64,000 nt of DNA from Methylacidiphilum kamchatkense Kam1 (lineage in GTDB: Bacteria; Verrucomicrobiota; Verrucomicrobiia; Methylacidiphilales; Methylacidiphilaceae): the NCBI RefSeq assembly GCF_007475525.1, contig NZ_CP037899.1, positions 620,001-684,000 of the forward strand, in the 5' to 3' direction. This document shows, piece by piece, positions 1 to 64,000 of the stretch. The position numbers were made by a program, and so were the translations under genes. The notes under the pieces are model-generated. The model was not told the origin of the DNA. It ran no database searches and was given only the letters and a program-made list of their open reading frames with translations. The number at the start of each line of letters is the position of its first letter. Positions within the stretch are counted from its first letter, which is position 1.

Positions 1-1
1 G

Positions 2-1132
2 CACGATATAAAAAGACTACTTGCCTATCATACGATCGAAAATATCGGCATTGTCTTTATAGGAATTGGGCTATCCATGGCTTTTAAAACTTATGGTATG
101 ACTGCTGCTTCGGCCTTGGCACTGACAGGGGCTCTTTTTCATGCACTGAACCATTCGATTTTCAAAAATCTGCTCTTTTTAGGCTCTGGAGCAATCCAGA
201 CTGCTACGGATCAAAGAGACATGGAAAAATTGGGAGGCTTGATTTTGAACATGCCTCATACCGCCTTGACTTTTTTAATTGGCAGTGTGGCCATCAGCGC
301 GCTTCCTCCACTAAATGGTTTTGTTTCTGAATGGCTTCTCATGCAATCGATTCTGCAGAGCCCCCAACTTCCTTCCTGGGGAATGAAGTTCCTTGTTCCA
401 TCTGTCGGAGCATTTCTTACTCTGTCAGCAGCGCTAGCAGCATCATGTTTTGTTAAAGTTTATGGGATAACCTTTTTAGGCCGTCCGAGATCGATGCAAT
501 CAAGGGCAGCCTGTGAAACAGACCGTTGGTCAGTATTAGCAATGTATTCTCTGGCTTTTCTCTGCATTATTTTTGGTATCTTTCCTAGAATAGTAATTCA
601 TTTGCTTGGGCCCGTTATTACAGCCATTGCAGGGACCCATTACTTTCCTTTTTCTGCTAAATCCTTCTTCATGCCTTTATCCCTTGCGGTTGACCAAAAT
701 GCTTATAATGGGTTTGTTCTAGTGCTTCTGCTTGGGATTTTCTTCTTTTTCATCATGACTAGTCTCAAATGGCTGGCTTCTAATCAGTTCCGAAGAACAT
801 CAATTTGGGACTGTGGGTATCCAGAGAAAAGTCCTGATTGTCAATATACCGCGACTAGTTTTGCACAACCTATCCGAAAAGTGTTTGGTCCTTTTCTGTT
901 TGCCACCAAAGAAAAGGTTATTTGTAGCGAGCCTTGGTATCCAAAGGCTGCTAAAATGATTGTCAAACTGCGTGATCAGATATGGGAATATTTCTACAAA
1001 CCCGTAGCTATGGCTATTGATAGCATTAGTGAAAAAATCAATTTTCTCCAGTTTCTTACCGTTAGGAGGTATCTGGTTTTAGTATTTTTAACCCTGGTGA
1101 GTCTTTTAGGTTGTTTAGCATTTTTGTTATGA
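2..1132 (+). CDS. hyfB: Hydrogenase-4 component B-like antiporter subunit, 5' end outside window
   Basis: The reading frame is open from the first bases of the window, so the true start lies upstream; the in-window ATG at 77 is internal. The first residues read DIKRLLAYHTIENIG, the usual motif of the NuoL/HyfB (Mrp-type) proton-translocating family, and the visible 376 residues hold many hydrophobic segments. The last third is a soluble stretch with a final helix, as in HyfB. It should form part of the membrane arm of a complex I-like enzyme. The stop overlaps the ATG of the next subunit, so the genes are translationally coupled. Confidence 0.85.
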   Translation, partial: HDIKRLLAYHTIENIGIVFIGIGLSMAFKTYGMTAASALALTGALFHALNHSIFKNLLFLGSGAIQTATDQRDMEKLGGLILNMPHTALTFLIGSVAISALPPLNGFVSEWLLMQSILQSPQLPSWGMKFLVPSVGAFLTLSAALAASCFVKVYGITFLGRPRSMQSRAACETDRWSVLAMYSLAFLCIIFGIFPRIVIHLLGPVITAIAGTHYFPFSAKSFFMPLSLAVDQNAYNGFVLVLLLGIFFFFIMTSLKWLASNQFRRTSIWDCGYPEKSPDCQYTATSFAQPIRKVFGPFLFATKEKVICSEPWYPKAAKMIVKLRDQIWEYFYKPVAMAIDSISEKINFLQFLTVRRYLVLVFLTLVSLLGCLAFLL

Positions 1133-2079
1133 TTAAAAATTTGGTTTTTCAATGTTTTGATGCGTTCTTTCTTCTTGCTGTCAGTCCGCTTGTGATTGGC
1201 ATAATAAGAAAGACGAAAGCGCGGTTCCTTCTGAAAAAAGGTCCTTCGCTTTTGCAGCCCTACTACGACCTCATGAAATTGTTTCGTAAGGAAGTGACCC
1301 TTCCTGACTCTGCTTCATGGTTATTTAAAGCTACTCCCTATGTGGTCTTTACATTCAGCTGGCTAGCAGCCTCCCTTGTGCCTACTTTTTCTACCAATCT
1401 ACTTTTCAGTAGAACAGCCGATCTTATTGCGATTATAGCCCTCTTGGGTACAGCTAGGTTTTTCCTTTCCCTTGCGGCCTTAGATACGGGGACAAGTTTT
1501 GGAGGATTAGGATCTAGCAGAGAGTCTTTGATTGCTTCACTTGCTGAACCTGCCATGATCATGATCATTTTCACCATAGCTTTGGTGGCGAAATCAACGG
1601 ATCTCTCTGCAATTTCTACTTTTATGATTTCTGGACAAGCAGGTTTAAGAGTCTCCTTGTGGCTTGCTCTGGCTTCTTTAGTCCTGGTTGCTATTGCTGA
1701 AAATGGGAGGATTCCTGTGGATAATCCTGCCACTCACCTGGAACTGACAATGATTCATGAAGCCATGATCCTCGAGTATTCTGGCAAATACCTAGCTTTG
1801 TTAGAAGCTGCCAGTCAACTTAAAATCGTTCTTTATCTTTCTCTAATTGCCGCAGTTTTTTTCCCTTTTGGCATGGCAACCATGGTAGGTGGGATTTCTA
1901 GCTTTTTTATTGGGCTTTTTACCTATATTGCCAAAATTGGCTTAGGGGCCCTAATGCTAGGATTTTTTGAAATCTTGGTGGCAAAGATGCGGCTTTTCAA
2001 AATCCCAAACTTTCTTGGAGCTGCTTTTATGTTGGCGCTTCTTGCTACCGTACTCCTTTTTGTATCACGAAGCTTATGA
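1129..2079 (+). CDS. hyfC: Hydrogenase-4 component C-like (NuoH family) membrane subunit
   Basis: A protein of 316 residues, almost entirely transmembrane, with the NuoH/HyfC signatures GPSLLQPYYDLMKLFRKE near the N-terminus and AENGRIPVDNPATHLELTM in the middle, followed by the IHEAMILEYSG loop. This subunit links the membrane arm to the peripheral arm in group 4 hydrogenases and complex I. I chose the ATG at 1129 because it overlaps the upstream TGA; a TTG at 1111 is an alternative that adds six residues. The gene sits inside the hyf-like operon and overlaps the next gene by four bases. Confidence 0.88.
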   Translation: MIKNLVFQCFDAFFLLAVSPLVIGIIRKTKARFLLKKGPSLLQPYYDLMKLFRKEVTLPDSASWLFKATPYVVFTFSWLAASLVPTFSTNLLFSRTADLIAIIALLGTARFFLSLAALDTGTSFGGLGSSRESLIASLAEPAMIMIIFTIALVAKSTDLSAISTFMISGQAGLRVSLWLALASLVLVAIAENGRIPVDNPATHLELTMIHEAMILEYSGKYLALLEAASQLKIVLYLSLIAAVFFPFGMATMVGGISSFFIGLFTYIAKIGLGALMLGFFEILVAKMRLFKIPNFLGAAFMLALLATVLLFVSRSL

Positions 2080-2738
2080 ATCATAACCTTAATTTTGATA
2101 TCAGCCATATGTTAGCTGGCTCAATGCTCCTAGTCAGCTTTGTTCTTCTTTATCAAGACAGAATGTTTAGTCTTCTGAACGTCTATACCGTGCATGCTTT
2201 AGTTCTTGCAGCGGCTTCTGCCTGGCAAGGATTTGTTCAGCATGCACCACATCTCTATGCTACGGCGGTTATAGCTTTGGTGTTCAAAGCGATAGCTATC
2301 CCTTTGACTCTGAGATGGTTGATTGTCAAGCTAGCGATTCATAGGGAGATAGAAAAGGTCGTGGGTTCGGGGATTTCTGTGATTGCTGGGTTTTTCCTTA
2401 CCGCCTTATCGATTACTGTCATGATGAAAGCCAGCGGGGGTACCGATCCAATGACCCGAGAAGATCTTTCATTTGCGCTAGCGGTGGTTTTGATCGGTCT
2501 TTTGATGATGGTTGGTAGACGTAATGCTATAAGCCAGGTTGTTGGGTTTATGTCCATGGAGAATGGTTTGATTTTAGCGGCCGTTGGAGCTAAAGGAATG
2601 CCACTTGTTGTTGAAATCAGTGTGGCTTTTTCTGTTCTAATCGCTTTGATCGTAATCGGTATCTTTCTCTTCCGAATTAGAGAAAGATTCGATGTCGTTG
2701 ATATCCGTGGACTCGAAAAGTCAGGAGGTGAACGGTAA
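2076..2738 (+). CDS. hyfE: Hydrogenase-4 component E-like (NuoK-like) membrane subunit
   Basis: A 220-residue hydrophobic protein with the HyfE features: several membrane helices and a C-terminal half with GLLMMVGRRNAISQVVGFMSMENG, which carries the conserved SMENG-type Glu of the NuoK-like domain. It is expected to be a short antiporter-type subunit of the membrane arm. The start ATG overlaps the stop of hyfC, and the stop lies one base before the hyfF start, so it belongs to the same transcript. Confidence 0.85.
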   Translation: MNHNLNFDISHMLAGSMLLVSFVLLYQDRMFSLLNVYTVHALVLAAASAWQGFVQHAPHLYATAVIALVFKAIAIPLTLRWLIVKLAIHREIEKVVGSGISVIAGFFLTALSITVMMKASGGTDPMTREDLSFALAVVLIGLLMMVGRRNAISQVVGFMSMENGLILAAVGAKGMPLVVEISVAFSVLIALIVIGIFLFRIRERFDVVDIRGLEKSGGER

Positions 2739-2739
2739 A

Positions 2740-4170
2740 ATGTACCTGAAAGCTGTTCTTATCTTTCCATTCATTGGAATACTTCTGCTGTCTCTGATCA
2801 GAAGCTATAGGATCTCATCCTTTTTAAACACTCTCTTTTCTTTTCTCTCTTTTGCTAGCTCCCTTCTTTTGCTTGTCAAAAGAGAGTCAGCTGGATTGTT
2901 TTTTGTTGTAGATGAACTCAACATCGTTTTTATCCTCCTGACAAACTTTGTTGGTTTCACGACCGCTTTGTTTAGTCAAAAATACATTGCGCATGAAATA
3001 AAGACAGGGCATATATCCGCAGTTTCTTTGAGATTTTATCATGCGATGTATCAGTCACTTCTTTTTGGGATGAATCTGGCGCTTTGTTCCAACAACATAG
3101 GACTGATGTGGGTTTCTATTGAAATCGCTACACTTTCGACGGTTCTTATGGTTGGTATTTACCGAACAGCTGAAGCACTTGAAGCTTCATGGAAATATTT
3201 CATCCTTGGTGGAGTGGGTATAGCTCTGGCTCTCTTTGGAACTTTTCTTTTCTATATTTCTGCTCGTCCAGCAATTGGAGAAGGATTGTCGGCGATGGCA
3301 TGGACAAATCTCCTTTCCCATGCATCTAACCTTGATACTTCTCTTGTGAACATTGCCTTTGTTTTCATTCTTCTGGGTTATGGAACAAAAGCTGGACTGT
3401 TTCCATTACACGCCTGGTTGCCTGATGCGCATGCAGAGGGTCCAACCCCTATTTCTGCTGTACTTTCAGGGTTGCTCCTTAATGTGGCTCTATATGCGAT
3501 CCTGCGGTTTAAAATGCTTCTTGCTGCCAATCCACATGCCTTGCAGGCAGGTCCACTTTTGATGTCTTTGGGGCTTGCTTCCGTACTGTTCGCTGCCCTT
3601 ATGCTTTACAAACGAAGGGATATCAAACGGCTTTTTGCTTACTCGTCGATTGAACATATGGGAATTATTGCCTTTGCCTTTGGGATTGGTGGAGCGCTTG
3701 CCAACTTTGCTGGGCTTTTGCATATGAGCATGCATAGCTTGACTAAGTCAGCGATTTTCTTTGCAATTGGTTATATCTCTCAGATTAAAAGAACACAGAA
3801 GATAGCTGATTTATCGGGCTTAACAGCAAGCCATCCTGTTCTGGGCTGGGGGCTTGTATTTGGAGTGCTTGCCATAGCCGGTCTTCCACCAATGGGGGTG
3901 TTTATGAGTGAATTTTTAGTCCTCAGTTCAGCTTTTGCTAAAGCGCCACTACTCGCAGCCCTGCTTGCCTGCGGTTTGATCATTGCCTTTGGAGCACTCT
4001 TGCTCAAACTTGTTCAAGTGGCTTTTGGAGAGCCAAAAGGGACTTCTGCTGTTGTTCCTTCCTTATATCTGCCTATGTTGAGTCATTTCCTTCTTATCCT
4101 TGCTGCTGGAATCTACATTCCTCCGCATGTGGTGGAATGGTTTAAACATACTTCTTTACTTTTAAAATGA
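2740..4170 (+). CDS. hyfF: Hydrogenase-4 component F-like (NuoN/NuoM family) antiporter subunit
   Basis: A 476-residue polytopic protein of the proton-conducting transporter family. Recognisable segments are GTKAGLFPLHAWLPDAHAEG, with the usual Lys and His, and KRLFAYSSIEHMGI. I chose the ATG at 2740 because a strong AGGAGG lies at 2723-2728, just inside the end of hyfE; a longer frame from 2692 would overlap hyfE and has no ribosome binding site. It should pump protons or sodium as part of the membrane arm. Confidence 0.88.
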   Translation: MYLKAVLIFPFIGILLLSLIRSYRISSFLNTLFSFLSFASSLLLLVKRESAGLFFVVDELNIVFILLTNFVGFTTALFSQKYIAHEIKTGHISAVSLRFYHAMYQSLLFGMNLALCSNNIGLMWVSIEIATLSTVLMVGIYRTAEALEASWKYFILGGVGIALALFGTFLFYISARPAIGEGLSAMAWTNLLSHASNLDTSLVNIAFVFILLGYGTKAGLFPLHAWLPDAHAEGPTPISAVLSGLLLNVALYAILRFKMLLAANPHALQAGPLLMSLGLASVLFAALMLYKRRDIKRLFAYSSIEHMGIIAFAFGIGGALANFAGLLHMSMHSLTKSAIFFAIGYISQIKRTQKIADLSGLTASHPVLGWGLVFGVLAIAGLPPMGVFMSEFLVLSSAFAKAPLLAALLACGLIIAFGALLLKLVQVAFGEPKGTSAVVPSLYLPMLSHFLLILAAGIYIPPHVVEWFKHTSLLLK

Positions 4171-4174
4171 GATT

Positions 4175-5701
4175 ATGAAAAAACTAGAACTTTCTCCGCA
4201 TTCCACTGAAGAAGCTGTAGAGATTGAGGCTGGAAAGAGAAAGAAATGTTGGTCTTTGGAAAAAGTCAGTAAAGAACGTTGGATTGAGCTTTCCAAAGAG
4301 GTAGCTAGTGGAAAATGGACTCTATTTGGCCTTTGGGGTTCGCCTCGAAAAGTCAATATGGTTCTTCTCGATGAGTCTCAGTCAAAGCTGCAAGTGATAG
4401 AACTGGAGACGCCGCTTGGAAAATTCCCCTCGGTAGCTATAGAAGTGCCCTCGGCTGCCAGGTTAGAAAGAACAATTTATGATCTTTTTGGATTAATCCC
4501 TGAAGGCTCCTTCGACAATCGCCCATGGCTTGATCATGGAAAATGGCAACTGCGTTTTCCTCTAGGGAACATTCTTCCTCCCGAGGAACAAAAACCCTAT
4601 CCTTTTTTTCTGTCCGAAGGCGAAAATCTCCACCAGATACCTGTAGGCCCTGTCCATGCTGGTATCATTGAACCTGGTCATTTTCGATTCACCATGGGAG
4701 GGGAGATCGTTGTGCGTATGGAAGAACGATTAGGCTATACCCATAAAGGTATTGAAAAACTTTTCTTTGAGGCTTCCATCGAAGGGGGGGCTGAAATTGC
4801 AGCTAGAATTTCTGGTGATGCGACCGTTGCTTATTCCTATGCTTATGCTCTTGCTGTTGAAGAAGCCATTGGAATTACTCCTCCTCCAAGGGCTGTTTGG
4901 TTAAGAGCGTTGATGGCTGAAATGGAAAGGATGGCCAATCACTTCGGGGATATTGGAGCAATCTGTAATGATGCGGCTTTCCCAAGGATTTTGAGTAGGT
5001 GCGCTGTTTTGCGAGAAAAGATTTTGCGGTTTTCAAAAGACTTTTTTGGACACCGATTGATGATGGGAAGAATTGTACCGGGAGGGCTTACCGTAGATTT
5101 GAGTAAGGAAGGAAAAGAAAAGCTCTATCTGCTTCTGAAAGAAATTAGAGAGGAACTTTGTTCTATAAAATATTTTTATGATTCAAAAAACTCTTTACAA
5201 GATAGAACGGTAGGCACAGGCATATTGAATGCTCGATCTGCCAAGCTCTTTGGAGCTGGTGGGTTTATTGGGAGAGCTTCTGGAAGAAACTTTGACGCCC
5301 GAAAATGCTTTGCGTATCCTCCCTATGATAAACTTTCTTTTGAATCCCCTTTGTTAGAGGCAGGGGATGTCAATGCGAGGGTGTGGATTCGGATCTTGGA
5401 AATTGAACAGAGTAGCTTTTTGATCGAACAGATTTTAAATAATTTGCCTTTTGGCAACACCCTCTCAGTGATGAAAGAACCAAAAGTAAGCGGACAGGGA
5501 CTTGCTGTCGTAGAAAGTTTTCGTGGGGATATATTGCTATGGATAGAGATTGAAAAAGGAAAGATCATCCGTTGTCACCCAAGGGATCCGTCTTGGTTTC
5601 AATGGCCGCTACTTGAAAAGGTTATCGTTGGAGCAATTGTCGCGGATTTTCCGCTTTGTAATAAATCCTTCAACTGTTCCTATTCAGGACATGATCTATA
5701 A
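4175..5701 (+). CDS. hyfG: Hydrogenase-4 large-subunit-like protein (NuoC-NuoD fusion) without [NiFe] ligands
   Basis: 508 residues: a NuoC-like N-terminal part (about 1-135) with RTIYDLFGLIPEG, then a NuoD/hydrogenase-large-subunit part beginning near IPVGPVHAGIIEPGHFRF. True group 4 hydrogenases bind the [NiFe] centre through two CxxC motifs. Here the first site reads RISGDA (residues 211-216) where RxCGxC is expected, and the C-terminus has DPSWFQW and FPLCNKSFNCSYSG rather than DPCxxC. The protein therefore cannot bind a classical NiFe site. This matches the energy-converting hydrogenase-related (Ehr) type, whose electron donor and acceptor are unclear. The gene is often labelled hydrogenase, which would be misleading. 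Confidence 0.88.
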   Translation: MKKLELSPHSTEEAVEIEAGKRKKCWSLEKVSKERWIELSKEVASGKWTLFGLWGSPRKVNMVLLDESQSKLQVIELETPLGKFPSVAIEVPSAARLERTIYDLFGLIPEGSFDNRPWLDHGKWQLRFPLGNILPPEEQKPYPFFLSEGENLHQIPVGPVHAGIIEPGHFRFTMGGEIVVRMEERLGYTHKGIEKLFFEASIEGGAEIAARISGDATVAYSYAYALAVEEAIGITPPPRAVWLRALMAEMERMANHFGDIGAICNDAAFPRILSRCAVLREKILRFSKDFFGHRLMMGRIVPGGLTVDLSKEGKEKLYLLLKEIREELCSIKYFYDSKNSLQDRTVGTGILNARSAKLFGAGGFIGRASGRNFDARKCFAYPPYDKLSFESPLLEAGDVNARVWIRILEIEQSSFLIEQILNNLPFGNTLSVMKEPKVSGQGLAVVESFRGDILLWIEIEKGKIIRCHPRDPSWFQWPLLEKVIVGAIVADFPLCNKSFNCSYSGHDL

Positions 5702-5714
5702 GGAAGAAGACCCA

Positions 5715-6227
5715 ATGAAAAGCTACTTTTTTAAAAATATTTGGCCAAGAATGTTAACAGAAAAAATTGAGTCTGAAAAAGAAAGCGAACTAATTAAACT
5801 TTCAGAAGCTTTGCAAGGAGCCTGTAGAAAAAAACTTGGAAGAAGCCTGGCTATAAGGGAAGTGGATGCGGGTTCTTGCAATGGCTGTGAATTAGAAATC
5901 CATGCTTTAAACAATCCTTTTTATGATATTGAAAGGTTTGGAATCCGGTTTGTGGCTTCACCTAGGCATGCCGATCTACTACTAGTTACTGGTCCTGTGA
6001 CCAAGAACATGAGTGAAGCCTTAAAAAGAACATACGATTGTACTCCAATTCCTAAATGGGTAGTAGCGGTTGGAGATTGTGCTGCAGGCTGTGGAGTCTT
6101 TAAGCAGAGCTATGCCGTCATGAGCGGTGGAGTAAGTGATATTGTACCGGTGGATCTCTGGATTTATGGTTGTCCTCCCTCACCGATTGATCTTCTTCGT
6201 GGATTAATTTTATTATTGGAAAGATGA
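5715..6227 (+). CDS. hyfI: Hydrogenase-4 component I-like (NuoB family) iron-sulfur subunit
   Basis: A 170-residue NuoB-like small subunit. The four cluster cysteines look intact: SCNGCE (about residues 54-57), GDCAAGC (about 117-121) and YGCPPSP near the end, which should ligate a proximal [4Fe-4S] centre. The ATG at 5715 follows AAGGAAGAAG and lies 13 bases past the hyfG stop; a longer frame begins inside hyfG but has no good ribosome site (an ATG at 5691 is the other option). It is the last gene of the operon. No ferredoxin-like HyfA or HyfH gene is present on this side. Confidence 0.88.
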   Translation: MKSYFFKNIWPRMLTEKIESEKESELIKLSEALQGACRKKLGRSLAIREVDAGSCNGCELEIHALNNPFYDIERFGIRFVASPRHADLLLVTGPVTKNMSEALKRTYDCTPIPKWVVAVGDCAAGCGVFKQSYAVMSGGVSDIVPVDLWIYGCPPSPIDLLRGLILLLER

Positions 6228-6683
6228 ATTTTGAGGGTTAGCATTAGTCTTGCTTTCAACCGCAAGCACTTTTTAAAGCTGATGAATCCGATCGCAAGCG
6301 AGGAAGCTAGTTATACTGATGCTGGAGCATTGCAACTGATTGATTTGTTGTGGTTTTGCATTGATTCGAAGGCTCTGCCAATCCGCACAGAAGGCAAATG
6401 CTAAATTGGCTGCTGTAGCTTAATGGAACGTGTTTGCATGGTTCTCTAGTGCAACTTGTCTAAGCGTAAAACCGTTACTTAGCCGTCAGGAAGGCAGAAA
6501 AAAAAAGTCAAGCTGACTACGATTTAAAAAAATAGTTATTGTTCTAATAGCTATTAGGGGCGAACCCTAAATTCTCGGTTGCAGGAAAAACTACTCGGCT
6601 GCTAAAGATTGGTAAAATATCTATTCTGAGGAATGGAAAAAGCGAAAGTTTATGTTAATAGGAAGCGTCAAATTTATTTTGGG
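6228..6683. other. Intergenic region after hyfI, no gene seen
   Basis: 456 bases between two convergent genes. No supported reading frame is seen. One hairpin at 6554-6570 has arms TTAGGG and CCCTAA around a five-base loop; no T-tract follows it. The rest looks like decayed or non-coding DNA. Confidence 0.4.
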
Positions 6684-7916
6684 TCATTGGATCCTTCTTA
6701 TGAATTCTCTCAAAGAACTACAATTTTTCTGGATCCATCCACGAATCGCAACAAAAGCTGAAAGGGGGATGTAGAGGAAAGATAAAAAGAAAGGCAATCG
6801 ATAAGTTTTTACAATCTCTGAGGAGGGAAAACGAAGAGATTTGAGGATGAAGAAGAATTTATGTTTTTTGGAATCAAAGAGCTCGAGAAGCGTGAAATGA
6901 CGGGGTAGGGGGAAAGAAGAGGATCTTTTTGAGACAGAAAAAATTTCTTCTCTTGTTATCCAACTTTTTTCTAAAATATCAAAAACGGGTTCAGGGATAG
7001 GACTTTTATAGTAATTTTTTGATAATGCAAGACCCAATAAGCAGAATCGGTTCCAACCAAAACAAAAGGCTTTTTCAATCATTCTTTCCCAATCTTGTTG
7101 TGAAAAGTTTGCCCACAAAATGAATTGATGCAGATCTAAAAGATAACTCATTTTTTCCCATCGATGCTTGCTTCCATGAGTCAATAAAAAAAGAAGTTCA
7201 TTTTCTTTAGGCATCCTTTGAAGGGGAATATCCTCAAAAGCAGACATGGAAGATTCTTTCCATGTTGATTCCAAAAATTTTTTGTCCAATACCCTATTAA
7301 AACAGGGAGCCCAATGGAGCTCACAAATTGATGGGGCCTGATCCTCTTCAAATTTTTTTTTTAATAAAGTTAGATCTTTCTCCCAAAAAAAGAGCGAAGA
7401 AAGCTTATAGGGAGAATGGTTGTATGAATGGTATCCTAGTTTGGAATGAAGTAGAAAGATAGCTTTTTGGATAGCTGGGATTGGGACTAACAGGTCGATA
7501 TCGGTAATGGTCTTTGAAAAAAAATCTTCGTAGAGTCTTTGAGAAAGTTCCAATCCTTTCAAGGGTATTACTTGGATCCCATGATCATGGAACATAGACA
7601 GTATTTTTTGAAACTCATCCAAAAGAAAGATATTCCTTTTTGCAGTGTGTTTATTCAGTAGATGGAATTTTAAGTCGATATCTTGGGGAAGAAGAAAAGG
7701 AAAGTTATTTTTAAGCTTATTATAAACAATAGGCCATAAAGAATGCTGGAAGGAAAGTTCGAAAAATTGATGCCAGTCAAAGTTTTGTCTTGAAAAAATT
7801 TCTAAAAGTTCTGTTTTCTGTAAATCATCAAGTATTTTATTGCTTAAAAGAAGCAGTGCTTTTTGTTCAGGAGTTAATAAGATAAAATTGTTTTCTTTCT
7901 TTTTTTTAGTTTTCAT
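6684..7916 (-). CDS. Nucleotidyltransferase family protein (NTP_transf_5-like)
   Basis: A 410-residue soluble protein with the family core near residues 115-150: IPLKGLELSQRLYED followed by TDIDLLVP, in which the paired acidic residues are the expected metal ligands of the minimal nucleotidyltransferase fold. Further on, ELHW and LTHGSKHRWEK are also typical. Relatives of this family occur next to HPr-kinase-like, PqqD-like and peptide-tailoring genes (lasso peptide loci and the so-called HPr-rel-A system). Here it is transcribed away from such a set, sharing the upstream region 7917-8078. I infer that it acts on the same peptide or carrier, but the substrate is unknown. Confidence 0.75.
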   Translation of the reverse strand: MKTKKKKENNFILLTPEQKALLLLSNKILDDLQKTELLEIFSRQNFDWHQFFELSFQHSLWPIVYNKLKNNFPFLLPQDIDLKFHLLNKHTAKRNIFLLDEFQKILSMFHDHGIQVIPLKGLELSQRLYEDFFSKTITDIDLLVPIPAIQKAIFLLHSKLGYHSYNHSPYKLSSLFFWEKDLTLLKKKFEEDQAPSICELHWAPCFNRVLDKKFLESTWKESSMSAFEDIPLQRMPKENELLFLLTHGSKHRWEKMSYLLDLHQFILWANFSQQDWERMIEKAFCFGWNRFCLLGLALSKNYYKSPIPEPVFDILEKSWITREEIFSVSKRSSSFPLPRHFTLLELFDSKKHKFFFILKSLRFPSSEIVKTYRLPFFLSFLYIPLSAFVAIRGWIQKNCSSLREFIRRIQ

Positions 7917-8010
7917 TATATAAGATAGGCATATCTACTATACGATTATTAATATATATACTGTATTTTCTTTCGGAACTTTGGCATATTAAATTTGCTT
8001 GTCTTAGAAA

Positions 8011-8040
8011 TTAAATCTTTCTTAATCTCTCTTAATCTTT
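8011..8040 (+). promoter_or_regulatory. Three tandem 10-bp repeats upstream of the precursor genes
   Basis: TTAAATCTTT, CTTAATCTCT and CTTAATCTTT follow each other without a gap, one helical turn apart, 26 bases before the ribosome binding site of the first small gene. This spacing is what an OmpR/PhoB-type regulator would need. No confident -35/-10 pair could be assigned. Function is inferred only. Confidence 0.35.
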
Positions 8041-8078
8041 TTTAAAGGAATTGCAAACTTAACACAGGAGGTAATTAA

Positions 8079-8411
8079 ATGAATACAGAGTTAGATTTTA
8101 GTCAATTTGAGATGGAAACTTTGGAGTCGCGAGAGCTTTTTGCAGCGGCTGCTGTGCCTCATCATTTAATCAACTTGAATTTGCCCTTGGACCTTTCTTT
8201 ACAGGTGAATAATCCAACCAATGGACAACATATTATCAATCTCAATCTTCCAGCCGATCTATCCCTACACGTCAATCAGCCCAATTTATCAGGATTACTG
8301 ACAACGGTTTCGACAGTAACAACTCCTGTGGTGGGATTGGTAGGTGAAGTTGTTAGTCCATTATTGGGAACAGTTACTGGATTGCTTGGTTCAGTTTTAG
8401 CAATTGTTTAA
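8079..8411 (+). CDS. Small LExREL-leader protein 1 (candidate modified or exported peptide precursor)
   Basis: 110 residues, preceded by a strong AGGAGGT at 8066-8072. The N-terminus has FEMETLESRELFAAAAVPHH, which resembles the short LExRxLLA signal found at the start of many secreted planctomycete and verrucomicrobial proteins. After it comes a twofold repeat, INLNLPLDLSLQVN (about 32-45) and INLNLPADLSLHVN (about 53-66), then a Val/Leu/Gly/Thr-rich tail with PLLGTVTGLLG. After the leader there is no Lys, Arg, Cys, Trp or Tyr. The next gene shares the leader and the tail pattern. Neighbouring radical SAM, PqqD, kinase, HlyD and M50 genes suggest that it is their substrate. No experimental function is known to me. 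Confidence 0.8.
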   Translation: MNTELDFSQFEMETLESRELFAAAAVPHHLINLNLPLDLSLQVNNPTNGQHIINLNLPADLSLHVNQPNLSGLLTTVSTVTTPVVGLVGEVVSPLLGTVTGLLGSVLAIV

Positions 8412-8423
8412 AAAACAACAAAG

Positions 8424-8461
8424 TACTGGGCTTCTCTATTTCGGATAAGGGAAGCCCAGTA
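8424..8461 (+). terminator. Strong intercistronic hairpin between the two precursor genes
   Basis: An 11-bp perfect inverted repeat, TACTGGGCTTC (8424-8434) and GAAGCCCAGTA (8451-8461), starts 12 bases after the first precursor's stop. No T-tract follows, so it is more likely a partial attenuator or an mRNA-stabilising element that sets unequal expression of the two precursors than a full terminator. Confidence 0.55.
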
Positions 8462-8528
8462 TGCGATAGTTGGATGAAGTGCTTAAAGAGGGAGTCGGAG
8501 AAAGATATAGAGGAGGAAACAAGAAAAA

Positions 8529-8924
8529 ATGAAAGAGAATATAACTCACTGTGAGGAGGCAAAACTTTTTGAAGTAGAAGTACTGGAAGCGCGAGAGCTT
8601 TTTGCAGCAGTTGCGCTTCCTCACCACTTGATGAATTTAAATATGTCTGGAGAATTTTCGACGCAACCTAACAATTTTAATCTTGCCCCAGTAAATCATA
8701 GCCAGGTTGCTACTCCCTTTAGCGATCCAGGCACAAGTCAGTTGCCGATATATCTGCATCTAACTGTTGGAGGACCACAAGCTGCTCTTCAAATTGGAGA
8801 GCTGAATTTAGCTAAGGATCTCCAACCTTTGCTTGGTACCGTTAACGGGGTTTTGAATGTGGTGACTGGACTGACGAACGATTTGCTCAGTCCGCTTTTA
8901 ATAACCGTGCTATCGATTATTTAA
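8529..8924 (+). CDS. Small LExREL-leader protein 2 (candidate modified or exported peptide precursor)
   Basis: 131 residues with AGGAGG at 8511-8516. The leader reads FEVEVLEARELFAAVALPHH, matching protein 1 at most positions, and the following LMNLNM matches LINLNL. The core differs: a Pro/Asn/Gln-rich middle, then QIGELNLAKDLQPLLGTVNG, and a hydrophobic end LLSPLLITVLSII that echoes the tail of protein 1. The only Cys is in the leader (position 8). The conserved leader and tail with a variable middle are what one expects of paralogous substrates of one processing machine. Its role is inferred from the neighbourhood only. Confidence 0.8.
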   Translation: MKENITHCEEAKLFEVEVLEARELFAAVALPHHLMNLNMSGEFSTQPNNFNLAPVNHSQVATPFSDPGTSQLPIYLHLTVGGPQAALQIGELNLAKDLQPLLGTVNGVLNVVTGLTNDLLSPLLITVLSII

Positions 8925-8980
8925 ATGTTCTGTTAGGTTGCCGTTTATAAAAACAGAAAATTGAATAAGAGGAAAAGGAT

Positions 8981-9172
8981 ATGGAAGAAGCCCATAATAT
9001 AGCATTAATCAATCTGGAGATCTTTGAGGCAAAGCTCAAAGAAAAGATCAAATTTATGTGGAAGAATCCCCAATTCTCTCCATTGGGAAATTTAAGCCAT
9101 TTTTTGAATCAATTTCCAGATCCAAGAGCTCAACTTTTATCAGCAACTGCATTGGCGACAGTTGGCTTATAA
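8981..9172 (+). CDS. 63-residue ORF, in frame with the following HPr-kinase-like gene
   Basis: Starts with a good GAGGAAAAGG site and encodes 63 mostly helical residues ending LLSATALATVGL. I do not recognise it. It lacks the LExREL leader of the two genes before it. Its TAA (9170-9172) is followed in the same frame, without any further stop, by the kinase-like ORF. It may thus be the N-terminal part of one longer protein split by a nonsense change, or a real small gene. Confidence 0.45.
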   Translation: MEEAHNIALINLEIFEAKLKEKIKFMWKNPQFSPLGNLSHFLNQFPDPRAQLLSATALATVGL

Positions 9173-9193
9173 GGGCAGCATGTTTTCAAGTCT

Positions 9194-10090
9194 TTGAGGC
9201 GATTGCCAAATGAGAAATTCGTGATGGAGACTGGTGGAAATACTAGATTGTTGGGAAAAGCAGTAGGCTATGGCATTGGATTGTCCAGTGCTTTTCTAGA
9301 GTTTCCTTCCGCCGGTCCATTACTTTGGGGAATCTTTCCATTAACCGTTTCTTTAGTAAAGGCGTTTCCTGAATTTGATCCTAAAGACCTATCTGTTTCC
9401 ATAGGGCCAGTCAAGCTTTTAAAAAACCCAGAGAGGTTTGTCATTGGGGAACATTTTTTATTTACTCTTCAATCAACTCAAATCACTTTAGAGTGTATCC
9501 ATTTTATAGAAGATAAATTCCGATATTACCTTTATCAACTAGTTTTACCCCATTTTGCTCAGCTGATAGGCCGTCTTCTTTTTCTTCATGGTGGAGCGTT
9601 TGAGGTGGATTCACAAGCCGTGGGTTTGGTTGCCGGTTCTGGAGGAGGGAAGTCCACCTTACTTTCCTCCTTTTTAGACTTGGGATATAACCTAATTGCA
9701 GATGATCGAGTTGGTTTTGTTTTGGAAGCAGAAGAACCATTAGTGGTACCTTCTCATCCCTATTTGAGGAACTATCGAAAAGAAGAAGATATTGGAAAGC
9801 CAGTAAGAAAGCTATCAGAGAAGATACTCCCTCTGCGCACCATTTTTTTTCTGAGGTGGACAGAAAAAGAAGAACCTTTTATTGAAAAAGTTGAACCAGG
9901 CAAAGCTTTCCAAAATCTTTTTTCTAACAGTGTTTATTTTCCAGATGTAAAGATTCATGCTAGGAAAATATTGCAATGGCTACCACAAATGCATACCTTT
10001 CGTGTTTTTCTGCCAAAAGGAAGAATAGAAAAATTACCCCAGGTTTGTAATATGATCTTGTCCTTAACCTTTAATGGCAAAAGACGATAA
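9194..10090 (+). CDS. HPr kinase-like P-loop protein (HprK-related)
   Basis: Up to 298 residues. The core resembles the C-terminal domain of HPr kinase: LHGGAFEV (131-138), Walker A GSGGGKST (148-155) and LIADDRVGF with the paired Asp at 170-171. HprK-related proteins are known next to PqqD-like and nucleotidyltransferase genes, and in some lasso peptide loci they phosphorylate the precursor. The start is weak: TTG at 9194 or ATG at 9224, neither with a clear ribosome site, and the frame is open back to a TAA at 9170. Its stop overlaps the ATG of the radical SAM gene by one base, so the two are coupled. Target unknown; one of the small proteins is a fair guess. Confidence 0.75.
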   Translation: MRRLPNEKFVMETGGNTRLLGKAVGYGIGLSSAFLEFPSAGPLLWGIFPLTVSLVKAFPEFDPKDLSVSIGPVKLLKNPERFVIGEHFLFTLQSTQITLECIHFIEDKFRYYLYQLVLPHFAQLIGRLLFLHGGAFEVDSQAVGLVAGSGGGKSTLLSSFLDLGYNLIADDRVGFVLEAEEPLVVPSHPYLRNYRKEEDIGKPVRKLSEKILPLRTIFFLRWTEKEEPFIEKVEPGKAFQNLFSNSVYFPDVKIHARKILQWLPQMHTFRVFLPKGRIEKLPQVCNMILSLTFNGKRR

Positions 10091-11076
10091 TGATAACTTA
10101 TTCGGTCTTAGGAATAATGCTTAGGAAAAAATGCCCACTGGCTTGTGCGCATTGTATTACCGATTCATCACCCCAAGCAGAGGGGATGCTTGAGGAGTCC
10201 TTTGTTTTTTCTGTTCTGGAAGAGGCAGTTGGACTAACTCCAGTGGTGAGTTTTACGGGTGGTGAAGCTTTTTTGAATAGCGAAATATTAATCCGATGTA
10301 TCCTTAAAGCCAAAGAATTTGGTTTTAAAGTGACCGCAGTAACAGGATGTGGATGGGTTCGAACCGAAAAACATGCTTTCTCGGTCATCGAAGCGGTTAA
10401 AAAAGCAGGCTTAGACAGGCTTTGTATCAGTTGGGATCAATATCATTTAGCTTTTAAAAACGGATGGAAATTACAAGCAGTCGCGAAAGCTGCTTGGCAG
10501 TGGCAGATTCCATTAGTCATTCGAAGCGTCATTACCCCTCTTTCCTACAATGAAAAGGATCCATTTCTACCGGACTTAGGGGAAGTCCAATATCACCTAG
10601 AAAAGGTTCCTCTTATAAAGCTGGGAAGGGCCAATGCCCTTCCAGAAGAAGACTTTTTCTGGGAATATTCGCCTCCGACAGGCGTATGCGTGGTGATCTT
10701 ATCACCTGTGGTTGAATATGATGGTAGGGTGTTTGCTTGTTGTGGTCCTTCCCATTATGCTAGCCATTATTCGCCTTTGGTACTGGGAGATGCTAGAAAA
10801 ACATCTTTAAGAGAAATTTTGTCGAAAGCAAAAGAGGATCCAATCTTAGAAATCATTGCTCTGCTTGGGCCTTACGGACTATTCAGGATTCTAAAAGATA
10901 GGTTTCCTTTGATCAATGTTCCTGAAAGAGCACGTTATTCAAGCATTTGCGATCTGTGTATGGATATTTTAAATGAGCCACAATTAGTGGAAAAGCTGCG
11001 GGAATATTTTGTGGGAAAGGATGGCAAAAGCTTTTTAGTGGCTTCAAGAATGATGGAAAAAATTCAACCAAGCTAA
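10090..11076 (+). CDS. Radical SAM/SPASM-type peptide-modifying enzyme
   Basis: 328 residues. The N-terminal CPLACAHC gives the CxxxCxxC motif (C15, C19, C22) that binds the SAM-cleaving [4Fe-4S] cluster, followed by FTGGEAF for SAM binding. The C-terminal part has YDGRVFACCG, PLVLGD and SSICDLCMDIL, a SPASM/twitch-like arrangement for an auxiliary cluster, as in PqqE-class maturases. It starts inside the stop of the kinase gene and precedes a PqqD-like gene, the usual partner that delivers the peptide leader. It most likely modifies one of the small LExREL proteins; the chemistry cannot be told from sequence. Confidence 0.85.
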   Translation: MITYSVLGIMLRKKCPLACAHCITDSSPQAEGMLEESFVFSVLEEAVGLTPVVSFTGGEAFLNSEILIRCILKAKEFGFKVTAVTGCGWVRTEKHAFSVIEAVKKAGLDRLCISWDQYHLAFKNGWKLQAVAKAAWQWQIPLVIRSVITPLSYNEKDPFLPDLGEVQYHLEKVPLIKLGRANALPEEDFFWEYSPPTGVCVVILSPVVEYDGRVFACCGPSHYASHYSPLVLGDARKTSLREILSKAKEDPILEIIALLGPYGLFRILKDRFPLINVPERARYSSICDLCMDILNEPQLVEKLREYFVGKDGKSFLVASRMMEKIQPS

Positions 11077-11085
11077 CAAAAAAGA

Positions 11086-11433
11086 ATGCCCCTCTTGCGG
11101 GTCTTAAAAACGAGGTTGCTTATGGATGTTGCTAGCTCATGTAAAAAAGTGAAGATCCCAGAGTGGATTAGTTATGAACAAATAGAAAATGAATTGATTC
11201 TTCTCAATACAGTAGATTGGAATTATTATAGGCTAGATGTCTATGGCACAGTTGTATGGAAAAAACTGATCGACTATGGTGGAGATGTCAATGCCTTAAA
11301 AAAATGGGTGCTTGAGCATTTCGAAGGGAATCCTTTTCAAATTCAAAACGACATAGATTGTTTAATCAAAGCGCTTATAGAAAAGAACCTTTTGGTCATA
11401 GACCAAGGCCAACAAAAGGATCCTTTGGCTTAA
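11086..11433 (+). CDS. PqqD-like peptide chaperone
   Basis: 115 residues with the PqqD fold pattern: a beta-rich N-terminal half around ELILLNTVDWNYYRLD, then VWKKLIDYGGDVNALKKWV and a C-terminal helix ending LIEKNLLVI. PqqD domains bind precursor leaders and hand them to radical SAM enzymes. It follows the radical SAM gene by nine bases. The start may be ATG 11086 or ATG 11122; the latter has GAGG nearby. Together with the genes before it, this is a standard module for ribosomal peptide modification. Confidence 0.75.
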   Translation: MPLLRVLKTRLLMDVASSCKKVKIPEWISYEQIENELILLNTVDWNYYRLDVYGTVVWKKLIDYGGDVNALKKWVLEHFEGNPFQIQNDIDCLIKALIEKNLLVIDQGQQKDPLA

Positions 11434-11472
11434 TCATTTCTTAGCATAGAGATTATTTTACTGCGTGAAATA

Positions 11473-13602
11473 ATGGAAAGTGAAAAAAATATATTGCTTT
11501 CTTTTTTTTCACTCCCTCCAGATACCTTTTTTGAAAGACTTCTATTGTTCTCTGGCTCTTTTTCAAAACCAGAAGACCTGTTTGTAATTGTTAGTCAATA
11601 TTCTATTTTAAATATCGGCATAAAGGGGATGCGAATCGGTCGGTTTATTGGAGGTCGTTGGGAAATAGTCTGGTCTTCTTCTCAAGAGCCAAATCAATGG
11701 GAAACTGATTACGAAATGAGAGTTTTTTTTATCCAGTGGTTCAACAAAACCTTTTTAGAAAAGCATTCCTGTTATTTAGCAAAGACTCCATCGGCCATAG
11801 ACTCCAATCATCCACAGCATGAAACACTTCAAGGTTACAATACGACTGGTCTACATCATCTTTTTTTCCCACTGTTTTTTGGAGATACTTCTTGGGGAGT
11901 CGTCCATTACTGGTTAGAAGAGACAGAAACACTTGACCAAAAATATAGATGGCTTTCTTCGCTTAGTAGCACCCTTGGAAATTGCTTAAAGGCGCTTGCT
12001 TTTGCTGGAAAACTTCTTTTTCAAAATTCCCAGGCTTCTTTTTCCAATACTTCCGATGGACTCTATCTGAAGTGTCTAGAAGACTTGGCAGTGGAAAACG
12101 ATACAGAAAGAATAGAGTTTTTAGTTGTTAATTATGTGCGGGAAATTGCTGGTTGCGATCGAACCTGTCTCTTTACTGTTCCTTTAACAAACAAAGGTTT
12201 TTCTTTTTTAACCACTCAGGATTTTGCAAAGGCCAATGTGTTTGAACTCAAAGCGGTCAGTTCTCTTTCGAAAATCCATAAGCAGTCAGATCAAGCACTT
12301 CTATTAAAAGAGGCTGGAATAGCCCTTTTCAGAGCTGCCAATCCTCATCATTTCCAAGACCTACCGCCGAAACCGAAAAAATCGGTTTTTGCTATGTTTT
12401 TTGATGAAGAACAAGCAATAGAAGATCAGAAGATTAATACGGTCGAAAAAAAAGAAAGTAGCCCGCTACGGATCGGTTTTGCTATGCGGGAATCTGCAAC
12501 AAAGGAGAGGCCTTTGGCTATAATGCGTTATTTTCAGAATATTCCTATGAATTGGCTAGCTGCTTTTCCTTTGATGGATCAGCAACAAAGAGTTTATGGG
12601 TTTATTTCCTGGGAAGGGAAGGAAAAGATCATTCCAAGTCTAGATCTATTTAATCTCTTACAAAAGATTGCGATTGTTGGAGGCAAAAGCGTTGCCAGAG
12701 CCTATTTCAACCAGAAAAAATTTTGGATTTTCTCCAAAACGACAAGGACTCATCCTCTTTTAAATCCTTTGGTCTTTTATTCATCTTTGCTTGTATTGAT
12801 CCTCATTGTAGCTTTTTTCCCTCTACCAATGAAAATAAAGGGGAATGCGGTGTTAATTCCTTCTTTTGAAATGTCAGTTCCTGCCCTGGTCTCAGCAAAA
12901 ATCGAATCGATCCACGTTCAAATTGGAGACTATGTGAAGAAAGGGACACTGCTTATTCAGCTGGATCCGACAAATATTCTTCTTAAGATAAAAGAAGTAG
13001 AACAGGATTATAAAAAAAATATGGCTGAAGCTGACCTTGCTCAAAATTTGAAACAGGAAACAGCAATGCAGCTATCCAGACTGAATGCCTTAAAATCCCA
13101 AGCGGTCCTAAAGAGTTTGTATAATGACTTTCATAATAGTTCTATTCGAGCTCCAATCGACGGAGTTGTCATGGGGCCCAGTAATTTAATGTCTCGGAGA
13201 GGGGATATCCCGCAAGTCGGAGAAGTTCTAGTCCAACTTGCTGATCCGAGGTATTGGAAAGTTAAGATTGCTTTAAGAGAACAAGATTTTATATATCTAG
13301 GCCGGGTGATTGAAAGACAAAAAGAGCCGCTTGTGGTGTCTTTTCGACTTGCTGCTGATCCATCTAAAAGTTATAGACTTCTTTTAAGATCTCTTTCCCA
13401 GTTTATTAGTGGAGTAGAGACCGAAGGAAAAAAATATGAATTTTCTTTGATCATTCCATGGGAAGAGAAAAACATCGATCCGCTACTTTTGAAGAAAGGA
13501 TTACGTGGTCAGGCGAAGGTTTATGTGGGGCTTAGGCCATTGGCCTATATAGCTTTTCGTGATGTCATTGGGTTTCTCAGGCTTCATGTGTTTTTTTGGT
13601 AG
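11473..13602 (+). CDS. GAF-like domain/HlyD family adaptor protein
   Basis: 709 residues. The N-terminal 400 are soluble and GAF-like in pattern, followed by one membrane helix near residues 430-450 (SSLLVLILIVAFFPLP) and a HlyD-type periplasmic part: a biotinyl-lipoyl half-motif IHVQIGDYVKKGTLLIQLD, a coiled-coil stretch, then RAPIDGVVMGP and a C-terminal GLRGQAKVYVG. Proteins of this architecture are usually encoded beside M50-HlyD proteins in planctomycetes and related phyla, probably forming a secretion or processing complex. Here it sits between the PqqD gene and a second HlyD gene. Confidence 0.75.
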   Translation: MESEKNILLSFFSLPPDTFFERLLLFSGSFSKPEDLFVIVSQYSILNIGIKGMRIGRFIGGRWEIVWSSSQEPNQWETDYEMRVFFIQWFNKTFLEKHSCYLAKTPSAIDSNHPQHETLQGYNTTGLHHLFFPLFFGDTSWGVVHYWLEETETLDQKYRWLSSLSSTLGNCLKALAFAGKLLFQNSQASFSNTSDGLYLKCLEDLAVENDTERIEFLVVNYVREIAGCDRTCLFTVPLTNKGFSFLTTQDFAKANVFELKAVSSLSKIHKQSDQALLLKEAGIALFRAANPHHFQDLPPKPKKSVFAMFFDEEQAIEDQKINTVEKKESSPLRIGFAMRESATKERPLAIMRYFQNIPMNWLAAFPLMDQQQRVYGFISWEGKEKIIPSLDLFNLLQKIAIVGGKSVARAYFNQKKFWIFSKTTRTHPLLNPLVFYSSLLVLILIVAFFPLPMKIKGNAVLIPSFEMSVPALVSAKIESIHVQIGDYVKKGTLLIQLDPTNILLKIKEVEQDYKKNMAEADLAQNLKQETAMQLSRLNALKSQAVLKSLYNDFHNSSIRAPIDGVVMGPSNLMSRRGDIPQVGEVLVQLADPRYWKVKIALREQDFIYLGRVIERQKEPLVVSFRLAADPSKSYRLLLRSLSQFISGVETEGKKYEFSLIIPWEEKNIDPLLLKKGLRGQAKVYVGLRPLAYIAFRDVIGFLRLHVFFW

Positions 13603-13694
13603 AATCTCAGATTGTATCTGGGGAGAAAAAATAGATCGATATAAAATTGTTTCTTTATAGAAAAGAAAGATTTAATGAAAAACATAATGAGAAA

Positions 13695-14600
13695 ATGGAG
13701 TGTATTTTCTCTGTCTTTTGGGTTCGTTTTTTGCTTTGGTGGAAAATGGCCTTAAAAGGAGAAGAATTGTTTATTAAAGACAATCTTGATGCTACTCAAT
13801 CTGAATCCTCCCTAGAGCCTCTACTGGAAGAAAAAGGTTCCTACCGAGCCGTACTACTTCCCATTGCAGATCTAAGACTGAGTGCTAAGGCTTCTGGGAT
13901 CCTCGAAAAGTTTTTTTTTGAAGAAGGAGCATGTGTCAAAAAAGGAGACATCATAGCCCAGTTAAACAGTGAGGATGAAAAAGCAGAGATTGCAAGAGCT
14001 GAGGCAGAAATAGGAGTGCATGAAGCTGAAGTTGAAAAGGCAGAAGTGGAATTTAAAAGAATTGAAGGGTTGTACAAAGAAGAAATCGTTAGTCCTAAAC
14101 AATATGAGGAGGCTAAATATCAATATCAAATGGCTCAAAATAAATTAAAAGAAGCCAAGGCTTTATTAATAACTGCTCAGAATCGGCTAGAATCCAAAAT
14201 GGTCCGCTCTCCTATAGAGGGTGTATTTTTTAAAAAATTAAGGAATGAGGGAGAGTCTGTGGAAAGATTGGAACCGGTGGCTCGAGTGATTGATGTTTCG
14301 GAACTTCAAATGGTAATTTATTGCGATTCAAAACACTTTGGAAAATTGCATCCCAAAGACAAACTTTCCGTTGAATTGGTTGATGGACCTTGTGCTGGAA
14401 AAAGAGTGGAAGCGACCGTTGTGTATGTGGATCCCTTCCTTGATCCTGCTAGTGGGACTTTTAGAGTAAAACTGGTGATGCATGCCTCAAAAGAAGTGGT
14501 TGCGGGGATTACTGCTGAGGTCGTAATACCGGAAGATAAAAAGGAATTCCCTTCCCATTCTCCAATCATAGGCTTGAATGTAGGAGAAAAGATCAAATGA
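13695..14600 (+). CDS. HlyD/RND periplasmic adaptor protein, N-terminus probably frameshifted
   Basis: About 301 residues of a typical membrane fusion protein: VLLPIADLRLSAKASGIL, GACVKKGDIIAQLNSED, a long coiled coil rich in Glu/Ala/Lys (about 95-155), then VRSPIEGVFFKK. The frame has several weak starts (TTG 13647, ATG 13695). A much better signal peptide, starting MKNIMRKWSVFSLSFG, begins at ATG 13675 in another frame and ends at a stop at 13753. One extra A in the run 13743-13746 would join it to this protein. So either the gene has lost its export signal or the sequence misses a base here. Confidence 0.7.
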   Translation: MECIFSVFWVRFLLWWKMALKGEELFIKDNLDATQSESSLEPLLEEKGSYRAVLLPIADLRLSAKASGILEKFFFEEGACVKKGDIIAQLNSEDEKAEIARAEAEIGVHEAEVEKAEVEFKRIEGLYKEEIVSPKQYEEAKYQYQMAQNKLKEAKALLITAQNRLESKMVRSPIEGVFFKKLRNEGESVERLEPVARVIDVSELQMVIYCDSKHFGKLHPKDKLSVELVDGPCAGKRVEATVVYVDPFLDPASGTFRVKLVMHASKEVVAGITAEVVIPEDKKEFPSHSPIIGLNVGEKIK

Positions 14601-14663
14601 AAAATCTAGAGCGTGCTTAGGGGAATTTTTTTTGAGTTAGCATTTATTTTTTTCAACAATTAC

Positions 14664-14810
14664 ATGTTAATAGAAAAAGAATCGACGATGAAATTTGTCT
14701 TTCGAATGGTTTTGGATGTTAACTTCACGGTAAAACAAGTATTACTGATAGGAAAAAAAGGATTTACGAAGGCCAGAGATAATAATATTGCCTCTCTCTT
14801 GCTAGGCTGA
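14664..14810 (+). CDS. 48-residue ORF of unknown function
   Basis: A short basic frame between the HlyD and M50 genes, starting MLIEKESTMKFVF. No motif is recognised, no ribosome binding site is clear, and it lacks the LExREL leader. It could be a chance frame or a gene remnant. Confidence 0.2.
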   Translation: MLIEKESTMKFVFRMVLDVNFTVKQVLLIGKKGFTKARDNNIASLLLG

Positions 14811-14828
14811 CAATTGTTTGCGGTCAGC
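14806..14828 (+). terminator. Possible hairpin before the M50 gene
   Basis: GCTGAC and GTCAGC pair around an 11-base loop. There is no U-tract, so the terminator role is doubtful. Confidence 0.25.
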
Positions 14829-14855
14829 TTCTAAGAGATTAATTGATTTTTAATT

Positions 14856-16331
14856 ATGACTTTGGGAGGATTCAGCCAACAGTCAACGACAAAAGAAAAA
14901 ATTGTTCCTTATAGATTAAGAACTGATCTAATTTTTCAGAAACAAATTTTCGGTAACAAAACCTATTATATTGTCAAAGACCCCTTGGGACTTTCCTATT
15001 ATAGGTTTCCTCCTCAAGAAGCTTTTCTTGCCACCCTTTTCGATGGGAAAAGAACAACCGAAGAGATAGCTGAAATTTTTAATGCCCACTGGCCGCATCG
15101 GAAGATTAATCCGGCAGAAGTGCTGCGATTTGCTTCAATTCTTAGTCGAAGAAATCTGACTATTCTTCCAGCAAACCAATGGATGGATCAACTCCCCAGA
15201 AAAGCTTCTTCTTTTTTTCATCAGTTAAGCAAATTTTTTGTAAAGATTTTTTTCATCAAATTTCCCCTTGTTCGTCCCTCTTCTTGGCTTGACAGGATTG
15301 TTCATCGTCTCTGGTGGTTGTGGTCTTTTCAAGGGGTAGTGCTAACCGTTTGTTTTTGGCTCTTCACTCTTCTTTTTCTTTTTTTCCATCGCACTTCTTT
15401 TATAACCAATCAGATCCAGTTTTTTTCTCCACAAAACATATTCTTACTTTATTTAGCCATCATCATTGACAAGAGCCTTCATGAGTTTGGGCATGCGACT
15501 ACATGCCGGCGTTTTGGGGGAGAGATTCATGAAATGGGTGTAGGCTTATTCTTTTTTATCCCTGTAGGATATGTGGATGCTTCAGATAGCTGGGTGATTC
15601 CGGATAAGAAAGCAAGGATTTTTGTTGGCTTGGCTGGAGTTTATACAGAATTAATTGTTGCCTCCATAGCCGCTTATTTTTGGGTTTTTCTTCCCTTAGG
15701 TCTGGCAAAAAATCTTGCCTTTAACCTTATGGTTACGGCTAGTGTGACGACCCTCTTTTTTAATTTCAATCCTTTGATGAAGTTTGATGGCTATTATGCA
15801 TTAGTTGATTTGCTTGAAATACCAAATCTTCGGGAGAAATCTTTTGCGTATTGCACAGCAAAACTCCAGGAATGGCTTTTAGGATATCAAGATCCATCTA
15901 ATCAAGGGAAAAAAAACGAGTCCATAAATGCATGGATCTTTTTTATTTATTCCATTTTGTCTACAGTCTACATGGCTTATCTTTGTCATTCGATTGGCCA
16001 AGTTGTTAGAAATTTTCTTAAGCCGATAGGGTTGGAAAGAGTAGGCGAATTTTTAGGATTTTCTTTAGAGGTTGCTTTTGTAATGGCTATTTTATTAAGG
16101 ATTTTCTTTCAACCCCTCTTGATGATCTCTAAAACCGAAGGCATAAAAAAGAGCCTCTGCAAGCTTCAATGGGTAGCCATAGGAGGGGTTGCCTTGGGCA
16201 TACTCTGTATGCTTCCTGTAAGAGAAAAGGTCCGGACGGTGGGAGTGGTTCGATCAGATTTTGGACAAAATGTAACGAGTCCAGATGGGGGATTGTTCAG
16301 GAGATATGGGTCTATAGTGGTGAACAGGTAA
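14856..16331 (+). CDS. Membrane zinc protease (M50/site-2 type) with PqqD-like N-terminal domain, frameshifted
   Basis: The visible 491 residues begin with a PqqD-like winged-helix region (about 18-105), then membrane helices with the zinc motif HEFGH at 209-213 and the second metal motif NPLMKFDGYY around 305-314. The family cleaves substrates in or near the membrane; those linked to HlyD proteins probably process or secrete peptides. The frame leaves the expected path at a G-run (16287-16291), after VTSPDGG, and stops at 16331, while the expected HlyD continuation follows one frame away. Restoring one base there and one near 16729-16740 would give a single protein of about 723 residues ending at 17025. 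Confidence 0.75.
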   Translation: MTLGGFSQQSTTKEKIVPYRLRTDLIFQKQIFGNKTYYIVKDPLGLSYYRFPPQEAFLATLFDGKRTTEEIAEIFNAHWPHRKINPAEVLRFASILSRRNLTILPANQWMDQLPRKASSFFHQLSKFFVKIFFIKFPLVRPSSWLDRIVHRLWWLWSFQGVVLTVCFWLFTLLFLFFHRTSFITNQIQFFSPQNIFLLYLAIIIDKSLHEFGHATTCRRFGGEIHEMGVGLFFFIPVGYVDASDSWVIPDKKARIFVGLAGVYTELIVASIAAYFWVFLPLGLAKNLAFNLMVTASVTTLFFNFNPLMKFDGYYALVDLLEIPNLREKSFAYCTAKLQEWLLGYQDPSNQGKKNESINAWIFFIYSILSTVYMAYLCHSIGQVVRNFLKPIGLERVGEFLGFSLEVAFVMAILLRIFFQPLLMISKTEGIKKSLCKLQWVAIGGVALGILCMLPVREKVRTVGVVRSDFGQNVTSPDGGLFRRYGSIVVNR

Positions 16332-17025
16332 AACCAGGTCAGCCGCTATTGAAACTAAGAAATGACAAAGTTGAGACTGAGACACAGCTTGCAAGACTTG
16401 ATTTAGCCTTAAAAATGGTTGGGTTCTCAAACAAAAGAACATTTCAACAAAAGGATGAGGAGGCCTCTAAGTCAAAAGAAATTCAAGTAATGAAGAGCCG
16501 TTACGATTATTTTTTGAAAAAAAAAGAACAGCTTTTTCTCCGCTCATCTATTGATGGCATCATTGTTAGCCCAAATGTGGAATCTTTGAAAGGAAGATAT
16601 TTTAAAGCCGGAGAAACCATTCTCAAAATTAGGGACATGCATCATTTTTCGCTTGTAGCGCCACTGAATCAATCCCAATCAAGGATTGTGTATTCTGGAG
16701 CTGAAGTCAAAGGGATCTGGATAAGCACAAAAAAATATTTCATAGTCATGTTGCCCATGTGAGCCAAAAAATGGCAGATGTCTCTGAATTTGATCCTGGT
16801 CATCTTGTTCCTTATGGAGGGAAAGTTCCACTAATTCCTTCGAATATAAAAAAAGAATACGAAAAAAATCCTTTTTATTTTGCCTATATTCCAGTGGAAA
16901 GCCCTTCTCAGTTTATGGTGGAGGGATTGAGAGCCAAAATTGTGATTAAAGGTAGAAAAACGATACTTGGCAAAAAAATCTATCGGTTTTTGACTGCCCT
17001 TCTTTTTTATAAACATGAAGAATAG
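16292..17025 (+). pseudogene. C-terminal HlyD-like part of the M50 protein, in two shifted frames
   Basis: From 16292 one frame reads IVQEIWVYSGEQVKPGQPLL, a clear lipoyl-domain continuation of the protease, and runs through a coiled coil and RSSIDGIIVSPNVESLKG to a stop at 16762. The next frame takes over near 16741 with HSHVAHVSQKMADVSEFD and ends at 17025. Both breaks correspond to one missing base, at 16287-16291 (G5) and about 16729-16740 (A7 followed by T3). Either the gene is decaying or the assembly under-counts homopolymers. Confidence 0.65.
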
Positions 17026-17481
17026 ATTGGCAGCTTCTAACCATAAAACATCGCAAAGAGTTTGTTGCTTCAATCTCCTATTGGATATGTTTGTTTGTCA
17101 TTTTGATAGTTGCAATCTTGCAGTCTGAGCTTTCAGGCTCATAGCATTGCGATCCATACAATGGAATAAAGGCAGTCTTATCAATGGAACTACTAGTGCT
17201 TCTGAAACTTTAGACATCTTCTTGATGGATTGGTTATGCAATTATTGATGTAAACAACACTAGCTCTCTTGCCCTGTATTGGGAGAGATTGAGCCAAAGG
17301 AATGTGTTGTAAAACAGCGTGCTGCTATTGATCCTTATGTAGCATGATTAATCGATAGGAAACCAAAATAAAAAAAGATGGATGATACACACCATATGGA
17401 ATCAGCAATAGGGAAGATTCTGTAGAGGCTTTTTTTTTAATTTTAATAGCTTTGGTCCAATTTTTGCTTGAAGGAAAAAAG
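17026..17481. other. Intergenic region, no gene seen
   Basis: 456 bases separating the peptide/M50 locus from the amidoligase operon. No supported ORF, RNA or repeat is seen. GAAGGA at about 17470-17475 is the ribosome site of the next gene. Confidence 0.35.
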
Positions 17482-18999
17482 ATGGGAGCGCCAATTCCTC
17501 AGATTTCTCAAGCAAATGGAGAAAAGGATACGCGATTTGAATTTCTTTCTCAGAATTATAGAAAACTCCTTTTGGATGGCCCTGATGAATCTTTAGATCC
17601 AAAGGGTGAACCGAAAAAAGAATACAAAGCTCTGTGGGAGCTTATCCTTTCAAGGGTTGGAAGGGATAGATTACTCAGCGCACAGAATACAGCAAATGAT
17701 AGGTTACGGCAGCTTGGTGTTCACTTCGTACTAAAAAACGCCAAAGAGAAAACCGAAGAAAGAATTTTCCCTTTCGATATTCTTCCGAGACTTATCCTCA
17801 AAAGAGAATGGGACAAGATTCAAAGAGGACTTATTCAAAGAACAATGGCTTTGAATCTATTTATAGAAGATGTCTATGGAAAGCAACGGATTCTAAAAGA
17901 AAAGGGTATTGACCAAGCGTTGGTCTTAAGCTCTTCAGGTTTTCTTTCTCAAATGATTGGAGTGAAAGTGCCTAGGGGCATCTACGCAGCGATTTGTGGT
18001 TGTGATCTGCTCAAAGACGAAAATGGAAATTTTGTCGTACTCGAAGATAACCTTAGGATCCCAAGTGGGGCTGCCTATATGCTGAATTGCAGAAAAGTTT
18101 TAAAGGAGAGTTGTCCTTTTTTCTTCGAACTCAACAAACCTTTGCCTATACAATCCTATCCCACAGTTCTTTTAAAAACCCTTCTCGATCTTCATCCTTC
18201 TGAGGTTTCTCAAGAACCAGTGGTGGCGGTGCTGACTCCAGGCCCTTATAATTCTGCCTATTTTGAACATGCATTCCTTGCAAATCAGATGGGAATACCA
18301 CTTGTCGAACCCAAAGATCTTGTTGTTGAAAATGGAACTCTTTATTTCCAGTCTAAGACCCATAAAAAACGGATATCGATTCTTTATAGACGCATCGAAG
18401 AAAGCTTCATGGATCCTGTCGCATTTCGGCCGGATTCATTGATTGGAGTTAGAGGATTGTTTAGCTCTTTTATAGAAGGTCGACTTAGTTTGATCAATGC
18501 TCCCGGTTGTGGCATTGGAGATGATAAAGCCATCTATCCGTATGTTCCAAAAATGATCCGTTATTATCTGGATGAAGAACCCATCCTAAGGAACATTGAA
18601 ACCTATTCATGTGTAGATCCTAAGCAACAGGCTTTTGTAGTGAATAATCTAGAGGGGTTGGTTGTTAAGGAAGTGAATCAATCCGGTGGATTCGGGATGC
18701 TTATTGGACCCGTAAGTTCTTCTAAAACGCGAGAAGAATTTAAAAAAAGAATTCTAGCCCATCCCCGAAATTATATTGCACAGCCACTGATCCATTTCTC
18801 AAAACTACCTTGTATGAGCGGTTCGGGAATTGAACCACGAAGGGTTGACTTGCGTCCCTTTGTCTTAATGGGTAAGGAACCAAGGGTTGTTCCTGGAGGG
18901 TTAACACGAGTGTCTATAAGCTGGGATTCTTTTATAGTCAATTCGTCTCAAGGAGGGGGAAGCAAAGATACATGGATCATTGAGAATGAGGGAGGGTAA
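17482..18999 (+). CDS. Circularly permuted ATP-grasp amidoligase
   Basis: 505 residues of the circularly permuted type 2 ATP-grasp family (DUF404/DUF407). Conserved pieces are GIYAAICGCDLLKDENGNFVV, ILYRRIEESFMDPVAFR, LINAPGCGIGDDKAIYPYVP, the Gly-rich VVKEVNQSGGFGMLIGP and RRVDLRPFVLMGKEPRVVPG. All active-site segments look present. The family is predicted to form amide or peptide bonds with ATP. ATG 17482 has GAAGGA upstream; a longer TTG start at 17452 is less likely. It is followed by alpha-E, a second ATP-grasp and a transglutaminase, a widespread conserved operon whose product is unknown. Confidence 0.88.
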   Translation: MGAPIPQISQANGEKDTRFEFLSQNYRKLLLDGPDESLDPKGEPKKEYKALWELILSRVGRDRLLSAQNTANDRLRQLGVHFVLKNAKEKTEERIFPFDILPRLILKREWDKIQRGLIQRTMALNLFIEDVYGKQRILKEKGIDQALVLSSSGFLSQMIGVKVPRGIYAAICGCDLLKDENGNFVVLEDNLRIPSGAAYMLNCRKVLKESCPFFFELNKPLPIQSYPTVLLKTLLDLHPSEVSQEPVVAVLTPGPYNSAYFEHAFLANQMGIPLVEPKDLVVENGTLYFQSKTHKKRISILYRRIEESFMDPVAFRPDSLIGVRGLFSSFIEGRLSLINAPGCGIGDDKAIYPYVPKMIRYYLDEEPILRNIETYSCVDPKQQAFVVNNLEGLVVKEVNQSGGFGMLIGPVSSSKTREEFKKRILAHPRNYIAQPLIHFSKLPCMSGSGIEPRRVDLRPFVLMGKEPRVVPGGLTRVSISWDSFIVNSSQGGGSKDTWIIENEGG

Positions 19000-19004
19000 A
19001 GCTT

Positions 19005-19916
19005 ATGATAGATCATCGGGTAGAAAATATTTATTGGATGGCCAGATACATGGAAAGAGCCTTATTCAGTTTGAATATTGGCAAAAGCTATCTGGGATAT
19101 GGTTTGGAAGCAAGTCAAGAAAAATGGGGCTATTGTTGGCAAAGAATCAAAAAAGGAATGCGTATTTTCAGTGCTTCAGATCCTACCCATAGCTCCTTAC
19201 CCATGTCCCTGTTTTTTCTTTTGTTTGACTGCGAGAATCCCTTATCTGCTTTGTCTTCCTTGTTTTCAGCCAGAGAAAACGCGAAAATTTTGAGGGATAT
19301 TCTTCCTGTTGCGCTTTGGGAGCAACTAAACGAGGCCTATTTTCTTCTTTCTTCGACAACAGTCACTTCGAGTCTGCAACCTTCTCATTATCCATTGATT
19401 ACAACGACTATTGAAAAAATGCTCTTGTTTGATCAGCTGGAAAGCTACCTTTTCGAAGAAGATGAACTCTGGGCATGGCTAAAAGTAGGTGAATACATTG
19501 AAAAAATTGGAAATTTTGCAGCCTTTCTTTTCGCCTACGATCCGACGGAAAACAAAGACAATCCTTCTTTTGAGGAGTGGGAAGCTTTTCTTAATTCGCT
19601 CTTTCTTTTGGACCTGTTTAGAAAAAAAGTAGGATTGGCTTCGCTAAGCTTTGATCAGATCGCTTCTTTTATCTTAATTGCAAACAGGTATCCCTACTCG
19701 ATTCTATCGCAATTGGAAAAACTCATTGGCTGTTTTGGAATAGTCTCTCAAGTGTGGACAATAGATATTGCTCAGTCAACAGCCAAAGAACTTTTGGACA
19801 ATGTCGTTGATTCTTGCCAGAAAGAAGTTTCATCAGAAAACAAAAAAAAATTGTTTCTAGAAATTCAAATCGCATGCAATTCGATCCACCAGCACCTTTT
19901 GTCAGCTATTGGTTAA
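19005..19916 (+). CDS. Alpha-E domain protein
   Basis: 303 residues, helical, beginning VENIYWMARYMERALFSLN, the signature of the alpha-E (DUF403) family. These proteins always accompany circularly permuted ATP-grasp enzymes and are predicted to act with them in peptide or amide synthesis. It begins five bases after the ATP-grasp stop with GGGAGGG as ribosome site, so the two are in one operon. Confidence 0.85.
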   Translation: MIDHRVENIYWMARYMERALFSLNIGKSYLGYGLEASQEKWGYCWQRIKKGMRIFSASDPTHSSLPMSLFFLLFDCENPLSALSSLFSARENAKILRDILPVALWEQLNEAYFLLSSTTVTSSLQPSHYPLITTTIEKMLLFDQLESYLFEEDELWAWLKVGEYIEKIGNFAAFLFAYDPTENKDNPSFEEWEAFLNSLFLLDLFRKKVGLASLSFDQIASFILIANRYPYSILSQLEKLIGCFGIVSQVWTIDIAQSTAKELLDNVVDSCQKEVSSENKKKLFLEIQIACNSIHQHLLSAIG

Positions 19917-19995
19917 AACTGTTGCACAATTTTTTTTTATTTTTCTTTTTAAATATTTCAATGTAACTGATTAACACTAATAAAAATATTAAACT

Positions 19996-22404
19996 GTGAT
20001 CATTTGGAAAAATATTTTAAAGAACGCCGCTTTCCTTGATGAGGAGAACTTAGAAAAATCCCAGCAATCTCTATCTCTTTATTTTAAACTGAACGGAGTC
20101 TGTCCTTCTTTCTATGAAGAGAACCTAGATTATTATATTGATCCATGGCCTCTGGTTCTTTCTGTGGATGATTGGATGGAGATTCGAGTAGGGGTGGAAC
20201 AGAGGATGTTGGCTTGGCGAAGGTTTTTAAAAGACCTCTACTTTGAAAAATCGATTTTTAAAGATAAAGTCATTCCTTTTGAACCATTTCTTTCTTCCGA
20301 CCAATATAGGCGTGAATGCGTGGGGTTAGAACCTCCTGGTGGAGAATATCTCTACATTTATTCTTGTGAAGTAGCGAAAGAAGAAAAGGGGAAATGGATT
20401 GTATTGAGAGACGAACTGGAACAGCCGCGCAACCTCATGCTTTCAGAAGAAATTAGGAAAGGACTCAAAGAGGCTTTGCCACAGCTATTTGAAGGTTTGG
20501 AAATTATGCCTTTAACTGGTTTTCCAGAAAGGATGCTCGAGGCTTTTAGTCAGAATCTATCTGATGATAAAAATTGTCAGATCGCCGTTGTTGCAGCAAC
20601 GGCTGAGGATTGGGAAGCAGCGATATTGGCTAGAAGGATGGGCATTCCTATGTTTTTACCCTCTGATCTTGTTGTTTTGCAAGGAAAGCTTTATGCGAAA
20701 ACGCTAAGTGGACTGGAACCGATTAACATTCTTTTTCGAAGACTGCCTGATAGTTTGCTTGATCCAATTGCAACCCGTTGTGGAGCCCAAGAAGGGATAG
20801 CTGGGCTTTTCTGGTGTCTGCGTAAAGCAACTCTTAGACTCATCAATGCAGCTGGTTGCGGGATTACTACCGATCCACTCCTTCAATCTTACACTTCGAA
20901 AATGATCCGATATTATTTAGGAGAAAAGCCGCTGCTCAACTCTTTGCCTACTTATCCAGCTTATGATCCTGATGTCTTTTCGCTATTTCTGGACAGCTTC
21001 CAGAATTATTTCCTAAAAGACCGGAATGGACATAGTGTAGTTTTAGAAAAGCTACTTGGAAAGGATGAAAAGACAATTTCTAGATTAGATTGTAGATCCT
21101 TGGTCATTCAAAAAAAGCCTCAGTTAAAAAAATTCCCTTCTTTTTATCGTACTACCCTTTCACATAAACCGACTGCTTTGGTCCTTTTTGGAGTTGTTAA
21201 AAATGGACAGCCTGAATTGCTGCCTATTATGTTTGGGAAAGTTATTTCAGATGTTACATTTCAGGAAAATAATCAGTCGCATCTCTATAAAGACGTCTGG
21301 CTTTTGCAAGAAAATAACTCTTGGTCTTTTTCAAATGTAAATGCATGTGTCAGTGTTTCTATGAGAAGTCGCATTGCTCCTTTAAGCCGAGTTGCTGAAT
21401 CGATGTACTGGATGGGACGATATCTGACTAGGAGTATGCAACTCAATCACATGCTACTAACAGTTCGATCCTATGGAGATGAGGCAATGAAAGGAGAGCG
21501 TGGAGAAGCTTTTCAGAATCTTTTATCAGAAGTCCTCGGCTATTTTGTAATTCCTTCACATTCTTTTCATTCAGCAGGACCAATAGATTTTTCGATGCTT
21601 TTTTCTTCTTTTTTCGCTGGAACAGATTGGTACGATTCAGTGGTCAGCTGTATATCGAGATGTTATGATAATGGAAGAAAAATTCGCGACTCCCTTCCTC
21701 CTGAAGTATGGCTTGCCCTCAGCTCACTCTTTTTTAGTCTTCAAACTCAACCTCATGTAAGATCTTCTATTAATTATGATCAAAGATTAAACGAATTTTC
21801 TATAGCCTCAGACAGGCTCCTTGCTATCATTAATGAACATCTTCTACGCAACGAGCTTTGGAAGTTTTTTCAGATTGGAACATTTTACGAAAAAGGGAAG
21901 TTTAGTCTTCACTTAATTAAACTTTGTACAAAGATCACAGAAAAAAAAGAGGCTTTGTTCCGAGGATTTTTCCTTCAGATTGCCTTGGAATGGATACTGA
22001 AGCTTACATCGGCCTTGTATGCTTACAGAAGTCTTTATCATTATCCCTTTTCTCCAAAGAATCTCATCGAACTTCTTCTCTTCGATAGGCAGTTCCCTCG
22101 TTCAATCTATTTTTGTTTGAGCCAGATCGAAGCGATGCTGCAATTTACTGAAAGGATTCGAAACATGTCACAAAAACCCCTTTCATTTGTTCGGTATATG
22201 GAGGCAAAATTGAAACGATGGGCGGACGAAATTGATTCAAACAAAGAGAAAGACAAAGACAACATTACCCAATTTACACAGTGGATTGAAGAGATAGAAA
22301 AGGAATTTTATGAATTTCATTCTCTCCTTTCTGATGAGTATTTGACCCATCAATCGACCTTTGAAAATGTGGTCATGGAGGAAGGAAAATTTGCAACTGA
22401 TTGA
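19996..22404 (+). CDS. ATP-grasp/alpha-E fusion protein with degenerate ATP-grasp part
   Basis: 802 residues from a GTG start. Residues 1-460 align by eye with circularly permuted ATP-grasp proteins (LEPPGGEYLYIYSCEVAKEE, NILFRRLPDSLLDPIATR, LINAAGCGITTDPLLQSYTS), and 470-800 form an alpha-E domain (PLSRVAESMYWMGRYLTRS). The later ATP-grasp segments are eroded: no Gly-rich SGGxG loop, and LVLFGVV stands where the partner gene has VDLRPFV. It may be a non-catalytic or altered partner of the first ligase. The gap to the preceding gene is 79 bases; the next gene starts nine bases on. Confidence 0.83.
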   Translation: MIIWKNILKNAAFLDEENLEKSQQSLSLYFKLNGVCPSFYEENLDYYIDPWPLVLSVDDWMEIRVGVEQRMLAWRRFLKDLYFEKSIFKDKVIPFEPFLSSDQYRRECVGLEPPGGEYLYIYSCEVAKEEKGKWIVLRDELEQPRNLMLSEEIRKGLKEALPQLFEGLEIMPLTGFPERMLEAFSQNLSDDKNCQIAVVAATAEDWEAAILARRMGIPMFLPSDLVVLQGKLYAKTLSGLEPINILFRRLPDSLLDPIATRCGAQEGIAGLFWCLRKATLRLINAAGCGITTDPLLQSYTSKMIRYYLGEKPLLNSLPTYPAYDPDVFSLFLDSFQNYFLKDRNGHSVVLEKLLGKDEKTISRLDCRSLVIQKKPQLKKFPSFYRTTLSHKPTALVLFGVVKNGQPELLPIMFGKVISDVTFQENNQSHLYKDVWLLQENNSWSFSNVNACVSVSMRSRIAPLSRVAESMYWMGRYLTRSMQLNHMLLTVRSYGDEAMKGERGEAFQNLLSEVLGYFVIPSHSFHSAGPIDFSMLFSSFFAGTDWYDSVVSCISRCYDNGRKIRDSLPPEVWLALSSLFFSLQTQPHVRSSINYDQRLNEFSIASDRLLAIINEHLLRNELWKFFQIGTFYEKGKFSLHLIKLCTKITEKKEALFRGFFLQIALEWILKLTSALYAYRSLYHYPFSPKNLIELLLFDRQFPRSIYFCLSQIEAMLQFTERIRNMSQKPLSFVRYMEAKLKRWADEIDSNKEKDKDNITQFTQWIEEIEKEFYEFHSLLSDEYLTHQSTFENVVMEEGKFATD

Positions 22405-22413
22405 TCATCCTCA

Positions 22414-23271
22414 ATGAAATTTTCTATATCCCATACGACTGAATATGTGTACACGGCAGCTGCATTGGAATCATTTTCTGAGTTAAGATGCCATCCACAG
22501 AATTGCATACGACAGACAGTTTTAAGCCACGAAATGATCCTTGCGCCTGCAGTGCCTATTTATTTTTATACCGATTATTTTGGTAATAAGACCTCATTTT
22601 TTAGTATTCCTTTTAAACATAATCGATTAATCGTTGAGACTAAAAGTATCGTTCTTACGCATCCGTATCCGGATCCCCTTGGAGGCATAAGCCTTAGCGT
22701 TAGTGAAGCATTGATTGTTTATGGCTTTGAAAGGTTTGAGCTGTTTGATTTTCTACTTCCATCAAAATATATTCCTTTGCTTCCAGAAACCAAAGAAATC
22801 AGCTTAAAGATCTTTCAAAAAGAAAAGCCATTGATTGAGGCATTGCTCGAACTGAACCAATTCATACATAACTTTCTTTCTTATGCACCTGGAACAACTG
22901 ATATTTCTACCTCTGTATCCGAACTGTTGAAACTGAGAAAAGGAGTGTGTCAGGACTATAGCCATTTGATGATTGCTATCCTTCGCTCTGCGGGTATTCC
23001 AGCTCGATATGTTAGTGGATATATTGAGCCAATCAAAGAAGAGTCTTCTGTAAAACAACCAATCGGCGCGGCAACGCATGCTTGGGTCGAAGTCTATCTA
23101 CCTAACAAGAAATGGGTTGGATTCGATCCCACAAACAATACGGTGGAAGGAGAATATCATATTCAAATAGCTGTTGGAAGAGACTATGATGATGTGGCTC
23201 CGCTACGTGGGATCTTCAAAGGGTATCATGGGCAGGAGTTGAAGGTCGCTGTTCAGGTAGAAAGGGTGTGA
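22414..23271 (+). CDS. Transglutaminase-like cysteine protease/amidase
   Basis: 285 residues with the bacterial transglutaminase N-terminal region (MKFSISHTTEYVYTAAALES) and the catalytic core: Cys in KGVCQDYSH (about 178), His in THAWVEVYLP (about 221) and Asp in WVGFDPTNN (about 237). It lies nine bases after the ATP-grasp/alpha-E gene. In these operons the enzyme is thought to cleave or transfer the peptide or isopeptide bonds made by the ligases. No signal peptide, so it acts in the cytoplasm. Confidence 0.87.
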   Translation: MKFSISHTTEYVYTAAALESFSELRCHPQNCIRQTVLSHEMILAPAVPIYFYTDYFGNKTSFFSIPFKHNRLIVETKSIVLTHPYPDPLGGISLSVSEALIVYGFERFELFDFLLPSKYIPLLPETKEISLKIFQKEKPLIEALLELNQFIHNFLSYAPGTTDISTSVSELLKLRKGVCQDYSHLMIAILRSAGIPARYVSGYIEPIKEESSVKQPIGAATHAWVEVYLPNKKWVGFDPTNNTVEGEYHIQIAVGRDYDDVAPLRGIFKGYHGQELKVAVQVERV

Positions 23272-23424
23272 GAGTAATGTGGAACAATCATTACAGCAGA
23301 ATTTGTTGTATTCATTTTATGGCAGGAAAAAAAACGAAAAATTGACTGCAAATCGCTTTAATTATTAGAAAATTCCTTGCATTATAGCTAAGACAATGAA
23401 TTTTTTTTTCTTTTAATTCTATGG

Positions 23425-24078
23425 ATGCTTTTTAGTCGGTTTGAATCATCGATTGTTGCTTCTACCTCTTCTGATCATGCCCAGCCTGCAGATACCTTTC
23501 CCAATGCTTCTTTAGAACCAGAAGATCTGATCGAATTTCCAAAATTATCAAAACCTATTCAACTACTCATTACAAAAGCTTTGGCATTGACCCACCAAAA
23601 CTTGACATACCTTTATGGGTCAGCCGATCCAAAGGAAGGAGGAATGGATTGTTCTGGATTTATTTATTATCTTCTTACCCAAATAGGATTGAAGGATGTT
23701 CCGCGAAGTGCTTCTCAAATCTATTCTTGGGTAAGAAAAGAAGGATTATTCAAAGTAGTGTTGAGTAACAACCAAGAAAGTTTTGAATTATCTGAACTGG
23801 AGCCAGGCGATCTTCTTTTCTGGATAGGAACTTATCCGACAACCAATGATCCACCCATTACTCACGTCATGATTTATCTTGGTCACGAAAAACAAACAGG
23901 AGAACGGGTAATGGTTGGTTCAAGTGATGGACGAACCTATCATGGGAAAAGAAGATGGGGGGTTAGTGTTTTTGATCTTTTTATGAAATTTGCAAATCCT
24001 CATTATCATCTGAATAGTTCCACAAAGTTTATTGGCTACGGAAAAATTCCTGGGATAGAAAAATTGGAAGAAAACTAG
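23425..24078 (+). CDS. NlpC/P60 family cell-wall hydrolase, signal peptide out of frame
   Basis: 217 residues with an NlpC/P60 domain: catalytic Cys in GGMDCSGFIYYLL (about 76), His in ITHVMIYLG (about 147) and HLNSSTKFIGYGKI at the end. Such enzymes cut peptidoglycan stem peptides outside the membrane and need a signal peptide, but the ATG at 23425 gives none. Upstream, ATG 23396 followed by a T9 run would encode MNFFFLLILWMLFS, a good signal, if the run had ten T. This points to a phase-variable tract, a mutation or a base-count error. Confidence 0.8.
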   Translation: MLFSRFESSIVASTSSDHAQPADTFPNASLEPEDLIEFPKLSKPIQLLITKALALTHQNLTYLYGSADPKEGGMDCSGFIYYLLTQIGLKDVPRSASQIYSWVRKEGLFKVVLSNNQESFELSELEPGDLLFWIGTYPTTNDPPITHVMIYLGHEKQTGERVMVGSSDGRTYHGKRRWGVSVFDLFMKFANPHYHLNSSTKFIGYGKIPGIEKLEEN

Positions 24079-24890
24079 CATTTATAAAAAAAGGTGAAAG
24101 ATGGTTATGCAAACTATAAAAAGCCATAGAAAGAGAAAAAATTATCTCATGAGGGTATTATGAAACACAACATTGAATTATGACTATAAAACATTGCGAA
24201 TTGTCCTATCGTTTTTGTGATCGTGGAAATCCAGAAGTATCTTTTATATATCAAAGCTAACTTATAAGGAAGAGAAGAATGTTTAAAGAAAGAAAAGTTG
24301 ATGGAAAGAATTAGAGAATCTTAAATGCGAATCATAACTGCCATAAAGTACCACAATATAAACCTTCCAGTTCTCTAGAAATAACCGATTATCATTTTTT
24401 GTTTGCAAAGTCATGGAGTATAATTAACCAATATTCATGCCATAAAAGAAGCCATGACTTTCCCCCAATTTTATAAGAGGTATTCTAATTCTAGATAGAT
24501 GTAAGTAAATGCTAGTGAAAATCTTGCTAATGTTGCCGAAAATCCAATTTAAGAAAAGAACTTCTGAAAATAGAAGTATACGAATAAGAACAATAGAGTC
24601 CCTCATTATCTGTGAAATGTAAACGTATAATCAATTCGATTAAATAATATTATTTATTGTTAAGAATATTGCAATAATAGTAAAAACAAAACTAAAAACC
24701 AAAATCATAAATGCTTTCTGTTCTAAAGAGGAGAAAGCACCTTAATAAAAAAAATAAAAAATAAGATAATTATTATTTCAGAACGTCTAATGTTCAGATC
24801 GTAGAAGATGTGTAAAGTATATTTTAACTTATGTTACGCTTGTTTCTTTACCAAAAGATAAATAATGCATATAAGTATTAGAAATGTAAC
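24079..24890. other. AT-rich intergenic region, no gene seen
   Basis: 812 bases of very AT-rich sequence. A 60-codon minus-strand frame at 24424-24606 has no ribosome site or recognisable sequence and is taken as chance. No tRNA or clear hairpin is seen. Confidence 0.4.
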
Positions 24891-25664
24891 TTACGGATCC
24901 AATAATCTTGTCTGAATTGCTTTTGCAGCAGCCTGGCATCGGTTCGTAACATCAAGTTTTAGAAATATATTTTTTAAATGATATTTTACTGTTGATTCAC
25001 TAATGTTTAAGATACAGGAAATTTCCCAATTAGTCTTTCCTTCTTTAATCCATTTTAATATCTCTTTTTCTCGATGGGTTAACGTGTCTAAAAAGGTACT
25101 CTCTAATCTTTGAATACTTTTTGGCAAACAGCATTTAAGAAAAGACATATGGAGATGATGCATAAGGACTCCTAAGACTATTTCGTGGCGACGATGCCTT
25201 TCAATATCCTTATCACAGAAAGAGAATAGAGTAGTTATGCTATTTGCACGTTCAACAACTCCAAAACTCAAGCCTGTTAGAAGCCCTATATCAGAGGCGT
25301 CTTTGATGTATTCTTTTCTTAACTTGTCGTGATAGTTTTTAAAAATGACAGTTCTTCTGACTATTCTTCCTTCGTTTTGAAGTGCTGTCTTCACCACGGG
25401 ATCTATCTTCTGATATTGTAACTTTAGATAAAAGGCAATGAGATCATTTGGAAAGCTATGATTAAATATTTTAAGGATTTTTTCTATTTTTAAATCAGCA
25501 TTGGTTTTTACTATACCGCAAGCAATCAGCCTAGAAGGTAGAATATTCTGAACTTTCCCAAAGAGATTCCTTAGCTCTTTTTCTTTTTTGATAAATATAG
25601 AAGAATTAATGATATCTAAAGTATCCATAAGGTCTTTTTTACTAAGAAAAGAAAAACTTTCCAT
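24891..25664 (-). CDS. LuxR-type transcriptional regulator with autoinducer-binding-like domain
   Basis: 257 residues. The N-terminal part contains YQKIDPVVKTAL, the Asp-Pro pair used by LuxR proteins to hold acyl-homoserine lactones, although the usual Trp nearby is Phe. The C-terminal LTHREKEILKWIKEGKTNWE and ISESTVKYHLKNIFLKLDV form a LuxR helix-turn-helix. No luxI-type synthase is in the window, so this looks like a LuxR solo. It stands alone in an AT-rich region; ligand and targets are unknown. Confidence 0.82.
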   Translation of the reverse strand: MESFSFLSKKDLMDTLDIINSSIFIKKEKELRNLFGKVQNILPSRLIACGIVKTNADLKIEKILKIFNHSFPNDLIAFYLKLQYQKIDPVVKTALQNEGRIVRRTVIFKNYHDKLRKEYIKDASDIGLLTGLSFGVVERANSITTLFSFCDKDIERHRRHEIVLGVLMHHLHMSFLKCCLPKSIQRLESTFLDTLTHREKEILKWIKEGKTNWEISCILNISESTVKYHLKNIFLKLDVTNRCQAAAKAIQTRLLDP

Positions 25665-25770
25665 TATTTAAAAGATGAATAAAATAAGAACATTAAGAAT
25701 AATTAAGTTATTTTCCCTAATCAAGTGAATAGTTGCATAAAAAAAATTATGTTATTAAATACTAACGCTT

Positions 25771-25977
25771 ATGAAAAAAAATGATCAACTTATTACTACA
25801 GAATTAATTAATTTATTTAACAAACTCATCGATTATAACAAAAACGAAAGGATATGGACAGCAATGGAATCTTTGGCAAAAATGCTTGACCAGATTGAAT
25901 TGAGGATAGCTGAAATAGAAAAGATCGTTGGCATTTCCAAGACAAATTCTAATGAATCGAAGGAAGAGAATCTATAA
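25771..25977 (+). CDS. Small coiled-coil hypothetical protein
   Basis: 68 residues, charged and helical, with a heptad-like stretch MLDQIELRIAEIEKIVG. I recognise no family. It is divergent from the LuxR gene (107 bases apart) and its last six bases overlap the end of the convergent response regulator. No clear ribosome site, so it may not be translated. Confidence 0.4.
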   Translation: MKKNDQLITTELINLFNKLIDYNKNERIWTAMESLAKMLDQIELRIAEIEKIVGISKTNSNESKEENL

Positions 25978-26652
25978 AATATCCCGGATTATCCACCCTT
26001 TACCTCGAACAGTGGTAATGAAATTTTTTAAGGTATTTTTTTCAAGTTTTTTTCTTAACCCACACATATGTACCTGAATCACATTTTGGATCGAGCTAAT
26101 CTTAGAGGAATTACCCCATATTTGTTCACAAATTTCTTCGGTAGATACAATATTATTTCTTTTTGATAACAATAGGGCCAGCAAAGAAAATTCTTTTGGA
26201 GTCAGTTTTATTTCTCTGGTTCCTTTCCAGACTTTAGAATTTTTTAAATCAACGGTGAGGTTCCCAGTTTTCAAGATATGTTTTTCTGGTTTTCTTTTTT
26301 TAATGAGTATTTGTAGATGTTCGGCAAGCTCTTCCGGGCTAAAATCTTTTGGAATAAAAACTTCAATGCCTTTTCTTAAAGCAATGATTCTTTTTTGCGC
26401 ATTTAAATCAATGTCAATTAATAGAATGGGTAGTAGAATGCCTTCGCTCCTTAATTTCTCAACAATTTCTAGATAAGGAAAGTTGGTGGGAGTCTTGGGA
26501 TCAATAATGGCAGCATCATAAGTTTTAAAAATGAGCTGGATAAAAAATTCGCTTAAATGGTTTACGGTAATTAGTTGGCTATTTAGAAGCTTTGTAGCTT
26601 CTTCAACAGATCGAATGTAAGCTTCGTTTGATGTTGCAAGGATAAAGATCAT
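25972..26652 (-). CDS. Orphan OmpR-family response regulator with degenerate receiver
   Basis: 226 residues. The C-terminal winged helix is typical: LTPKEFSLLALLLSKRNNIV, QNVIQVHMCGLRKKL and TVRGKGW. The receiver keeps a candidate Asp (D51 in AAIIDP) and Lys (VFIPKDF) but lacks the N-terminal acidic pair (MIFILATSNE) and the Ser/Thr switch. It may work without phosphorylation. No histidine kinase is adjacent. Confidence 0.8.
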   Translation of the reverse strand: MIFILATSNEAYIRSVEEATKLLNSQLITVNHLSEFFIQLIFKTYDAAIIDPKTPTNFPYLEIVEKLRSEGILLPILLIDIDLNAQKRIIALRKGIEVFIPKDFSPEELAEHLQILIKKRKPEKHILKTGNLTVDLKNSKVWKGTREIKLTPKEFSLLALLLSKRNNIVSTEEICEQIWGNSSKISSIQNVIQVHMCGLRKKLEKNTLKNFITTVRGKGWIIRDIL

Positions 26653-27585
26653 ACAAATGCCTTAATAAAAAGAGATTCACTACCATTCTCTTTAAGAGGA
26701 AAAGAAAAGAAGATTTTTTTTGTAGCTAACAATGTGACTCTGATTGTTTCCAATACTTGGACTTAAGAAATTGTGTTTTATTAAGATTTTTTTTATTAAC
26801 TATTTTCATCAATAAATGACAAAACCATTCTTCTCTATCATTTTTAATTCATCTTATCTAAATTTTTTTTATTTTATTTAAAACTATATCCAGGTCAATC
26901 CCTATTTTTCACTTAAAAAAACATTAAAAAGCCGTCCTTTTATTTTTTTTAAAGAAAAAGTTATAAAATAGGATCCACCAAATGATGTCGCTCTGATGTA
27001 CTATTAAGCATATTGAAAAGATTAGATGTTGATAGATTTATAAACAAGCTGTGATAACCAATAAAAAATTTGATCCATACCTATCGTTTGGAGCTTTCTA
27101 GGTGAGACTTTTTGCGATCTCAAAGACGATTTTTTCTACCATAGCAGAAAGAATATGGATGGGAGAAATTACCATGGGGTTTTATCCAAAGTTTTGAAAT
27201 CGAATTGAGCAAAAGAGTAAGCTGATGATTTGAGTATTAATGAACCAATTTCTTTGCTTATTTAGATCAACTCGAACCTCAACCGTATTCGCAATAGTTG
27301 ATTTCATCAGGATAAGGTGAAGGCGAAAAGCCGTTTGAGAGAAAGTCAATTTTCAGGAGAAGAAAGAGTGTTTTGGATATTTTGCTTTGTATAAAAGTTA
27401 AAAATTTGTTAAATGAGGGATCAAAAATCAAGGAAATATAGGTTCTTGGCAACAAGCAATTTTTCGATGGACATCTCTGAAGGAAATATTAAAAAAGAAA
27501 CGTTTTATTTAGTTCTATTTTTTGCTGATGTTTAAAAATTATTGAAACAGCTACTAGAAGTTTTGTTTTAATCCTTCGAGCATTT
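26653..27585. other. AT-rich intergenic region, no gene seen
   Basis: 933 bases without a supported gene on either strand. Runs of T and A are frequent. Probably the remains of lost genes plus the promoters of the flanking genes. Confidence 0.4.
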
Positions 27586-28095
27586 ATGAGGAGATGGTCA
27601 ATTGTAATTTTTTTCCTTTGCTCTTTCTTTGCTTTGCAGTTGTCGGAGCTCTTAGCTTTAAGAGCGGCTAAAACCCCTTTTGCTACTCCAAGGCTTTTGA
27701 GGTTTCTGGATCAGTTCCCTGAAGGCGAGCAGATTTTTATTCGCAGTTATTTAGCTTTTGATTGTACCCATGATTATATTGGAACAACCAGTGTGGATGG
27801 AGAGGATTTTTATTTCATATCTGAAGATGGAAATGAAAGAAAAGGAGTGCTACTATTTTCGAATAAAAATTCGAAAATACAATTCGTTCATTATTGTTCT
27901 TTTTGTGCTGTTTATCGAGATCTTCCAAAGATTGGTTTAAGTTCTCAAGAAGTAGGCTGTATTGCTTCATTTTGGGCAAAAAGGGAATTAGCTGAAAAAG
28001 GCGAGGAACAATTACGAGCCGAAGCTTTGGCCTTAAAAAATAAGATTTATCCCCTACAAAAAGAGGCATACGAAAAATTAGGGATTTTGCCTTAA
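27586..28095 (+). CDS. Secreted hypothetical protein
   Basis: 169 residues with a signal peptide (MRRWSIVIFFLCSFFALQLS) and a mature part containing CTHDYIGTTSVDGEDFYF and HYCSFCAVYRD, which give three Cys that could form a disulfide or bind metal. I do not recognise the family. It stands alone, with gaps on both sides. Confidence 0.6.
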   Translation: MRRWSIVIFFLCSFFALQLSELLALRAAKTPFATPRLLRFLDQFPEGEQIFIRSYLAFDCTHDYIGTTSVDGEDFYFISEDGNERKGVLLFSNKNSKIQFVHYCSFCAVYRDLPKIGLSSQEVGCIASFWAKRELAEKGEEQLRAEALALKNKIYPLQKEAYEKLGILP

Positions 28096-28348
28096 AGCTT
28101 TCCATTGGACTAAATCGTCTTAATGGAATATCATTGATCTTTTCCATAAGTCCCTTAGTTACGCGGCTTAGCTAAGAACCGAAAAACTGCTACAGAATAG
28201 TGATTAAGGAAGCCATGAAGGTAGCACAGCCATGATGACATCTGCTCACAAGAATTGCCCTTCATTCGAACAATAAAGACAAAGTCTCCTTTGCCCTTGG
28301 CTATGGAAAATCCTCCTCTTTGCATAACAAAGTGGGGAGGAGAAAAGC

Positions 28349-29257
28349 TTAAAAGAGTAGATGGAATTTCATGATCAACGCATTGGCGTATTTTTTTTCT
28401 ATTGTTGGGGAATTCAATCCAATTTGATAACCAAACCCATAGTAGACTTTCCAATCATCTTTGAACGCAAAACGGCCAATCAACACCTCCGGGACCACAA
28501 AAAGTCCTGGGGCATTTATAAAATAGAGCTGATCGAAGGAAGATTGAGAGGTGATTTCTACTGTTGGAGTAACATATCCGATTCGATATTGGAAGGCGAC
28601 ATTATAGAAATAGGGCAGTGCTGAATGAGTGTTATTCCCATCAGTCCATCGAGTCCCAAAGTTCAATTGCATAGAAAAATTACCCCATCCTTTGCCAAAA
28701 AGAAGGGTAGGGGCCCAAGTCCAGTGGTTTTGAGGGCCGGGAATCGTAGTGCCAAGCGGAGAAACAGCTTGTAATTGTACAGAAAAACAATAATTTTTTT
28801 GACCTTCAGGAGAAGCCATGATTCGGTTCCTAACAAGAAAAGTTTCTCCTGCAAAGCCGTCATTTCTTCCTTGGCCAGGAAAAAATAAGTATTCTGGTAG
28901 AGAAAAAGTAAATTGGATGGTTGGCCCAACAATCAGAGATACACCTTTGCCTGAACCAAAATCCCATCCTTTATTGCCGGTTGGGAGAGTTTCATAATAA
29001 ACATCATAGCGGATTCTCTGCTCGAGCCTTGCAGTTGAAGTAACAAGAGGAGTAAGCCATTTGGGCTGTCTATCTCGTGTTTCTGCGGCCATTTTTCTCC
29101 ATTTGCCAAGCCATCCTTTCCCTGGGTCCTGCGAATTCATTGTTTCAACTAGATCTTGCGCAGCGACTTCTTCCCCAGGCCAAAAAACTGTGTCGGCTTT
29201 AGCGAAATTCGATAAAGCAAACAAAAGCAAAATAAAAAGAAAAGTACGGATAACCAT
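28349..29257 (-). CDS. Outer-membrane beta-barrel-like protein
   Basis: 302 residues. ATG 29257 gives a classic signal peptide (MVIRTFLFILLLFALSNFAKA). The mature protein has alternating aromatic and polar strands (NFSMQLNFGTRWTDG, VAFQYRIGYVTPTVEITSQS) and ends with MKFHLLF, a terminal Phe as expected of outer-membrane barrels. A frame 20 residues longer at the start is less likely because it hides the signal. Function unknown; possibly a porin-like transporter. Confidence 0.6.
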   Translation of the reverse strand: MVIRTFLFILLLFALSNFAKADTVFWPGEEVAAQDLVETMNSQDPGKGWLGKWRKMAAETRDRQPKWLTPLVTSTARLEQRIRYDVYYETLPTGNKGWDFGSGKGVSLIVGPTIQFTFSLPEYLFFPGQGRNDGFAGETFLVRNRIMASPEGQKNYCFSVQLQAVSPLGTTIPGPQNHWTWAPTLLFGKGWGNFSMQLNFGTRWTDGNNTHSALPYFYNVAFQYRIGYVTPTVEITSQSSFDQLYFINAPGLFVVPEVLIGRFAFKDDWKVYYGFGYQIGLNSPTIEKKYANALIMKFHLLF

Positions 29258-29385
29258 TAGCTGTATCCGGATGCATTCATTGGAGAAAAAAGTACTTTGG
29301 TGTATAAATAAAAGCAAAGGGAATGCCAGTTTTTATCGTTTTTATCTTTTTTTTGGCTTGATTAAAGAAGAGCTAAAACGGAAGT

Positions 29386-31023
29386 TTAGATATTTGCTTT
29401 TCCTTGCATCAATTGCTGCAAGTGACGATCACAAAGAATATGGAAAAGACGACTCAATAAAAGCATGAGCGGTTCTGTTGAAGATATCTTCAACAGACGG
29501 TCTTGTGGAAGTTCCATAGGCTCTTCATAAAGGCTATCTATTAGAGTGAGATCTTCTAGACGTGCATCAGAAATAGAAGGATAGAGTGTTCGTTCTGCAA
29601 GCCTTTTTTCCCTTGTAGGTAAGTCCGCTTGCACTTCTATAAATAAAGAGTTGTAACCTTTTGAATGCAATGCATCCAAAAGCAATGCTCTTTGTTCTAT
29701 TCGTCCAAAGGTAGCATCGAGTACGACTCCTTTGTTTTGACTGAGTTCAATAAGTCCGCTATGGATCAATCGTTCGTAGGTTTTAGAGGTTATTTCTTCT
29801 GAGTATAATTTTTCTCGAATTGATCCTTCAGGTCTTGTATAAATGTCTAGGCCTAGCATCTCTTTACGGATCCTGTCAGAAGAAAAAAGTTTCCAGTCAA
29901 GCTCCTCTGCAAGGCTTTGCGCCAAATAGCTTTTCCCTGTCGCTATTTTTCCCATAACCACCAAAAGAATAGGCTTAGACCCGATCGCAGCGTACTGTAA
30001 AGAAAGGCGGAAATATTTTTTAGCCCTTTCAATATGCTCTTTTTTCTTCGCTGGATCAACGAGCGGATCTTGAGCAGTCATTCCTTCGACTTTCCCTCTG
30101 ACGTAAGCACGGTAGGACTTGTAAAAATCAAGCAGTTTTTTTAGGCCTAAATCCTTTAATTCTTGCCCCATACGGTCTGAAAAGAAAAAAGACAAATCTG
30201 GTCGGCCATTATAATCAAGATCCATAGCTAAGAAGGCAATGTCAGAGGCAATGTCTATGAACCGGAATCTTTCATTGAACTCAATCCGATCGACAATACA
30301 GATATTTTTAGGTTGCAAATGAATATGTTCAAGATGCAAGTCTCCATGACAATTTTTGATCCAACCTTGCTGTACTCGCTCTTCAAAAAGGTCAGGATAC
30401 AGTTCATAAAAACGGTTTGTAAAATAGCGGATCGACTCAAAGGCGATTCGGCTGACGGTTATATCGATGACCGATTGGGTCTGCTCAAAGTTTTCATCGG
30501 TATTTTTTTTAATTTTCTCGATGGTACCCCATGAAGCAATATCCGCTCCCCCGTCGGTTTCTTTATAGAACTGGCACAGCTTTGAGACAATCCTATCAAT
30601 ATCCGCTAGTTGCACGCAATTCCTACGGAGTAATCTTTTGAAAAAATAACGATGCGGGAGCATACGCATTTGTACTGCATATTCGACGGCAGTGCCTGGG
30701 CCATCAAAAGACAAGAAACCCGAAGAATTTCTGAAAATAGGAATGACTCCTAAGTATGCATCAGGACAGAGGAGCCTATTTAACTGAATTTCTTGTTGGC
30801 AAAAAAAACGTCTTTTTTCGAGAGTAGAAAAATCAAGAAATCCAAAATTCACTGGTTTTTTTATTTTGTAAACAAAAGGAGGAACGATAAAAACATAGGA
30901 TGCATGGGTTTGAACAAAGCGAATATGTTTAGGCTTATGGGGATAGGAATGTTTGGTTAACAGAAACTTTAAGAGTTCTTCTTGAGATGGAAGATCGTCC
31001 TTTGTTTTTTTGTCGTTATTCAT
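29386..31023 (-). CDS. Aminoglycoside phosphotransferase-like/AAA P-loop kinase fusion
   Basis: 545 residues. The N-terminal part is a kinase of the aminoglycoside phosphotransferase fold, with the catalytic loop NCHGDLHLEHIHLQ and metal Asp in IVDRIEF. The C-terminal part (about 345-510) is a P-loop kinase with Walker A GKIATGKS. This bifunctional arrangement is widespread and usually annotated only by its domains; substrates are unknown. It lies alone on the minus strand, divergent from hyuA. Confidence 0.78.
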   Translation of the reverse strand: MNNDKKTKDDLPSQEELLKFLLTKHSYPHKPKHIRFVQTHASYVFIVPPFVYKIKKPVNFGFLDFSTLEKRRFFCQQEIQLNRLLCPDAYLGVIPIFRNSSGFLSFDGPGTAVEYAVQMRMLPHRYFFKRLLRRNCVQLADIDRIVSKLCQFYKETDGGADIASWGTIEKIKKNTDENFEQTQSVIDITVSRIAFESIRYFTNRFYELYPDLFEERVQQGWIKNCHGDLHLEHIHLQPKNICIVDRIEFNERFRFIDIASDIAFLAMDLDYNGRPDLSFFFSDRMGQELKDLGLKKLLDFYKSYRAYVRGKVEGMTAQDPLVDPAKKKEHIERAKKYFRLSLQYAAIGSKPILLVVMGKIATGKSYLAQSLAEELDWKLFSSDRIRKEMLGLDIYTRPEGSIREKLYSEEITSKTYERLIHSGLIELSQNKGVVLDATFGRIEQRALLLDALHSKGYNSLFIEVQADLPTREKRLAERTLYPSISDARLEDLTLIDSLYEEPMELPQDRLLKISSTEPLMLLLSRLFHILCDRHLQQLMQGKANI

Positions 31024-31238
31024 ATGTGTTTTTTTTTACATTTCAGGATATATATCTTTTTGATTCATCGGTAGTTGTTGGGATGATTTTTTTCTTAAGA
31101 ACCCTTTCCAAAGAGGATATAAAAGGAAAGCGAAAAAGGAAAGGCAAAAGACTACTGAGGGATTGAACAAGATTTAGTGCTCTGAGTTTTGTTGGAGAGA
31201 ACGCATTATAATAATAAAGCTTTAAGGATTGTCGGAAT

Positions 31239-33314
31239 ATGTTTGTTAGAATTGGTGTGGATATAGGAGGCACTTTTACAGATTTTGTGGTTTATGATGG
31301 GGGTTCTATTCAAAGGTTAAAACGGCGGTCGACCAGTGTGCGACCTGAAGAAGGATTAATTGAAGGAATCAAAGAACTGCTTAACTCTTTTGATCGTCTG
31401 AGTGCTTTTGAAATTGTCCATGGTACAACTGTTGGAACCAATGCTATTCTTGAGGGCAAAGGTGCGAAGACAGCTCTTTTTACTACCAAAGGCTTTGAGG
31501 ATGTCCTTGAGATTGGTAGGCAGAACCGGCGTAGCCTCTATAAACTTGGGCCATCTAAAGTCCCTTGTCTTATTCCACGACACCTCCGCTTTGGGGTTCC
31601 TGAAAGAGTCACAAAAGAAGGAGAAGTAATAGAGGCTATCGATCTTTCCGCTGTGGACACTCTGATAGACAAATTAAAAGAGGAGCAAGTAGAAAGCGTG
31701 GCTGTCTCTTTCCTGTTCTCTTTTGCTAATCCCATCCACGAAAAGAAGATTGGGTTATTCCTAAGGCAGAAAGGCTATCAGGTAAGCTTGTCGCATGAAA
31801 TTCTTTCTGAATATAGGGAATATGAAAGAACGTCGACGACAGTCCTCAATGCTATGATTGGTCCTGTAATTTCAAGATATCTCGAAGGGGCTTTGAAATC
31901 TCTTTATCAATGGATTGCCTCTCGTTTTGGACATCGGCTTCTTTCTCATTGTCGAAGAAAGTCTTTTTTCAGAATAATGCAATCTAACGGTGGCATATTA
32001 TCGGTGGATGGGATCAGAAAAAAACCACTTTTGACGATCTTATCCGGACCAGCTGGAGGGGTGTGTGCAGCAGCAGCTGTGGCTCGCAGTTGTGGTTTAG
32101 AACGAGTGGTAACACTTGATATGGGAGGCACATCAACTGATGTCAGTTTTTTCGTGGGTGAAGAGATGGATAGAACGACAGAAGGTGAAATTGGGGGATA
32201 TGCCTTTGGCAGTTCTATCCTCTCGATAAAATCGATTGCAGCGGGGGGTGGGTCGATCGTTCGGGTTGATGCGGGAGGAGCTTTGCGGGTAGGTCCTCAG
32301 AGTGCCGGTTCCGATCCAGGGCCGATTTGCTATGGGAAAGGAGAATGTTTAACGGTGACGGATGCGCATCTTATTTTAGGCAGATTACTGGATACGTTTT
32401 TTTTGGGTGGGCAGTTACGATTGGATCGACAAAGGACTTGGCAACTTTTTGAGCAATTTTGCCAACAGAAAATGGCCGAGTATATCCAAAAGGAAGGGGG
32501 AATCGAAAAAGGAGTCATAGGACTTGCTCAGGGAATATTGGATATAACTAATTTACAAATGGCTAAAGCTATCGAGCTTATGACTGTTTCTAAGGGACTA
32601 GATCCAAGAGATTTTTCTTTAATGGTTTATGGTGGAGCTGGTGGACTACATGGTTGTGACTTAGCGGAAGCTCTTGGGATTCCACTTATTGTGGTGCCAA
32701 GAGATCCAGGGTTATTTTGTTCATTGGGCGTGTTATTATCTGATGTTGTCAAAGATTATTCTTTTAGTTGTATCAGATCCTTGGAAGCATTTGAGGAGGA
32801 AGAGATCGAATCTTTTTTTAGAAAATTAGAAAGAGAAGCTAAGAAAGATCTAGAAGAAGAGGGAATACCAAGTTCTAGACAACTATTTAGCAGATATATT
32901 GATTTGAGGTATAAGGGCCAATCTTTTGAGATTAGCCTTCCTTACAGTACGAGATTGGAAAGAGAATTTCACCAAAAGCATGAGGAAAGGTTTGGCTATT
33001 GTGACTGGTCAAGAACAATAGAAACGGTGACTTTTCGGTTAAAAGCGGTGGGCGTTATTGATAAGATGACCTTTCCGAGATATCCAATCTTAGGAGAAAC
33101 CCCTCGTCCTGAAGCTCTGATTGGGACAATGCCAGTTTATTTTCAAAAAAAGCAGTGGCCCACTTCCTTTTATCTAAGGGAAAAGCTAGAGGGAGGAAAC
33201 CGGATAGTCGGTCCTGCAATTATTGTTGAATATAGTGCAACCTCAGTTGTGAACCCTGGCTTTGAAGCCACTGTCGACTGTTATGGAAATCTTTTTATCT
33301 CCAAGAGGACTTGA
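31239..33314 (+). CDS. hyuA: Hydantoinase/oxoprolinase subunit A family
   Basis: 691 residues. The actin-like ATPase core is visible: RIGVDIGGTFTDFVVYD at the N-terminus, VHGTTVGTNAILEGKGAKT, LSGPAGGVCAAAAVA, TLDMGGTSTDVSFF and YGGAGGLHGCDLAEALGIP. The subunit uses ATP to open cyclic amides such as hydantoins or 5-oxoproline, together with subunit B, whose gene starts 36 bases later. The true substrate cannot be told from sequence. Confidence 0.87.
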   Translation: MFVRIGVDIGGTFTDFVVYDGGSIQRLKRRSTSVRPEEGLIEGIKELLNSFDRLSAFEIVHGTTVGTNAILEGKGAKTALFTTKGFEDVLEIGRQNRRSLYKLGPSKVPCLIPRHLRFGVPERVTKEGEVIEAIDLSAVDTLIDKLKEEQVESVAVSFLFSFANPIHEKKIGLFLRQKGYQVSLSHEILSEYREYERTSTTVLNAMIGPVISRYLEGALKSLYQWIASRFGHRLLSHCRRKSFFRIMQSNGGILSVDGIRKKPLLTILSGPAGGVCAAAAVARSCGLERVVTLDMGGTSTDVSFFVGEEMDRTTEGEIGGYAFGSSILSIKSIAAGGGSIVRVDAGGALRVGPQSAGSDPGPICYGKGECLTVTDAHLILGRLLDTFFLGGQLRLDRQRTWQLFEQFCQQKMAEYIQKEGGIEKGVIGLAQGILDITNLQMAKAIELMTVSKGLDPRDFSLMVYGGAGGLHGCDLAEALGIPLIVVPRDPGLFCSLGVLLSDVVKDYSFSCIRSLEAFEEEEIESFFRKLEREAKKDLEEEGIPSSRQLFSRYIDLRYKGQSFEISLPYSTRLEREFHQKHEERFGYCDWSRTIETVTFRLKAVGVIDKMTFPRYPILGETPRPEALIGTMPVYFQKKQWPTSFYLREKLEGGNRIVGPAIIVEYSATSVVNPGFEATVDCYGNLFISKRT

Positions 33315-33350
33315 TCGGTTTTGACTCTGTTTTTTTATTTCAGGAGGATT

Positions 33351-34916
33351 ATGGATCCGATTGAATTAGAGATATTTAAGTCTCTTTTTATTTATGTTGC
33401 CGAAGAAATGGGCGTAACCCTGCGAAGGACTGCCTTTTCTCCAAACATTAAAGAAAGGCGGGACTATTCCTGCGCTATCTATAATGAAGAAGGCTTACTT
33501 GTGGCTCAAGGCGACCATATGCCTGTGCATTTAGGTTCTATGCCGATGGCGGTTCGTAGGGTTGTTCGTTCGATTCCCATGAAAAAGGGGGACGTGGTAA
33601 TTCTCAACGATCCTTTCGAGGGGGGAACGCATCTTCCGGACATTACCATGATAACGGCCGTTTTTCTTGACAATGCTGATGGGACTCCCTTTTTTTATGT
33701 GGCTTCTCGAGCCCATCATTCAGATATTGGCGGCATAGCTCCAGGCTCGATGGCCTTAACTCGAGAAATATACCAGGAGGGGTTGCGTATTCCTGCCGTA
33801 AAACTAGTTGAAGAGGGAAAATGGAACGAGCCACTATTAAATCTTATCCTTTCGAATGTTCGCACTCCTTCCGAACGCGAAGGCGATTTGACAGCCCAAT
33901 TATCAGCAAATCGAGTGGGTGAAAAAAGGCTCTTGGAGATGGTCCGCAAATATGGGAAAGAAAAGATAGCCGAGGCTATGAGCGCTTTAATTGATTACAC
34001 AGCAAATATGGTGCAAAAGAGGCTAGAGCAAATACCTGATGGAACCTACAAAGCTTTGGATTTCTTAGATGATGATGGGATTTCTCCAGATCCAATTCCT
34101 ATACAAGTGGCAATTCAAAAGAAAGGCAAGAGTGTTTTAATTGATTTCAACGGCTCATCTCATCAGGTCGAAGGGAACCTCAACGCCGTCTTTTCCATTA
34201 CTCATTCGGCTGTTGCTTATGTCTTGCGCGCCCTTTTGCCTGAAGAAGTACCTGCTAATGCGGGAATATTATCTTCCGTGCAGCTGATTGCTCCTTCGGG
34301 AACTGTAGTGAACGCCATCTATCCGGCTTCTGTGGCTGGAGGCAATGTTGAAACCTCACAAAGGATCGTCGATGTGCTTCTAAAAGCTTTGCATCAAGCT
34401 ATCCCGGAGTTGATTCCAGCGGCTAGCAGTGGAACAATGAATAATCTTAGTTTTGGAGGCCTCCATTATGAGAGTGCAGAGTCTTTTACCTATTATGAAA
34501 CCATTGGCGGTGGGATGGGAGGTGGACCTTTAGGTGATGGGGACAGTGCAGTCCAGACGCATATGACTAACTCTTTAAATACTCCCATTGAAGCGATGGA
34601 ATATAATTTGCCTATCCGAGTGAAAAGATATGCCATTAGAGCGGGGTCAGGTGGCAAGGGAGAAAAAAAAGGAGGGGATGGGATCATTCGGGAAATAGAA
34701 TTTCTGCAACCAATGACTGTTTCGATTCTTTCGGATAGAAGAAAATTTGCTCCGTATGGTCTTTTGGGTGGGGAAGATGGTAAACCTGGAGAAAATATTT
34801 TAATCAGTCAGGGTCAGGAAATTCGGTTGCCCTCAAAAAAAGTGTTTAGCGTCCAAAAAGGAGATTGTTTAAGAATTGAAACACCAGGTGGTGGTGGCTG
34901 GGGAATGAAGAAATAG
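33351..34916 (+). CDS. hyuB: Hydantoinase/oxoprolinase subunit B family
   Basis: 521 residues with the family segments MDPIELEIFKSLF, TLRRTAFSPNIKERRDYSCA, LNDPFEGGTHLPDITM and ETIGGGMGGGPLGDGDSAVQ. ATG 33351 has a perfect AGGAGG at 33342-33347, so I prefer it to the longer frame starting at 33321. It acts with the hyuA product just upstream in ATP-dependent opening of a cyclic amide. Confidence 0.88.
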   Translation: MDPIELEIFKSLFIYVAEEMGVTLRRTAFSPNIKERRDYSCAIYNEEGLLVAQGDHMPVHLGSMPMAVRRVVRSIPMKKGDVVILNDPFEGGTHLPDITMITAVFLDNADGTPFFYVASRAHHSDIGGIAPGSMALTREIYQEGLRIPAVKLVEEGKWNEPLLNLILSNVRTPSEREGDLTAQLSANRVGEKRLLEMVRKYGKEKIAEAMSALIDYTANMVQKRLEQIPDGTYKALDFLDDDGISPDPIPIQVAIQKKGKSVLIDFNGSSHQVEGNLNAVFSITHSAVAYVLRALLPEEVPANAGILSSVQLIAPSGTVVNAIYPASVAGGNVETSQRIVDVLLKALHQAIPELIPAASSGTMNNLSFGGLHYESAESFTYYETIGGGMGGGPLGDGDSAVQTHMTNSLNTPIEAMEYNLPIRVKRYAIRAGSGGKGEKKGGDGIIREIEFLQPMTVSILSDRRKFAPYGLLGGEDGKPGENILISQGQEIRLPSKKVFSVQKGDCLRIETPGGGGWGMKK

Positions 34917-34987
34917 GTTGTTCATAACAAAAATTAGGCGAATGCAGGGTAGGAAAGAAAAAAATCTTATTCGTTTTAGTTTGCTTT

Positions 34988-35539
34988 TTAATCGAAAACA
35001 AGCACTCTGGTGTGAAGAGGGGTGTTTGTAAAAAGTTTTGCAGCAAAATCCATAGGTAATCGGATGCATCCATGAGAAATAGGTCTGCCTGTGGTGGGTC
35101 CACCGTGGATGCCGATGCCACTCTTTGTCAAGCGGAGGAAGTAGGGCATTGGGGCTCCTCGAAAATGCCATTTTTTTGAAATTCTTTCTTTAGAACTGCC
35201 TGGCTTTAGGATGTTCCCGTAACGGTCGACAATATAGCCATAAAGGTTTGAATAATGAATTTTTTCTTTTTCTATAATCTGGTATTCTCCAGCTGGGGTA
35301 GAAAAATTTTCTTTTCCTGAAGAAATAATCGATGTGCCAACGAGTTTCCCATTGGTACCATAGGCATAGATTTTTTGTTCCGATAAGCTAACAATTATTT
35401 CTGAAATCTGAACCTCCGTTTGGCTTCTAATCCATTGATAATTTTTCTCTCTTTCAGCCATTACTCCATGTGTCAGGAAAAAAAGGAAAAAAATAAGACA
35501 ACAAGGAGCCAAAAACGGCAGTCTTTTCTTTAGCAACAA
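34988..35539 (-). CDS. L,D-transpeptidase (YkuD family)
   Basis: 183 residues with a signal peptide (about 1-28) and the catalytic motif: HGGPTTGRPISHGCIRLP, with His and Cys in SHGCIR. These enzymes crosslink peptidoglycan or attach lipoproteins to it in the periplasm. The start is TTG with AAGGA upstream. It is convergent with hyuB and 45 bases from the efflux operon. Confidence 0.85.
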   Translation of the reverse strand: MLLKKRLPFLAPCCLIFFLFFLTHGVMAEREKNYQWIRSQTEVQISEIIVSLSEQKIYAYGTNGKLVGTSIISSGKENFSTPAGEYQIIEKEKIHYSNLYGYIVDRYGNILKPGSSKERISKKWHFRGAPMPYFLRLTKSGIGIHGGPTTGRPISHGCIRLPMDFAAKLFTNTPLHTRVLVFD

Positions 35540-35584
35540 AAGGATCCTTCTTTTAATTTCCTAAATGATATGTTTTTTTTGCAG

Positions 35585-38500
35585 TTATTTTTTTTCAAGG
35601 AATTCTTGCTCTTTAAGTATCGGATGAATTTGTTTTTTTTCTTTTCGATATTCCAGATAAAAATACAAAAGAGGTAGCAGTAAAAGAGTTAGGAAGGTCG
35701 AGGAACCAATCCCTCCAATGACAACAATGGCAAGAGGTTTTTGAACTTCAGCTCCAGCTCCCTTAGAAAGTGCCATTGGGATGAAACCAAGGCTTGCAAC
35801 TGCTGCAGTGGTAAGGATCGGTCGAAATCTTAAGTCACAGCTTCTTTCAATCGCTTCTTTTAGTTCATATCCTTCCTGTCGTAGCTGGTTGATAAAGGTG
35901 ACGAGGATCAAAGAGGCCAAAACAGATATACCTGAAAGAGCGATCATACCAATGGCTGCAGAAATACTAAAAGGAATATGCAAAAAGAAAAGAGATAGTA
36001 TGCCACCGGTGGCTGCAAAAGGGACACTAGAAATGACAAGAAGACTCTGTTTGAAATTTTTCAGGGCGATATACGATAAAAAGAAGATAAGCAACAGGCA
36101 AGAGGGTACAATAACAAAGAGTCTCTGCCTTGCTTTTATTAAATTTTGATACTGACCAGCATACTCGACGTAATATCCCTTAGGGGGATGAATCTGTTTT
36201 TCAACTTTTTTTCTGATTTCCTCAACATACCCTTCGATATCATTCTTTGTGAAACTGACCATGACAGCACGATATCGAACACCGTTTTCTCTGAAAATCG
36301 ATCGTGGCCTTTTATAAATTTGGTAGTGGCAGATAGAGGAAAGTGGCATGACACCGCCAGTCACCGATTTAATTGGCAGATTAAGGATTTCATCTGGATT
36401 TTCTCTAAGCTGTTCTGGAAGTCGGATAGTAATAGGAAATCGCTTTTCTCCGTCGATCATGAGACCTACAGGATTTCCAGCCATCGCCGAATATATTGCC
36501 GAATTCATTTCGCTGGCCTCGATATTATATTTGGCCATCAACTCTCGATCAGGAATGAATTCTAGAGAAGGAGCATCTCCTTCGGCTTGAATTTGGGTTT
36601 CAAGAGTTCCAGGGATAGATTTGACAATTGCTTCAGTTTGCTTGGCTAAATTAGTCAAAATATCGTAATCTTCTCCAAACCATTTGATTGAAAGATCCGT
36701 TCGGACGCCTTCGAGCATTTCATTGAATCGTGTTTCAATCGGTTGGGAAAAAAGGATTTTTTGTCCAGGGACGCGGTAGGAAATTTCTTTATTTATCAAC
36801 TCAATAAGCTCTTCTTTGGAAATCGGTTTTCCGTTTTTCTTTCTCCACATATCTTTGGGTTTTAACATCAAGTAGATGTCATTTTCGTTTGGAGGCATAG
36901 GATCGGTAGCAATTTCTGAAGTGCCTACTCTAGAAAAGATGCATTTGATTTCAGGGAATTTTTCTAAAAGCATCTTTTCAGTCTTTTTTTCCATGGCTAC
37001 CGAGGAAGGCAGATCACTGGACCAGGCTCTATAGATCATGGCGGCAATAGATCCTTCGTCCAGTCTTGGGATGAATTCAGTTCCTAGCCGACCGAAGGCC
37101 AAAAAGGCAGCAGCTATTAAGAGCAGAGCAGCAGGAAGAACTATCCATTTGCCAGAAGCTAGTGTCCAATGCAAAACCAAAAGATAGGCTTTTTTAAGCA
37201 CAGAGACCACAAAAGTTTCTTTCATTTCCTTTTGAGCTTTTAAACCAAGTACGGCTACGGTTGGGACATAGGTTAAACTCAGCAGGAGAGAGCCAGAAAG
37301 AATGAAAATGACAGTTATCGCCATGGGTCTAAAGGTCTTCCCTTCGATTCCAGAGAGGGTGAGAATAGGTAGATAGACGACTGTAATAATTAGAATCCCA
37401 AAGAAGACAGAACCGATTACCTGCAAAGTAGCATCGAATATTTCTTTTCTTTTTTCTTCTGGACTAATAGGTCGAGCAAGTAAAGCCTCTTTTACAGAGA
37501 GCCTTCGAAGAACATTTTCTGTAACGACGACGGCACCATCAACGATCAATCCAAAATCAATGGCCCCTAAGCTCATAAGGTTTCCAGAAAGCCCCAACCA
37601 ACACATAATAGTAATGGCGAAAAGGAAGGACATAGGAATGACCGAGGCAATAAGTAATGAACTTCTCCAGTTACCCAGTAAAACAAAGATGATGGCAGTG
37701 ACTAGTAGGGCTCCCTCCATCAAGTTGTGAGTTACTGTTCGGATTGTTGCATTAACTACATCTGCCCTGTTATAAACCGGAATGATTTCGAAGGAAGGGG
37801 GAATCCTTTGCTGGATAAGTTCCAACTGCTTGCTGACTCTCTCAGAAACAGTCCGACTATTTTCTTTAATAAGCATCATCACCGTTCCGAGAACAGCTTC
37901 GGCACCATTGTAAGTTGCAGCTCCTACTCGTATGTTGCCTCCCACTTCTACCTTAGCTACATCCCTCACTAATACTGGCCGTGATCCTCCGGCGTATTTA
38001 ATCGGGATTATCGCAATTTCATCCAGAGTATTCACCCTGCCCAAAGACCTTACTGTAAGCTGTTCGCCAGCTTTATCGATGACTCCTCCACCGGCAATCT
38101 CCGTATTTTGGCCAACAATATGCCCAAATTCACCAATCGTAAGTCCCACATTAGTCAGCCGACTAGGATCAGGTTCTACGAGTATCAGCTTTTGATAGCC
38201 TCCGCTCGTATTTACATCGGCTACGCCTGCTACTCTTCTAAGCATTGGCCTAATTGTGTATTCCTGGAGCAGTCGTAGTTCTATCAATTGAAGCAGTTCT
38301 GAAGAAGGCTTATCTGCACCCTCTTTATAGCGGATAATATAATTGAAAATTTCGCCCAATCCTGTGGCTATGGGTGCCATGGTTGGGGTAATATTAGGTG
38401 GAATCTTCGAGCTGGCCACCAGTAGCCTTTCGCCTACAAGTTGCCTGCTACGATAAATATCAGTGCCGTCTCTGAAGATTAATGTCACTTGAGAAAGACC

Positions 38501-38764
38501 GAATTTGCTTAAAGAACGGATCGTTTCTAGTCCTGGGATTCCTCCCATTTCGATTTCTATTGGGAATGTGATTAGTTTTTCTACTTCTTCAGGGGCAAAT
38601 GCGGGAACATAGGTATTAATTTGGACTTGAACATTCGATAAATCTGGAACAGCATCAATAGGCAGATGGAAAAAAGACCATAGTCCGACGATAAATAGAA
38701 CAATGGCTAAGCCAAGGACAATTTCTTTCTTTTCGATGGACAAAAATATGATCTTTCTTGTCAT
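35585..38764 (-). CDS. czcA: Heavy-metal efflux RND pump, CzcA type
   Basis: 1059 residues, twelve membrane helices and two large periplasmic loops. The relay motif DFGLIVDGAVVVTEN (about residues 402-416) has two Asp and one Glu, the pattern of HME pumps for divalent cations (Zn, Co, Cd, Ni) rather than the CusA copper/silver pattern. It exports metal with an adaptor and TolC protein encoded just upstream (38774-42384). A two-component system lies at 43.2-45.3 kb and may control it. Confidence 0.9.
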   Translation of the reverse strand: MTRKIIFLSIEKKEIVLGLAIVLFIVGLWSFFHLPIDAVPDLSNVQVQINTYVPAFAPEEVEKLITFPIEIEMGGIPGLETIRSLSKFGLSQVTLIFRDGTDIYRSRQLVGERLLVASSKIPPNITPTMAPIATGLGEIFNYIIRYKEGADKPSSELLQLIELRLLQEYTIRPMLRRVAGVADVNTSGGYQKLILVEPDPSRLTNVGLTIGEFGHIVGQNTEIAGGGVIDKAGEQLTVRSLGRVNTLDEIAIIPIKYAGGSRPVLVRDVAKVEVGGNIRVGAATYNGAEAVLGTVMMLIKENSRTVSERVSKQLELIQQRIPPSFEIIPVYNRADVVNATIRTVTHNLMEGALLVTAIIFVLLGNWRSSLLIASVIPMSFLFAITIMCWLGLSGNLMSLGAIDFGLIVDGAVVVTENVLRRLSVKEALLARPISPEEKRKEIFDATLQVIGSVFFGILIITVVYLPILTLSGIEGKTFRPMAITVIFILSGSLLLSLTYVPTVAVLGLKAQKEMKETFVVSVLKKAYLLVLHWTLASGKWIVLPAALLLIAAAFLAFGRLGTEFIPRLDEGSIAAMIYRAWSSDLPSSVAMEKKTEKMLLEKFPEIKCIFSRVGTSEIATDPMPPNENDIYLMLKPKDMWRKKNGKPISKEELIELINKEISYRVPGQKILFSQPIETRFNEMLEGVRTDLSIKWFGEDYDILTNLAKQTEAIVKSIPGTLETQIQAEGDAPSLEFIPDRELMAKYNIEASEMNSAIYSAMAGNPVGLMIDGEKRFPITIRLPEQLRENPDEILNLPIKSVTGGVMPLSSICHYQIYKRPRSIFRENGVRYRAVMVSFTKNDIEGYVEEIRKKVEKQIHPPKGYYVEYAGQYQNLIKARQRLFVIVPSCLLLIFFLSYIALKNFKQSLLVISSVPFAATGGILSLFFLHIPFSISAAIGMIALSGISVLASLILVTFINQLRQEGYELKEAIERSCDLRFRPILTTAAVASLGFIPMALSKGAGAEVQKPLAIVVIGGIGSSTFLTLLLLPLLYFYLEYRKEKKQIHPILKEQEFLEKK

Positions 38765-38773
38765 AACTTTTCT

Positions 38774-39709
38774 TTAGTAGGTGGAAGGTCCTCCGGATTG
38801 AGACAGAGACAGTTCAAGTAACCAGAGCTGTTTGGCCCCGTGTGTCACGACCTTTTGTCCTTTTTCGATCCCTTTTTTTATGGCGGCTATTCCTTGACTG
38901 ACAAAGGCGACTTCAACCGGTTTGCGTAGATACCTGCCATGACCTAAAAAAAGATAGGAAAAGCAGCCACTGGCGGTGTATAAAACTGCGGATTCAGGAA
39001 CAGTTACCCAAGTTGCAACCAGCCCCAAGGAAGTTTCGAAGTTTATCCAATCGCCCGCTTGAAGACTCTGTTTAGGATCAGCGATCTGTAAAATAAGTTC
39101 AGCTTTCCCAATGACTGGAATGAGCTCTTTGTCTATAAAAAAAATCTTTCCCTCATAGGTAGCCTCTGAGTTTCCCTGTTTGGACTTAACAAGCACGCGT
39201 TGGCCAACGTTAAGTTTTTCAGAATCTTTAGCATCAATAAAAGAAGTAGAATAGGCAAAACCTTCTTTCTGACCACTCTGCTCGGAAGTTTTTTCCCATG
39301 AGGCTCTGTAAACTTGACTTTCTCCAAAGTAGAGGGGAGCAATTTCTTTTTCGACCGCTGCCTCTATTTGAATTCCCATTTCTTTTTCTGTGATTTCACC
39401 AAGGAAAAGTCCTTTACCAGGAATGAATTGCGGTGGAGAGGAGGGGTCCAGTCGGGGCAGCGATTCTTCAAAAACAATTTCTGGAGCTGAAGTTCCAGTG
39501 GAGTTCTCCGTAACTTGTCCATAAAGGGAAGGATAAAAAAGAAAGTCAACCAAGCCATGAGAACAAAAGAGAAAATAAAAAAAGAGGTAAATCCTGGAAA
39601 CTTTATTAGGAAGGGGCACAATAAATAACAGAAGTGCATTGCAGTCAGTAGTATTTATCTTTTTAATGTTATTTTGACCATTCTCCACCAGTAAGGGTTT
39701 GTAGGTCAT
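38774..39709 (-). CDS. Short RND periplasmic adaptor, hairpin missing
   Basis: About 311 residues (a GTG at 39619 gives 281). The C-terminal half resembles CusB/CzcB adaptors (GQRVLVKSKQGNSEATYEGK, VPESAVLYTASGCFSYLFLG, GIEKGQKVVTHGAKQLW). The N-terminal half lacks the lipoyl motif and the long coiled hairpin, so it is shorter than usual adaptors (about 400 or more). The hydrophobic segment YLFFYFLFCSHG could be a signal anchor; the start is uncertain and overlaps the upstream TolC gene. Confidence 0.7.
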   Translation of the reverse strand: MTYKPLLVENGQNNIKKINTTDCNALLLFIVPLPNKVSRIYLFFYFLFCSHGLVDFLFYPSLYGQVTENSTGTSAPEIVFEESLPRLDPSSPPQFIPGKGLFLGEITEKEMGIQIEAAVEKEIAPLYFGESQVYRASWEKTSEQSGQKEGFAYSTSFIDAKDSEKLNVGQRVLVKSKQGNSEATYEGKIFFIDKELIPVIGKAELILQIADPKQSLQAGDWINFETSLGLVATWVTVPESAVLYTASGCFSYLFLGHGRYLRKPVEVAFVSQGIAAIKKGIEKGQKVVTHGAKQLWLLELSLSQSGGPSTY

Positions 39710-40982
39710 AGAAAGCAACCGCTGCATCGATCTGTGCGGTTCTTAAAGTAAGCGCACTGAAGATATATTGTCTTTGCATTTCCAGGAATGTTTGCACAGG
39801 CAGTGCTCCGACCCGGTACTGTCTTTCGGCAAGATGGACGGCCGAACGAAGTTCTTCCAAAAGGGATAGTGGCTGTTTAGCTAATAAGCTTGTTGCTTGT
39901 TTATATACTTCTAATCTGGAGTTGATCGCACTTTGAACCATTCTCCAAGTTGAAGCGAGCATGGAAATCGCCTGCTCTTTTCTTGCTTCAGAGGTAAGAA
40001 TATTTCCACGGTTCTGATTCCAAAGAGGAACACCACTAGTAAAAATCACTCCTGGACCAATATTGTTGTTTGTCCCTTTTTCCTGAATGAAATAAGGACC
40101 AAGACCAAAATCTGGCATATTCGCCAGCTTTGCCGAATCGATTACTTTCCCAGCTCGTTCGATTTCCACCACTCGCATTTTGATGAAATTGTTTTGTTTG
40201 CTTGCCAAATCAAGAAGCTTTTTTAGATCAGGAACAGTAGGCCATTGGACAGGTGGTAAAATATTTTGAGGAAGAGGATGCTCTGGAGGATAGCCAAGAA
40301 TAGCATTAAGTTGAGCAAACACTGTTTTTTTTAATTGTTCCTGCTCACTGTACATTCTCTGAAAATCAACTAAACTTCCCTGGATTATCCTTAGATCTAG
40401 CAGCCCCTGGATCCCGATTTTTGGGCGCTTTGCTAAAAAATCGATTAGTTCTTTGCTTTGGTTGACAATTTCTTGTGTTGCTTTGGCATTCACTTCGGCG
40501 ACAGCCAGCTGATAAGCCAGGCTTGCCACTTGCGCTCTTAAGCTTAACTTAAATTGATTTAACCAAAGCCTTGCTAATTCTCCATCTTTGTCTGAAATGG
40601 CTTTAAGAATGTCCATTTTACCAGGGAAGAAAAAGGGCTGAACGATTTCGTATTCCTGGTAAAAACCTGTTGCCCCGCCTGCTTTTTCTCCCTGGCCTGG
40701 GGAGCTAAACCATGGGCCTGCATAACCAACAATTTCTGGATAGGGTAAAATTTTTGCTTGGATCGATTGCCCTTTAGCTGCTTCGATCCCTGCTTCATAA
40801 TAAAGTATTTCTGGATTCCTCCGGTAGGCTTCTTCTATGAGATTCTGAATCGTAATGGAAAAGTTAAACTTATCCGATTGACCTTTCAAAGAAGGAGGAA
40901 GACAAAAAAAACAGAGACAGAAGACCAGGAGTTCAAGAAGGAAAAAAGGGTAAGAAGGCTTAATTTTGGGTTGTGTTTTCAT
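39669..40982 (-). CDS. TolC family outer-membrane efflux protein (copy 2)
   Basis: 437 residues with a signal peptide and two coiled-coil repeats typical of TolC/CusC proteins (IEAAKGQSIQAKILPYPEIVG; RQYRVGALPVQTFLEMQRQY). It is 42-50 percent like copy 1 by eye, including RPKIGIQGLLDLRIIQGSLV versus RPKIGIQGLIELRILQGSLI, so the two arose by duplication. It forms the outer channel for the CzcA pump. Confidence 0.85.
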   Translation of the reverse strand: MKTQPKIKPSYPFFLLELLVFCLCFFCLPPSLKGQSDKFNFSITIQNLIEEAYRRNPEILYYEAGIEAAKGQSIQAKILPYPEIVGYAGPWFSSPGQGEKAGGATGFYQEYEIVQPFFFPGKMDILKAISDKDGELARLWLNQFKLSLRAQVASLAYQLAVAEVNAKATQEIVNQSKELIDFLAKRPKIGIQGLLDLRIIQGSLVDFQRMYSEQEQLKKTVFAQLNAILGYPPEHPLPQNILPPVQWPTVPDLKKLLDLASKQNNFIKMRVVEIERAGKVIDSAKLANMPDFGLGPYFIQEKGTNNNIGPGVIFTSGVPLWNQNRGNILTSEARKEQAISMLASTWRMVQSAINSRLEVYKQATSLLAKQPLSLLEELRSAVHLAERQYRVGALPVQTFLEMQRQYIFSALTLRTAQIDAAVAFYDLQTLTGGEWSK

Positions 40983-40983
40983 T

Positions 40984-42384
40984 TTAAAATATAGTTTGGC
41001 TAGGTTCTATTCCGGCAATGTTCTCTAATTCGTAAAAAGCTGAGAGCAGATTGATTTCAGTACTTCTGATTGATAAAGAAACTGCTTGGTATTGTTTTTG
41101 GACGGCAAGGAACCGGTTAATATCAATCGATCCCACTCGATACTGTCTTTCTGCAATAGATGCCGCCTGTTTCAGCTTTTCTAAAATTTTTTCCGAAGGC
41201 AATGACAGGAGCTGTTCTCGAGCTTTTTCATAAACAGCAAAGCGAGAGCCAAGCAAAGAATCAATCATTTGAACGGTAGCATTGTATATAGAATGAGCCT
41301 GGGATACTTTTGCTTGCGCACTGACAATGTTTCCTTTGTTCGTAGTCCATGCGAATCCGGCTTGACCTGGAACATTCGAACCGCTGAAAGGAATCCCTAC
41401 AGTAAAAGTAATTCCACCTCCCTGATCGGTATTGATTCCTTTGTTGTATTCCCAGAAAGGACCAGCAGTGAAGTCTGGATAGGCATTTAGCCTAGCTAAA
41501 TAGAGCTCTTTTTCAGCCCTGTGTATTAAAAGATCATTGATAAGAATTGTGGGGTTATGAGTTAATGCCGAACGTCGTAGAGATTCCAGACTTAATTTAG
41601 GGAAAGTTCTCTCAGGAAGGATATTCGAAGGTAAGGGGCTTAAGGGAGATTGATTTAAAAGAGCGTTGAGTTGAGATTTGAGAGTGGTCAGGTTTTGTTG
41701 CTGATCCCTTTGGCTCTGGAGAAAACTAATTAAACTTCCCTGAAGAATTCTTAATTCAATAAGGCCTTGTATACCAATCTTCGGTCTTTGTGACAAAAAA
41801 GCAATCAACGCCGATAGCCTTTCAATGATTTCGTCTGTTACTCGAAGATTTTCGTTGGTAAGCCCTATGCTGTAAACAAGGGAGTAGACTTTGAAGGCCA
41901 AAAATAGTTTGTATCTCAAAAAAACAAGCTCGGCAATTTCCCGGTCTAGAAGAGCTATTTCTTTATGAGATTTCAGCTTTCCAGGAAATGGAAGGGGTTG
42001 GTAAAGTTGGTATAACTGATAGCCATAGGGAATGAAAGCCGAAGGAGCATTAATAGAGCCACTGCTATTCCATGGCCCAATATATCCGATGAATTGAGGG
42101 AAAGGAAATAATCTAGCCTGAATTTGTTGACCTTTTGCCGCTTCGATTTCCATATAAAAATAATGGACAGTGGGATCGACTGTAAGGGCTTGATCAACCA
42201 GCTTTTTTAAAAGTCTTTCTTTATTCTCTCCTCCATATAAGCAATTAAAGGCGATAAAATAGACCATCCAGGTACTGAGCAGTTGTATGCCATAACCTAT
42301 TTTCATGACTATTGTGTGGAAGCTCATGGTTACTATTCCGAAAATAAAACCGGCTTTTTTAACTGTCTTTTTTAGAGAAAACAT
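40984..42384 (-). CDS. TolC family outer-membrane efflux protein (copy 1)
   Basis: 466 residues of the same family as the next gene downstream. Repeats: IEAAKGQQIQARLFPFPQFI and ERQYRVGSIDINRFLAVQKQ. First gene of the efflux operon, with one base between its stop and the next start. Two tandem TolC genes with one pump may mean alternative outer channels or a duplication in progress. N-terminal hydrophobic segment acts as signal. Confidence 0.84.
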   Translation of the reverse strand: MFSLKKTVKKAGFIFGIVTMSFHTIVMKIGYGIQLLSTWMVYFIAFNCLYGGENKERLLKKLVDQALTVDPTVHYFYMEIEAAKGQQIQARLFPFPQFIGYIGPWNSSGSINAPSAFIPYGYQLYQLYQPLPFPGKLKSHKEIALLDREIAELVFLRYKLFLAFKVYSLVYSIGLTNENLRVTDEIIERLSALIAFLSQRPKIGIQGLIELRILQGSLISFLQSQRDQQQNLTTLKSQLNALLNQSPLSPLPSNILPERTFPKLSLESLRRSALTHNPTILINDLLIHRAEKELYLARLNAYPDFTAGPFWEYNKGINTDQGGGITFTVGIPFSGSNVPGQAGFAWTTNKGNIVSAQAKVSQAHSIYNATVQMIDSLLGSRFAVYEKAREQLLSLPSEKILEKLKQAASIAERQYRVGSIDINRFLAVQKQYQAVSLSIRSTEINLLSAFYELENIAGIEPSQTIF

Positions 42385-42466
42385 GGATCGATAAAGTAAA
42401 GAAAGAATAATCGTTTCAATGAAAAAAAATTAATTTTTCTTTTTTGTTAATTTCGACTCATAATAA

Positions 42467-43216
42467 ATGATGAAAGTCGTCTTTCTTCGTCATGGTGAAA
42501 GTCTATGGAATAAAGAGAATAGGTTTACGGGCTGGACAGACATTGATTTATCTGCCCATGGAATAGAAGAAGCAGAAAACGCCGCTAGGTTGCTCAAAGA
42601 AGAACATTTTGTCTTTGATATTGCCTATACATCCCTTTTAAAACGAGCAATCCGAACGCTTTGGATTGTCCTGGATAAAATGGACTTGATGTGGATTCCT
42701 GTGGAGAAAAGTTGGCGGCTTAATGAAAGGCATTATGGAGCACTTCAAGGACTCAATAAATCTGAAATGGCAAAAAAATATGGTGAAGAGCAAGTGCTCT
42801 TATGGCGCAGAAGTTATGACATTAGGCCACCGGCATTAGATTCGAACGATCCAAGACATCCTAAGTTTGATCCTCGCTATAGATCCCTGCCTCCTGAAAG
42901 CATCCCCTCAGCTGAAAGTCTAAAAGACACATTGGAGAGAACTGTGCCTTACTGGACAGGGAAGATTCTTCCCGAAGTTCTCTCCGGAAAAAAGGTGTTG
43001 ATTGCCGCCCATGGGAACAGTATTCGTGCCTTAATAAAGTATATCGAGAGCATCAGTGACAAAGAGATCGTTGGATTGAATATCCCAACTGGTTTTCCCT
43101 TGGTTTATGAACTCGATGAGAAGGGGAGAAAAATTGCTTCTTATTATCTTGGAGATATTCAGGAGATCAAGAAAGCCGAACGAATGGTCGCCAGCCAAGG
43201 CAAAGCAAGCAGCTAA
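42467..43216 (+). CDS. gpmA: 2,3-bisphosphoglycerate-dependent phosphoglycerate mutase
   Basis: 249 residues. The phosphohistidine motif [20 protein letters not shown] is at the N-terminus, with [17 protein letters not shown] and [13 protein letters not shown] later. It interconverts 3- and 2-phosphoglycerate in glycolysis and gluconeogenesis. ATG at 42467 or 42470. It stands between the efflux operon and the convergent histidine kinase gene, seven bases from the latter, with no functional link seen. Confidence 0.92.
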
Positions 43217-43223
43217 AAAACAG

Positions 43224-44609
43224 CTAGTTTTTTTTCTCTGATTCATTGCCACAACCTGTTGGAAGAAGAAGGGAAAACTGGTTGTGTCCTTTTTCATCAA
43301 TCAAGTAGGTAATCTCTCCTTTATGGGCGAGAACAATTTCCCTACACAAATTAAGACCTAGTCCATGTCCAGAAATTCCACGTTCAGTAGCGTTTTTTCC
43401 TCTGTAAAACCGTTCGAAAATTTTTTTTCTTTCTTCTTCAGGCACTACAGGCCCACTGTTACTTATCTGAAGAAGGCATCGGTCAGTACTTTTAAGTTGC
43501 AAGCTCACCCCTATGTATCCCCCTGAAATATTGTACTGAATGGCATTGTCAAAGATGTTCCATAAGAGTCGGCGTATGAGGTCTTCGTCGGCAATCATGG
43601 GAATTGACTGAGGGAGTTGCTTTTCAATAGTGATTCCTTTGGAGGCAGCAAGAATCGCGGTGTCTTCTAAAATTTCATTGAGGATTTGGGCTATGTCGAT
43701 ACGAGTCGGTTTTATAAAAGAATTGTCTCTATCCAAGTTAGATAAAAAAAGAAGTGTTTGCGTAATGGAGCTTAAAGACTGGACCTGTTCGTATAAGTTC
43801 AGAAACGTTTTTTCAGTTTGATTATCTATATCCGTTCTTTGGAGTGCTGATTCCAACTCGTTTTTTAAAATGGTTAGGGGTGTTTTTAATTCGTGGGAGG
43901 CATCAGCGGTCAGCCTAATTTCTCTTTGAAAAGCCTCTTCCAGTCTTCCAAGCATTTCATTGAGGATCGTAACAAGCCTTTTAAGATCCGGATCTAGGGC
44001 TGGAATGGAAAGTCTTTGATGCAAAGCCGAAGCTCTGATCTGTTCGAGGGTAGAGGTCATTTGACGGATAGGTAGCAAAGCCTTTCTAGAGATCCACCAT
44101 CCTCCAAAGGTGGAAAGAATCAAAGCGAAGGGGGCAGATAGGAGATAGGCGTAGGAAGCTTCAGTGAGGATTTCATAGATCGAAAGCATCTTTTTCCCAA
44201 GAGCAAGCTTATAACCGTTCTTTTCAGTAAAAAATACGCGATAGAGGCCATCTCCAAGTTGTGCATAAAAAAAACTGTTGATTGCGTGGTCTTCAAAGAG
44301 GTTTTTACCAGCTAAGACTGGTGATTTGTAGACCAATGCTGGATCAGAATAAGACAGTTCGAGAATTGAGCTTTCTTCGAAGGGATTAATATTCAAAGAA
44401 AAAGAGTCTTTGGAAGAAAAGAAGGAGACAGGCTTTTCAGTTAAAAGACTAACCAATTCAATCGAATCGGTTTTTAGCTCTTGGTCTGTACTTTCAATCA
44501 ACTCTCTATAGAGGGCCAAGCCAGCGACAATTCCAGATGAAAGAAGAGAGGCTCCAACTAAAAAAGCGGTCCAAAGGGCTATCTTCCAGCCTAGAGGAAG
44601 GTTTTTCAT
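43224..44609 (-). CDS. Sensor histidine kinase
   Basis: 461 residues with two membrane helices (about 8-30 and 155-178), a periplasmic sensor part, a HAMP-like linker, and the kinase core: His in ADASHELKTPLTILKNELES, N-box FDNAIQYNISG and G-box GHGLGLNLCREI. It follows the response regulator gene by 32 bases. By position and type (CusS/CzcS-like) it may sense periplasmic metal for the efflux operon 0.8 kb away; that is inferred. Confidence 0.87.
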   Translation of the reverse strand: MKNLPLGWKIALWTAFLVGASLLSSGIVAGLALYRELIESTDQELKTDSIELVSLLTEKPVSFFSSKDSFSLNINPFEESSILELSYSDPALVYKSPVLAGKNLFEDHAINSFFYAQLGDGLYRVFFTEKNGYKLALGKKMLSIYEILTEASYAYLLSAPFALILSTFGGWWISRKALLPIRQMTSTLEQIRASALHQRLSIPALDPDLKRLVTILNEMLGRLEEAFQREIRLTADASHELKTPLTILKNELESALQRTDIDNQTEKTFLNLYEQVQSLSSITQTLLFLSNLDRDNSFIKPTRIDIAQILNEILEDTAILAASKGITIEKQLPQSIPMIADEDLIRRLLWNIFDNAIQYNISGGYIGVSLQLKSTDRCLLQISNSGPVVPEEERKKIFERFYRGKNATERGISGHGLGLNLCREIVLAHKGEITYLIDEKGHNQFSLLLPTGCGNESEKKN

Positions 44610-44641
44610 AGCAACAATAGAAATGGCCTCAGCGGGTTTTC

Positions 44642-45313
44642 TTAGACGGCTTCTATTTTGTATCCAACACCCCGAACGGTTTGTATCAATTTTTGGTCTT
44701 CAAGTTCGTCAATCTTTTTGCGCAGCTTTTGGATATAGACATCCACAAGGTTTGTTCCAGGATCAAAATGATAATTCCAAACATGTTCACAAATTTGAGT
44801 CCTCGTGAAAACTCTTCCTGGCGTTCTCATTAGTAGCTCAAGAAGAGAAAATTCCTTTGCCGTTAAATCGATTTTCTTTTGGCCGCGGAACACCTCTCTT
44901 GTTACCAAATTCAGCGTCAAATTCCCTACTTTATAAACAGAGAGACCGACACCTGCCGTTCTTCGGATTAACGCCCTTAAACGAGCTACTAGCTCATCCA
45001 TAGAAAAAGGTTTTGGAAGATAGTCGTCAGCACCACTGTTCAACCCTTCTATTTTGTCTCTTGTTTGGCTTCTTGCACTCAATAAAAGAATAGGAAGATG
45101 AACCCCTTTTTCCCTAACAGCCTTAAGGACACTGATCCCATCTGGTCCTGGAAGCATAATGTCTAAGATCGCTGCATCATAAGGGGTCGTGAGCAATTGA
45201 ACTAGGGCCTCGTCCCCTCGGTTGCAAGTATCAACAACAAAACCCTCTGCTTCCAATCCCTTGGCAATGAATCGGCAAATTTTTCCTTCATCTTCGACGA
45301 CAAGAATACGCAT
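44642..45313 (-). CDS. OmpR-family response regulator
   Basis: 223 residues with an intact receiver: acidic pair in VVEDEG, phosphorylatable Asp51 in AAILDIMLPGPDG, switch Ser in LLLSARS and Lys in DDYLPKPF. The winged helix has LTAKEFSLLELLMRTPGRVF and TVRGVGYKIE. First gene of the two-component pair; likely CusR/CzcR-like. Confidence 0.9.
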   Translation of the reverse strand: MRILVVEDEGKICRFIAKGLEAEGFVVDTCNRGDEALVQLLTTPYDAAILDIMLPGPDGISVLKAVREKGVHLPILLLSARSQTRDKIEGLNSGADDYLPKPFSMDELVARLRALIRRTAGVGLSVYKVGNLTLNLVTREVFRGQKKIDLTAKEFSLLELLMRTPGRVFTRTQICEHVWNYHFDPGTNLVDVYIQKLRKKIDELEDQKLIQTVRGVGYKIEAV

Positions 45314-45413
45314 GCCACCAGTTCTTTCTCAAAGATAGGATTAAAAGCTGTCTTTGGAAAGAGTCAATGCTCAAAAGAAAAAATTCCTGTTGATAATGCA
45401 TCTATTTTTGTGA

Positions 45414-46018
45414 CGCTCCCACATCTCTCCAATCCCCTAAAGCGGATGGATTTCTATTCCCATTTCACAAGCCGTGGGCTCTTTCCATAGTAGGGAACCT
45501 GCGCCCGTGCTAATATCGTGCTTGATGCTTGAAATTGAGGCAAGAAAACACTAGCCCATATCCAGATTACTATTATGCTGGAGACTTACAGGAAGAAGGT
45601 AATGCCTTTGGGCAACAACCCTACCTAACCATGGGCGATAGGGGGCATGTTACTCGGACCCACACTGTCTCTGTAACCCTCCAATTCAAGGGGCTTTGCA
45701 TCGAGAGTCCAGCCCTTTAGGCTTCTGATAAGGGCCGCATGCCGCATACCCTCTTTAGCTGCCAGCTTCCTCCTTAAGCGAAGTACACGGTACGGCCTTT
45801 ACTCAACTTCTGTTGCAGCACATTGATGTTCTTGCCCTATTCCCACTGGCTCATGCACTCTGGGGATGAACGACATGGCTTCTCCGCACCCTCCTTAGAG
45901 TTGTTGGGAAAAAGCGACTGTATGCCGTCTTTTTTACAAAACCCGATGATTTGGCTTATCCCCTTGTGGGGCAAGTCTCGCAAGCGAGGCTTCTGAGGCA
46001 CTACTTTATAATGCAAGC
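45414..46018 (-). pseudogene. Decayed IS200/IS605-type TnpB gene
   Basis: Read on the minus strand, one frame gives PQKPRLRDLPHKGISQIIGF and CMSQWE, then a TAG (45837-45839) in place of the Tyr of the TnpB motif SQWEYGK, then GKNINVLQQKLSKGR. After a frameshift another stretch gives EGYRDSVGPSNM, matching the GHRDxVGxxNM end of the zinc-ribbon region. Several stops and frame changes show it is dead. The plus-strand frame at 45529-45720 is antisense to it and not a gene. The segment looks richer in GC than its surroundings. Confidence 0.62.
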
Positions 46019-46025
46019 TAAACCA

Positions 46026-47114
46026 TCAAGCTTTCTTAAGTTCTTGTAAGCACTCATCCAGATTATCCAAAAGATTGCCAATGGTTTTAGGGGTCTCATC
46101 TCCCATATGAGCAATCCTAAATGTCTGTCCTTTTATTTTCCCATAGCCTCCATCAATTACCATGCTAAAACGATTTTTAAGAAGTTGAATCCATTGAGGA
46201 ATATCAATCCCTAGATTGTTTTTGATACAACTCAAAGAGATCGATTCATATCCAGTTTGTGGGAAAAGCTCAAAGCCTCTTTCCTTGGCCCATTGTCTTG
46301 TCATTAAAGCCATGGTGAGGTGTCTTTGATATCTGTTTTCAAGTCCTTCTTCGAAGATTTCTGCTATTTTACTTTTCAATGCATAAAAGAGACTGATCGA
46401 AGGGGTGCTGGGAGTCATAGAATTTTCATGATTCTTCTGAAACTCAAGGAAATCAAAGTAATATCCTCTTGCTGGTGTTTTTTCTGCTTTAGCCATTGCT
46501 CTTTGCGATACGACAAAGAGAGCACCGCCGGGAGGCAAAGCCAATGCTTTTTGAGTTCCCGTTAGCATGACATCTATTCCAAGATCATCAAAAGGAATTT
46601 TAAGAACACTGAAGGAAGAGACACAGTCTACGATGAAAGAAACGTCTGGGAACTCTTTCATGACGGCAGCAATTTCAAAAAGAGGATTCATCATTCCTGT
46701 GGAAGTTTCATTATGAATGAAAGTTACTGCATCATATGCGTTCGAATTTAAACGGTTTTTTAAATCATTAGGATCAATTGGCTTTCCCCATGGATATTGG
46801 AGTTTATCAGCTTCTTTACCGCAGCGGATTGCTACATCAAACCATTTATCAGAGAAAGCTCCATTCATACAGCAAAGCACTTTTTTCTGTACAAGATTCC
46901 GTATGGCAGCTTCCATGACTCCCCAAGCTGAACTTGTACTGAAAAACACAGGTCTTTGCGTATAGAATAGTTTCTGAAGTCCAGTCTGGACTTCACGGTA
47001 AAGAGCTTGGAAATCCTTGCTTCTGTGTCCGATCATTGGACTTGCAAAAGCTTCGAAAGTCTTTTTAGATACTTCAGTAGGACCAGGTATAAAAAGTTTT
47101 ATGTGGTTCGACAT
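46026..47114 (-). CDS. Class V aminotransferase (serine/alanine-glyoxylate type)
   Basis: 362 residues. The N-terminus FIPGPTEVSKKTFEAFASPM and MIGHRSKDF are typical of the alanine/serine-glyoxylate aminotransferase group; the PLP lysine is in TGTQKALALPPG. It could take part in the glycine-serine-glyoxylate balance that C1-using bacteria need. It starts 20 bases from the divergent secreted-protein gene at 47135. Confidence 0.85.
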   Translation of the reverse strand: MSNHIKLFIPGPTEVSKKTFEAFASPMIGHRSKDFQALYREVQTGLQKLFYTQRPVFFSTSSAWGVMEAAIRNLVQKKVLCCMNGAFSDKWFDVAIRCGKEADKLQYPWGKPIDPNDLKNRLNSNAYDAVTFIHNETSTGMMNPLFEIAAVMKEFPDVSFIVDCVSSFSVLKIPFDDLGIDVMLTGTQKALALPPGGALFVVSQRAMAKAEKTPARGYYFDFLEFQKNHENSMTPSTPSISLFYALKSKIAEIFEEGLENRYQRHLTMALMTRQWAKERGFELFPQTGYESISLSCIKNNLGIDIPQWIQLLKNRFSMVIDGGYGKIKGQTFRIAHMGDETPKTIGNLLDNLDECLQELKKA

Positions 47115-47134
47115 TCCGTCAAAATATCTTTCTT

Positions 47135-47932
47135 ATGAAAAAAAAGCAAATGATAGTTGTTGTTTTTGAAATCTTGCTTTTGTTGACGTATGGATTGTCC
47201 CTTGCTAATAGCCAACATAAGGCTCAGCAAACTAGTAAACCTCCCATATCTCTTGAAGAAATCGTCAGCCGCGCCATTTCTCAAAACGAGCTTATGACCA
47301 AAGCTATGCTTGGGTTGGAATATCAAGAAAAAATTGAACTTCAAAAATTAGACGCTTTTGGAAAGCCTGTGAAGACAGACCGTCTTGAATTTCTAGTCAA
47401 ACCAGGAGAAGGTTTTCTTTTGTCAGCTGATCCAAATAGCGGAACTTTGTCTTTCCGAAAGATGAGCACCAAAGACATTCAAAAAGCTCAGACGGCTAAT
47501 TTAGTCTCAGATTATCTTTCGCTTCGGAACCTTGTTCCCCGATTTAAATTACGCTATGAAGGAATGAACCAATGGCATGGGCTGGCTTCATATATTATTG
47601 GTTTTGATCCAAAACCGAACCAACCTTATCAATCTAAAATAGAAAAGCTGATCAACTCTGTTCAAGGTAAAATATGGATTAGTCAAGATGATTTTTCGGT
47701 CCTGTATGTAGAAGGCAGGCTACCCAAACCGGTGGCTATGGCATGGTTTATTGCGGTTGTCGATAAGCTTGATATCCACTATCACGCCAATGCTGAAAAG
47801 GGTCTTTTTGGATATATGCCCTCTCTTTTCGATCTAGAATACCGACTCAAATATATATTTGGACAAACCCATGCCAGACAGATTATTTCAATGAAAGACT
47901 TTAAATTGCCTCAGCAGATTGGCAGCAACTAA
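47135..47932 (+). CDS. Secreted LolA-like hypothetical protein
   Basis: 265 residues with a signal peptide (MKKKQMIVVVFEILLLLTYG). The mature part resembles outer-membrane lipoprotein-sorting (LolA/LolB-like) beta proteins: YQEKIELQKLDAFGKPVKTD, GKIWISQDDFSVLYVEGRL. The match is weak. It precedes the oxidoreductase gene by 29 bases and may be cotranscribed. Confidence 0.6.
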   Translation: MKKKQMIVVVFEILLLLTYGLSLANSQHKAQQTSKPPISLEEIVSRAISQNELMTKAMLGLEYQEKIELQKLDAFGKPVKTDRLEFLVKPGEGFLLSADPNSGTLSFRKMSTKDIQKAQTANLVSDYLSLRNLVPRFKLRYEGMNQWHGLASYIIGFDPKPNQPYQSKIEKLINSVQGKIWISQDDFSVLYVEGRLPKPVAMAWFIAVVDKLDIHYHANAEKGLFGYMPSLFDLEYRLKYIFGQTHARQIISMKDFKLPQQIGSN

Positions 47933-47961
47933 CAACAAATAACCAAGAACAAAGAGAAACT

Positions 47962-49026
47962 ATGAGCAAGCTGTTTGAGCCTTTTTGCATCCGTTCCGTC
48001 CGTTTTAAAAATAGGATTTTTCTTTCTCCAATGTGTATGTATTCGGCCGAAGAAGGATTTGTAAATGAGTGGCATCTTGTCCATCTAGGTTCAAGAGCTG
48101 TAGGAGGAGTGAGTTTAGTGATGGTTGAAGCGACAGCCGTCAGTCCAGAAGGAAGGATTACCCCTTTTGATTCAGGTATTTGGTCTGATAGGCATATCGA
48201 GCCTTTTATTCCAATCGTCAATTTTATTTCCAAACAAGGCGCGGTTGCTGGGATACAGATTGCTCATGCAGGCAGAAAGGCTTCCACTGATAAGCCATGG
48301 TTTGGAGGGGCTCCAGTTCCTCCTGAAAGAAACGGCTGGATTCCTATAGCCCCAAGCCCTATCCCTTTTGATGCGCTTTCTCCTACCCCCATGGAGATGA
48401 CGCATAAGGATATCCATAGGGTGGAAGAGGATTTTGCCCGAGCGACACAACGGGCAAGAAAAGCTGGATTCCAAGTTTTGGAAATCCATATGGCTCATGG
48501 CTACTTGCTTCATGAATTTCTCTCCCCACTGTCTAATAAGCGGACTGATGAATTTGGAGGAAGTCTAGAAAACAGGATGAGATTTCCTCTTATTGTTGCG
48601 AAGGCTGTCCGATCCCTATGGCCTCAAGAACTCCCTGTTTTTGTTCGCATTTCGGCATCTGATTGGCATAAAGAAGGCTGGGATCTAGAGCAGTCAATTT
48701 CCTTTTGTCATCGGCTTAAAGAGATTGGAATTGATCTGATCGATTGTTCTAGTGGAGGGCTTATTAATGTCCCTATACCGGTTGCTCCTAACTATCAAGT
48801 CCCATTCTCTGCATCGATTCGTAAGCAGGTAGGCATTATGACAGGTGCGGTAGGAATGATCACCGATCCCTGGCAGGCTGAAGGGATTCTTTCTGAAAAT
48901 AAAGCCGATTGCGTTTTTTTAGCTAGGGAGCTACTCAGAGAGCCTTACTGGGTTTTGAAGGCTGCTAATGCCCTGGGAGTCAAAGTTTCATGGCCCTCCC
49001 AGTATTTGCGAGCCAAACCATCGTAA
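47962..49026 (+). CDS. Old yellow enzyme family oxidoreductase (YqjM/NamA type)
   Basis: 354 residues, FMN-binding TIM barrel. Recognisable parts: FKNRIFLSPMCMYSAEEGF, the substrate His-Ala pair in QIAHAGRKAS, EIHMAHGYLLHEFLSPLSNK and VFVRISASDW. Reduces activated double bonds with NAD(P)H. No partner is seen that would fix its substrate. Confidence 0.9.
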   Translation: MSKLFEPFCIRSVRFKNRIFLSPMCMYSAEEGFVNEWHLVHLGSRAVGGVSLVMVEATAVSPEGRITPFDSGIWSDRHIEPFIPIVNFISKQGAVAGIQIAHAGRKASTDKPWFGGAPVPPERNGWIPIAPSPIPFDALSPTPMEMTHKDIHRVEEDFARATQRARKAGFQVLEIHMAHGYLLHEFLSPLSNKRTDEFGGSLENRMRFPLIVAKAVRSLWPQELPVFVRISASDWHKEGWDLEQSISFCHRLKEIGIDLIDCSSGGLINVPIPVAPNYQVPFSASIRKQVGIMTGAVGMITDPWQAEGILSENKADCVFLARELLREPYWVLKAANALGVKVSWPSQYLRAKPS

Positions 49027-49092
49027 TTTTCTTTTTAGAAAAAAGAAATTTTATTTGTAATTGCATATATAGAACCGAGATAATCATAGAGC

Positions 49093-49782
49093 ATGAAAAT
49101 GAGTCCTAAAGATATTAAAATTGCTCCTTCTATTTTGTCTGCTGATTTTTCTCGGTTAGAAGCTCATGCGAAAGAAGCATTAGATGCTGGAGCCGATTGG
49201 CTCCATATTGATGTAATGGATGGTCATTTTGTTCCAAACATTACAATTGGTCCTTTGATTGTTGAAGCTCTTAGAAATTTAAAAAAAGCGACAGGCACAA
49301 CGTTGGATGTGCATTTGATGATTGAAAATCCTGATCGCTATATTCCTGATTTTGTCAAAGCGGGCGCTGATATTATAACTGTTCATGTAGAAACTTGTCC
49401 TCATTTACATCGGACAGTTCAGTTAATCCATGACTTAGGAGTTAGAGCAGGAGTTACATTGAATCCAGCAACTCCCTTGGTGAGCCTTGAAGAAATTATT
49501 TGGTATGCTGATTTGATTCTGATCATGTCGGTAAATCCTGGATTTGGTGGACAGGAGTATATTCCAACTAGTACAAGGAAAGTGGAACGACTCAGGCAGA
49601 TGCTTGATGCGATAAAATCTAAAGCCTGGCTTGAAATTGATGGAGGGGTTAAACCTGCCAATGCTACTGAAATTGTAAGAGCGGGAGCTGATGTGTTGGT
49701 TGCTGGTTCTGCTGTTTTTAAAGGAAATGTCAAAGAAAATATTTTACAACTAAGGGAAAGTATTGAAAAGGCTTTCCCTTGA
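49093..49782 (+). CDS. rpe: Ribulose-phosphate 3-epimerase
   Basis: 229 residues. The catalytic pieces IAPSILSADFSRLEAHAKE, WLHIDVMDGHFVPNITIGP, MSVNPGFGGQ and LEIDGGVKPANA are all present. It interconverts ribulose-5-phosphate and xylulose-5-phosphate in the pentose phosphate pathway and the Calvin cycle. Methylacidiphilum fixes CO2 by the latter, so a Calvin role is plausible. Confidence 0.93.
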   Translation: MKMSPKDIKIAPSILSADFSRLEAHAKEALDAGADWLHIDVMDGHFVPNITIGPLIVEALRNLKKATGTTLDVHLMIENPDRYIPDFVKAGADIITVHVETCPHLHRTVQLIHDLGVRAGVTLNPATPLVSLEEIIWYADLILIMSVNPGFGGQEYIPTSTRKVERLRQMLDAIKSKAWLEIDGGVKPANATEIVRAGADVLVAGSAVFKGNVKENILQLRESIEKAFP

Positions 49783-49844
49783 GATTCGTTTACAGTGGAT
49801 GTAACTAGAAGAGAGACGGAATACAAAAGAAAGGATGCATCCTG

Positions 49845-51248
49845 ATGAACATTGAAGGTGATCAGGTATTGGAAGAAATTTGTAGCTATGCTCTACATAG
49901 CAAAGATTTTAGTGTCAGTGCTATTGAAAATGCCTATCTTTGCTTTTGGGATGCTCTAGCTTGTTTGTTGCATGGGGTTAAATCTGAGGAATGTCGCTGG
50001 AGAATGACCCCACTTTTTGATTCCCCTGGAAGCTGTGTCATTCCAGGGACTTTGCTTAAGGCTGATCCCCTCAATGCTTCCTATGCTATTAGCTGCGCAG
50101 TCCGTTGGCTTGATTATAATGATGCTTGGTTGGCTCAAGAATGGGGGCATCCTTCCGATAATTTGGGTGGAATTTTAGCATGCACCCAGTACATGGAGAG
50201 GACTACAGGGGAAAAGATAAGTGGGTTGAAAATACTGGAATGGATGATCAAAGCTCACGAAATCCAAGGGATCCTTTCCCTAAAAAACTCTTTGAATCGT
50301 TTTGGCTTAGACCATGTTGTCTTTGTTCGCGTGGCTTCGGCAGCCATCGCAACATCCATCCTTGGGGGAGGAGAAAAAGAAGTAATGAGTGCATTAAGCA
50401 ACAGTTTTGTGGATGGAGCTCCCTTAAGAATTTATCGACATGCACCGGCTACTGGATGGAGAAAGTCTTGGGCAGCAGCAGATGCTGTCCGAAGAGCGGT
50501 ATGGTTAGCGTTTATGGCAATCAAAGGGGAAATGGCTTATCCCAATGTGCTGTCTCTTCCTCAATGGGGATTTTCAGATGCTCTGCTAAGAGGAGCACCC
50601 ATCGTTATGGATAGACCGCTTTCGCAGTTTGTCATGGAAAATGTTCTTTTCAAACCTTTTCCAGCAGAATATCATTCCCAGAGTGCAATAGAAGCAGCTT
50701 TGGAACTTAGAGAAGAAGTTCTTCCTAAACTTGAAAAAATACGTCGGATTGAGATTCATACACAGTTGCCGGCGATCAGAATTATTCATAAGCAGGGTCC
50801 TCTTCACAATCCAGCTGATCGTGATCACTGTTTGGAATACATTGTAGCCATCGCGCTGTTGTACGGCAAAGTGACGCAAGATCTATACGAAGATGAGGTG
50901 GCAAGAGATCCGCGGATTGATGCGCTAAGAAAAAAAATGGTAACTATTGAGGATAAGGCCTATACCTCCGATTATTATGATCCAGAAAAGATGGCTGTTC
51001 CTAATGCAATACAAGTGTTTTTTGAAGATGGCACTGCAACGATAAAAAAAGAGATTCTTTATCCCCTTGGCCATCCTAAAAGGAGAAATGAATTTCAAAA
51101 GGTATTGTTGCAGAAGATAGAAAATTCTTTGGATCATCTTTTTTCGGAAGAAAGAAAAAAACAAATTCTTGATCTTTATCTTAGTAAAGAAAAGTTTTTT
51201 AGCAAAAGTTCATCTGAACTGGCTTCTTTATTTGTTCCTGATATCTAG
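49845..51248 (+). CDS. MmgE/PrpD family protein (2-methylcitrate dehydratase-like)
   Basis: 467 residues with the family core: VRWLDYNDAWLAQEWGHPSD (conserved DxN and GHPSD region), SFVDGAPLRIYRHAP and KPFPAEYHSQSAIEAAL. The family dehydrates 2-methylcitrate or related tricarboxylic acids, or isomerises cis-aconitate-like acids. No prpB or prpC neighbours are seen, so the substrate is open. Confidence 0.87.
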   Translation: MNIEGDQVLEEICSYALHSKDFSVSAIENAYLCFWDALACLLHGVKSEECRWRMTPLFDSPGSCVIPGTLLKADPLNASYAISCAVRWLDYNDAWLAQEWGHPSDNLGGILACTQYMERTTGEKISGLKILEWMIKAHEIQGILSLKNSLNRFGLDHVVFVRVASAAIATSILGGGEKEVMSALSNSFVDGAPLRIYRHAPATGWRKSWAAADAVRRAVWLAFMAIKGEMAYPNVLSLPQWGFSDALLRGAPIVMDRPLSQFVMENVLFKPFPAEYHSQSAIEAALELREEVLPKLEKIRRIEIHTQLPAIRIIHKQGPLHNPADRDHCLEYIVAIALLYGKVTQDLYEDEVARDPRIDALRKKMVTIEDKAYTSDYYDPEKMAVPNAIQVFFEDGTATIKKEILYPLGHPKRRNEFQKVLLQKIENSLDHLFSEERKKQILDLYLSKEKFFSKSSSELASLFVPDI

Positions 51249-51684
51249 ATCCTGTTCTTATAAGAGGCATAAATATAAATCAATTCAATGGACAGTTGTT
51301 TCTTCCGATCATGGACACCATGGTCAGTATGCATTTAGGTAAGGTTACTCAACATGGATTTTAGGATTGGAATTTTGGGGCTATTGCTTATTTTGGTTTG
51401 GCTTTAAGCTAGTGCAAGATTGGTTATTGCTCATAAAGACCGATTGGTTTCTCTTTTTATTGCTTGCCTAGGAATCCAAAGTGATTCATTCGGTTAGCTC
51501 TTAAATCATTGACTTTGAAGAAGAATAGAAAAGGAGTGTTAGCGTACATCAATAAAAGCGTCTTCTTATGACCTGTTAACCAACAAAGACCAAGACCATC
51601 CTCTATGTGCTCCAAATAAAATATCTCTTTAAATCTTGTTTTTAAGGAATATATTTTCCAATATTTTCTCTCATAAGGAACATT
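51249..51684. other. Intergenic region, no gene seen
   Basis: 436 bases with no supported frame. Possibly gene remnants; the ribosome site for the next gene is ATAAGGA near 51676. Confidence 0.35.
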
Positions 51685-53088
51685 ATGAACTGGACTATAG
51701 ATCCTACATTTTATCCCTCTGCAAGGTTGGCAATGGATGCTCCACCAGAAAAACTTGCTTATGTAGTTGCTTTTAATCCTAAAGCTCTATCTTCAGATCA
51801 TTCGACTAAAGAAAGAGGAGATGTGTTGGCTGTGATCGATGTGGATCCAGATTCTAAAAGTTACTCTCAAATTCTTAGCTTGTTGGAAATGCCTTACAGC
51901 GGTGATGAATTGCATCATTATGGTTGGAATGCTTGTAGCAGTGCCCTTTGTCCAAATGCTCTCTATCCGCAGCTTGAGAGAAGGTATCTTATAGTACCTG
52001 GATTAAGATCTTCCCGCATTTATATCATCGATACAAAACCTGACCCAAAGTTCCCATCGATTTCCAAGATTATAGAGCCAGAAACATTAATGAAGAGGAC
52101 TGGATATTCCCGACCTCACACTGTCCATTGTGGGCCTGATGGGATTTACATTAGTGCTTTAGGCAACAATAAAGGAGAGGGGCCTGGAGGAATTTTTGTT
52201 ATGGATCATTTTTCTTTTGAGCCTTTAGGCATGTGGGAAATAGACAGAGGGCCTCAATATTATGCTTATGATTTTTGGTGGCATATCAACCAGGATATTC
52301 TCTTGAGTAGTGAATGGGGCACTCCACCAATGATAGAAAATGGGGTTGTGGGCAGCCTTCTAATGGATGGTCAATATGGTCACAGCCTTCATGTTTGGGA
52401 TTTGAGAAAAAGAAAGCATTTAAAAGCTTTAGATTTAGGAAATGAATACCAAATGGCTTTGGAAGTAAGACCTGCACATGATCCTAGAAAGCTCTATGGA
52501 TTTTTGGGAGTAGTAATTTCTAGGAAAGATCTATCCGCTTCCGTGTGGTTATGGTTTAAAGAAAAAAACGATTGGCAGATTAAAAAAGTAATCGAAATTC
52601 CAGCTTTAAAAGCCAACCCTGAAGCGCTCCCCTCTCTCTTACAACCCTTTGGTATGGTACCTCCTTTGGTGACAGACATCGATCTTTCTCTAGATGATAA
52701 ATATCTTTATGTTTCCTGCTGGGGAACTGGGGAACTGCATAAGTATGATGTCAGCGATCCTTTTCATCCTGTTCTTGAAGGGTGTATTAAAATTGGAGGG
52801 ATTGTTGCCAGAACACCGCATCCAAAAGCACCGCAAAAGCCACTTCTTGGTGGTCCTCAAATGGTAGAAATCAGTCGAGATGGTAAAAGAATTTATCTGA
52901 CTAATTCTCTTTACTGGGCTTGGGATGAACAGTTTTATCCAGCGGGAATAGAAGGTTGGTTAGTAAAGATTAAGGCGGAAAGCTTTGAGTTAGAAAAGGA
53001 TTTCTTTGTGGAATTCCCTGGATTTAGGCCTCATCAAGTCCGGCTGCAAGGTGGTGATTCTTCGACAGATTCTTTTTGTTTTCCATGA
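51685..53088 (+). CDS. mtoX: SBP56 family methanethiol oxidase
   Basis: 467 residues of the selenium-binding protein 56 family, now known as methanethiol oxidase. Conserved segments: GDELHHYGWNACSSA (Cys near 90), SRPHTVHCGPDGIYISALG, DFWWHINQDILLSSEWG, FVMDHFSFE and GGPQMVEISRDGKRIYLTNS. The His and Cys fit the copper-site residues. It converts methanethiol to formaldehyde, hydrogen sulfide and H2O2. No signal peptide, so it appears cytoplasmic. The next gene overlaps its stop, so a membrane protein is made with it. Confidence 0.85.
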   Translation: MNWTIDPTFYPSARLAMDAPPEKLAYVVAFNPKALSSDHSTKERGDVLAVIDVDPDSKSYSQILSLLEMPYSGDELHHYGWNACSSALCPNALYPQLERRYLIVPGLRSSRIYIIDTKPDPKFPSISKIIEPETLMKRTGYSRPHTVHCGPDGIYISALGNNKGEGPGGIFVMDHFSFEPLGMWEIDRGPQYYAYDFWWHINQDILLSSEWGTPPMIENGVVGSLLMDGQYGHSLHVWDLRKRKHLKALDLGNEYQMALEVRPAHDPRKLYGFLGVVISRKDLSASVWLWFKEKNDWQIKKVIEIPALKANPEALPSLLQPFGMVPPLVTDIDLSLDDKYLYVSCWGTGELHKYDVSDPFHPVLEGCIKIGGIVARTPHPKAPQKPLLGGPQMVEISRDGKRIYLTNSLYWAWDEQFYPAGIEGWLVKIKAESFELEKDFFVEFPGFRPHQVRLQGGDSSTDSFCFP

Positions 53089-53702
53089 GCATTGAAAGCC
53101 TAGGCTATTATCTTGGGATAGGTATTTTTCACGGACTAAATCCAGCGATGGGTTGGCTTTTTGCGGTTGCTCTTGCCCTACAGCATAATAGTTTCCGATG
53201 GATCATTCGTTCAACTGTAGCCTTGTTAACAGGTCATTTTTTGTCGGTAGGCTCCTATTTTGCCTTCTTCTTGCTTTTGGGCAAATGGGCTTCTTTGCAA
53301 TGGATTAAATGGATGGCCGTTGTAGCTCTTTTCAGTTTTGCCTTTTATTGGCTCGTTCGTTCAAGGCACCCTAAATGGGTTGGGATGAATGTTGGTGTAG
53401 CCGATCTGATCTATTGGTCTTTCCTGATGGCTTCCGCGCATGGGGCTGGTTTGATGCTTCTTGTTGGTTCATCTCTCTGCAGTCGATCCTTTGCTTTTTG
53501 GATACAGCCGACGGGAATTACTGCACAACTTTTTATTCCTCCGATGATCCATACCCTTGGGTATTTTCTAGCGGTGATTAGCATTGCCACTATTGTTTAT
53601 ATGAGTGATCTTTTGAAAATGCTTTATAGAAAATGGATTAATTTTGATCTGCTCTGGTCGGCTGCTCTGTTTGCCGCAGGTACCTGGATTGCTTTAAACT
53701 AG
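53085..53702 (+). CDS. Polytopic membrane protein coupled to the methanethiol oxidase
   Basis: 205 residues with about six membrane helices. It starts with ATG overlapping the TGA of mtoX (a TTG at 53076 is the alternative). Motif IFHGLNPAMGWLFAVALALQ has a His in a membrane helix, and ASAHGAGLML another; such His could bind or transport copper or another metal. No known family assigned with confidence. The tight coupling suggests a role in supply of metal or substrate to the oxidase. Confidence 0.7.
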   Translation: MSIESLGYYLGIGIFHGLNPAMGWLFAVALALQHNSFRWIIRSTVALLTGHFLSVGSYFAFFLLLGKWASLQWIKWMAVVALFSFAFYWLVRSRHPKWVGMNVGVADLIYWSFLMASAHGAGLMLLVGSSLCSRSFAFWIQPTGITAQLFIPPMIHTLGYFLAVISIATIVYMSDLLKMLYRKWINFDLLWSAALFAAGTWIALN

Positions 53703-54080
53703 GAGTATAAATAAAACCAGCAGTTTGGATTTGTTGATTCTCTGAAGAGGTAGGATAAAAATAATCGAGTCTAAAGGCTTCGTTCTAAATACTTGTTAAC
53801 CAACTATCCGTTGTAAAAAGGAAAACTTAGGCTTATAGCTATTGGAATTTGCTCTAGGTGCTAGGATAGCTACTGTTCCTAGCGCAGAAAACAAGTTCCT
53901 CTGCCAGCAGCATTGCGGATTGCTTACATCCAATGAAATTGCGGAACCATTTCTTTGTATTGACTAAAATTGCACCGTCATCCAGAATACTATCAAGACA
54001 ATCCCAGAGACTGTTTCGAAGAAAATCAAAACAAAAAAGAAGACATGCTTGTTTAGGCGTAAGTAAGCTGAAGCATGTTT
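53703..54080. other. Intergenic region with a hairpin
   Basis: 378 bases between two convergent genes. A stem-loop at 53858-53885 pairs GTGCTAGGA with TCCTAGCGC (one G-T pair). It has no T-run. No gene is seen. Confidence 0.35.
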
Positions 54081-54701
54081 TTAGGCAGCGTCTTCCTTGC
54101 TTACGATCTTAAAAGTTTGAGCAGCCACAAAACCGCCTAGGAAATCAGCAATCAGATATAACCAGAGGTTTTTGATTGCCACAAGGCCCAGAGAACAAAT
54201 ACTCAGGGCTACTGCAGGATTGAATACCCCTCCCGAAATGTCTCCCACAGCAAAAGCACCAACCATCACGGTCATCCCGATGGCGAGTCCATAAAAGGAA
54301 TTTCCGGCCGTTCCCTTTGCTGTAGCAACATTGAGAACTACGAATACTAGGGCAAAACTAAAAAGGAATTCTGCTGCAAATGCCGGAAGCAAATCAATAG
54401 ACAGTGGCGTGGATGGAGGCTTTCTAAAAAGCCTAACAAGCTGTGCAGCGGCTAAAGCTCCAAGAAACTGTGAAAACATATAGGGGAGGACATCTTTTGA
54501 ATGGCATCGGCCACGTAACCATACGCCAAGAGTAACTGCTGGATTGAAATGGCCTCCAGAAATATGTCCTCCTGAAAAAATCATAACCATTAAAGCCGAA
54601 CCGATTGCTAAGGGTGGGATTCCACCGCTGCCTAAGACAGTGCACCCAATAGTTAGAACAAGAAAAAAGGTTCCTATAAATTCAACGATGTACTTATTCA
54701 T
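54081..54701 (-). CDS. Aquaporin/glycerol facilitator family channel
   Basis: 206 residues, six membrane helices, with both NPA boxes (GGHFNPAVTLG and GGVFNPAVALS). Start ATG 54701 gives MNKYIVEFIGTFFLVLTIGC, the usual family N-terminus; a longer frame from 54773 is not needed. It passes water or small solutes; selectivity cannot be told. Convergent with the mtoX operon. Confidence 0.88.
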   Translation of the reverse strand: MNKYIVEFIGTFFLVLTIGCTVLGSGGIPPLAIGSALMVMIFSGGHISGGHFNPAVTLGVWLRGRCHSKDVLPYMFSQFLGALAAAQLVRLFRKPPSTPLSIDLLPAFAAEFLFSFALVFVVLNVATAKGTAGNSFYGLAIGMTVMVGAFAVGDISGGVFNPAVALSICSLGLVAIKNLWLYLIADFLGGFVAAQTFKIVSKEDAA

Positions 54702-54796
54702 GATTTGGAAAAAAGAACGATCCGAAAGTTTTGCTAAGAAATGGAAATTATACAAGGCTTTAGTGTTCCACACACAAAAAAAAATAATTCATCTAT

Positions 54797-56212
54797 TTAA
54801 AAACGACTAGGAATGTGGATTTCTTTAAGAAGTAATCTTTCACCCTTATTATTTAGTACAGTGCTTATTCCATAAAAATAGCCGCTACAACCACTAGGGG
54901 TTATTTCTACTAACACATAACCGCGATGCTCGGTATCGTTAAAAAGAATATGAGGGTTCTCTTTAAGAATTTTCTCTTTGCCTTCGATTTTGCCGGCCGG
55001 GGAAGAAATTCCTGCGGTTCCAATTTCGCAGGCTATTTCCTCTCCATCAAGTAGTAGTTTGCCAAAAGAGAACACATGACTATCCCCACTTAGTACAACA
55101 ACATTACGGATCTGATTGTCCCGTATTGTCTTTAAAATCTCTTTCCGTTCCCATGCGAATCCATCCCATTGATCTAAGTTTATGGGCTTGCCTTCTAGTT
55201 TGATATCCATCATCATATCTCCACTAGCAATAAATTTCCATTGAGCATGGCTTAATTTCAAAGATTCAAGGAGCCAATTTCTTTGTTCGGATCCAAGCAT
55301 CGATCTGCCAGGTGCCGATGCCTGCATCGTCGCTTCAACGGGGGCATGGACGGCAGGATGCCACACGTCTTCTTCTCGATATTGTCTGCCATCTGTAAGA
55401 AAACACTCTAGAAGATTACCGATTTTAAAAGACCGGTAAAGTTTCCATTCTTTTTGTTGTCGAATAGGTAAATATTCAAAAAAAGCTTGATAAGCTGCTT
55501 TCATCCGTTCGGGGTTATAGAATGATAGAGCTCTTCCAGCATAATCATTTTGCACCTCATGGTCGTCCCATATGACAACTAGAGGAAAATTTCTTAAGGC
55601 TTCCTGAAGATCAGGATCAGTCCGATAAAGCCTGTGTTTTGCTCGGTAGGTGGCAAGATCAACAGCTATACCTACTGGATCTGGCCTAGCGCAAACCGTT
55701 CCATACACCGGAAATTCATAGATCCAATCACCCAGATGAATAATAAAATCAGGATTGTCTTGTAGCATGTACTTATAGGCTGTATAAAATCCCGCTCCGA
55801 AATGCTGACAGCTGGCAATAGCTATTCGTATCTTTTCAGCTTTTAGCGGCAATGTTTTTGTTCTTCCTATCGGACTAAAATGCCCATTCCAAGACCAACG
55901 GTAATAATAGATCTTTGCAGGTTCGAGGCCTTGCACCTCTTTTTTTAAGGTATAATCGATTTCAGGAGAAGTTGAAACAATACCACTGGTTACAGGTTTT
56001 TTAAATTCAGGATCCAGTGCGACTTCATACTGAACATCAATTCTAGGAATCGAACTTTCAATTCGGCTCCAAAGGATAACAGAGTTTGTGGTGGGATCAC
56101 CACTGGCAACACCATAGGGGAAAAAATTGCCTTCGGTTTTTTCTCCAAATAGAGAAAGAGAAACACAATTAAAAAGACAAAATAGAAAGACTTTATAAAA
56201 CATCGACCTCAT
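54797..56212 (-). CDS. phoD: PhoD-like alkaline phosphatase/phosphodiesterase
   Basis: 471 residues with a Sec-type signal (MFYKVFLFCLFNCVSLSLFG). PhoD family motifs: GVASGDPTTNSVILWSR, HLGDWIYE, IWDDHEVQNDYAG and VVLSGDSHVFSFG, with the Asp, Asn and His ligands of the metal centre. It probably releases phosphate from phosphodiesters outside the cytoplasm. Usual PhoD uses Tat; no twin-Arg is seen here. Confidence 0.85.
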   Translation of the reverse strand: MRSMFYKVFLFCLFNCVSLSLFGEKTEGNFFPYGVASGDPTTNSVILWSRIESSIPRIDVQYEVALDPEFKKPVTSGIVSTSPEIDYTLKKEVQGLEPAKIYYYRWSWNGHFSPIGRTKTLPLKAEKIRIAIASCQHFGAGFYTAYKYMLQDNPDFIIHLGDWIYEFPVYGTVCARPDPVGIAVDLATYRAKHRLYRTDPDLQEALRNFPLVVIWDDHEVQNDYAGRALSFYNPERMKAAYQAFFEYLPIRQQKEWKLYRSFKIGNLLECFLTDGRQYREEDVWHPAVHAPVEATMQASAPGRSMLGSEQRNWLLESLKLSHAQWKFIASGDMMMDIKLEGKPINLDQWDGFAWERKEILKTIRDNQIRNVVVLSGDSHVFSFGKLLLDGEEIACEIGTAGISSPAGKIEGKEKILKENPHILFNDTEHRGYVLVEITPSGCSGYFYGISTVLNNKGERLLLKEIHIPSRF

Positions 56213-56282
56213 AGAAAGAAAAGAAAAAGAGCAATATGATTTTTCTTTTCTTTCTAAAGGTCAGTCGTTAAAAACACACAAT

Positions 56283-56603
56283 CTATTTGATGGTTCTTTT
56301 CCCAGTTAAGCCTTTTTCCATTTCTCCCCCTACATCTTTGAATGACTTTTCCACATCATGGCCAAATTTTTTTGTATCTTTCTTTATTTTTTTCTTCGTT
56401 TTCTTTCCTGTTGTGGCTTTGTGATGATGCTTTTTCCCTTCCTTAGATTGATTTTGGCTGGTGGTTTTTTCTTCCTTTGTAATTCCCTGTGAGTTGGTCT
56501 GGGTTTGAGTGCTTGGTTGAGTGCTTTGTGCTTTTCCACTAATGATTGATACTCCAAAGAAAAGGCTTAATGTAAGGATAAAAACCGTCTTGAAATGTTT
56601 CAT
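56283..56603 (-). CDS. Lys-rich secreted hypothetical protein
   Basis: 106 residues with a signal peptide (about 1-25), then a Gln/Thr/Ser region and a very basic tail (HHHKATTGKKTKKKIKKDTK) ending with KSFKDVGGEMEKGL. It may bind polyanions at the surface. No family known. 70 bases upstream of phoD. Confidence 0.55.
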   Translation of the reverse strand: MKHFKTVFILTLSLFFGVSIISGKAQSTQPSTQTQTNSQGITKEEKTTSQNQSKEGKKHHHKATTGKKTKKKIKKDTKKFGHDVEKSFKDVGGEMEKGLTGKRTIK

Positions 56604-56700
56604 TTGTATTCTCGAAGTTTAAACCCTTTTTTAGGCTTTAGTATTATAATATCTTATAAAACCTTATAAGTAAAGCATATAATAGAGAAGGAGCCTTTTT

Positions 56701-57768
56701 CTAATTTTTCTCTTCTTTATTCTCCTCTATTTTAGTTTTATTTTTTGCAATAAGATTGCGCACTCCAAGACCAATTAGTCGAACGGCTCGATCCTTTTGT
56801 AAGTTTGCTTTTAGCAGTAAACTGCCACAGGAAGCAATTTCGAGTGGACTCTGTGTTGGAGAGGTCAAAGTGAGCTGGCGTAAAAGGGTAGAGAAATCAG
56901 AGTATCTCAACTTAATAAAGACGGTTTTTGCGATAAGTCCTTGTCTTTTGAGATCTTCGGCCAATGTTTGACTCATGCTGTAAAGCTCTTTTATAAGTAG
57001 GTCCAGATTTTTCGTATCCTTATTGAAGGTTACTTCCCGACTCATAGACCGAGGTTTGCTTTCCAGCTCTAAAGGACTAAGATCTATACCCAAAGAGGCC
57101 AGGTGAAAATATCGGCCTCGTTTCCCGAACCTTTCTATTAGTTGTTGTTCTGGTATCTTTGCTAGATCATCAATAGTGATTACTCCCATGGTCTGCAATT
57201 TTTTAACAGTTGCAGGACCAACTTCTGGAATTTTTTCTACAGGTAGTGGTGCTAAAAAAATTTTTTCAGAGCCCTTGGGGACGACCTTGACCCCGTTGGG
57301 TTTTGCAAGGTCGCAAGCGATCTTTGCCACAAGTTTATTGGAGGCTACTCCAATAGTGCTGGGTAGACCAAGTTTTTCTTTAATAGCTTTTTGAATTGCC
57401 AATGCCATCTTTTCCGGTTCGATATGTGGGGCTAACTCCAAGCAAGCCTCATCAATAGATACTTTTTGGATTCGCTCTGAAAAGGTTTTTAAAAGAGCAT
57501 AAACTCTTGCCGAATATTCCTCGTAAAGAGCATGATGTGCGGGCACAAGGATAAGGTCAGGGCAGAGGGAAATAGCTCTTCGTAGTGGCATCCCGCTGTG
57601 CACCCCATACTTTCTTGCCTCGTAAGAAGCGGTAGATACTACTCCTCTGCCTTGTAGGCTGCCCATCCATACTACCATTGGAGTTTCTTTTAATTCAGGA
57701 TGCTGAAGTATTTCGACGGAAGCATAGAACGCATCGAGATCTACGAATATAAACCAACCTCTTTCCAT
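56701..57768 (-). CDS. dinB: DNA polymerase IV
   Basis: 355 residues of the Y-family polymerase: WFIFVDLDAFYASVEILQHP, YSARVYALLKTFSERIQKVS, IDEACLELAP and GVASNKLVAKIACDLAKPNG, with the catalytic Asp and Glu. I chose ATG 57768 (about 39 residues shorter than the longest frame) because it fits the family N-terminus. Performs translesion synthesis. Confidence 0.92.
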   Translation of the reverse strand: MERGWFIFVDLDAFYASVEILQHPELKETPMVVWMGSLQGRGVVSTASYEARKYGVHSGMPLRRAISLCPDLILVPAHHALYEEYSARVYALLKTFSERIQKVSIDEACLELAPHIEPEKMALAIQKAIKEKLGLPSTIGVASNKLVAKIACDLAKPNGVKVVPKGSEKIFLAPLPVEKIPEVGPATVKKLQTMGVITIDDLAKIPEQQLIERFGKRGRYFHLASLGIDLSPLELESKPRSMSREVTFNKDTKNLDLLIKELYSMSQTLAEDLKRQGLIAKTVFIKLRYSDFSTLLRQLTLTSPTQSPLEIASCGSLLLKANLQKDRAVRLIGLGVRNLIAKNKTKIEENKEEKN

Positions 57769-58373
57769 GCTTATGATAGTTGGCTCTTCATAAGAAGCAT
57801 TTGAAACGATCACATCTAAAAATAGCATAAAAGAGGGAGATTGGGCAGTTTTTGATTCTTTTAGATTCCAACAAGAAAACAAAAGGAATAGCGCTTTACT
57901 TTATATAAAGAGCAAGCAAGCTTAGACTTCAGTCATGAGAAGTTAAATGAATCTGTTGATAAAAAAGGATTCAAAATCTAGTGGAGATATAATAAAAAGC
58001 AAACCCCCAGACAATGACAAAAAGAAGAATAAATACAAAAATAAAAACAGGAAATTTCATGGTTTCATAAAATATTATTATGTTTCAATTTTGTTCTATT
58101 TCGTAAATGTTAGCAAAAAATATAGAGGATTTTTTTTCTTATTTGTCCCTGAGTTTTTTAAAAAATAGCCCACTTTCTAGTAGTTAAGTCATTTTTTTCC
58201 CAAAATTATAGATTTTTTTCCTATCCTTTGTTTGGGCTGAATCACAAGAAGGGGAATATCGACTAAGGAAAAAAAGTTATCTAAGCCAATAAGTTTTTAT
58301 CGGTGGTTTTGCCTAAATTGGAAAAGTGTGCTCGTTTATTGATGGGCAAGGGGGGATGCAGGAGGAAAAGAGC
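57769..58373. other. Intergenic region before tRNA-Arg
   Basis: 605 bases. A 73-codon plus-strand frame (57947-58168) is rich in Lys, Asn and Phe, typical of AT-rich non-coding DNA, and I reject it. No other feature seen. Confidence 0.35.
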
Positions 58374-58450
58374 TGGCGGTCCCGGGCAGATTCGAACTGC
58401 CGACCCGCGCTTTAGGAAAGCGCTGCTCTATCCTTCTGAGCTACGGGACC
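58374..58450 (-). tRNA. tRNA-Arg (CCT)
   Basis: Read on the minus strand the 77 bases fold as a cloverleaf: acceptor GGTCCCG/CGGGACC, D-arm with AGCTCAGAAGGATAGAGC, anticodon arm GCGCT-TTCCTAA-AGCGC with anticodon CCT, and a T-arm GGCAGTTCGAATCTGCC. It ends in an encoded CCA. Reads AGG codons. Confidence 0.93.
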
Positions 58451-58569
58451 TCCTCTAAAATGGAAACTGCTTTTAAAAACGATTTTGAATTGTCCTCTAG
58501 CATAGAACAATTGTTCGGTGATGGCTATTTTTTTCTGTTCCCTTTACAAAGGAAAACAGTTTATCTCTT

Positions 58570-59574
58570 TTAAAGAATAAGCATAGCATCGCCATAGCTA
58601 TAAAACCTATAGCCTTTTTTGATTGCTTCTTCATAGGCTGCTTTAAGAAGATTGGTACCTGCAAACGCACAGGTTAAAAGAAACAAGCTAGATTTTGGTA
58701 AATGAAAATTGGTGATTAAAGCTCCTGTCCGCTGAAATTGGAAGGGAGGAAAAATAAAAAGATCAGTCCATCCCTCTTGAGGTTCTAGGTTTTTTATCGT
58801 TTCTAAAACACGTACGACAGTGGTGCCAATAGCAACAATTCGTTGCCCTTCTTTATACATTTTTTTTAGGTTCGCATCGATGATAAAATATTCCGGTTCT
58901 AATTTCGCTCTCTTTAGCTGTTCAGCTGTTAGGGGGCGAAAAGTGCCCGGACCAATATGAAGAGTAATAAAAGCGGTTTTAAACTTGCTAAGTAACTCCT
59001 TTGAAAAATGGAGTCCAGCTGTGGGAGCCGCAATCGATCCAGGGCATTGGGCAAAGACGGTCTGATAGTATTCCATATCCTGCTGTTCTATTTCAGGTCG
59101 GTTATTCTTTTTTCTCAACTTTCGTATATAAGGAGGCAGTGGAGGAAGCCCAAGGCTTTCAAGATTGGGTGCTTTATCAAATTCCAGGATATAATAGCCA
59201 TCGGAAAGTTTAGAAACGATTTTTGCCTGAAGCTCGCAATATCCATCTTTTTGCGACCTTTTTAGCCAAACGATTGAACCACTCTTTACATGTTTGGAGG
59301 GGGACGCCATGACTTTCCATTGATAGGGGGCTAAAGCCTCTACAAAAAGAAAGGTTGTCTTTTCATCCATTGATTTGAAAAAAGCGGGCAGTACCTTCGA
59401 ATTATTCAAAACAAGGAGGTCCTCTTTTGAAAGAAATTGGGGAAGATCAGAAAATTGGCAGTGATAAAAACAACCAGTTTTTCTGTCGACTACCATTAGT
59501 TTGCAATGATCCCTTTGAGGCGTTGGATCAAGGGCAATCAGCTCCTTGGGTAATGAAAATGAATACTCTTCCAT
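58570..59574 (-). CDS. queA: tRNA preQ1(34) S-adenosylmethionine ribosyltransferase-isomerase
   Basis: 334 residues. Start EYSFSLPKELIALDPTPQRD and LVLNNSKVLPAFF, ending with the family-typical FHLPKSSLFLLTCAFAG and YRFYSYGDAMLIL. Makes epoxyqueuosine in tRNA wobble positions. Length is usual for the family. Confidence 0.93.
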   Translation of the reverse strand: MEEYSFSLPKELIALDPTPQRDHCKLMVVDRKTGCFYHCQFSDLPQFLSKEDLLVLNNSKVLPAFFKSMDEKTTFLFVEALAPYQWKVMASPSKHVKSGSIVWLKRSQKDGYCELQAKIVSKLSDGYYILEFDKAPNLESLGLPPLPPYIRKLRKKNNRPEIEQQDMEYYQTVFAQCPGSIAAPTAGLHFSKELLSKFKTAFITLHIGPGTFRPLTAEQLKRAKLEPEYFIIDANLKKMYKEGQRIVAIGTTVVRVLETIKNLEPQEGWTDLFIFPPFQFQRTGALITNFHLPKSSLFLLTCAFAGTNLLKAAYEEAIKKGYRFYSYGDAMLIL

Positions 59575-59696
59575 TGCTTTAGTTTTATCAGTACGACAAA
59601 ATGAAAAAGGTTGAAGAAAAGGTATTTTTATATAATGTTATGATTTGATATTTCAACTGATCAAGTTTAAAAGATTATTATTGTATTGTTTTCAAA

Positions 59697-59715
59697 TATA
59701 GTATATCTATAGAGA
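59697..59715 (+). promoter_or_regulatory. Palindromic element at the GntR gene start
   Basis: TATAG-TATAT-CTATA (59697-59711) is a 15-bp inverted repeat. Its right part extends as TATATCTATAGAGA (59702-59715), which recurs exactly before cysI. It ends five bases before the ATG and is a fair candidate operator for the encoded regulator. Confidence 0.45.
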
Positions 59716-59720
59716 AATAA

Positions 59721-60551
59721 ATGCAATCAAGTACTTCTCGCTATCAACGATTACCCCGACATGAGGTAGTTAGCCAGTGGATTAGAAACGAAATTGATTC
59801 GGGTCGTCTGGGGATTGGTGCACAGCTACCTTCGGAGAAAGAGCTTCAAAAGACCTTTAACATAAGCCGTATTACCGTCAGAAGGGCGCTTCAAACTTTG
59901 GAATCAGAGGGGTTGATTTATCGAAAACAAGGGCTTGGGTCTTTTGTGGCTGATTTTAGGTTACGTCATGGATTGGTCAGACTGACGGATTTTTCTGAGG
60001 ATATTTCGAGCGCTGGTATCGAGCCTTCATCCAAAGTGTTATTTTATGCACAAGAAAATGCTTCAAAAGATATCGCCAAAGAATTAGGTATTGAAGAAAG
60101 GAGTGTTTGCGTTCGGCTTGATCGGTTACGACTTGGTAATGGAAAACCTATTGCTTTTGATAGAACCTGGCTTCCTCTTTATTATGCTCGGCTTTTGGAT
60201 GGTCGGGATCTAGAAAGAGAGACTATATATCAGATATTACAACGTGAATATAAGATTCCTGTAATCCGTGGTCGATATTTGATTGAAGCTGTGAATGCGG
60301 ATAACGAACTGGCAAGCCATTTAGAAATAAAAGAAAACCAGGCTGTTCTGGCGATTCATCGGACTTCCTTTACCGTTTCGGATCAACCCATTTATTTCCA
60401 GAAACGATTTTACCGGTGTGATCGCGTGATTTACGAACTGGAGTTAGAAAGAGATCCTTCTAAAAATTTTCATATTCCTTCGGCATTGCCTTTACGTCAA
60501 TTTTCTCCGTTGTTCGTACAACCAATTAAAAATGGCCAGAGCCAAAGCTAA
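59721..60551 (+). CDS. GntR family transcriptional regulator (HutC/UTRA type)
   Basis: 276 residues. N-terminal winged helix: QWIRNEIDSGRLGIGAQLPS, EKELQKTFNISRITVRRALQ, TLESEGLIYRKQGLGSFVAD. C-terminal UTRA ligand domain: IAFDRTWLPLYYARL and AVLAIHRTSFTVSDQPIYFQ. An effector-binding repressor or activator. It is convergent with cysI but shares a 14-bp upstream element with it, so both may be its targets. Confidence 0.87.
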   Translation: MQSSTSRYQRLPRHEVVSQWIRNEIDSGRLGIGAQLPSEKELQKTFNISRITVRRALQTLESEGLIYRKQGLGSFVADFRLRHGLVRLTDFSEDISSAGIEPSSKVLFYAQENASKDIAKELGIEERSVCVRLDRLRLGNGKPIAFDRTWLPLYYARLLDGRDLERETIYQILQREYKIPVIRGRYLIEAVNADNELASHLEIKENQAVLAIHRTSFTVSDQPIYFQKRFYRCDRVIYELELERDPSKNFHIPSALPLRQFSPLFVQPIKNGQSQS

Positions 60552-60613
60552 TTGAGAGGATGCTGATCCCTATGTGACGGCTTCCTTGCAAGAAATAAAT
60601 CCTAAGAAGTTTT

Positions 60614-62341
60614 TTAGGAAGTATTTTTTGTTTGTAAGGAAGACATTTCCATGTGGAAGTTTTGGGGAAAAGATTGCTCACAATTAGGGTTAATTCTATG
60701 CCAGTATTGACTGAATGATTCTTCGTGTCTTCTGTTACGAACAAAATCTTCCAGATATTCGCGGACTACTGCTGGGATGTCGTTGATGTCAACGACCCTT
60801 TTCTGTAGACTAGCTAGTCTATCTCCTGCGGTAGAGCCACCTACAAAAAGGGCATAGCGGTTGGGAGCCCTTCCCACAAAGGAGATATCAGCATTATAGG
60901 GCCGAGAACAACCGTTGGGACAACCACTCATCCGAAAAAGAATTTCTTCTTTTTCTAATCCTAGTTCTTTTAGAATATCTTCTAGCTGATCCATGATTTT
61001 GGAAAAGACTCTTTCACTTTCTGCAAGAGCTAGCCCGCATGTTGGAAGGGCAACGCAAGCATGTGCCAGATTCCTAGCTGCAGTCTTAGGAGAGAGTGGG
61101 AAAAGACGATTTTCTAAAAGAATCTTTCCTATTTTTTCTTTTTTATCCTCGTCAATATCGCATAGAAGAATATTGGCGTTAGGTGTCAAACGGATCGAAG
61201 GTTGATAATCTTCTATAATAGAGCGGAGGATACTTCGTATGGGAAGGGAAGGTAAATCAGCTATTCGTCCATTTTCTATTCTGATTCCAAGAAAGTACTT
61301 CCCATCGCCTTGAGGATGCCATCCTAGGCTATCAGCTACGGTGGTAAAGGAAAAATGTTTTGGGGATTCTGGAGAAAAAGAAAGCCGCTGGACTACCTCT
61401 GAACGGAACCAATCGATACCTTTTTCATCAATGAGATATTTGAGCCTGGCTCTTTTGCGATCTTCCCTGTTACCAAAATCTCGATGCATTGTAACAATAG
61501 CAATGGCTGTTTCAGTAAGCTTTTCTTTTGGAATATAAAATAAAGGAACAGCTAGTTTTGGGTAAGTCTTCACAACACCATGGGTCATCCCATGACTGCC
61601 ACCGACCAAAACGGTAAACCCCTCTATTGTAGTGCCTGAAACATGGGCAACGAAGCCAAGGTCCTGGGAATAAATATCGACATCATTTCTTGGAGGAATA
61701 GCAAAGCCGATTTTAAATTTCCGAGGCAGATACACCTTCCCATAGATCGGTTCTTCCTCCACTGAACTTTCTTGTGCCGATTCATATTCTACTGGAATGT
61801 TATTAATCCAAATTTCAGTATAGGCTTTGCTTTTCGAAAGAAAAGTATTGCTGATAGAAAGGGCAAGTTTTTGAAGTTCATCATGTGCGCCATCTTTTAT
61901 AGGTGAGGGAGGAGCCACCACATTCCTGACAATATCCCCGCAAGCACCCCATGTATGGATGCCAGAGGCAATGATGGAAGAAATGCAGCGATGGAGCCCT
62001 CTAAAAACAACCCCGTGCAGTTGAATGCCTTGCCTAGTCGTAATCCTAAGGGTTCCATTACCAACCGAATCGCTCAGTTTGTCTAAAGAAAGGTATTGAG
62101 AGGCAGTCAAAGCTCCTCCAGGACATTTGGTTCGAACCATAAAAATCCAGGCTTTATCTTGCCCGAGCTTTTTTCGTTCATTCCTTAGATCCCGGTCATC
62201 TTGCTGGTAACAGCCGTGAAATTTAAGAATCTGATAATCTTCTTCAGAAAAATGCGTTGCAGAAGCCTTTTTTAGTGTTTTTAAAATCGCTCCACGAAGA
62301 TTCCGACTCTTTTCCTTAATGGATTCCACTGGTGATGGCAT
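60614..62341 (-). CDS. cysI: Sulfite reductase hemoprotein subunit
   Basis: 575 residues with the siroheme/[4Fe-4S] ligands CVALPTCGLALAESER and MSGCPNGCSRPYNADISFVG, patterns of sulfite rather than nitrite reductase. It reduces sulfite to sulfide with six electrons. No cysJ partner is adjacent, so ferredoxin or a distant flavoprotein must donate electrons. A start-proximal element is shared with the GntR gene. Confidence 0.9.
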   Translation of the reverse strand: MPSPVESIKEKSRNLRGAILKTLKKASATHFSEEDYQILKFHGCYQQDDRDLRNERKKLGQDKAWIFMVRTKCPGGALTASQYLSLDKLSDSVGNGTLRITTRQGIQLHGVVFRGLHRCISSIIASGIHTWGACGDIVRNVVAPPSPIKDGAHDELQKLALSISNTFLSKSKAYTEIWINNIPVEYESAQESSVEEEPIYGKVYLPRKFKIGFAIPPRNDVDIYSQDLGFVAHVSGTTIEGFTVLVGGSHGMTHGVVKTYPKLAVPLFYIPKEKLTETAIAIVTMHRDFGNREDRKRARLKYLIDEKGIDWFRSEVVQRLSFSPESPKHFSFTTVADSLGWHPQGDGKYFLGIRIENGRIADLPSLPIRSILRSIIEDYQPSIRLTPNANILLCDIDEDKKEKIGKILLENRLFPLSPKTAARNLAHACVALPTCGLALAESERVFSKIMDQLEDILKELGLEKEEILFRMSGCPNGCSRPYNADISFVGRAPNRYALFVGGSTAGDRLASLQKRVVDINDIPAVVREYLEDFVRNRRHEESFSQYWHRINPNCEQSFPQNFHMEMSSLQTKNTS

Positions 62342-62350
62342 AATTATGTA

Positions 62351-62364
62351 TCTCTATAGATATA
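62351..62364 (-). promoter_or_regulatory. Copy of the GntR-upstream element before cysI
   Basis: On the minus strand the bases read TATATCTATAGAGA, identical over 14 bases to the element in front of the GntR gene. It ends nine bases before the cysI ATG. The same position and orientation in both genes argue for one regulator. Confidence 0.45.
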
Positions 62365-62530
62365 ATAGGAAAATATTATGTTTTTTAAAAAATGAAAGAA
62401 AAAAAAGATATTTTACTTCGTAAAATTAATTTTTTGTCTAATGCCTTCTGGGATTTCTATGAGAAGAAAAAGGGTTGAGAGAGAGATTCGATGCCGCTTG
62501 TAAGGATCAAGGATCTGGAGTTTGATCGTA

Positions 62531-62974
62531 TCATTCAGCAGGAGGATGGCGTGCGATCAAGACAGAACATTTTGCCTCCTCGCTAACGCGTGCCGCTGTA
62601 CTTCCTAATGCCCGACCCAAGGCACCTGAATACCCACTATGTCCAAGGACAATCAGATCATAGCCATTTTCATTTGCGCAGTTGACAATTTCTAAGGCAG
62701 GATGACCATATTTTTTGTAAAATTCCCTTACTTTTATTCCCCACCTATTTTCTGCTTCCTGAATATCTTTTCTTATTTCGGAAAAAAATGACTTCTCTCC
62801 TTTTTCTTCTTCTTCGTGTTCGATCACAAGACTAATTGCATAATAAGGAATTGGAGGAACAACCCAAATAACACCTAATTGACATCCCAAAGTTTTGGCT
62901 AAACAAAAACCTTCATCGATAGCCATTTTCCCACCTTTGGACCGGTCATAGGCAATTAATATTTTTGTATACAT
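62531..62974 (-). CDS. Universal stress protein
   Basis: 147 residues. N-terminal KILIAYDRSKGGKMAIDEG and C-terminal ATP-binding motif GHSGYSGALGRALGSTAARV. A cytoplasmic nucleotide-binding stress protein. An insertion of acidic residues (EHEEEEKGEKSF) lies in the middle. Divergent from the thioredoxin-fold gene. Confidence 0.87.
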   Translation of the reverse strand: MYTKILIAYDRSKGGKMAIDEGFCLAKTLGCQLGVIWVVPPIPYYAISLVIEHEEEEKGEKSFFSEIRKDIQEAENRWGIKVREFYKKYGHPALEIVNCANENGYDLIVLGHSGYSGALGRALGSTAARVSEEAKCSVLIARHPPAE

Positions 62975-63051
62975 ATCCTTTTGCTTTCCTCCTTTTTATT
63001 TTTATTTGACTTTTATTGGTTAAAAAAGAAAATTGGGAAAAAATTTTTGGT

Positions 63052-63633
63052 ATGGCTGTTACCTCTCTTATGCTTCCTTTGGGAACAAAGGCTCCTGAAT
63101 TTTCTTTACCAGATGCAGTAAGCGGAAAAATCTTTTCTTTATCTGATTTTGACAGCTTCTCAGCCTTATTAGTGATGTTTATATGTAACCACTGCCCTTA
63201 TGTAAAACATATCCAGCATCATTTGGCGCAAACGATTGCTAGATATCAAAAAGAGGGATTAGCAGCAGTGGCAATTAATTCTAACGATGTGTCAAGATAT
63301 CCCGATGATAGTCCAGAAAAGATGAAAGAAGTAGCTCTTCAAGTAGGCTACACTTTTCCTTATCTTTTCGATGAGACTCAAGAAACGGCAAAAGCTTATA
63401 AAGCAGTCTGTACGCCAGATTTTTTCCTATTCGATAAAGAAAGGAAATTAGTTTATAGGGGGCGCTACGACGATAGTAGACCAAATAGTGGAGTGGCTGT
63501 TACTGGAGCAGATCTCTCAAAAGCCATTGAAGCTACCCTTAAAGGAGAACCAGTCGATCCTGATCAAAAACCCAGTATTGGCTGCAGTCTTAAGTGGAAA
63601 ATTGGAAATGAACCGTCGTGGTGGAATTTCTAA
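63052..63633 (+). CDS. Thioredoxin-fold protein (AhpC/TSA-like)
   Basis: 193 residues. Start ATG 63052 gives MAVTSLMLPLGTKAPEFSLP; a longer TTG frame at 63016 is unlikely. The redox site is ICNHCPYVKHI (CxxC). VCTPDFFLFD and GCSLKWKIGNEPSWW are typical of a common cytosolic thioredoxin-family group of unknown substrate. Predicted thiol reductase or peroxidase. Confidence 0.85.
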   Translation: MAVTSLMLPLGTKAPEFSLPDAVSGKIFSLSDFDSFSALLVMFICNHCPYVKHIQHHLAQTIARYQKEGLAAVAINSNDVSRYPDDSPEKMKEVALQVGYTFPYLFDETQETAKAYKAVCTPDFFLFDKERKLVYRGRYDDSRPNSGVAVTGADLSKAIEATLKGEPVDPDQKPSIGCSLKWKIGNEPSWWNF

Positions 63634-63669
63634 TTCTTTCTAGCATTCGTTCTTCCACTCACGCTTCTT

Positions 63670-64000
63670 TTATTTAAAGGGTCTTTCCTTTATGTGTGAG
63701 GTTGTTCCGATTTTTTTCTTTTCCGGAAGTGCTTTTCCTTTTATTTCTGCAAAAGAAATTTTTGGCTTTTTATTAACTGATTGGGTCTGAACCACAGGAT
63801 CTTTCTTTTTTGAATCAACAGTTTTGAGAGACTGAATGTACACTTTTCCTTTGGGAATCCTCACTATTTTGTTTTTTTCCATGTTCTCTGCACCGTGAGG
63901 ATTGAGAATAGTAATTCTCGGCCCTTTAGATGTCCCCATCATAAGGGCATAAGACAACTGAGGAAGAAGAAGAAAGCTCAAAAAAAAGAATTTTACAAAT
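63670..64000 (-). CDS. Secreted hypothetical protein, start outside window
   Basis: The frame is open to the right edge and the first residues in the window, VKFFFLSFLLLPQLSYALMM, look like the core of a signal peptide, so the start lies beyond the edge; the TTG at 63981 is too short a start. The mature part is small and basic (GTSKGPRITILNPHGAENME, then Lys-rich). No family is recognised. Confidence 0.55.
   Translation of the reverse strand, partial: FVKFFFLSFLLLPQLSYALMMGTSKGPRITILNPHGAENMEKNKIVRIPKGKVYIQSLKTVDSKKKDPVVQTQSVNKKPKISFAEIKGKALPEKKKIGTTSHIKERPFK

Follow-up and report, generated by a model that had tools for sequence, protein, structure and literature searches.

Members of the genus Methylacidiphilum are volcanic-vent bacteria that consume methane. 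The window analyzed here is a stretch of 64,000 nucleotides from Methylacidiphilum kamchatkense Kam1. All ORFs that the earlier note had listed are present in it. Two small proteins head the forward-strand series: A1 (8079..8411, 110 aa) contains the segment LESRELFAA (8121..8147), an internal NLNLPxDLSLxVN repeat and a hydrophobic C-terminal tail, and A2 (8529..8924, 131 aa) contains LEARELFAA (8583..8609) and also ends in a hydrophobic tail. The shared LExRELFAA, here the core of a putative leader, was delimited by alignment of A1 and A2 from four species. This segment, the two tails and the strong ribosome sites had been reported before and were recovered, a Shine-Dalgarno-like AGGAGG lying 5' of both genes. 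The same strand continues with A3 (8981..9172, 63 aa), which lacks LExRxL, was recognized by conservation and may be an alternative substrate or an accessory protein, an HprK-related kinase-like protein (9194..10090), a radical SAM/SPASM protein resembling YydG/EpeE and thus a putative peptide epimerase (10090..11076), a stand-alone PqqD-like RRE (11086..11433; PqqD 31.3 bits, above the cut-off), a GAF-HlyD adaptor (11473..13602; profiles and synteny), an HlyD/RND-type periplasmic adaptor (13647..14600; RND_mfp 153.8 bits, above the cut-off) and a protein joining an RRE, a site-2 protease (M50) and HlyD (14856..17025). A divergent nucleotidyltransferase (NTP_transf_5, 139 bits) occupies 6684..7916 on the reverse strand; its synteny is kept and its membership of the set is uncertain. 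Pfam cut-offs were passed by NTP_transf_5, radical SAM/SPASM, PqqD, HlyD and M50, and the GAF and HprK matches were sub-threshold. Two features, A3 and a 15-bp stem-loop without T-run between A1 and A2 (8423..8462, forward strand), are absent from the earlier note. The hairpin occurs in four of four species, with the G072 version unrelated in sequence.

The genes from A1 to the M50-HlyD fusion and the divergent nucleotidyltransferase are syntenic in all four Methylacidiphilum genomes. Orthologues of A1, A2 and A3 are conserved in place in G042, G054 and G072, and their pairwise dN/dS of 0.06-0.39, wherever dS was computable, identifies them as real genes. The values are 0.07-0.31 for A1 (identity 80-96%) and 0.06-0.29 for A3 (identity 65-90%). 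A1 and A2 were not detected in the 285 other Verrucomicrobiota genomes searched.

In the combined alignment of A1 and A2 from the four species, positions F10, E11, E13, L15, E16, R18, L20, F21, A22 and A23 are invariant. Both proteins fit LExRxL[LF] near the N-terminus with small residues next, score under the PF07595 cut-off and do not match NF012209. A1, A2 and A3 also have no NCBIfam match, including the YydF-family precursor model TIGR04077, which does match the B. subtilis epipeptide precursor used as a control. The AlphaFold model of A1 is of low confidence (pLDDT 44) and shows helices just for the leader and the tail. A1 and A2, not A3, are put forward as candidate substrates of the radical SAM enzyme. 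It is doubtful, if still to be taken seriously, that A1 and A2 are instead ordinary LExRxL surface or secreted proteins exported as they are, and that the genes for the kinase, the radical SAM protein and PqqD form a RiPP unit of their own, within the one operon, with A3 as precursor. That division of the locus would fit the export of LExRxL proteins elsewhere without tailoring genes, and the place of the highly conserved A3 immediately 5' of the kinase gene. Against it, A3 has no hydrophobic core like those of known epimerised peptides; A1 and A2 have in common a RiPP-like two-part architecture and conserved hydrophobic tails, in which S-P-L-L is invariant and which end in IV, VV, II or VI across the species; and the M50 proteases of daptides and epipeptides act on the modified peptide itself.

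The radical SAM protein is a full-length homologue of YydG/EpeE (PDB 8ai1/8ai6, E 3e-20). EpeE is its sole PDB match by sequence, with the SAM motif and the CC pair both aligned. C15, C19 and C22 (CxxxCxxC) and C217 and C218 are invariant, and Cys218 aligns with the catalytic Cys223 of EpeE, the proposed H-donor (PMC8326336). Relatives of similar closeness in non-epipeptide contexts also keep the CC pair, which is therefore not diagnostic of epimerases. An enzyme that works on A1 and A2 by a non-epimerising chemistry, for example a cross-link, a C-C bond or an oxidation, is unlikely. It would agree with the score against TIGR04078 (YydG), 114 bits where the cut-off is 300, with the replacement by Ser or Ala of EpeE Asp210, the residue mutated in structure 8ai6, and with the location of one relative in a DUF5969 / B12-radical SAM / methyltransferase cluster; the full-length and exclusive match to EpeE speaks against it, and A1 has none of the Cys residues that thioethers need. 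The contexts of the relatives in Rhizobium, Halocatena, Streptomyces and Tropicibacter were viewed, and none reproduced the Methylacidiphilum set. A YydG-like radical SAM gene in G239 has an M50 gene close by, with unrelated genes between, and the counterpart neighborhood in G230 is without M50, so the proximity was treated as coincidence. The HprK-like protein matches HprK_rel_A below the cut-off (3e-6) and Hpr_kinase_C at 0.013, reaches 26.4 bits with its best curated model (cut-off 200) and contains the P-loop GSGGGKST.

The M50-HlyD protein is not encoded by a single ORF in Kam1: two homopolymer runs, near positions 16289 and 16729, have each lost one nucleotide, which breaks the gene into 14856-16331, 16169-16762 and 16759-17025. 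The three relatives carry it intact (727-731 aa). Its architecture was read from the AlphaFold model of the L007 protein (pLDDT 82.8), in which residues 19-109 resemble the leader-bound RRE of TbiB1 (Z 9.8, rmsd 2.8, 84 residues), residues 194-325 RseP (Z 9.9) and residues 457-718 MacA (Z 17.5); outside these ranges the PDB list, dominated by adaptors, shows zero matches. Three domains are thus predicted, an RRE of the kind that binds RiPP leaders (14898..15170 in Kam1, aligned to residues 19-109 of the model), a site-2 protease core with HExxH (15423..15818, placed by invariant residues and the RseP fold match) and a membrane-fusion adaptor. In relatives, Pfam PqqD is matched above the cut-off. 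The best family is the daptide leader protease MpaP (NF041824; 177 bits, cut-off 300 not reached), and the daptide protease model is matched by 41 of 41 M50-HlyD proteins. It is very improbable that LExRxL is an uncleaved sorting or anchoring motif and the M50 part a membrane channel or scaffold. The motif has so far been recorded just for the cell surface, being catalogued as a planctomycete cell-surface motif (PF07595; PMC8567305); however, H213, E214, H217, N309, P310 and D315, that is the HExxH and the Asp of the second motif included, are invariant among the 41 proteins, the nearest family removes leaders, and small residues (SA, AA, AG, DG) follow the motif everywhere. A chance neighborhood, or one decaying without function, is hardly credible: the frameshifts in Kam1 and a stop in the HprK gene of G042 would suit it, but synteny and purifying selection hold across the four species even where protein identity falls to about 60%, each affected genome has a different gene broken, and sequencing error could account for two of the three breaks, each the loss of one base from a homopolymer run.

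Sets of M50-HlyD, GAF-HlyD and HlyD genes adjoin giant proteins that start with LExRxLLSA in other Verrucomicrobiota and in Proteobacteria, often together with TolC and a short SecA-like ATPase. LExRxL-type giants were found in 15 of 39 M50-HlyD loci and in 0 of 20 control regions (Fisher p 0.001), and letter permutations of the motif were scarcer. Plasmids carry the annotated order LEPR-XLL giant, HlyD, PqqD/site-2 protease; their giants were predicted and then confirmed to bear the motif in 8/8 cases checked, with I or M replacing the first L in two. Pfam PF07595 proved unsuitable as a co-occurrence test across 289 Verrucomicrobiota genomes, since every match was under the cut-off and at noise level, and control genomes gave matches as well. 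The homologous export sets carry no genes for tailoring; modification is therefore unnecessary for export. The export set with its LExRxL substrates is a widespread system, and what is special to Methylacidiphilum is the combination with tailoring genes. LExREL is a motif of giant secreted proteins and does not mark modified peptides generally. No export machinery named for the LExRxL motif was found in the open-access literature searched. The Methylacidiphilum locus has no motor, neither ABC nor SecA-like, and a search of the genome for a SecA-like motor gave just the canonical SecA of 1022 aa.

Because the M50-HlyD set adjoins LExRxLLSA giants in both Verrucomicrobiota and Proteobacteria, LExRxL is most likely a leader recognized by the RRE-protease-exporter, to which Methylacidiphilum has most likely added a RiPP-type tailoring module for small substrates. 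The assignment of A1 and A2 to the HlyD/M50 export set is supported, and the evidence for processing of the leader and for export is good; modification itself is plausible from the EpeE-like radical SAM enzyme, the daptide/epipeptide-type protease and the predicted RRE fold. As a whole, the best explanation, with a probability of about one half, is that A1 and A2 are precursors that are bound by their leader to an RRE, epimerised, cut and exported. The N-terminal FExExLExRxLFAA would be bound by the RRE of the membrane protein, and the stand-alone PqqD may bind it too and pass the precursor on for tailoring. The radical SAM enzyme would act ahead of export: it would remove C-alpha hydrogens of Val/Ile/Leu-type residues, which probably lie in the hydrophobic C-terminal region, and Cys218 would give hydrogen back to yield D-residues. 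Phosphorylation or decoration of hydroxyl groups may fall to the HprK-like kinase, perhaps with a part for the nucleotidyltransferase. The site-2 protease would cleave close to LF|AA, and an HlyD / GAF-HlyD / M50-HlyD assembly with an unlinked TolC would let the product out; this product may be a surface peptide or one that acts on membranes. A broader proposal is tentative: that an RRE reads LExRxLL as a RiPP-style leader and an adaptor-fused site-2 protease cuts it, in an unrecognized cross-phylum secretion pathway for giants that in many cases has a SecA-like ATPase and TolC of its own. Methylacidiphilum would have merged this pathway with epimerisation by a radical SAM enzyme and would thereby secrete small D-residue proteins.

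Among known systems, the epipeptide operon of B. subtilis (yydFGHIJ / epeXEPAB) likewise combines a precursor, a YydG/EpeE-type radical SAM enzyme, with Cys223 kept, and an M50 metalloprotease. It differs in that the Methylacidiphilum precursors are of 110-131 aa with LExRELFAA, HprK-like and PqqD genes are added, the protease is fused to RRE and HlyD, HlyD adaptors replace the ABC transporter and EpeE Asp210 is not kept. The locus may be a case of peptide epimerisation beyond the known epipeptides. A likeness to the YydF leader (LEFKGLLDES) was suggestive only, the Macrococcus homologues reading LQVKSLLND/LQVKSLLDD with the E not kept. Daptides (PMC10036551) resemble the locus in having several short precursors whose N-terminal motif contains LE (ELExMEAP in their leaders) and whose core is aliphatic, and an intramembrane M50 protease with an RRE fused at its N-terminus (here from the predicted fold, and from Pfam PqqD in relatives). 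In contrast to them, the Methylacidiphilum genes described include no MpaB/C/D/M type, an HlyD domain is added, and A1 and A2 end in V/I in place of the invariant C-terminal Thr. Phosphorylated or glycosylated lasso peptides (paeninodin, pseudomycoidin) also use an HPr-kinase homologue, a nucleotidyltransferase and a PqqD-type RRE for tailoring (PMC8498205), but the present locus lacks a lasso cyclase and B2 protease, and A1 and A2 lack a C-terminal Ser. LEPR-XLL and planctomycete extracellular proteins (NF012209, PF07595) share the N-terminal motif and the adjoining HlyD, GAF-HlyD and M50-HlyD genes; they differ in size, most having between 500 and more than 10,000 aa, in the frequent presence of genes for a SecA-like protein and TolC, and in lacking tailoring genes. 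The link of RRE, site-2 protease and adaptor suggests a testable reader, cutter and exporter for LExRxL, and the naturally tiny substrates of Methylacidiphilum (about 110 aa against thousands) make them handy for testing the mechanism.

Every open reading frame listed in the earlier note is present in the window. A divergent NTP_transf_5 nucleotidyltransferase gene, a putative member of the locus, is followed on the + strand by genes for A1 (8079-8411, 110 aa), A2 (8529-8924, 131 aa), A3 (8981-9172, 63 aa), an HprK-like protein, a radical SAM/SPASM protein (1-nt overlap with the HprK-like gene), PqqD, GAF-HlyD, HlyD and M50-HlyD (14856-17025). A1 and A2, both on the + strand, carry the leader motifs LESRELFAA and LEARELFAA, respectively, while A3, a small ORF between A2 and the HprK-like gene, is an addition to the earlier list. 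The M50-HlyD gene lies on the strand expected but is not the single intact frame it was taken for, being interrupted by two 1-nt deletions at homopolymer runs; it is unbroken in three relatives. The HprK-like gene of the relative G042 contains an in-frame TAG stop (locus L007, around 6461-6463). These breaks may be either sequencing errors or real losses.

The whole set, with its order kept, is found in three more genomes of the genus Methylacidiphilum, and purifying selection acts on A1, A2 and A3 (dN/dS 0.06-0.39 for the comparisons that could be computed). Neither relatives of A1/A2 nor the radical SAM turned up in a search of the remaining 285 Verrucomicrobiota genomes, two of which belong to the same family. 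A strong stem-loop 3' of A1 in 4/4 genomes, which in the most distant one differs in sequence and retains its shape, would decouple the level of A1 from the downstream message. Downstream of the locus lie two circularly permuted ATP-grasp / Alpha-E genes (17452-22404), of which at least the ATP-grasp gene is syntenic in relatives.

Of 289 Verrucomicrobiota genomes, 61 encode M50-HlyD homologues. Neighbourhoods chosen by M50-HlyD alone (39) were compared with 20 control regions from the same genome set. At least one encoded protein bears the LExRx[LF]L-x-[AG] motif at its N-terminus in 15/39 neighbourhoods, a lower bound because many giant genes run past the edge of the fetched stretch, versus 0/20 controls (Fisher p 0.001, the loci not being phylogenetically independent). 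Residue shuffling of the same N-termini gave a mean of 0.11 and a maximum of 3 motifs, versus 16 observed. Most motif genes encode giant proteins. TolC-like proteins (16/39 versus 0/20) and a short SecA-like ATPase of about 670 aa (17/39 versus 0/20) also recur, the latter possibly as a dedicated export motor. ATPases of about 620-730 aa adjoin M50-HlyD, HlyD, TolC and LExRxL giants in L054, L056, L058, L060, L061, L062, L068, L071 and other loci of Verrucomicrobiota, and the same kind occurs in Alphaproteobacteria (L114, L115, L116, L123). A DUF3467 gene separates the giant-protein and adaptor genes in alphaproteobacterial loci L115, L116, L120 and L123. A PF07595 search returned L057 (G272:C1, about 941600), where an 8942-aa open frame with an LExRxL start adjoins M50-HlyD.

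The neighbour of the export set is annotated LEPR-XLL in three proteobacterial plasmid records; two such annotated proteins have IEPR and MEPR instead of LEPR. Four further plasmid giants bear the motif at the annotated N-terminus and one upstream of a doubtful annotated start. The M50-HlyD set is also carried by Citrobacter and many E. coli plasmids (L117 9647-11779, L119), and the start of the Citrobacter giant, LESRQLFDGAA, resembles the Methylacidiphilum LESRELFAA.

In the AlphaFold model of M50-HlyD (mean pLDDT 82.8), residues 19-109 resemble the leader-bound RRE TbiB1 (Z 9.8, rmsd 2.8, 84 residues), residues 194-325 the site-2 protease RseP (Z 9.9) and residues 457-718 MacA-type adaptors (Z 17.5). 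Pfam PqqD scores above cut-off at the N-terminus of two alphaproteobacterial relatives. All of the aligned homologues keep HExxH and the second-motif Asp, and they match the daptide intramembrane protease model (41/41) and also the epipeptide protease YydH/LiaK model (38/41). Daptide leaders, which bear N-terminal ELExMEAP and precede an aliphatic core, are cleaved off by an intramembrane protease fused to an RRE (PMC10036551), a parallel to the LExRELFAA and hydrophobic tail of A1/A2.

The best account of LExRxL is as a leader that the RRE of M50-HlyD would bind and the fused site-2 protease would cut, the product leaving via the adaptor assembly and an outer-membrane channel. TolC-like proteins are many in the Methylacidiphilum genome, with none within the locus; two neighbouring TolC/OEP-like ORFs lie at about 39687-42210 of the window (- strand). 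No description of the link between LExRxL and RRE-M50-HlyD was found in a search limited to open-access papers, so its novelty is provisional.

In Methylacidiphilum a RiPP-type tailoring module would have been added in the same operon as the export set. Lasso peptides are phosphorylated and glycosylated by HPr-kinase homologues and nucleotidyltransferases (PMC8498205), which makes such a role plausible for the HprK-like and nucleotidyltransferase genes. The radical SAM may act on either A1/A2 or A3. Against NCBIfam it scores highest with the YydG peptide epimerase family, at 114 bits where the cut-off is 300, and its sole matches among PDB sequences are B. subtilis YydG/EpeE (E 3e-20, residues 7-303). 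Cys223, the hydrogen donor proposed for EpeE (PMC8326336), aligns with the latter residue of a CC pair kept in 10/10 aligned homologues; in Methylacidiphilum, Ser or Ala stands in place of the Asp that was mutated in structure 8ai6, and relatives elsewhere, one of them in a Rhizobium cluster, are not known epimerases. On these sequence comparisons epimerisation is the leading candidate chemistry. The Rhizobium plasmid locus (L107 4269-10156) encodes a DUF5969 small protein, a B12-radical SAM, the YydG-like radical SAM and a methyltransferase, and is a candidate RiPP cluster.
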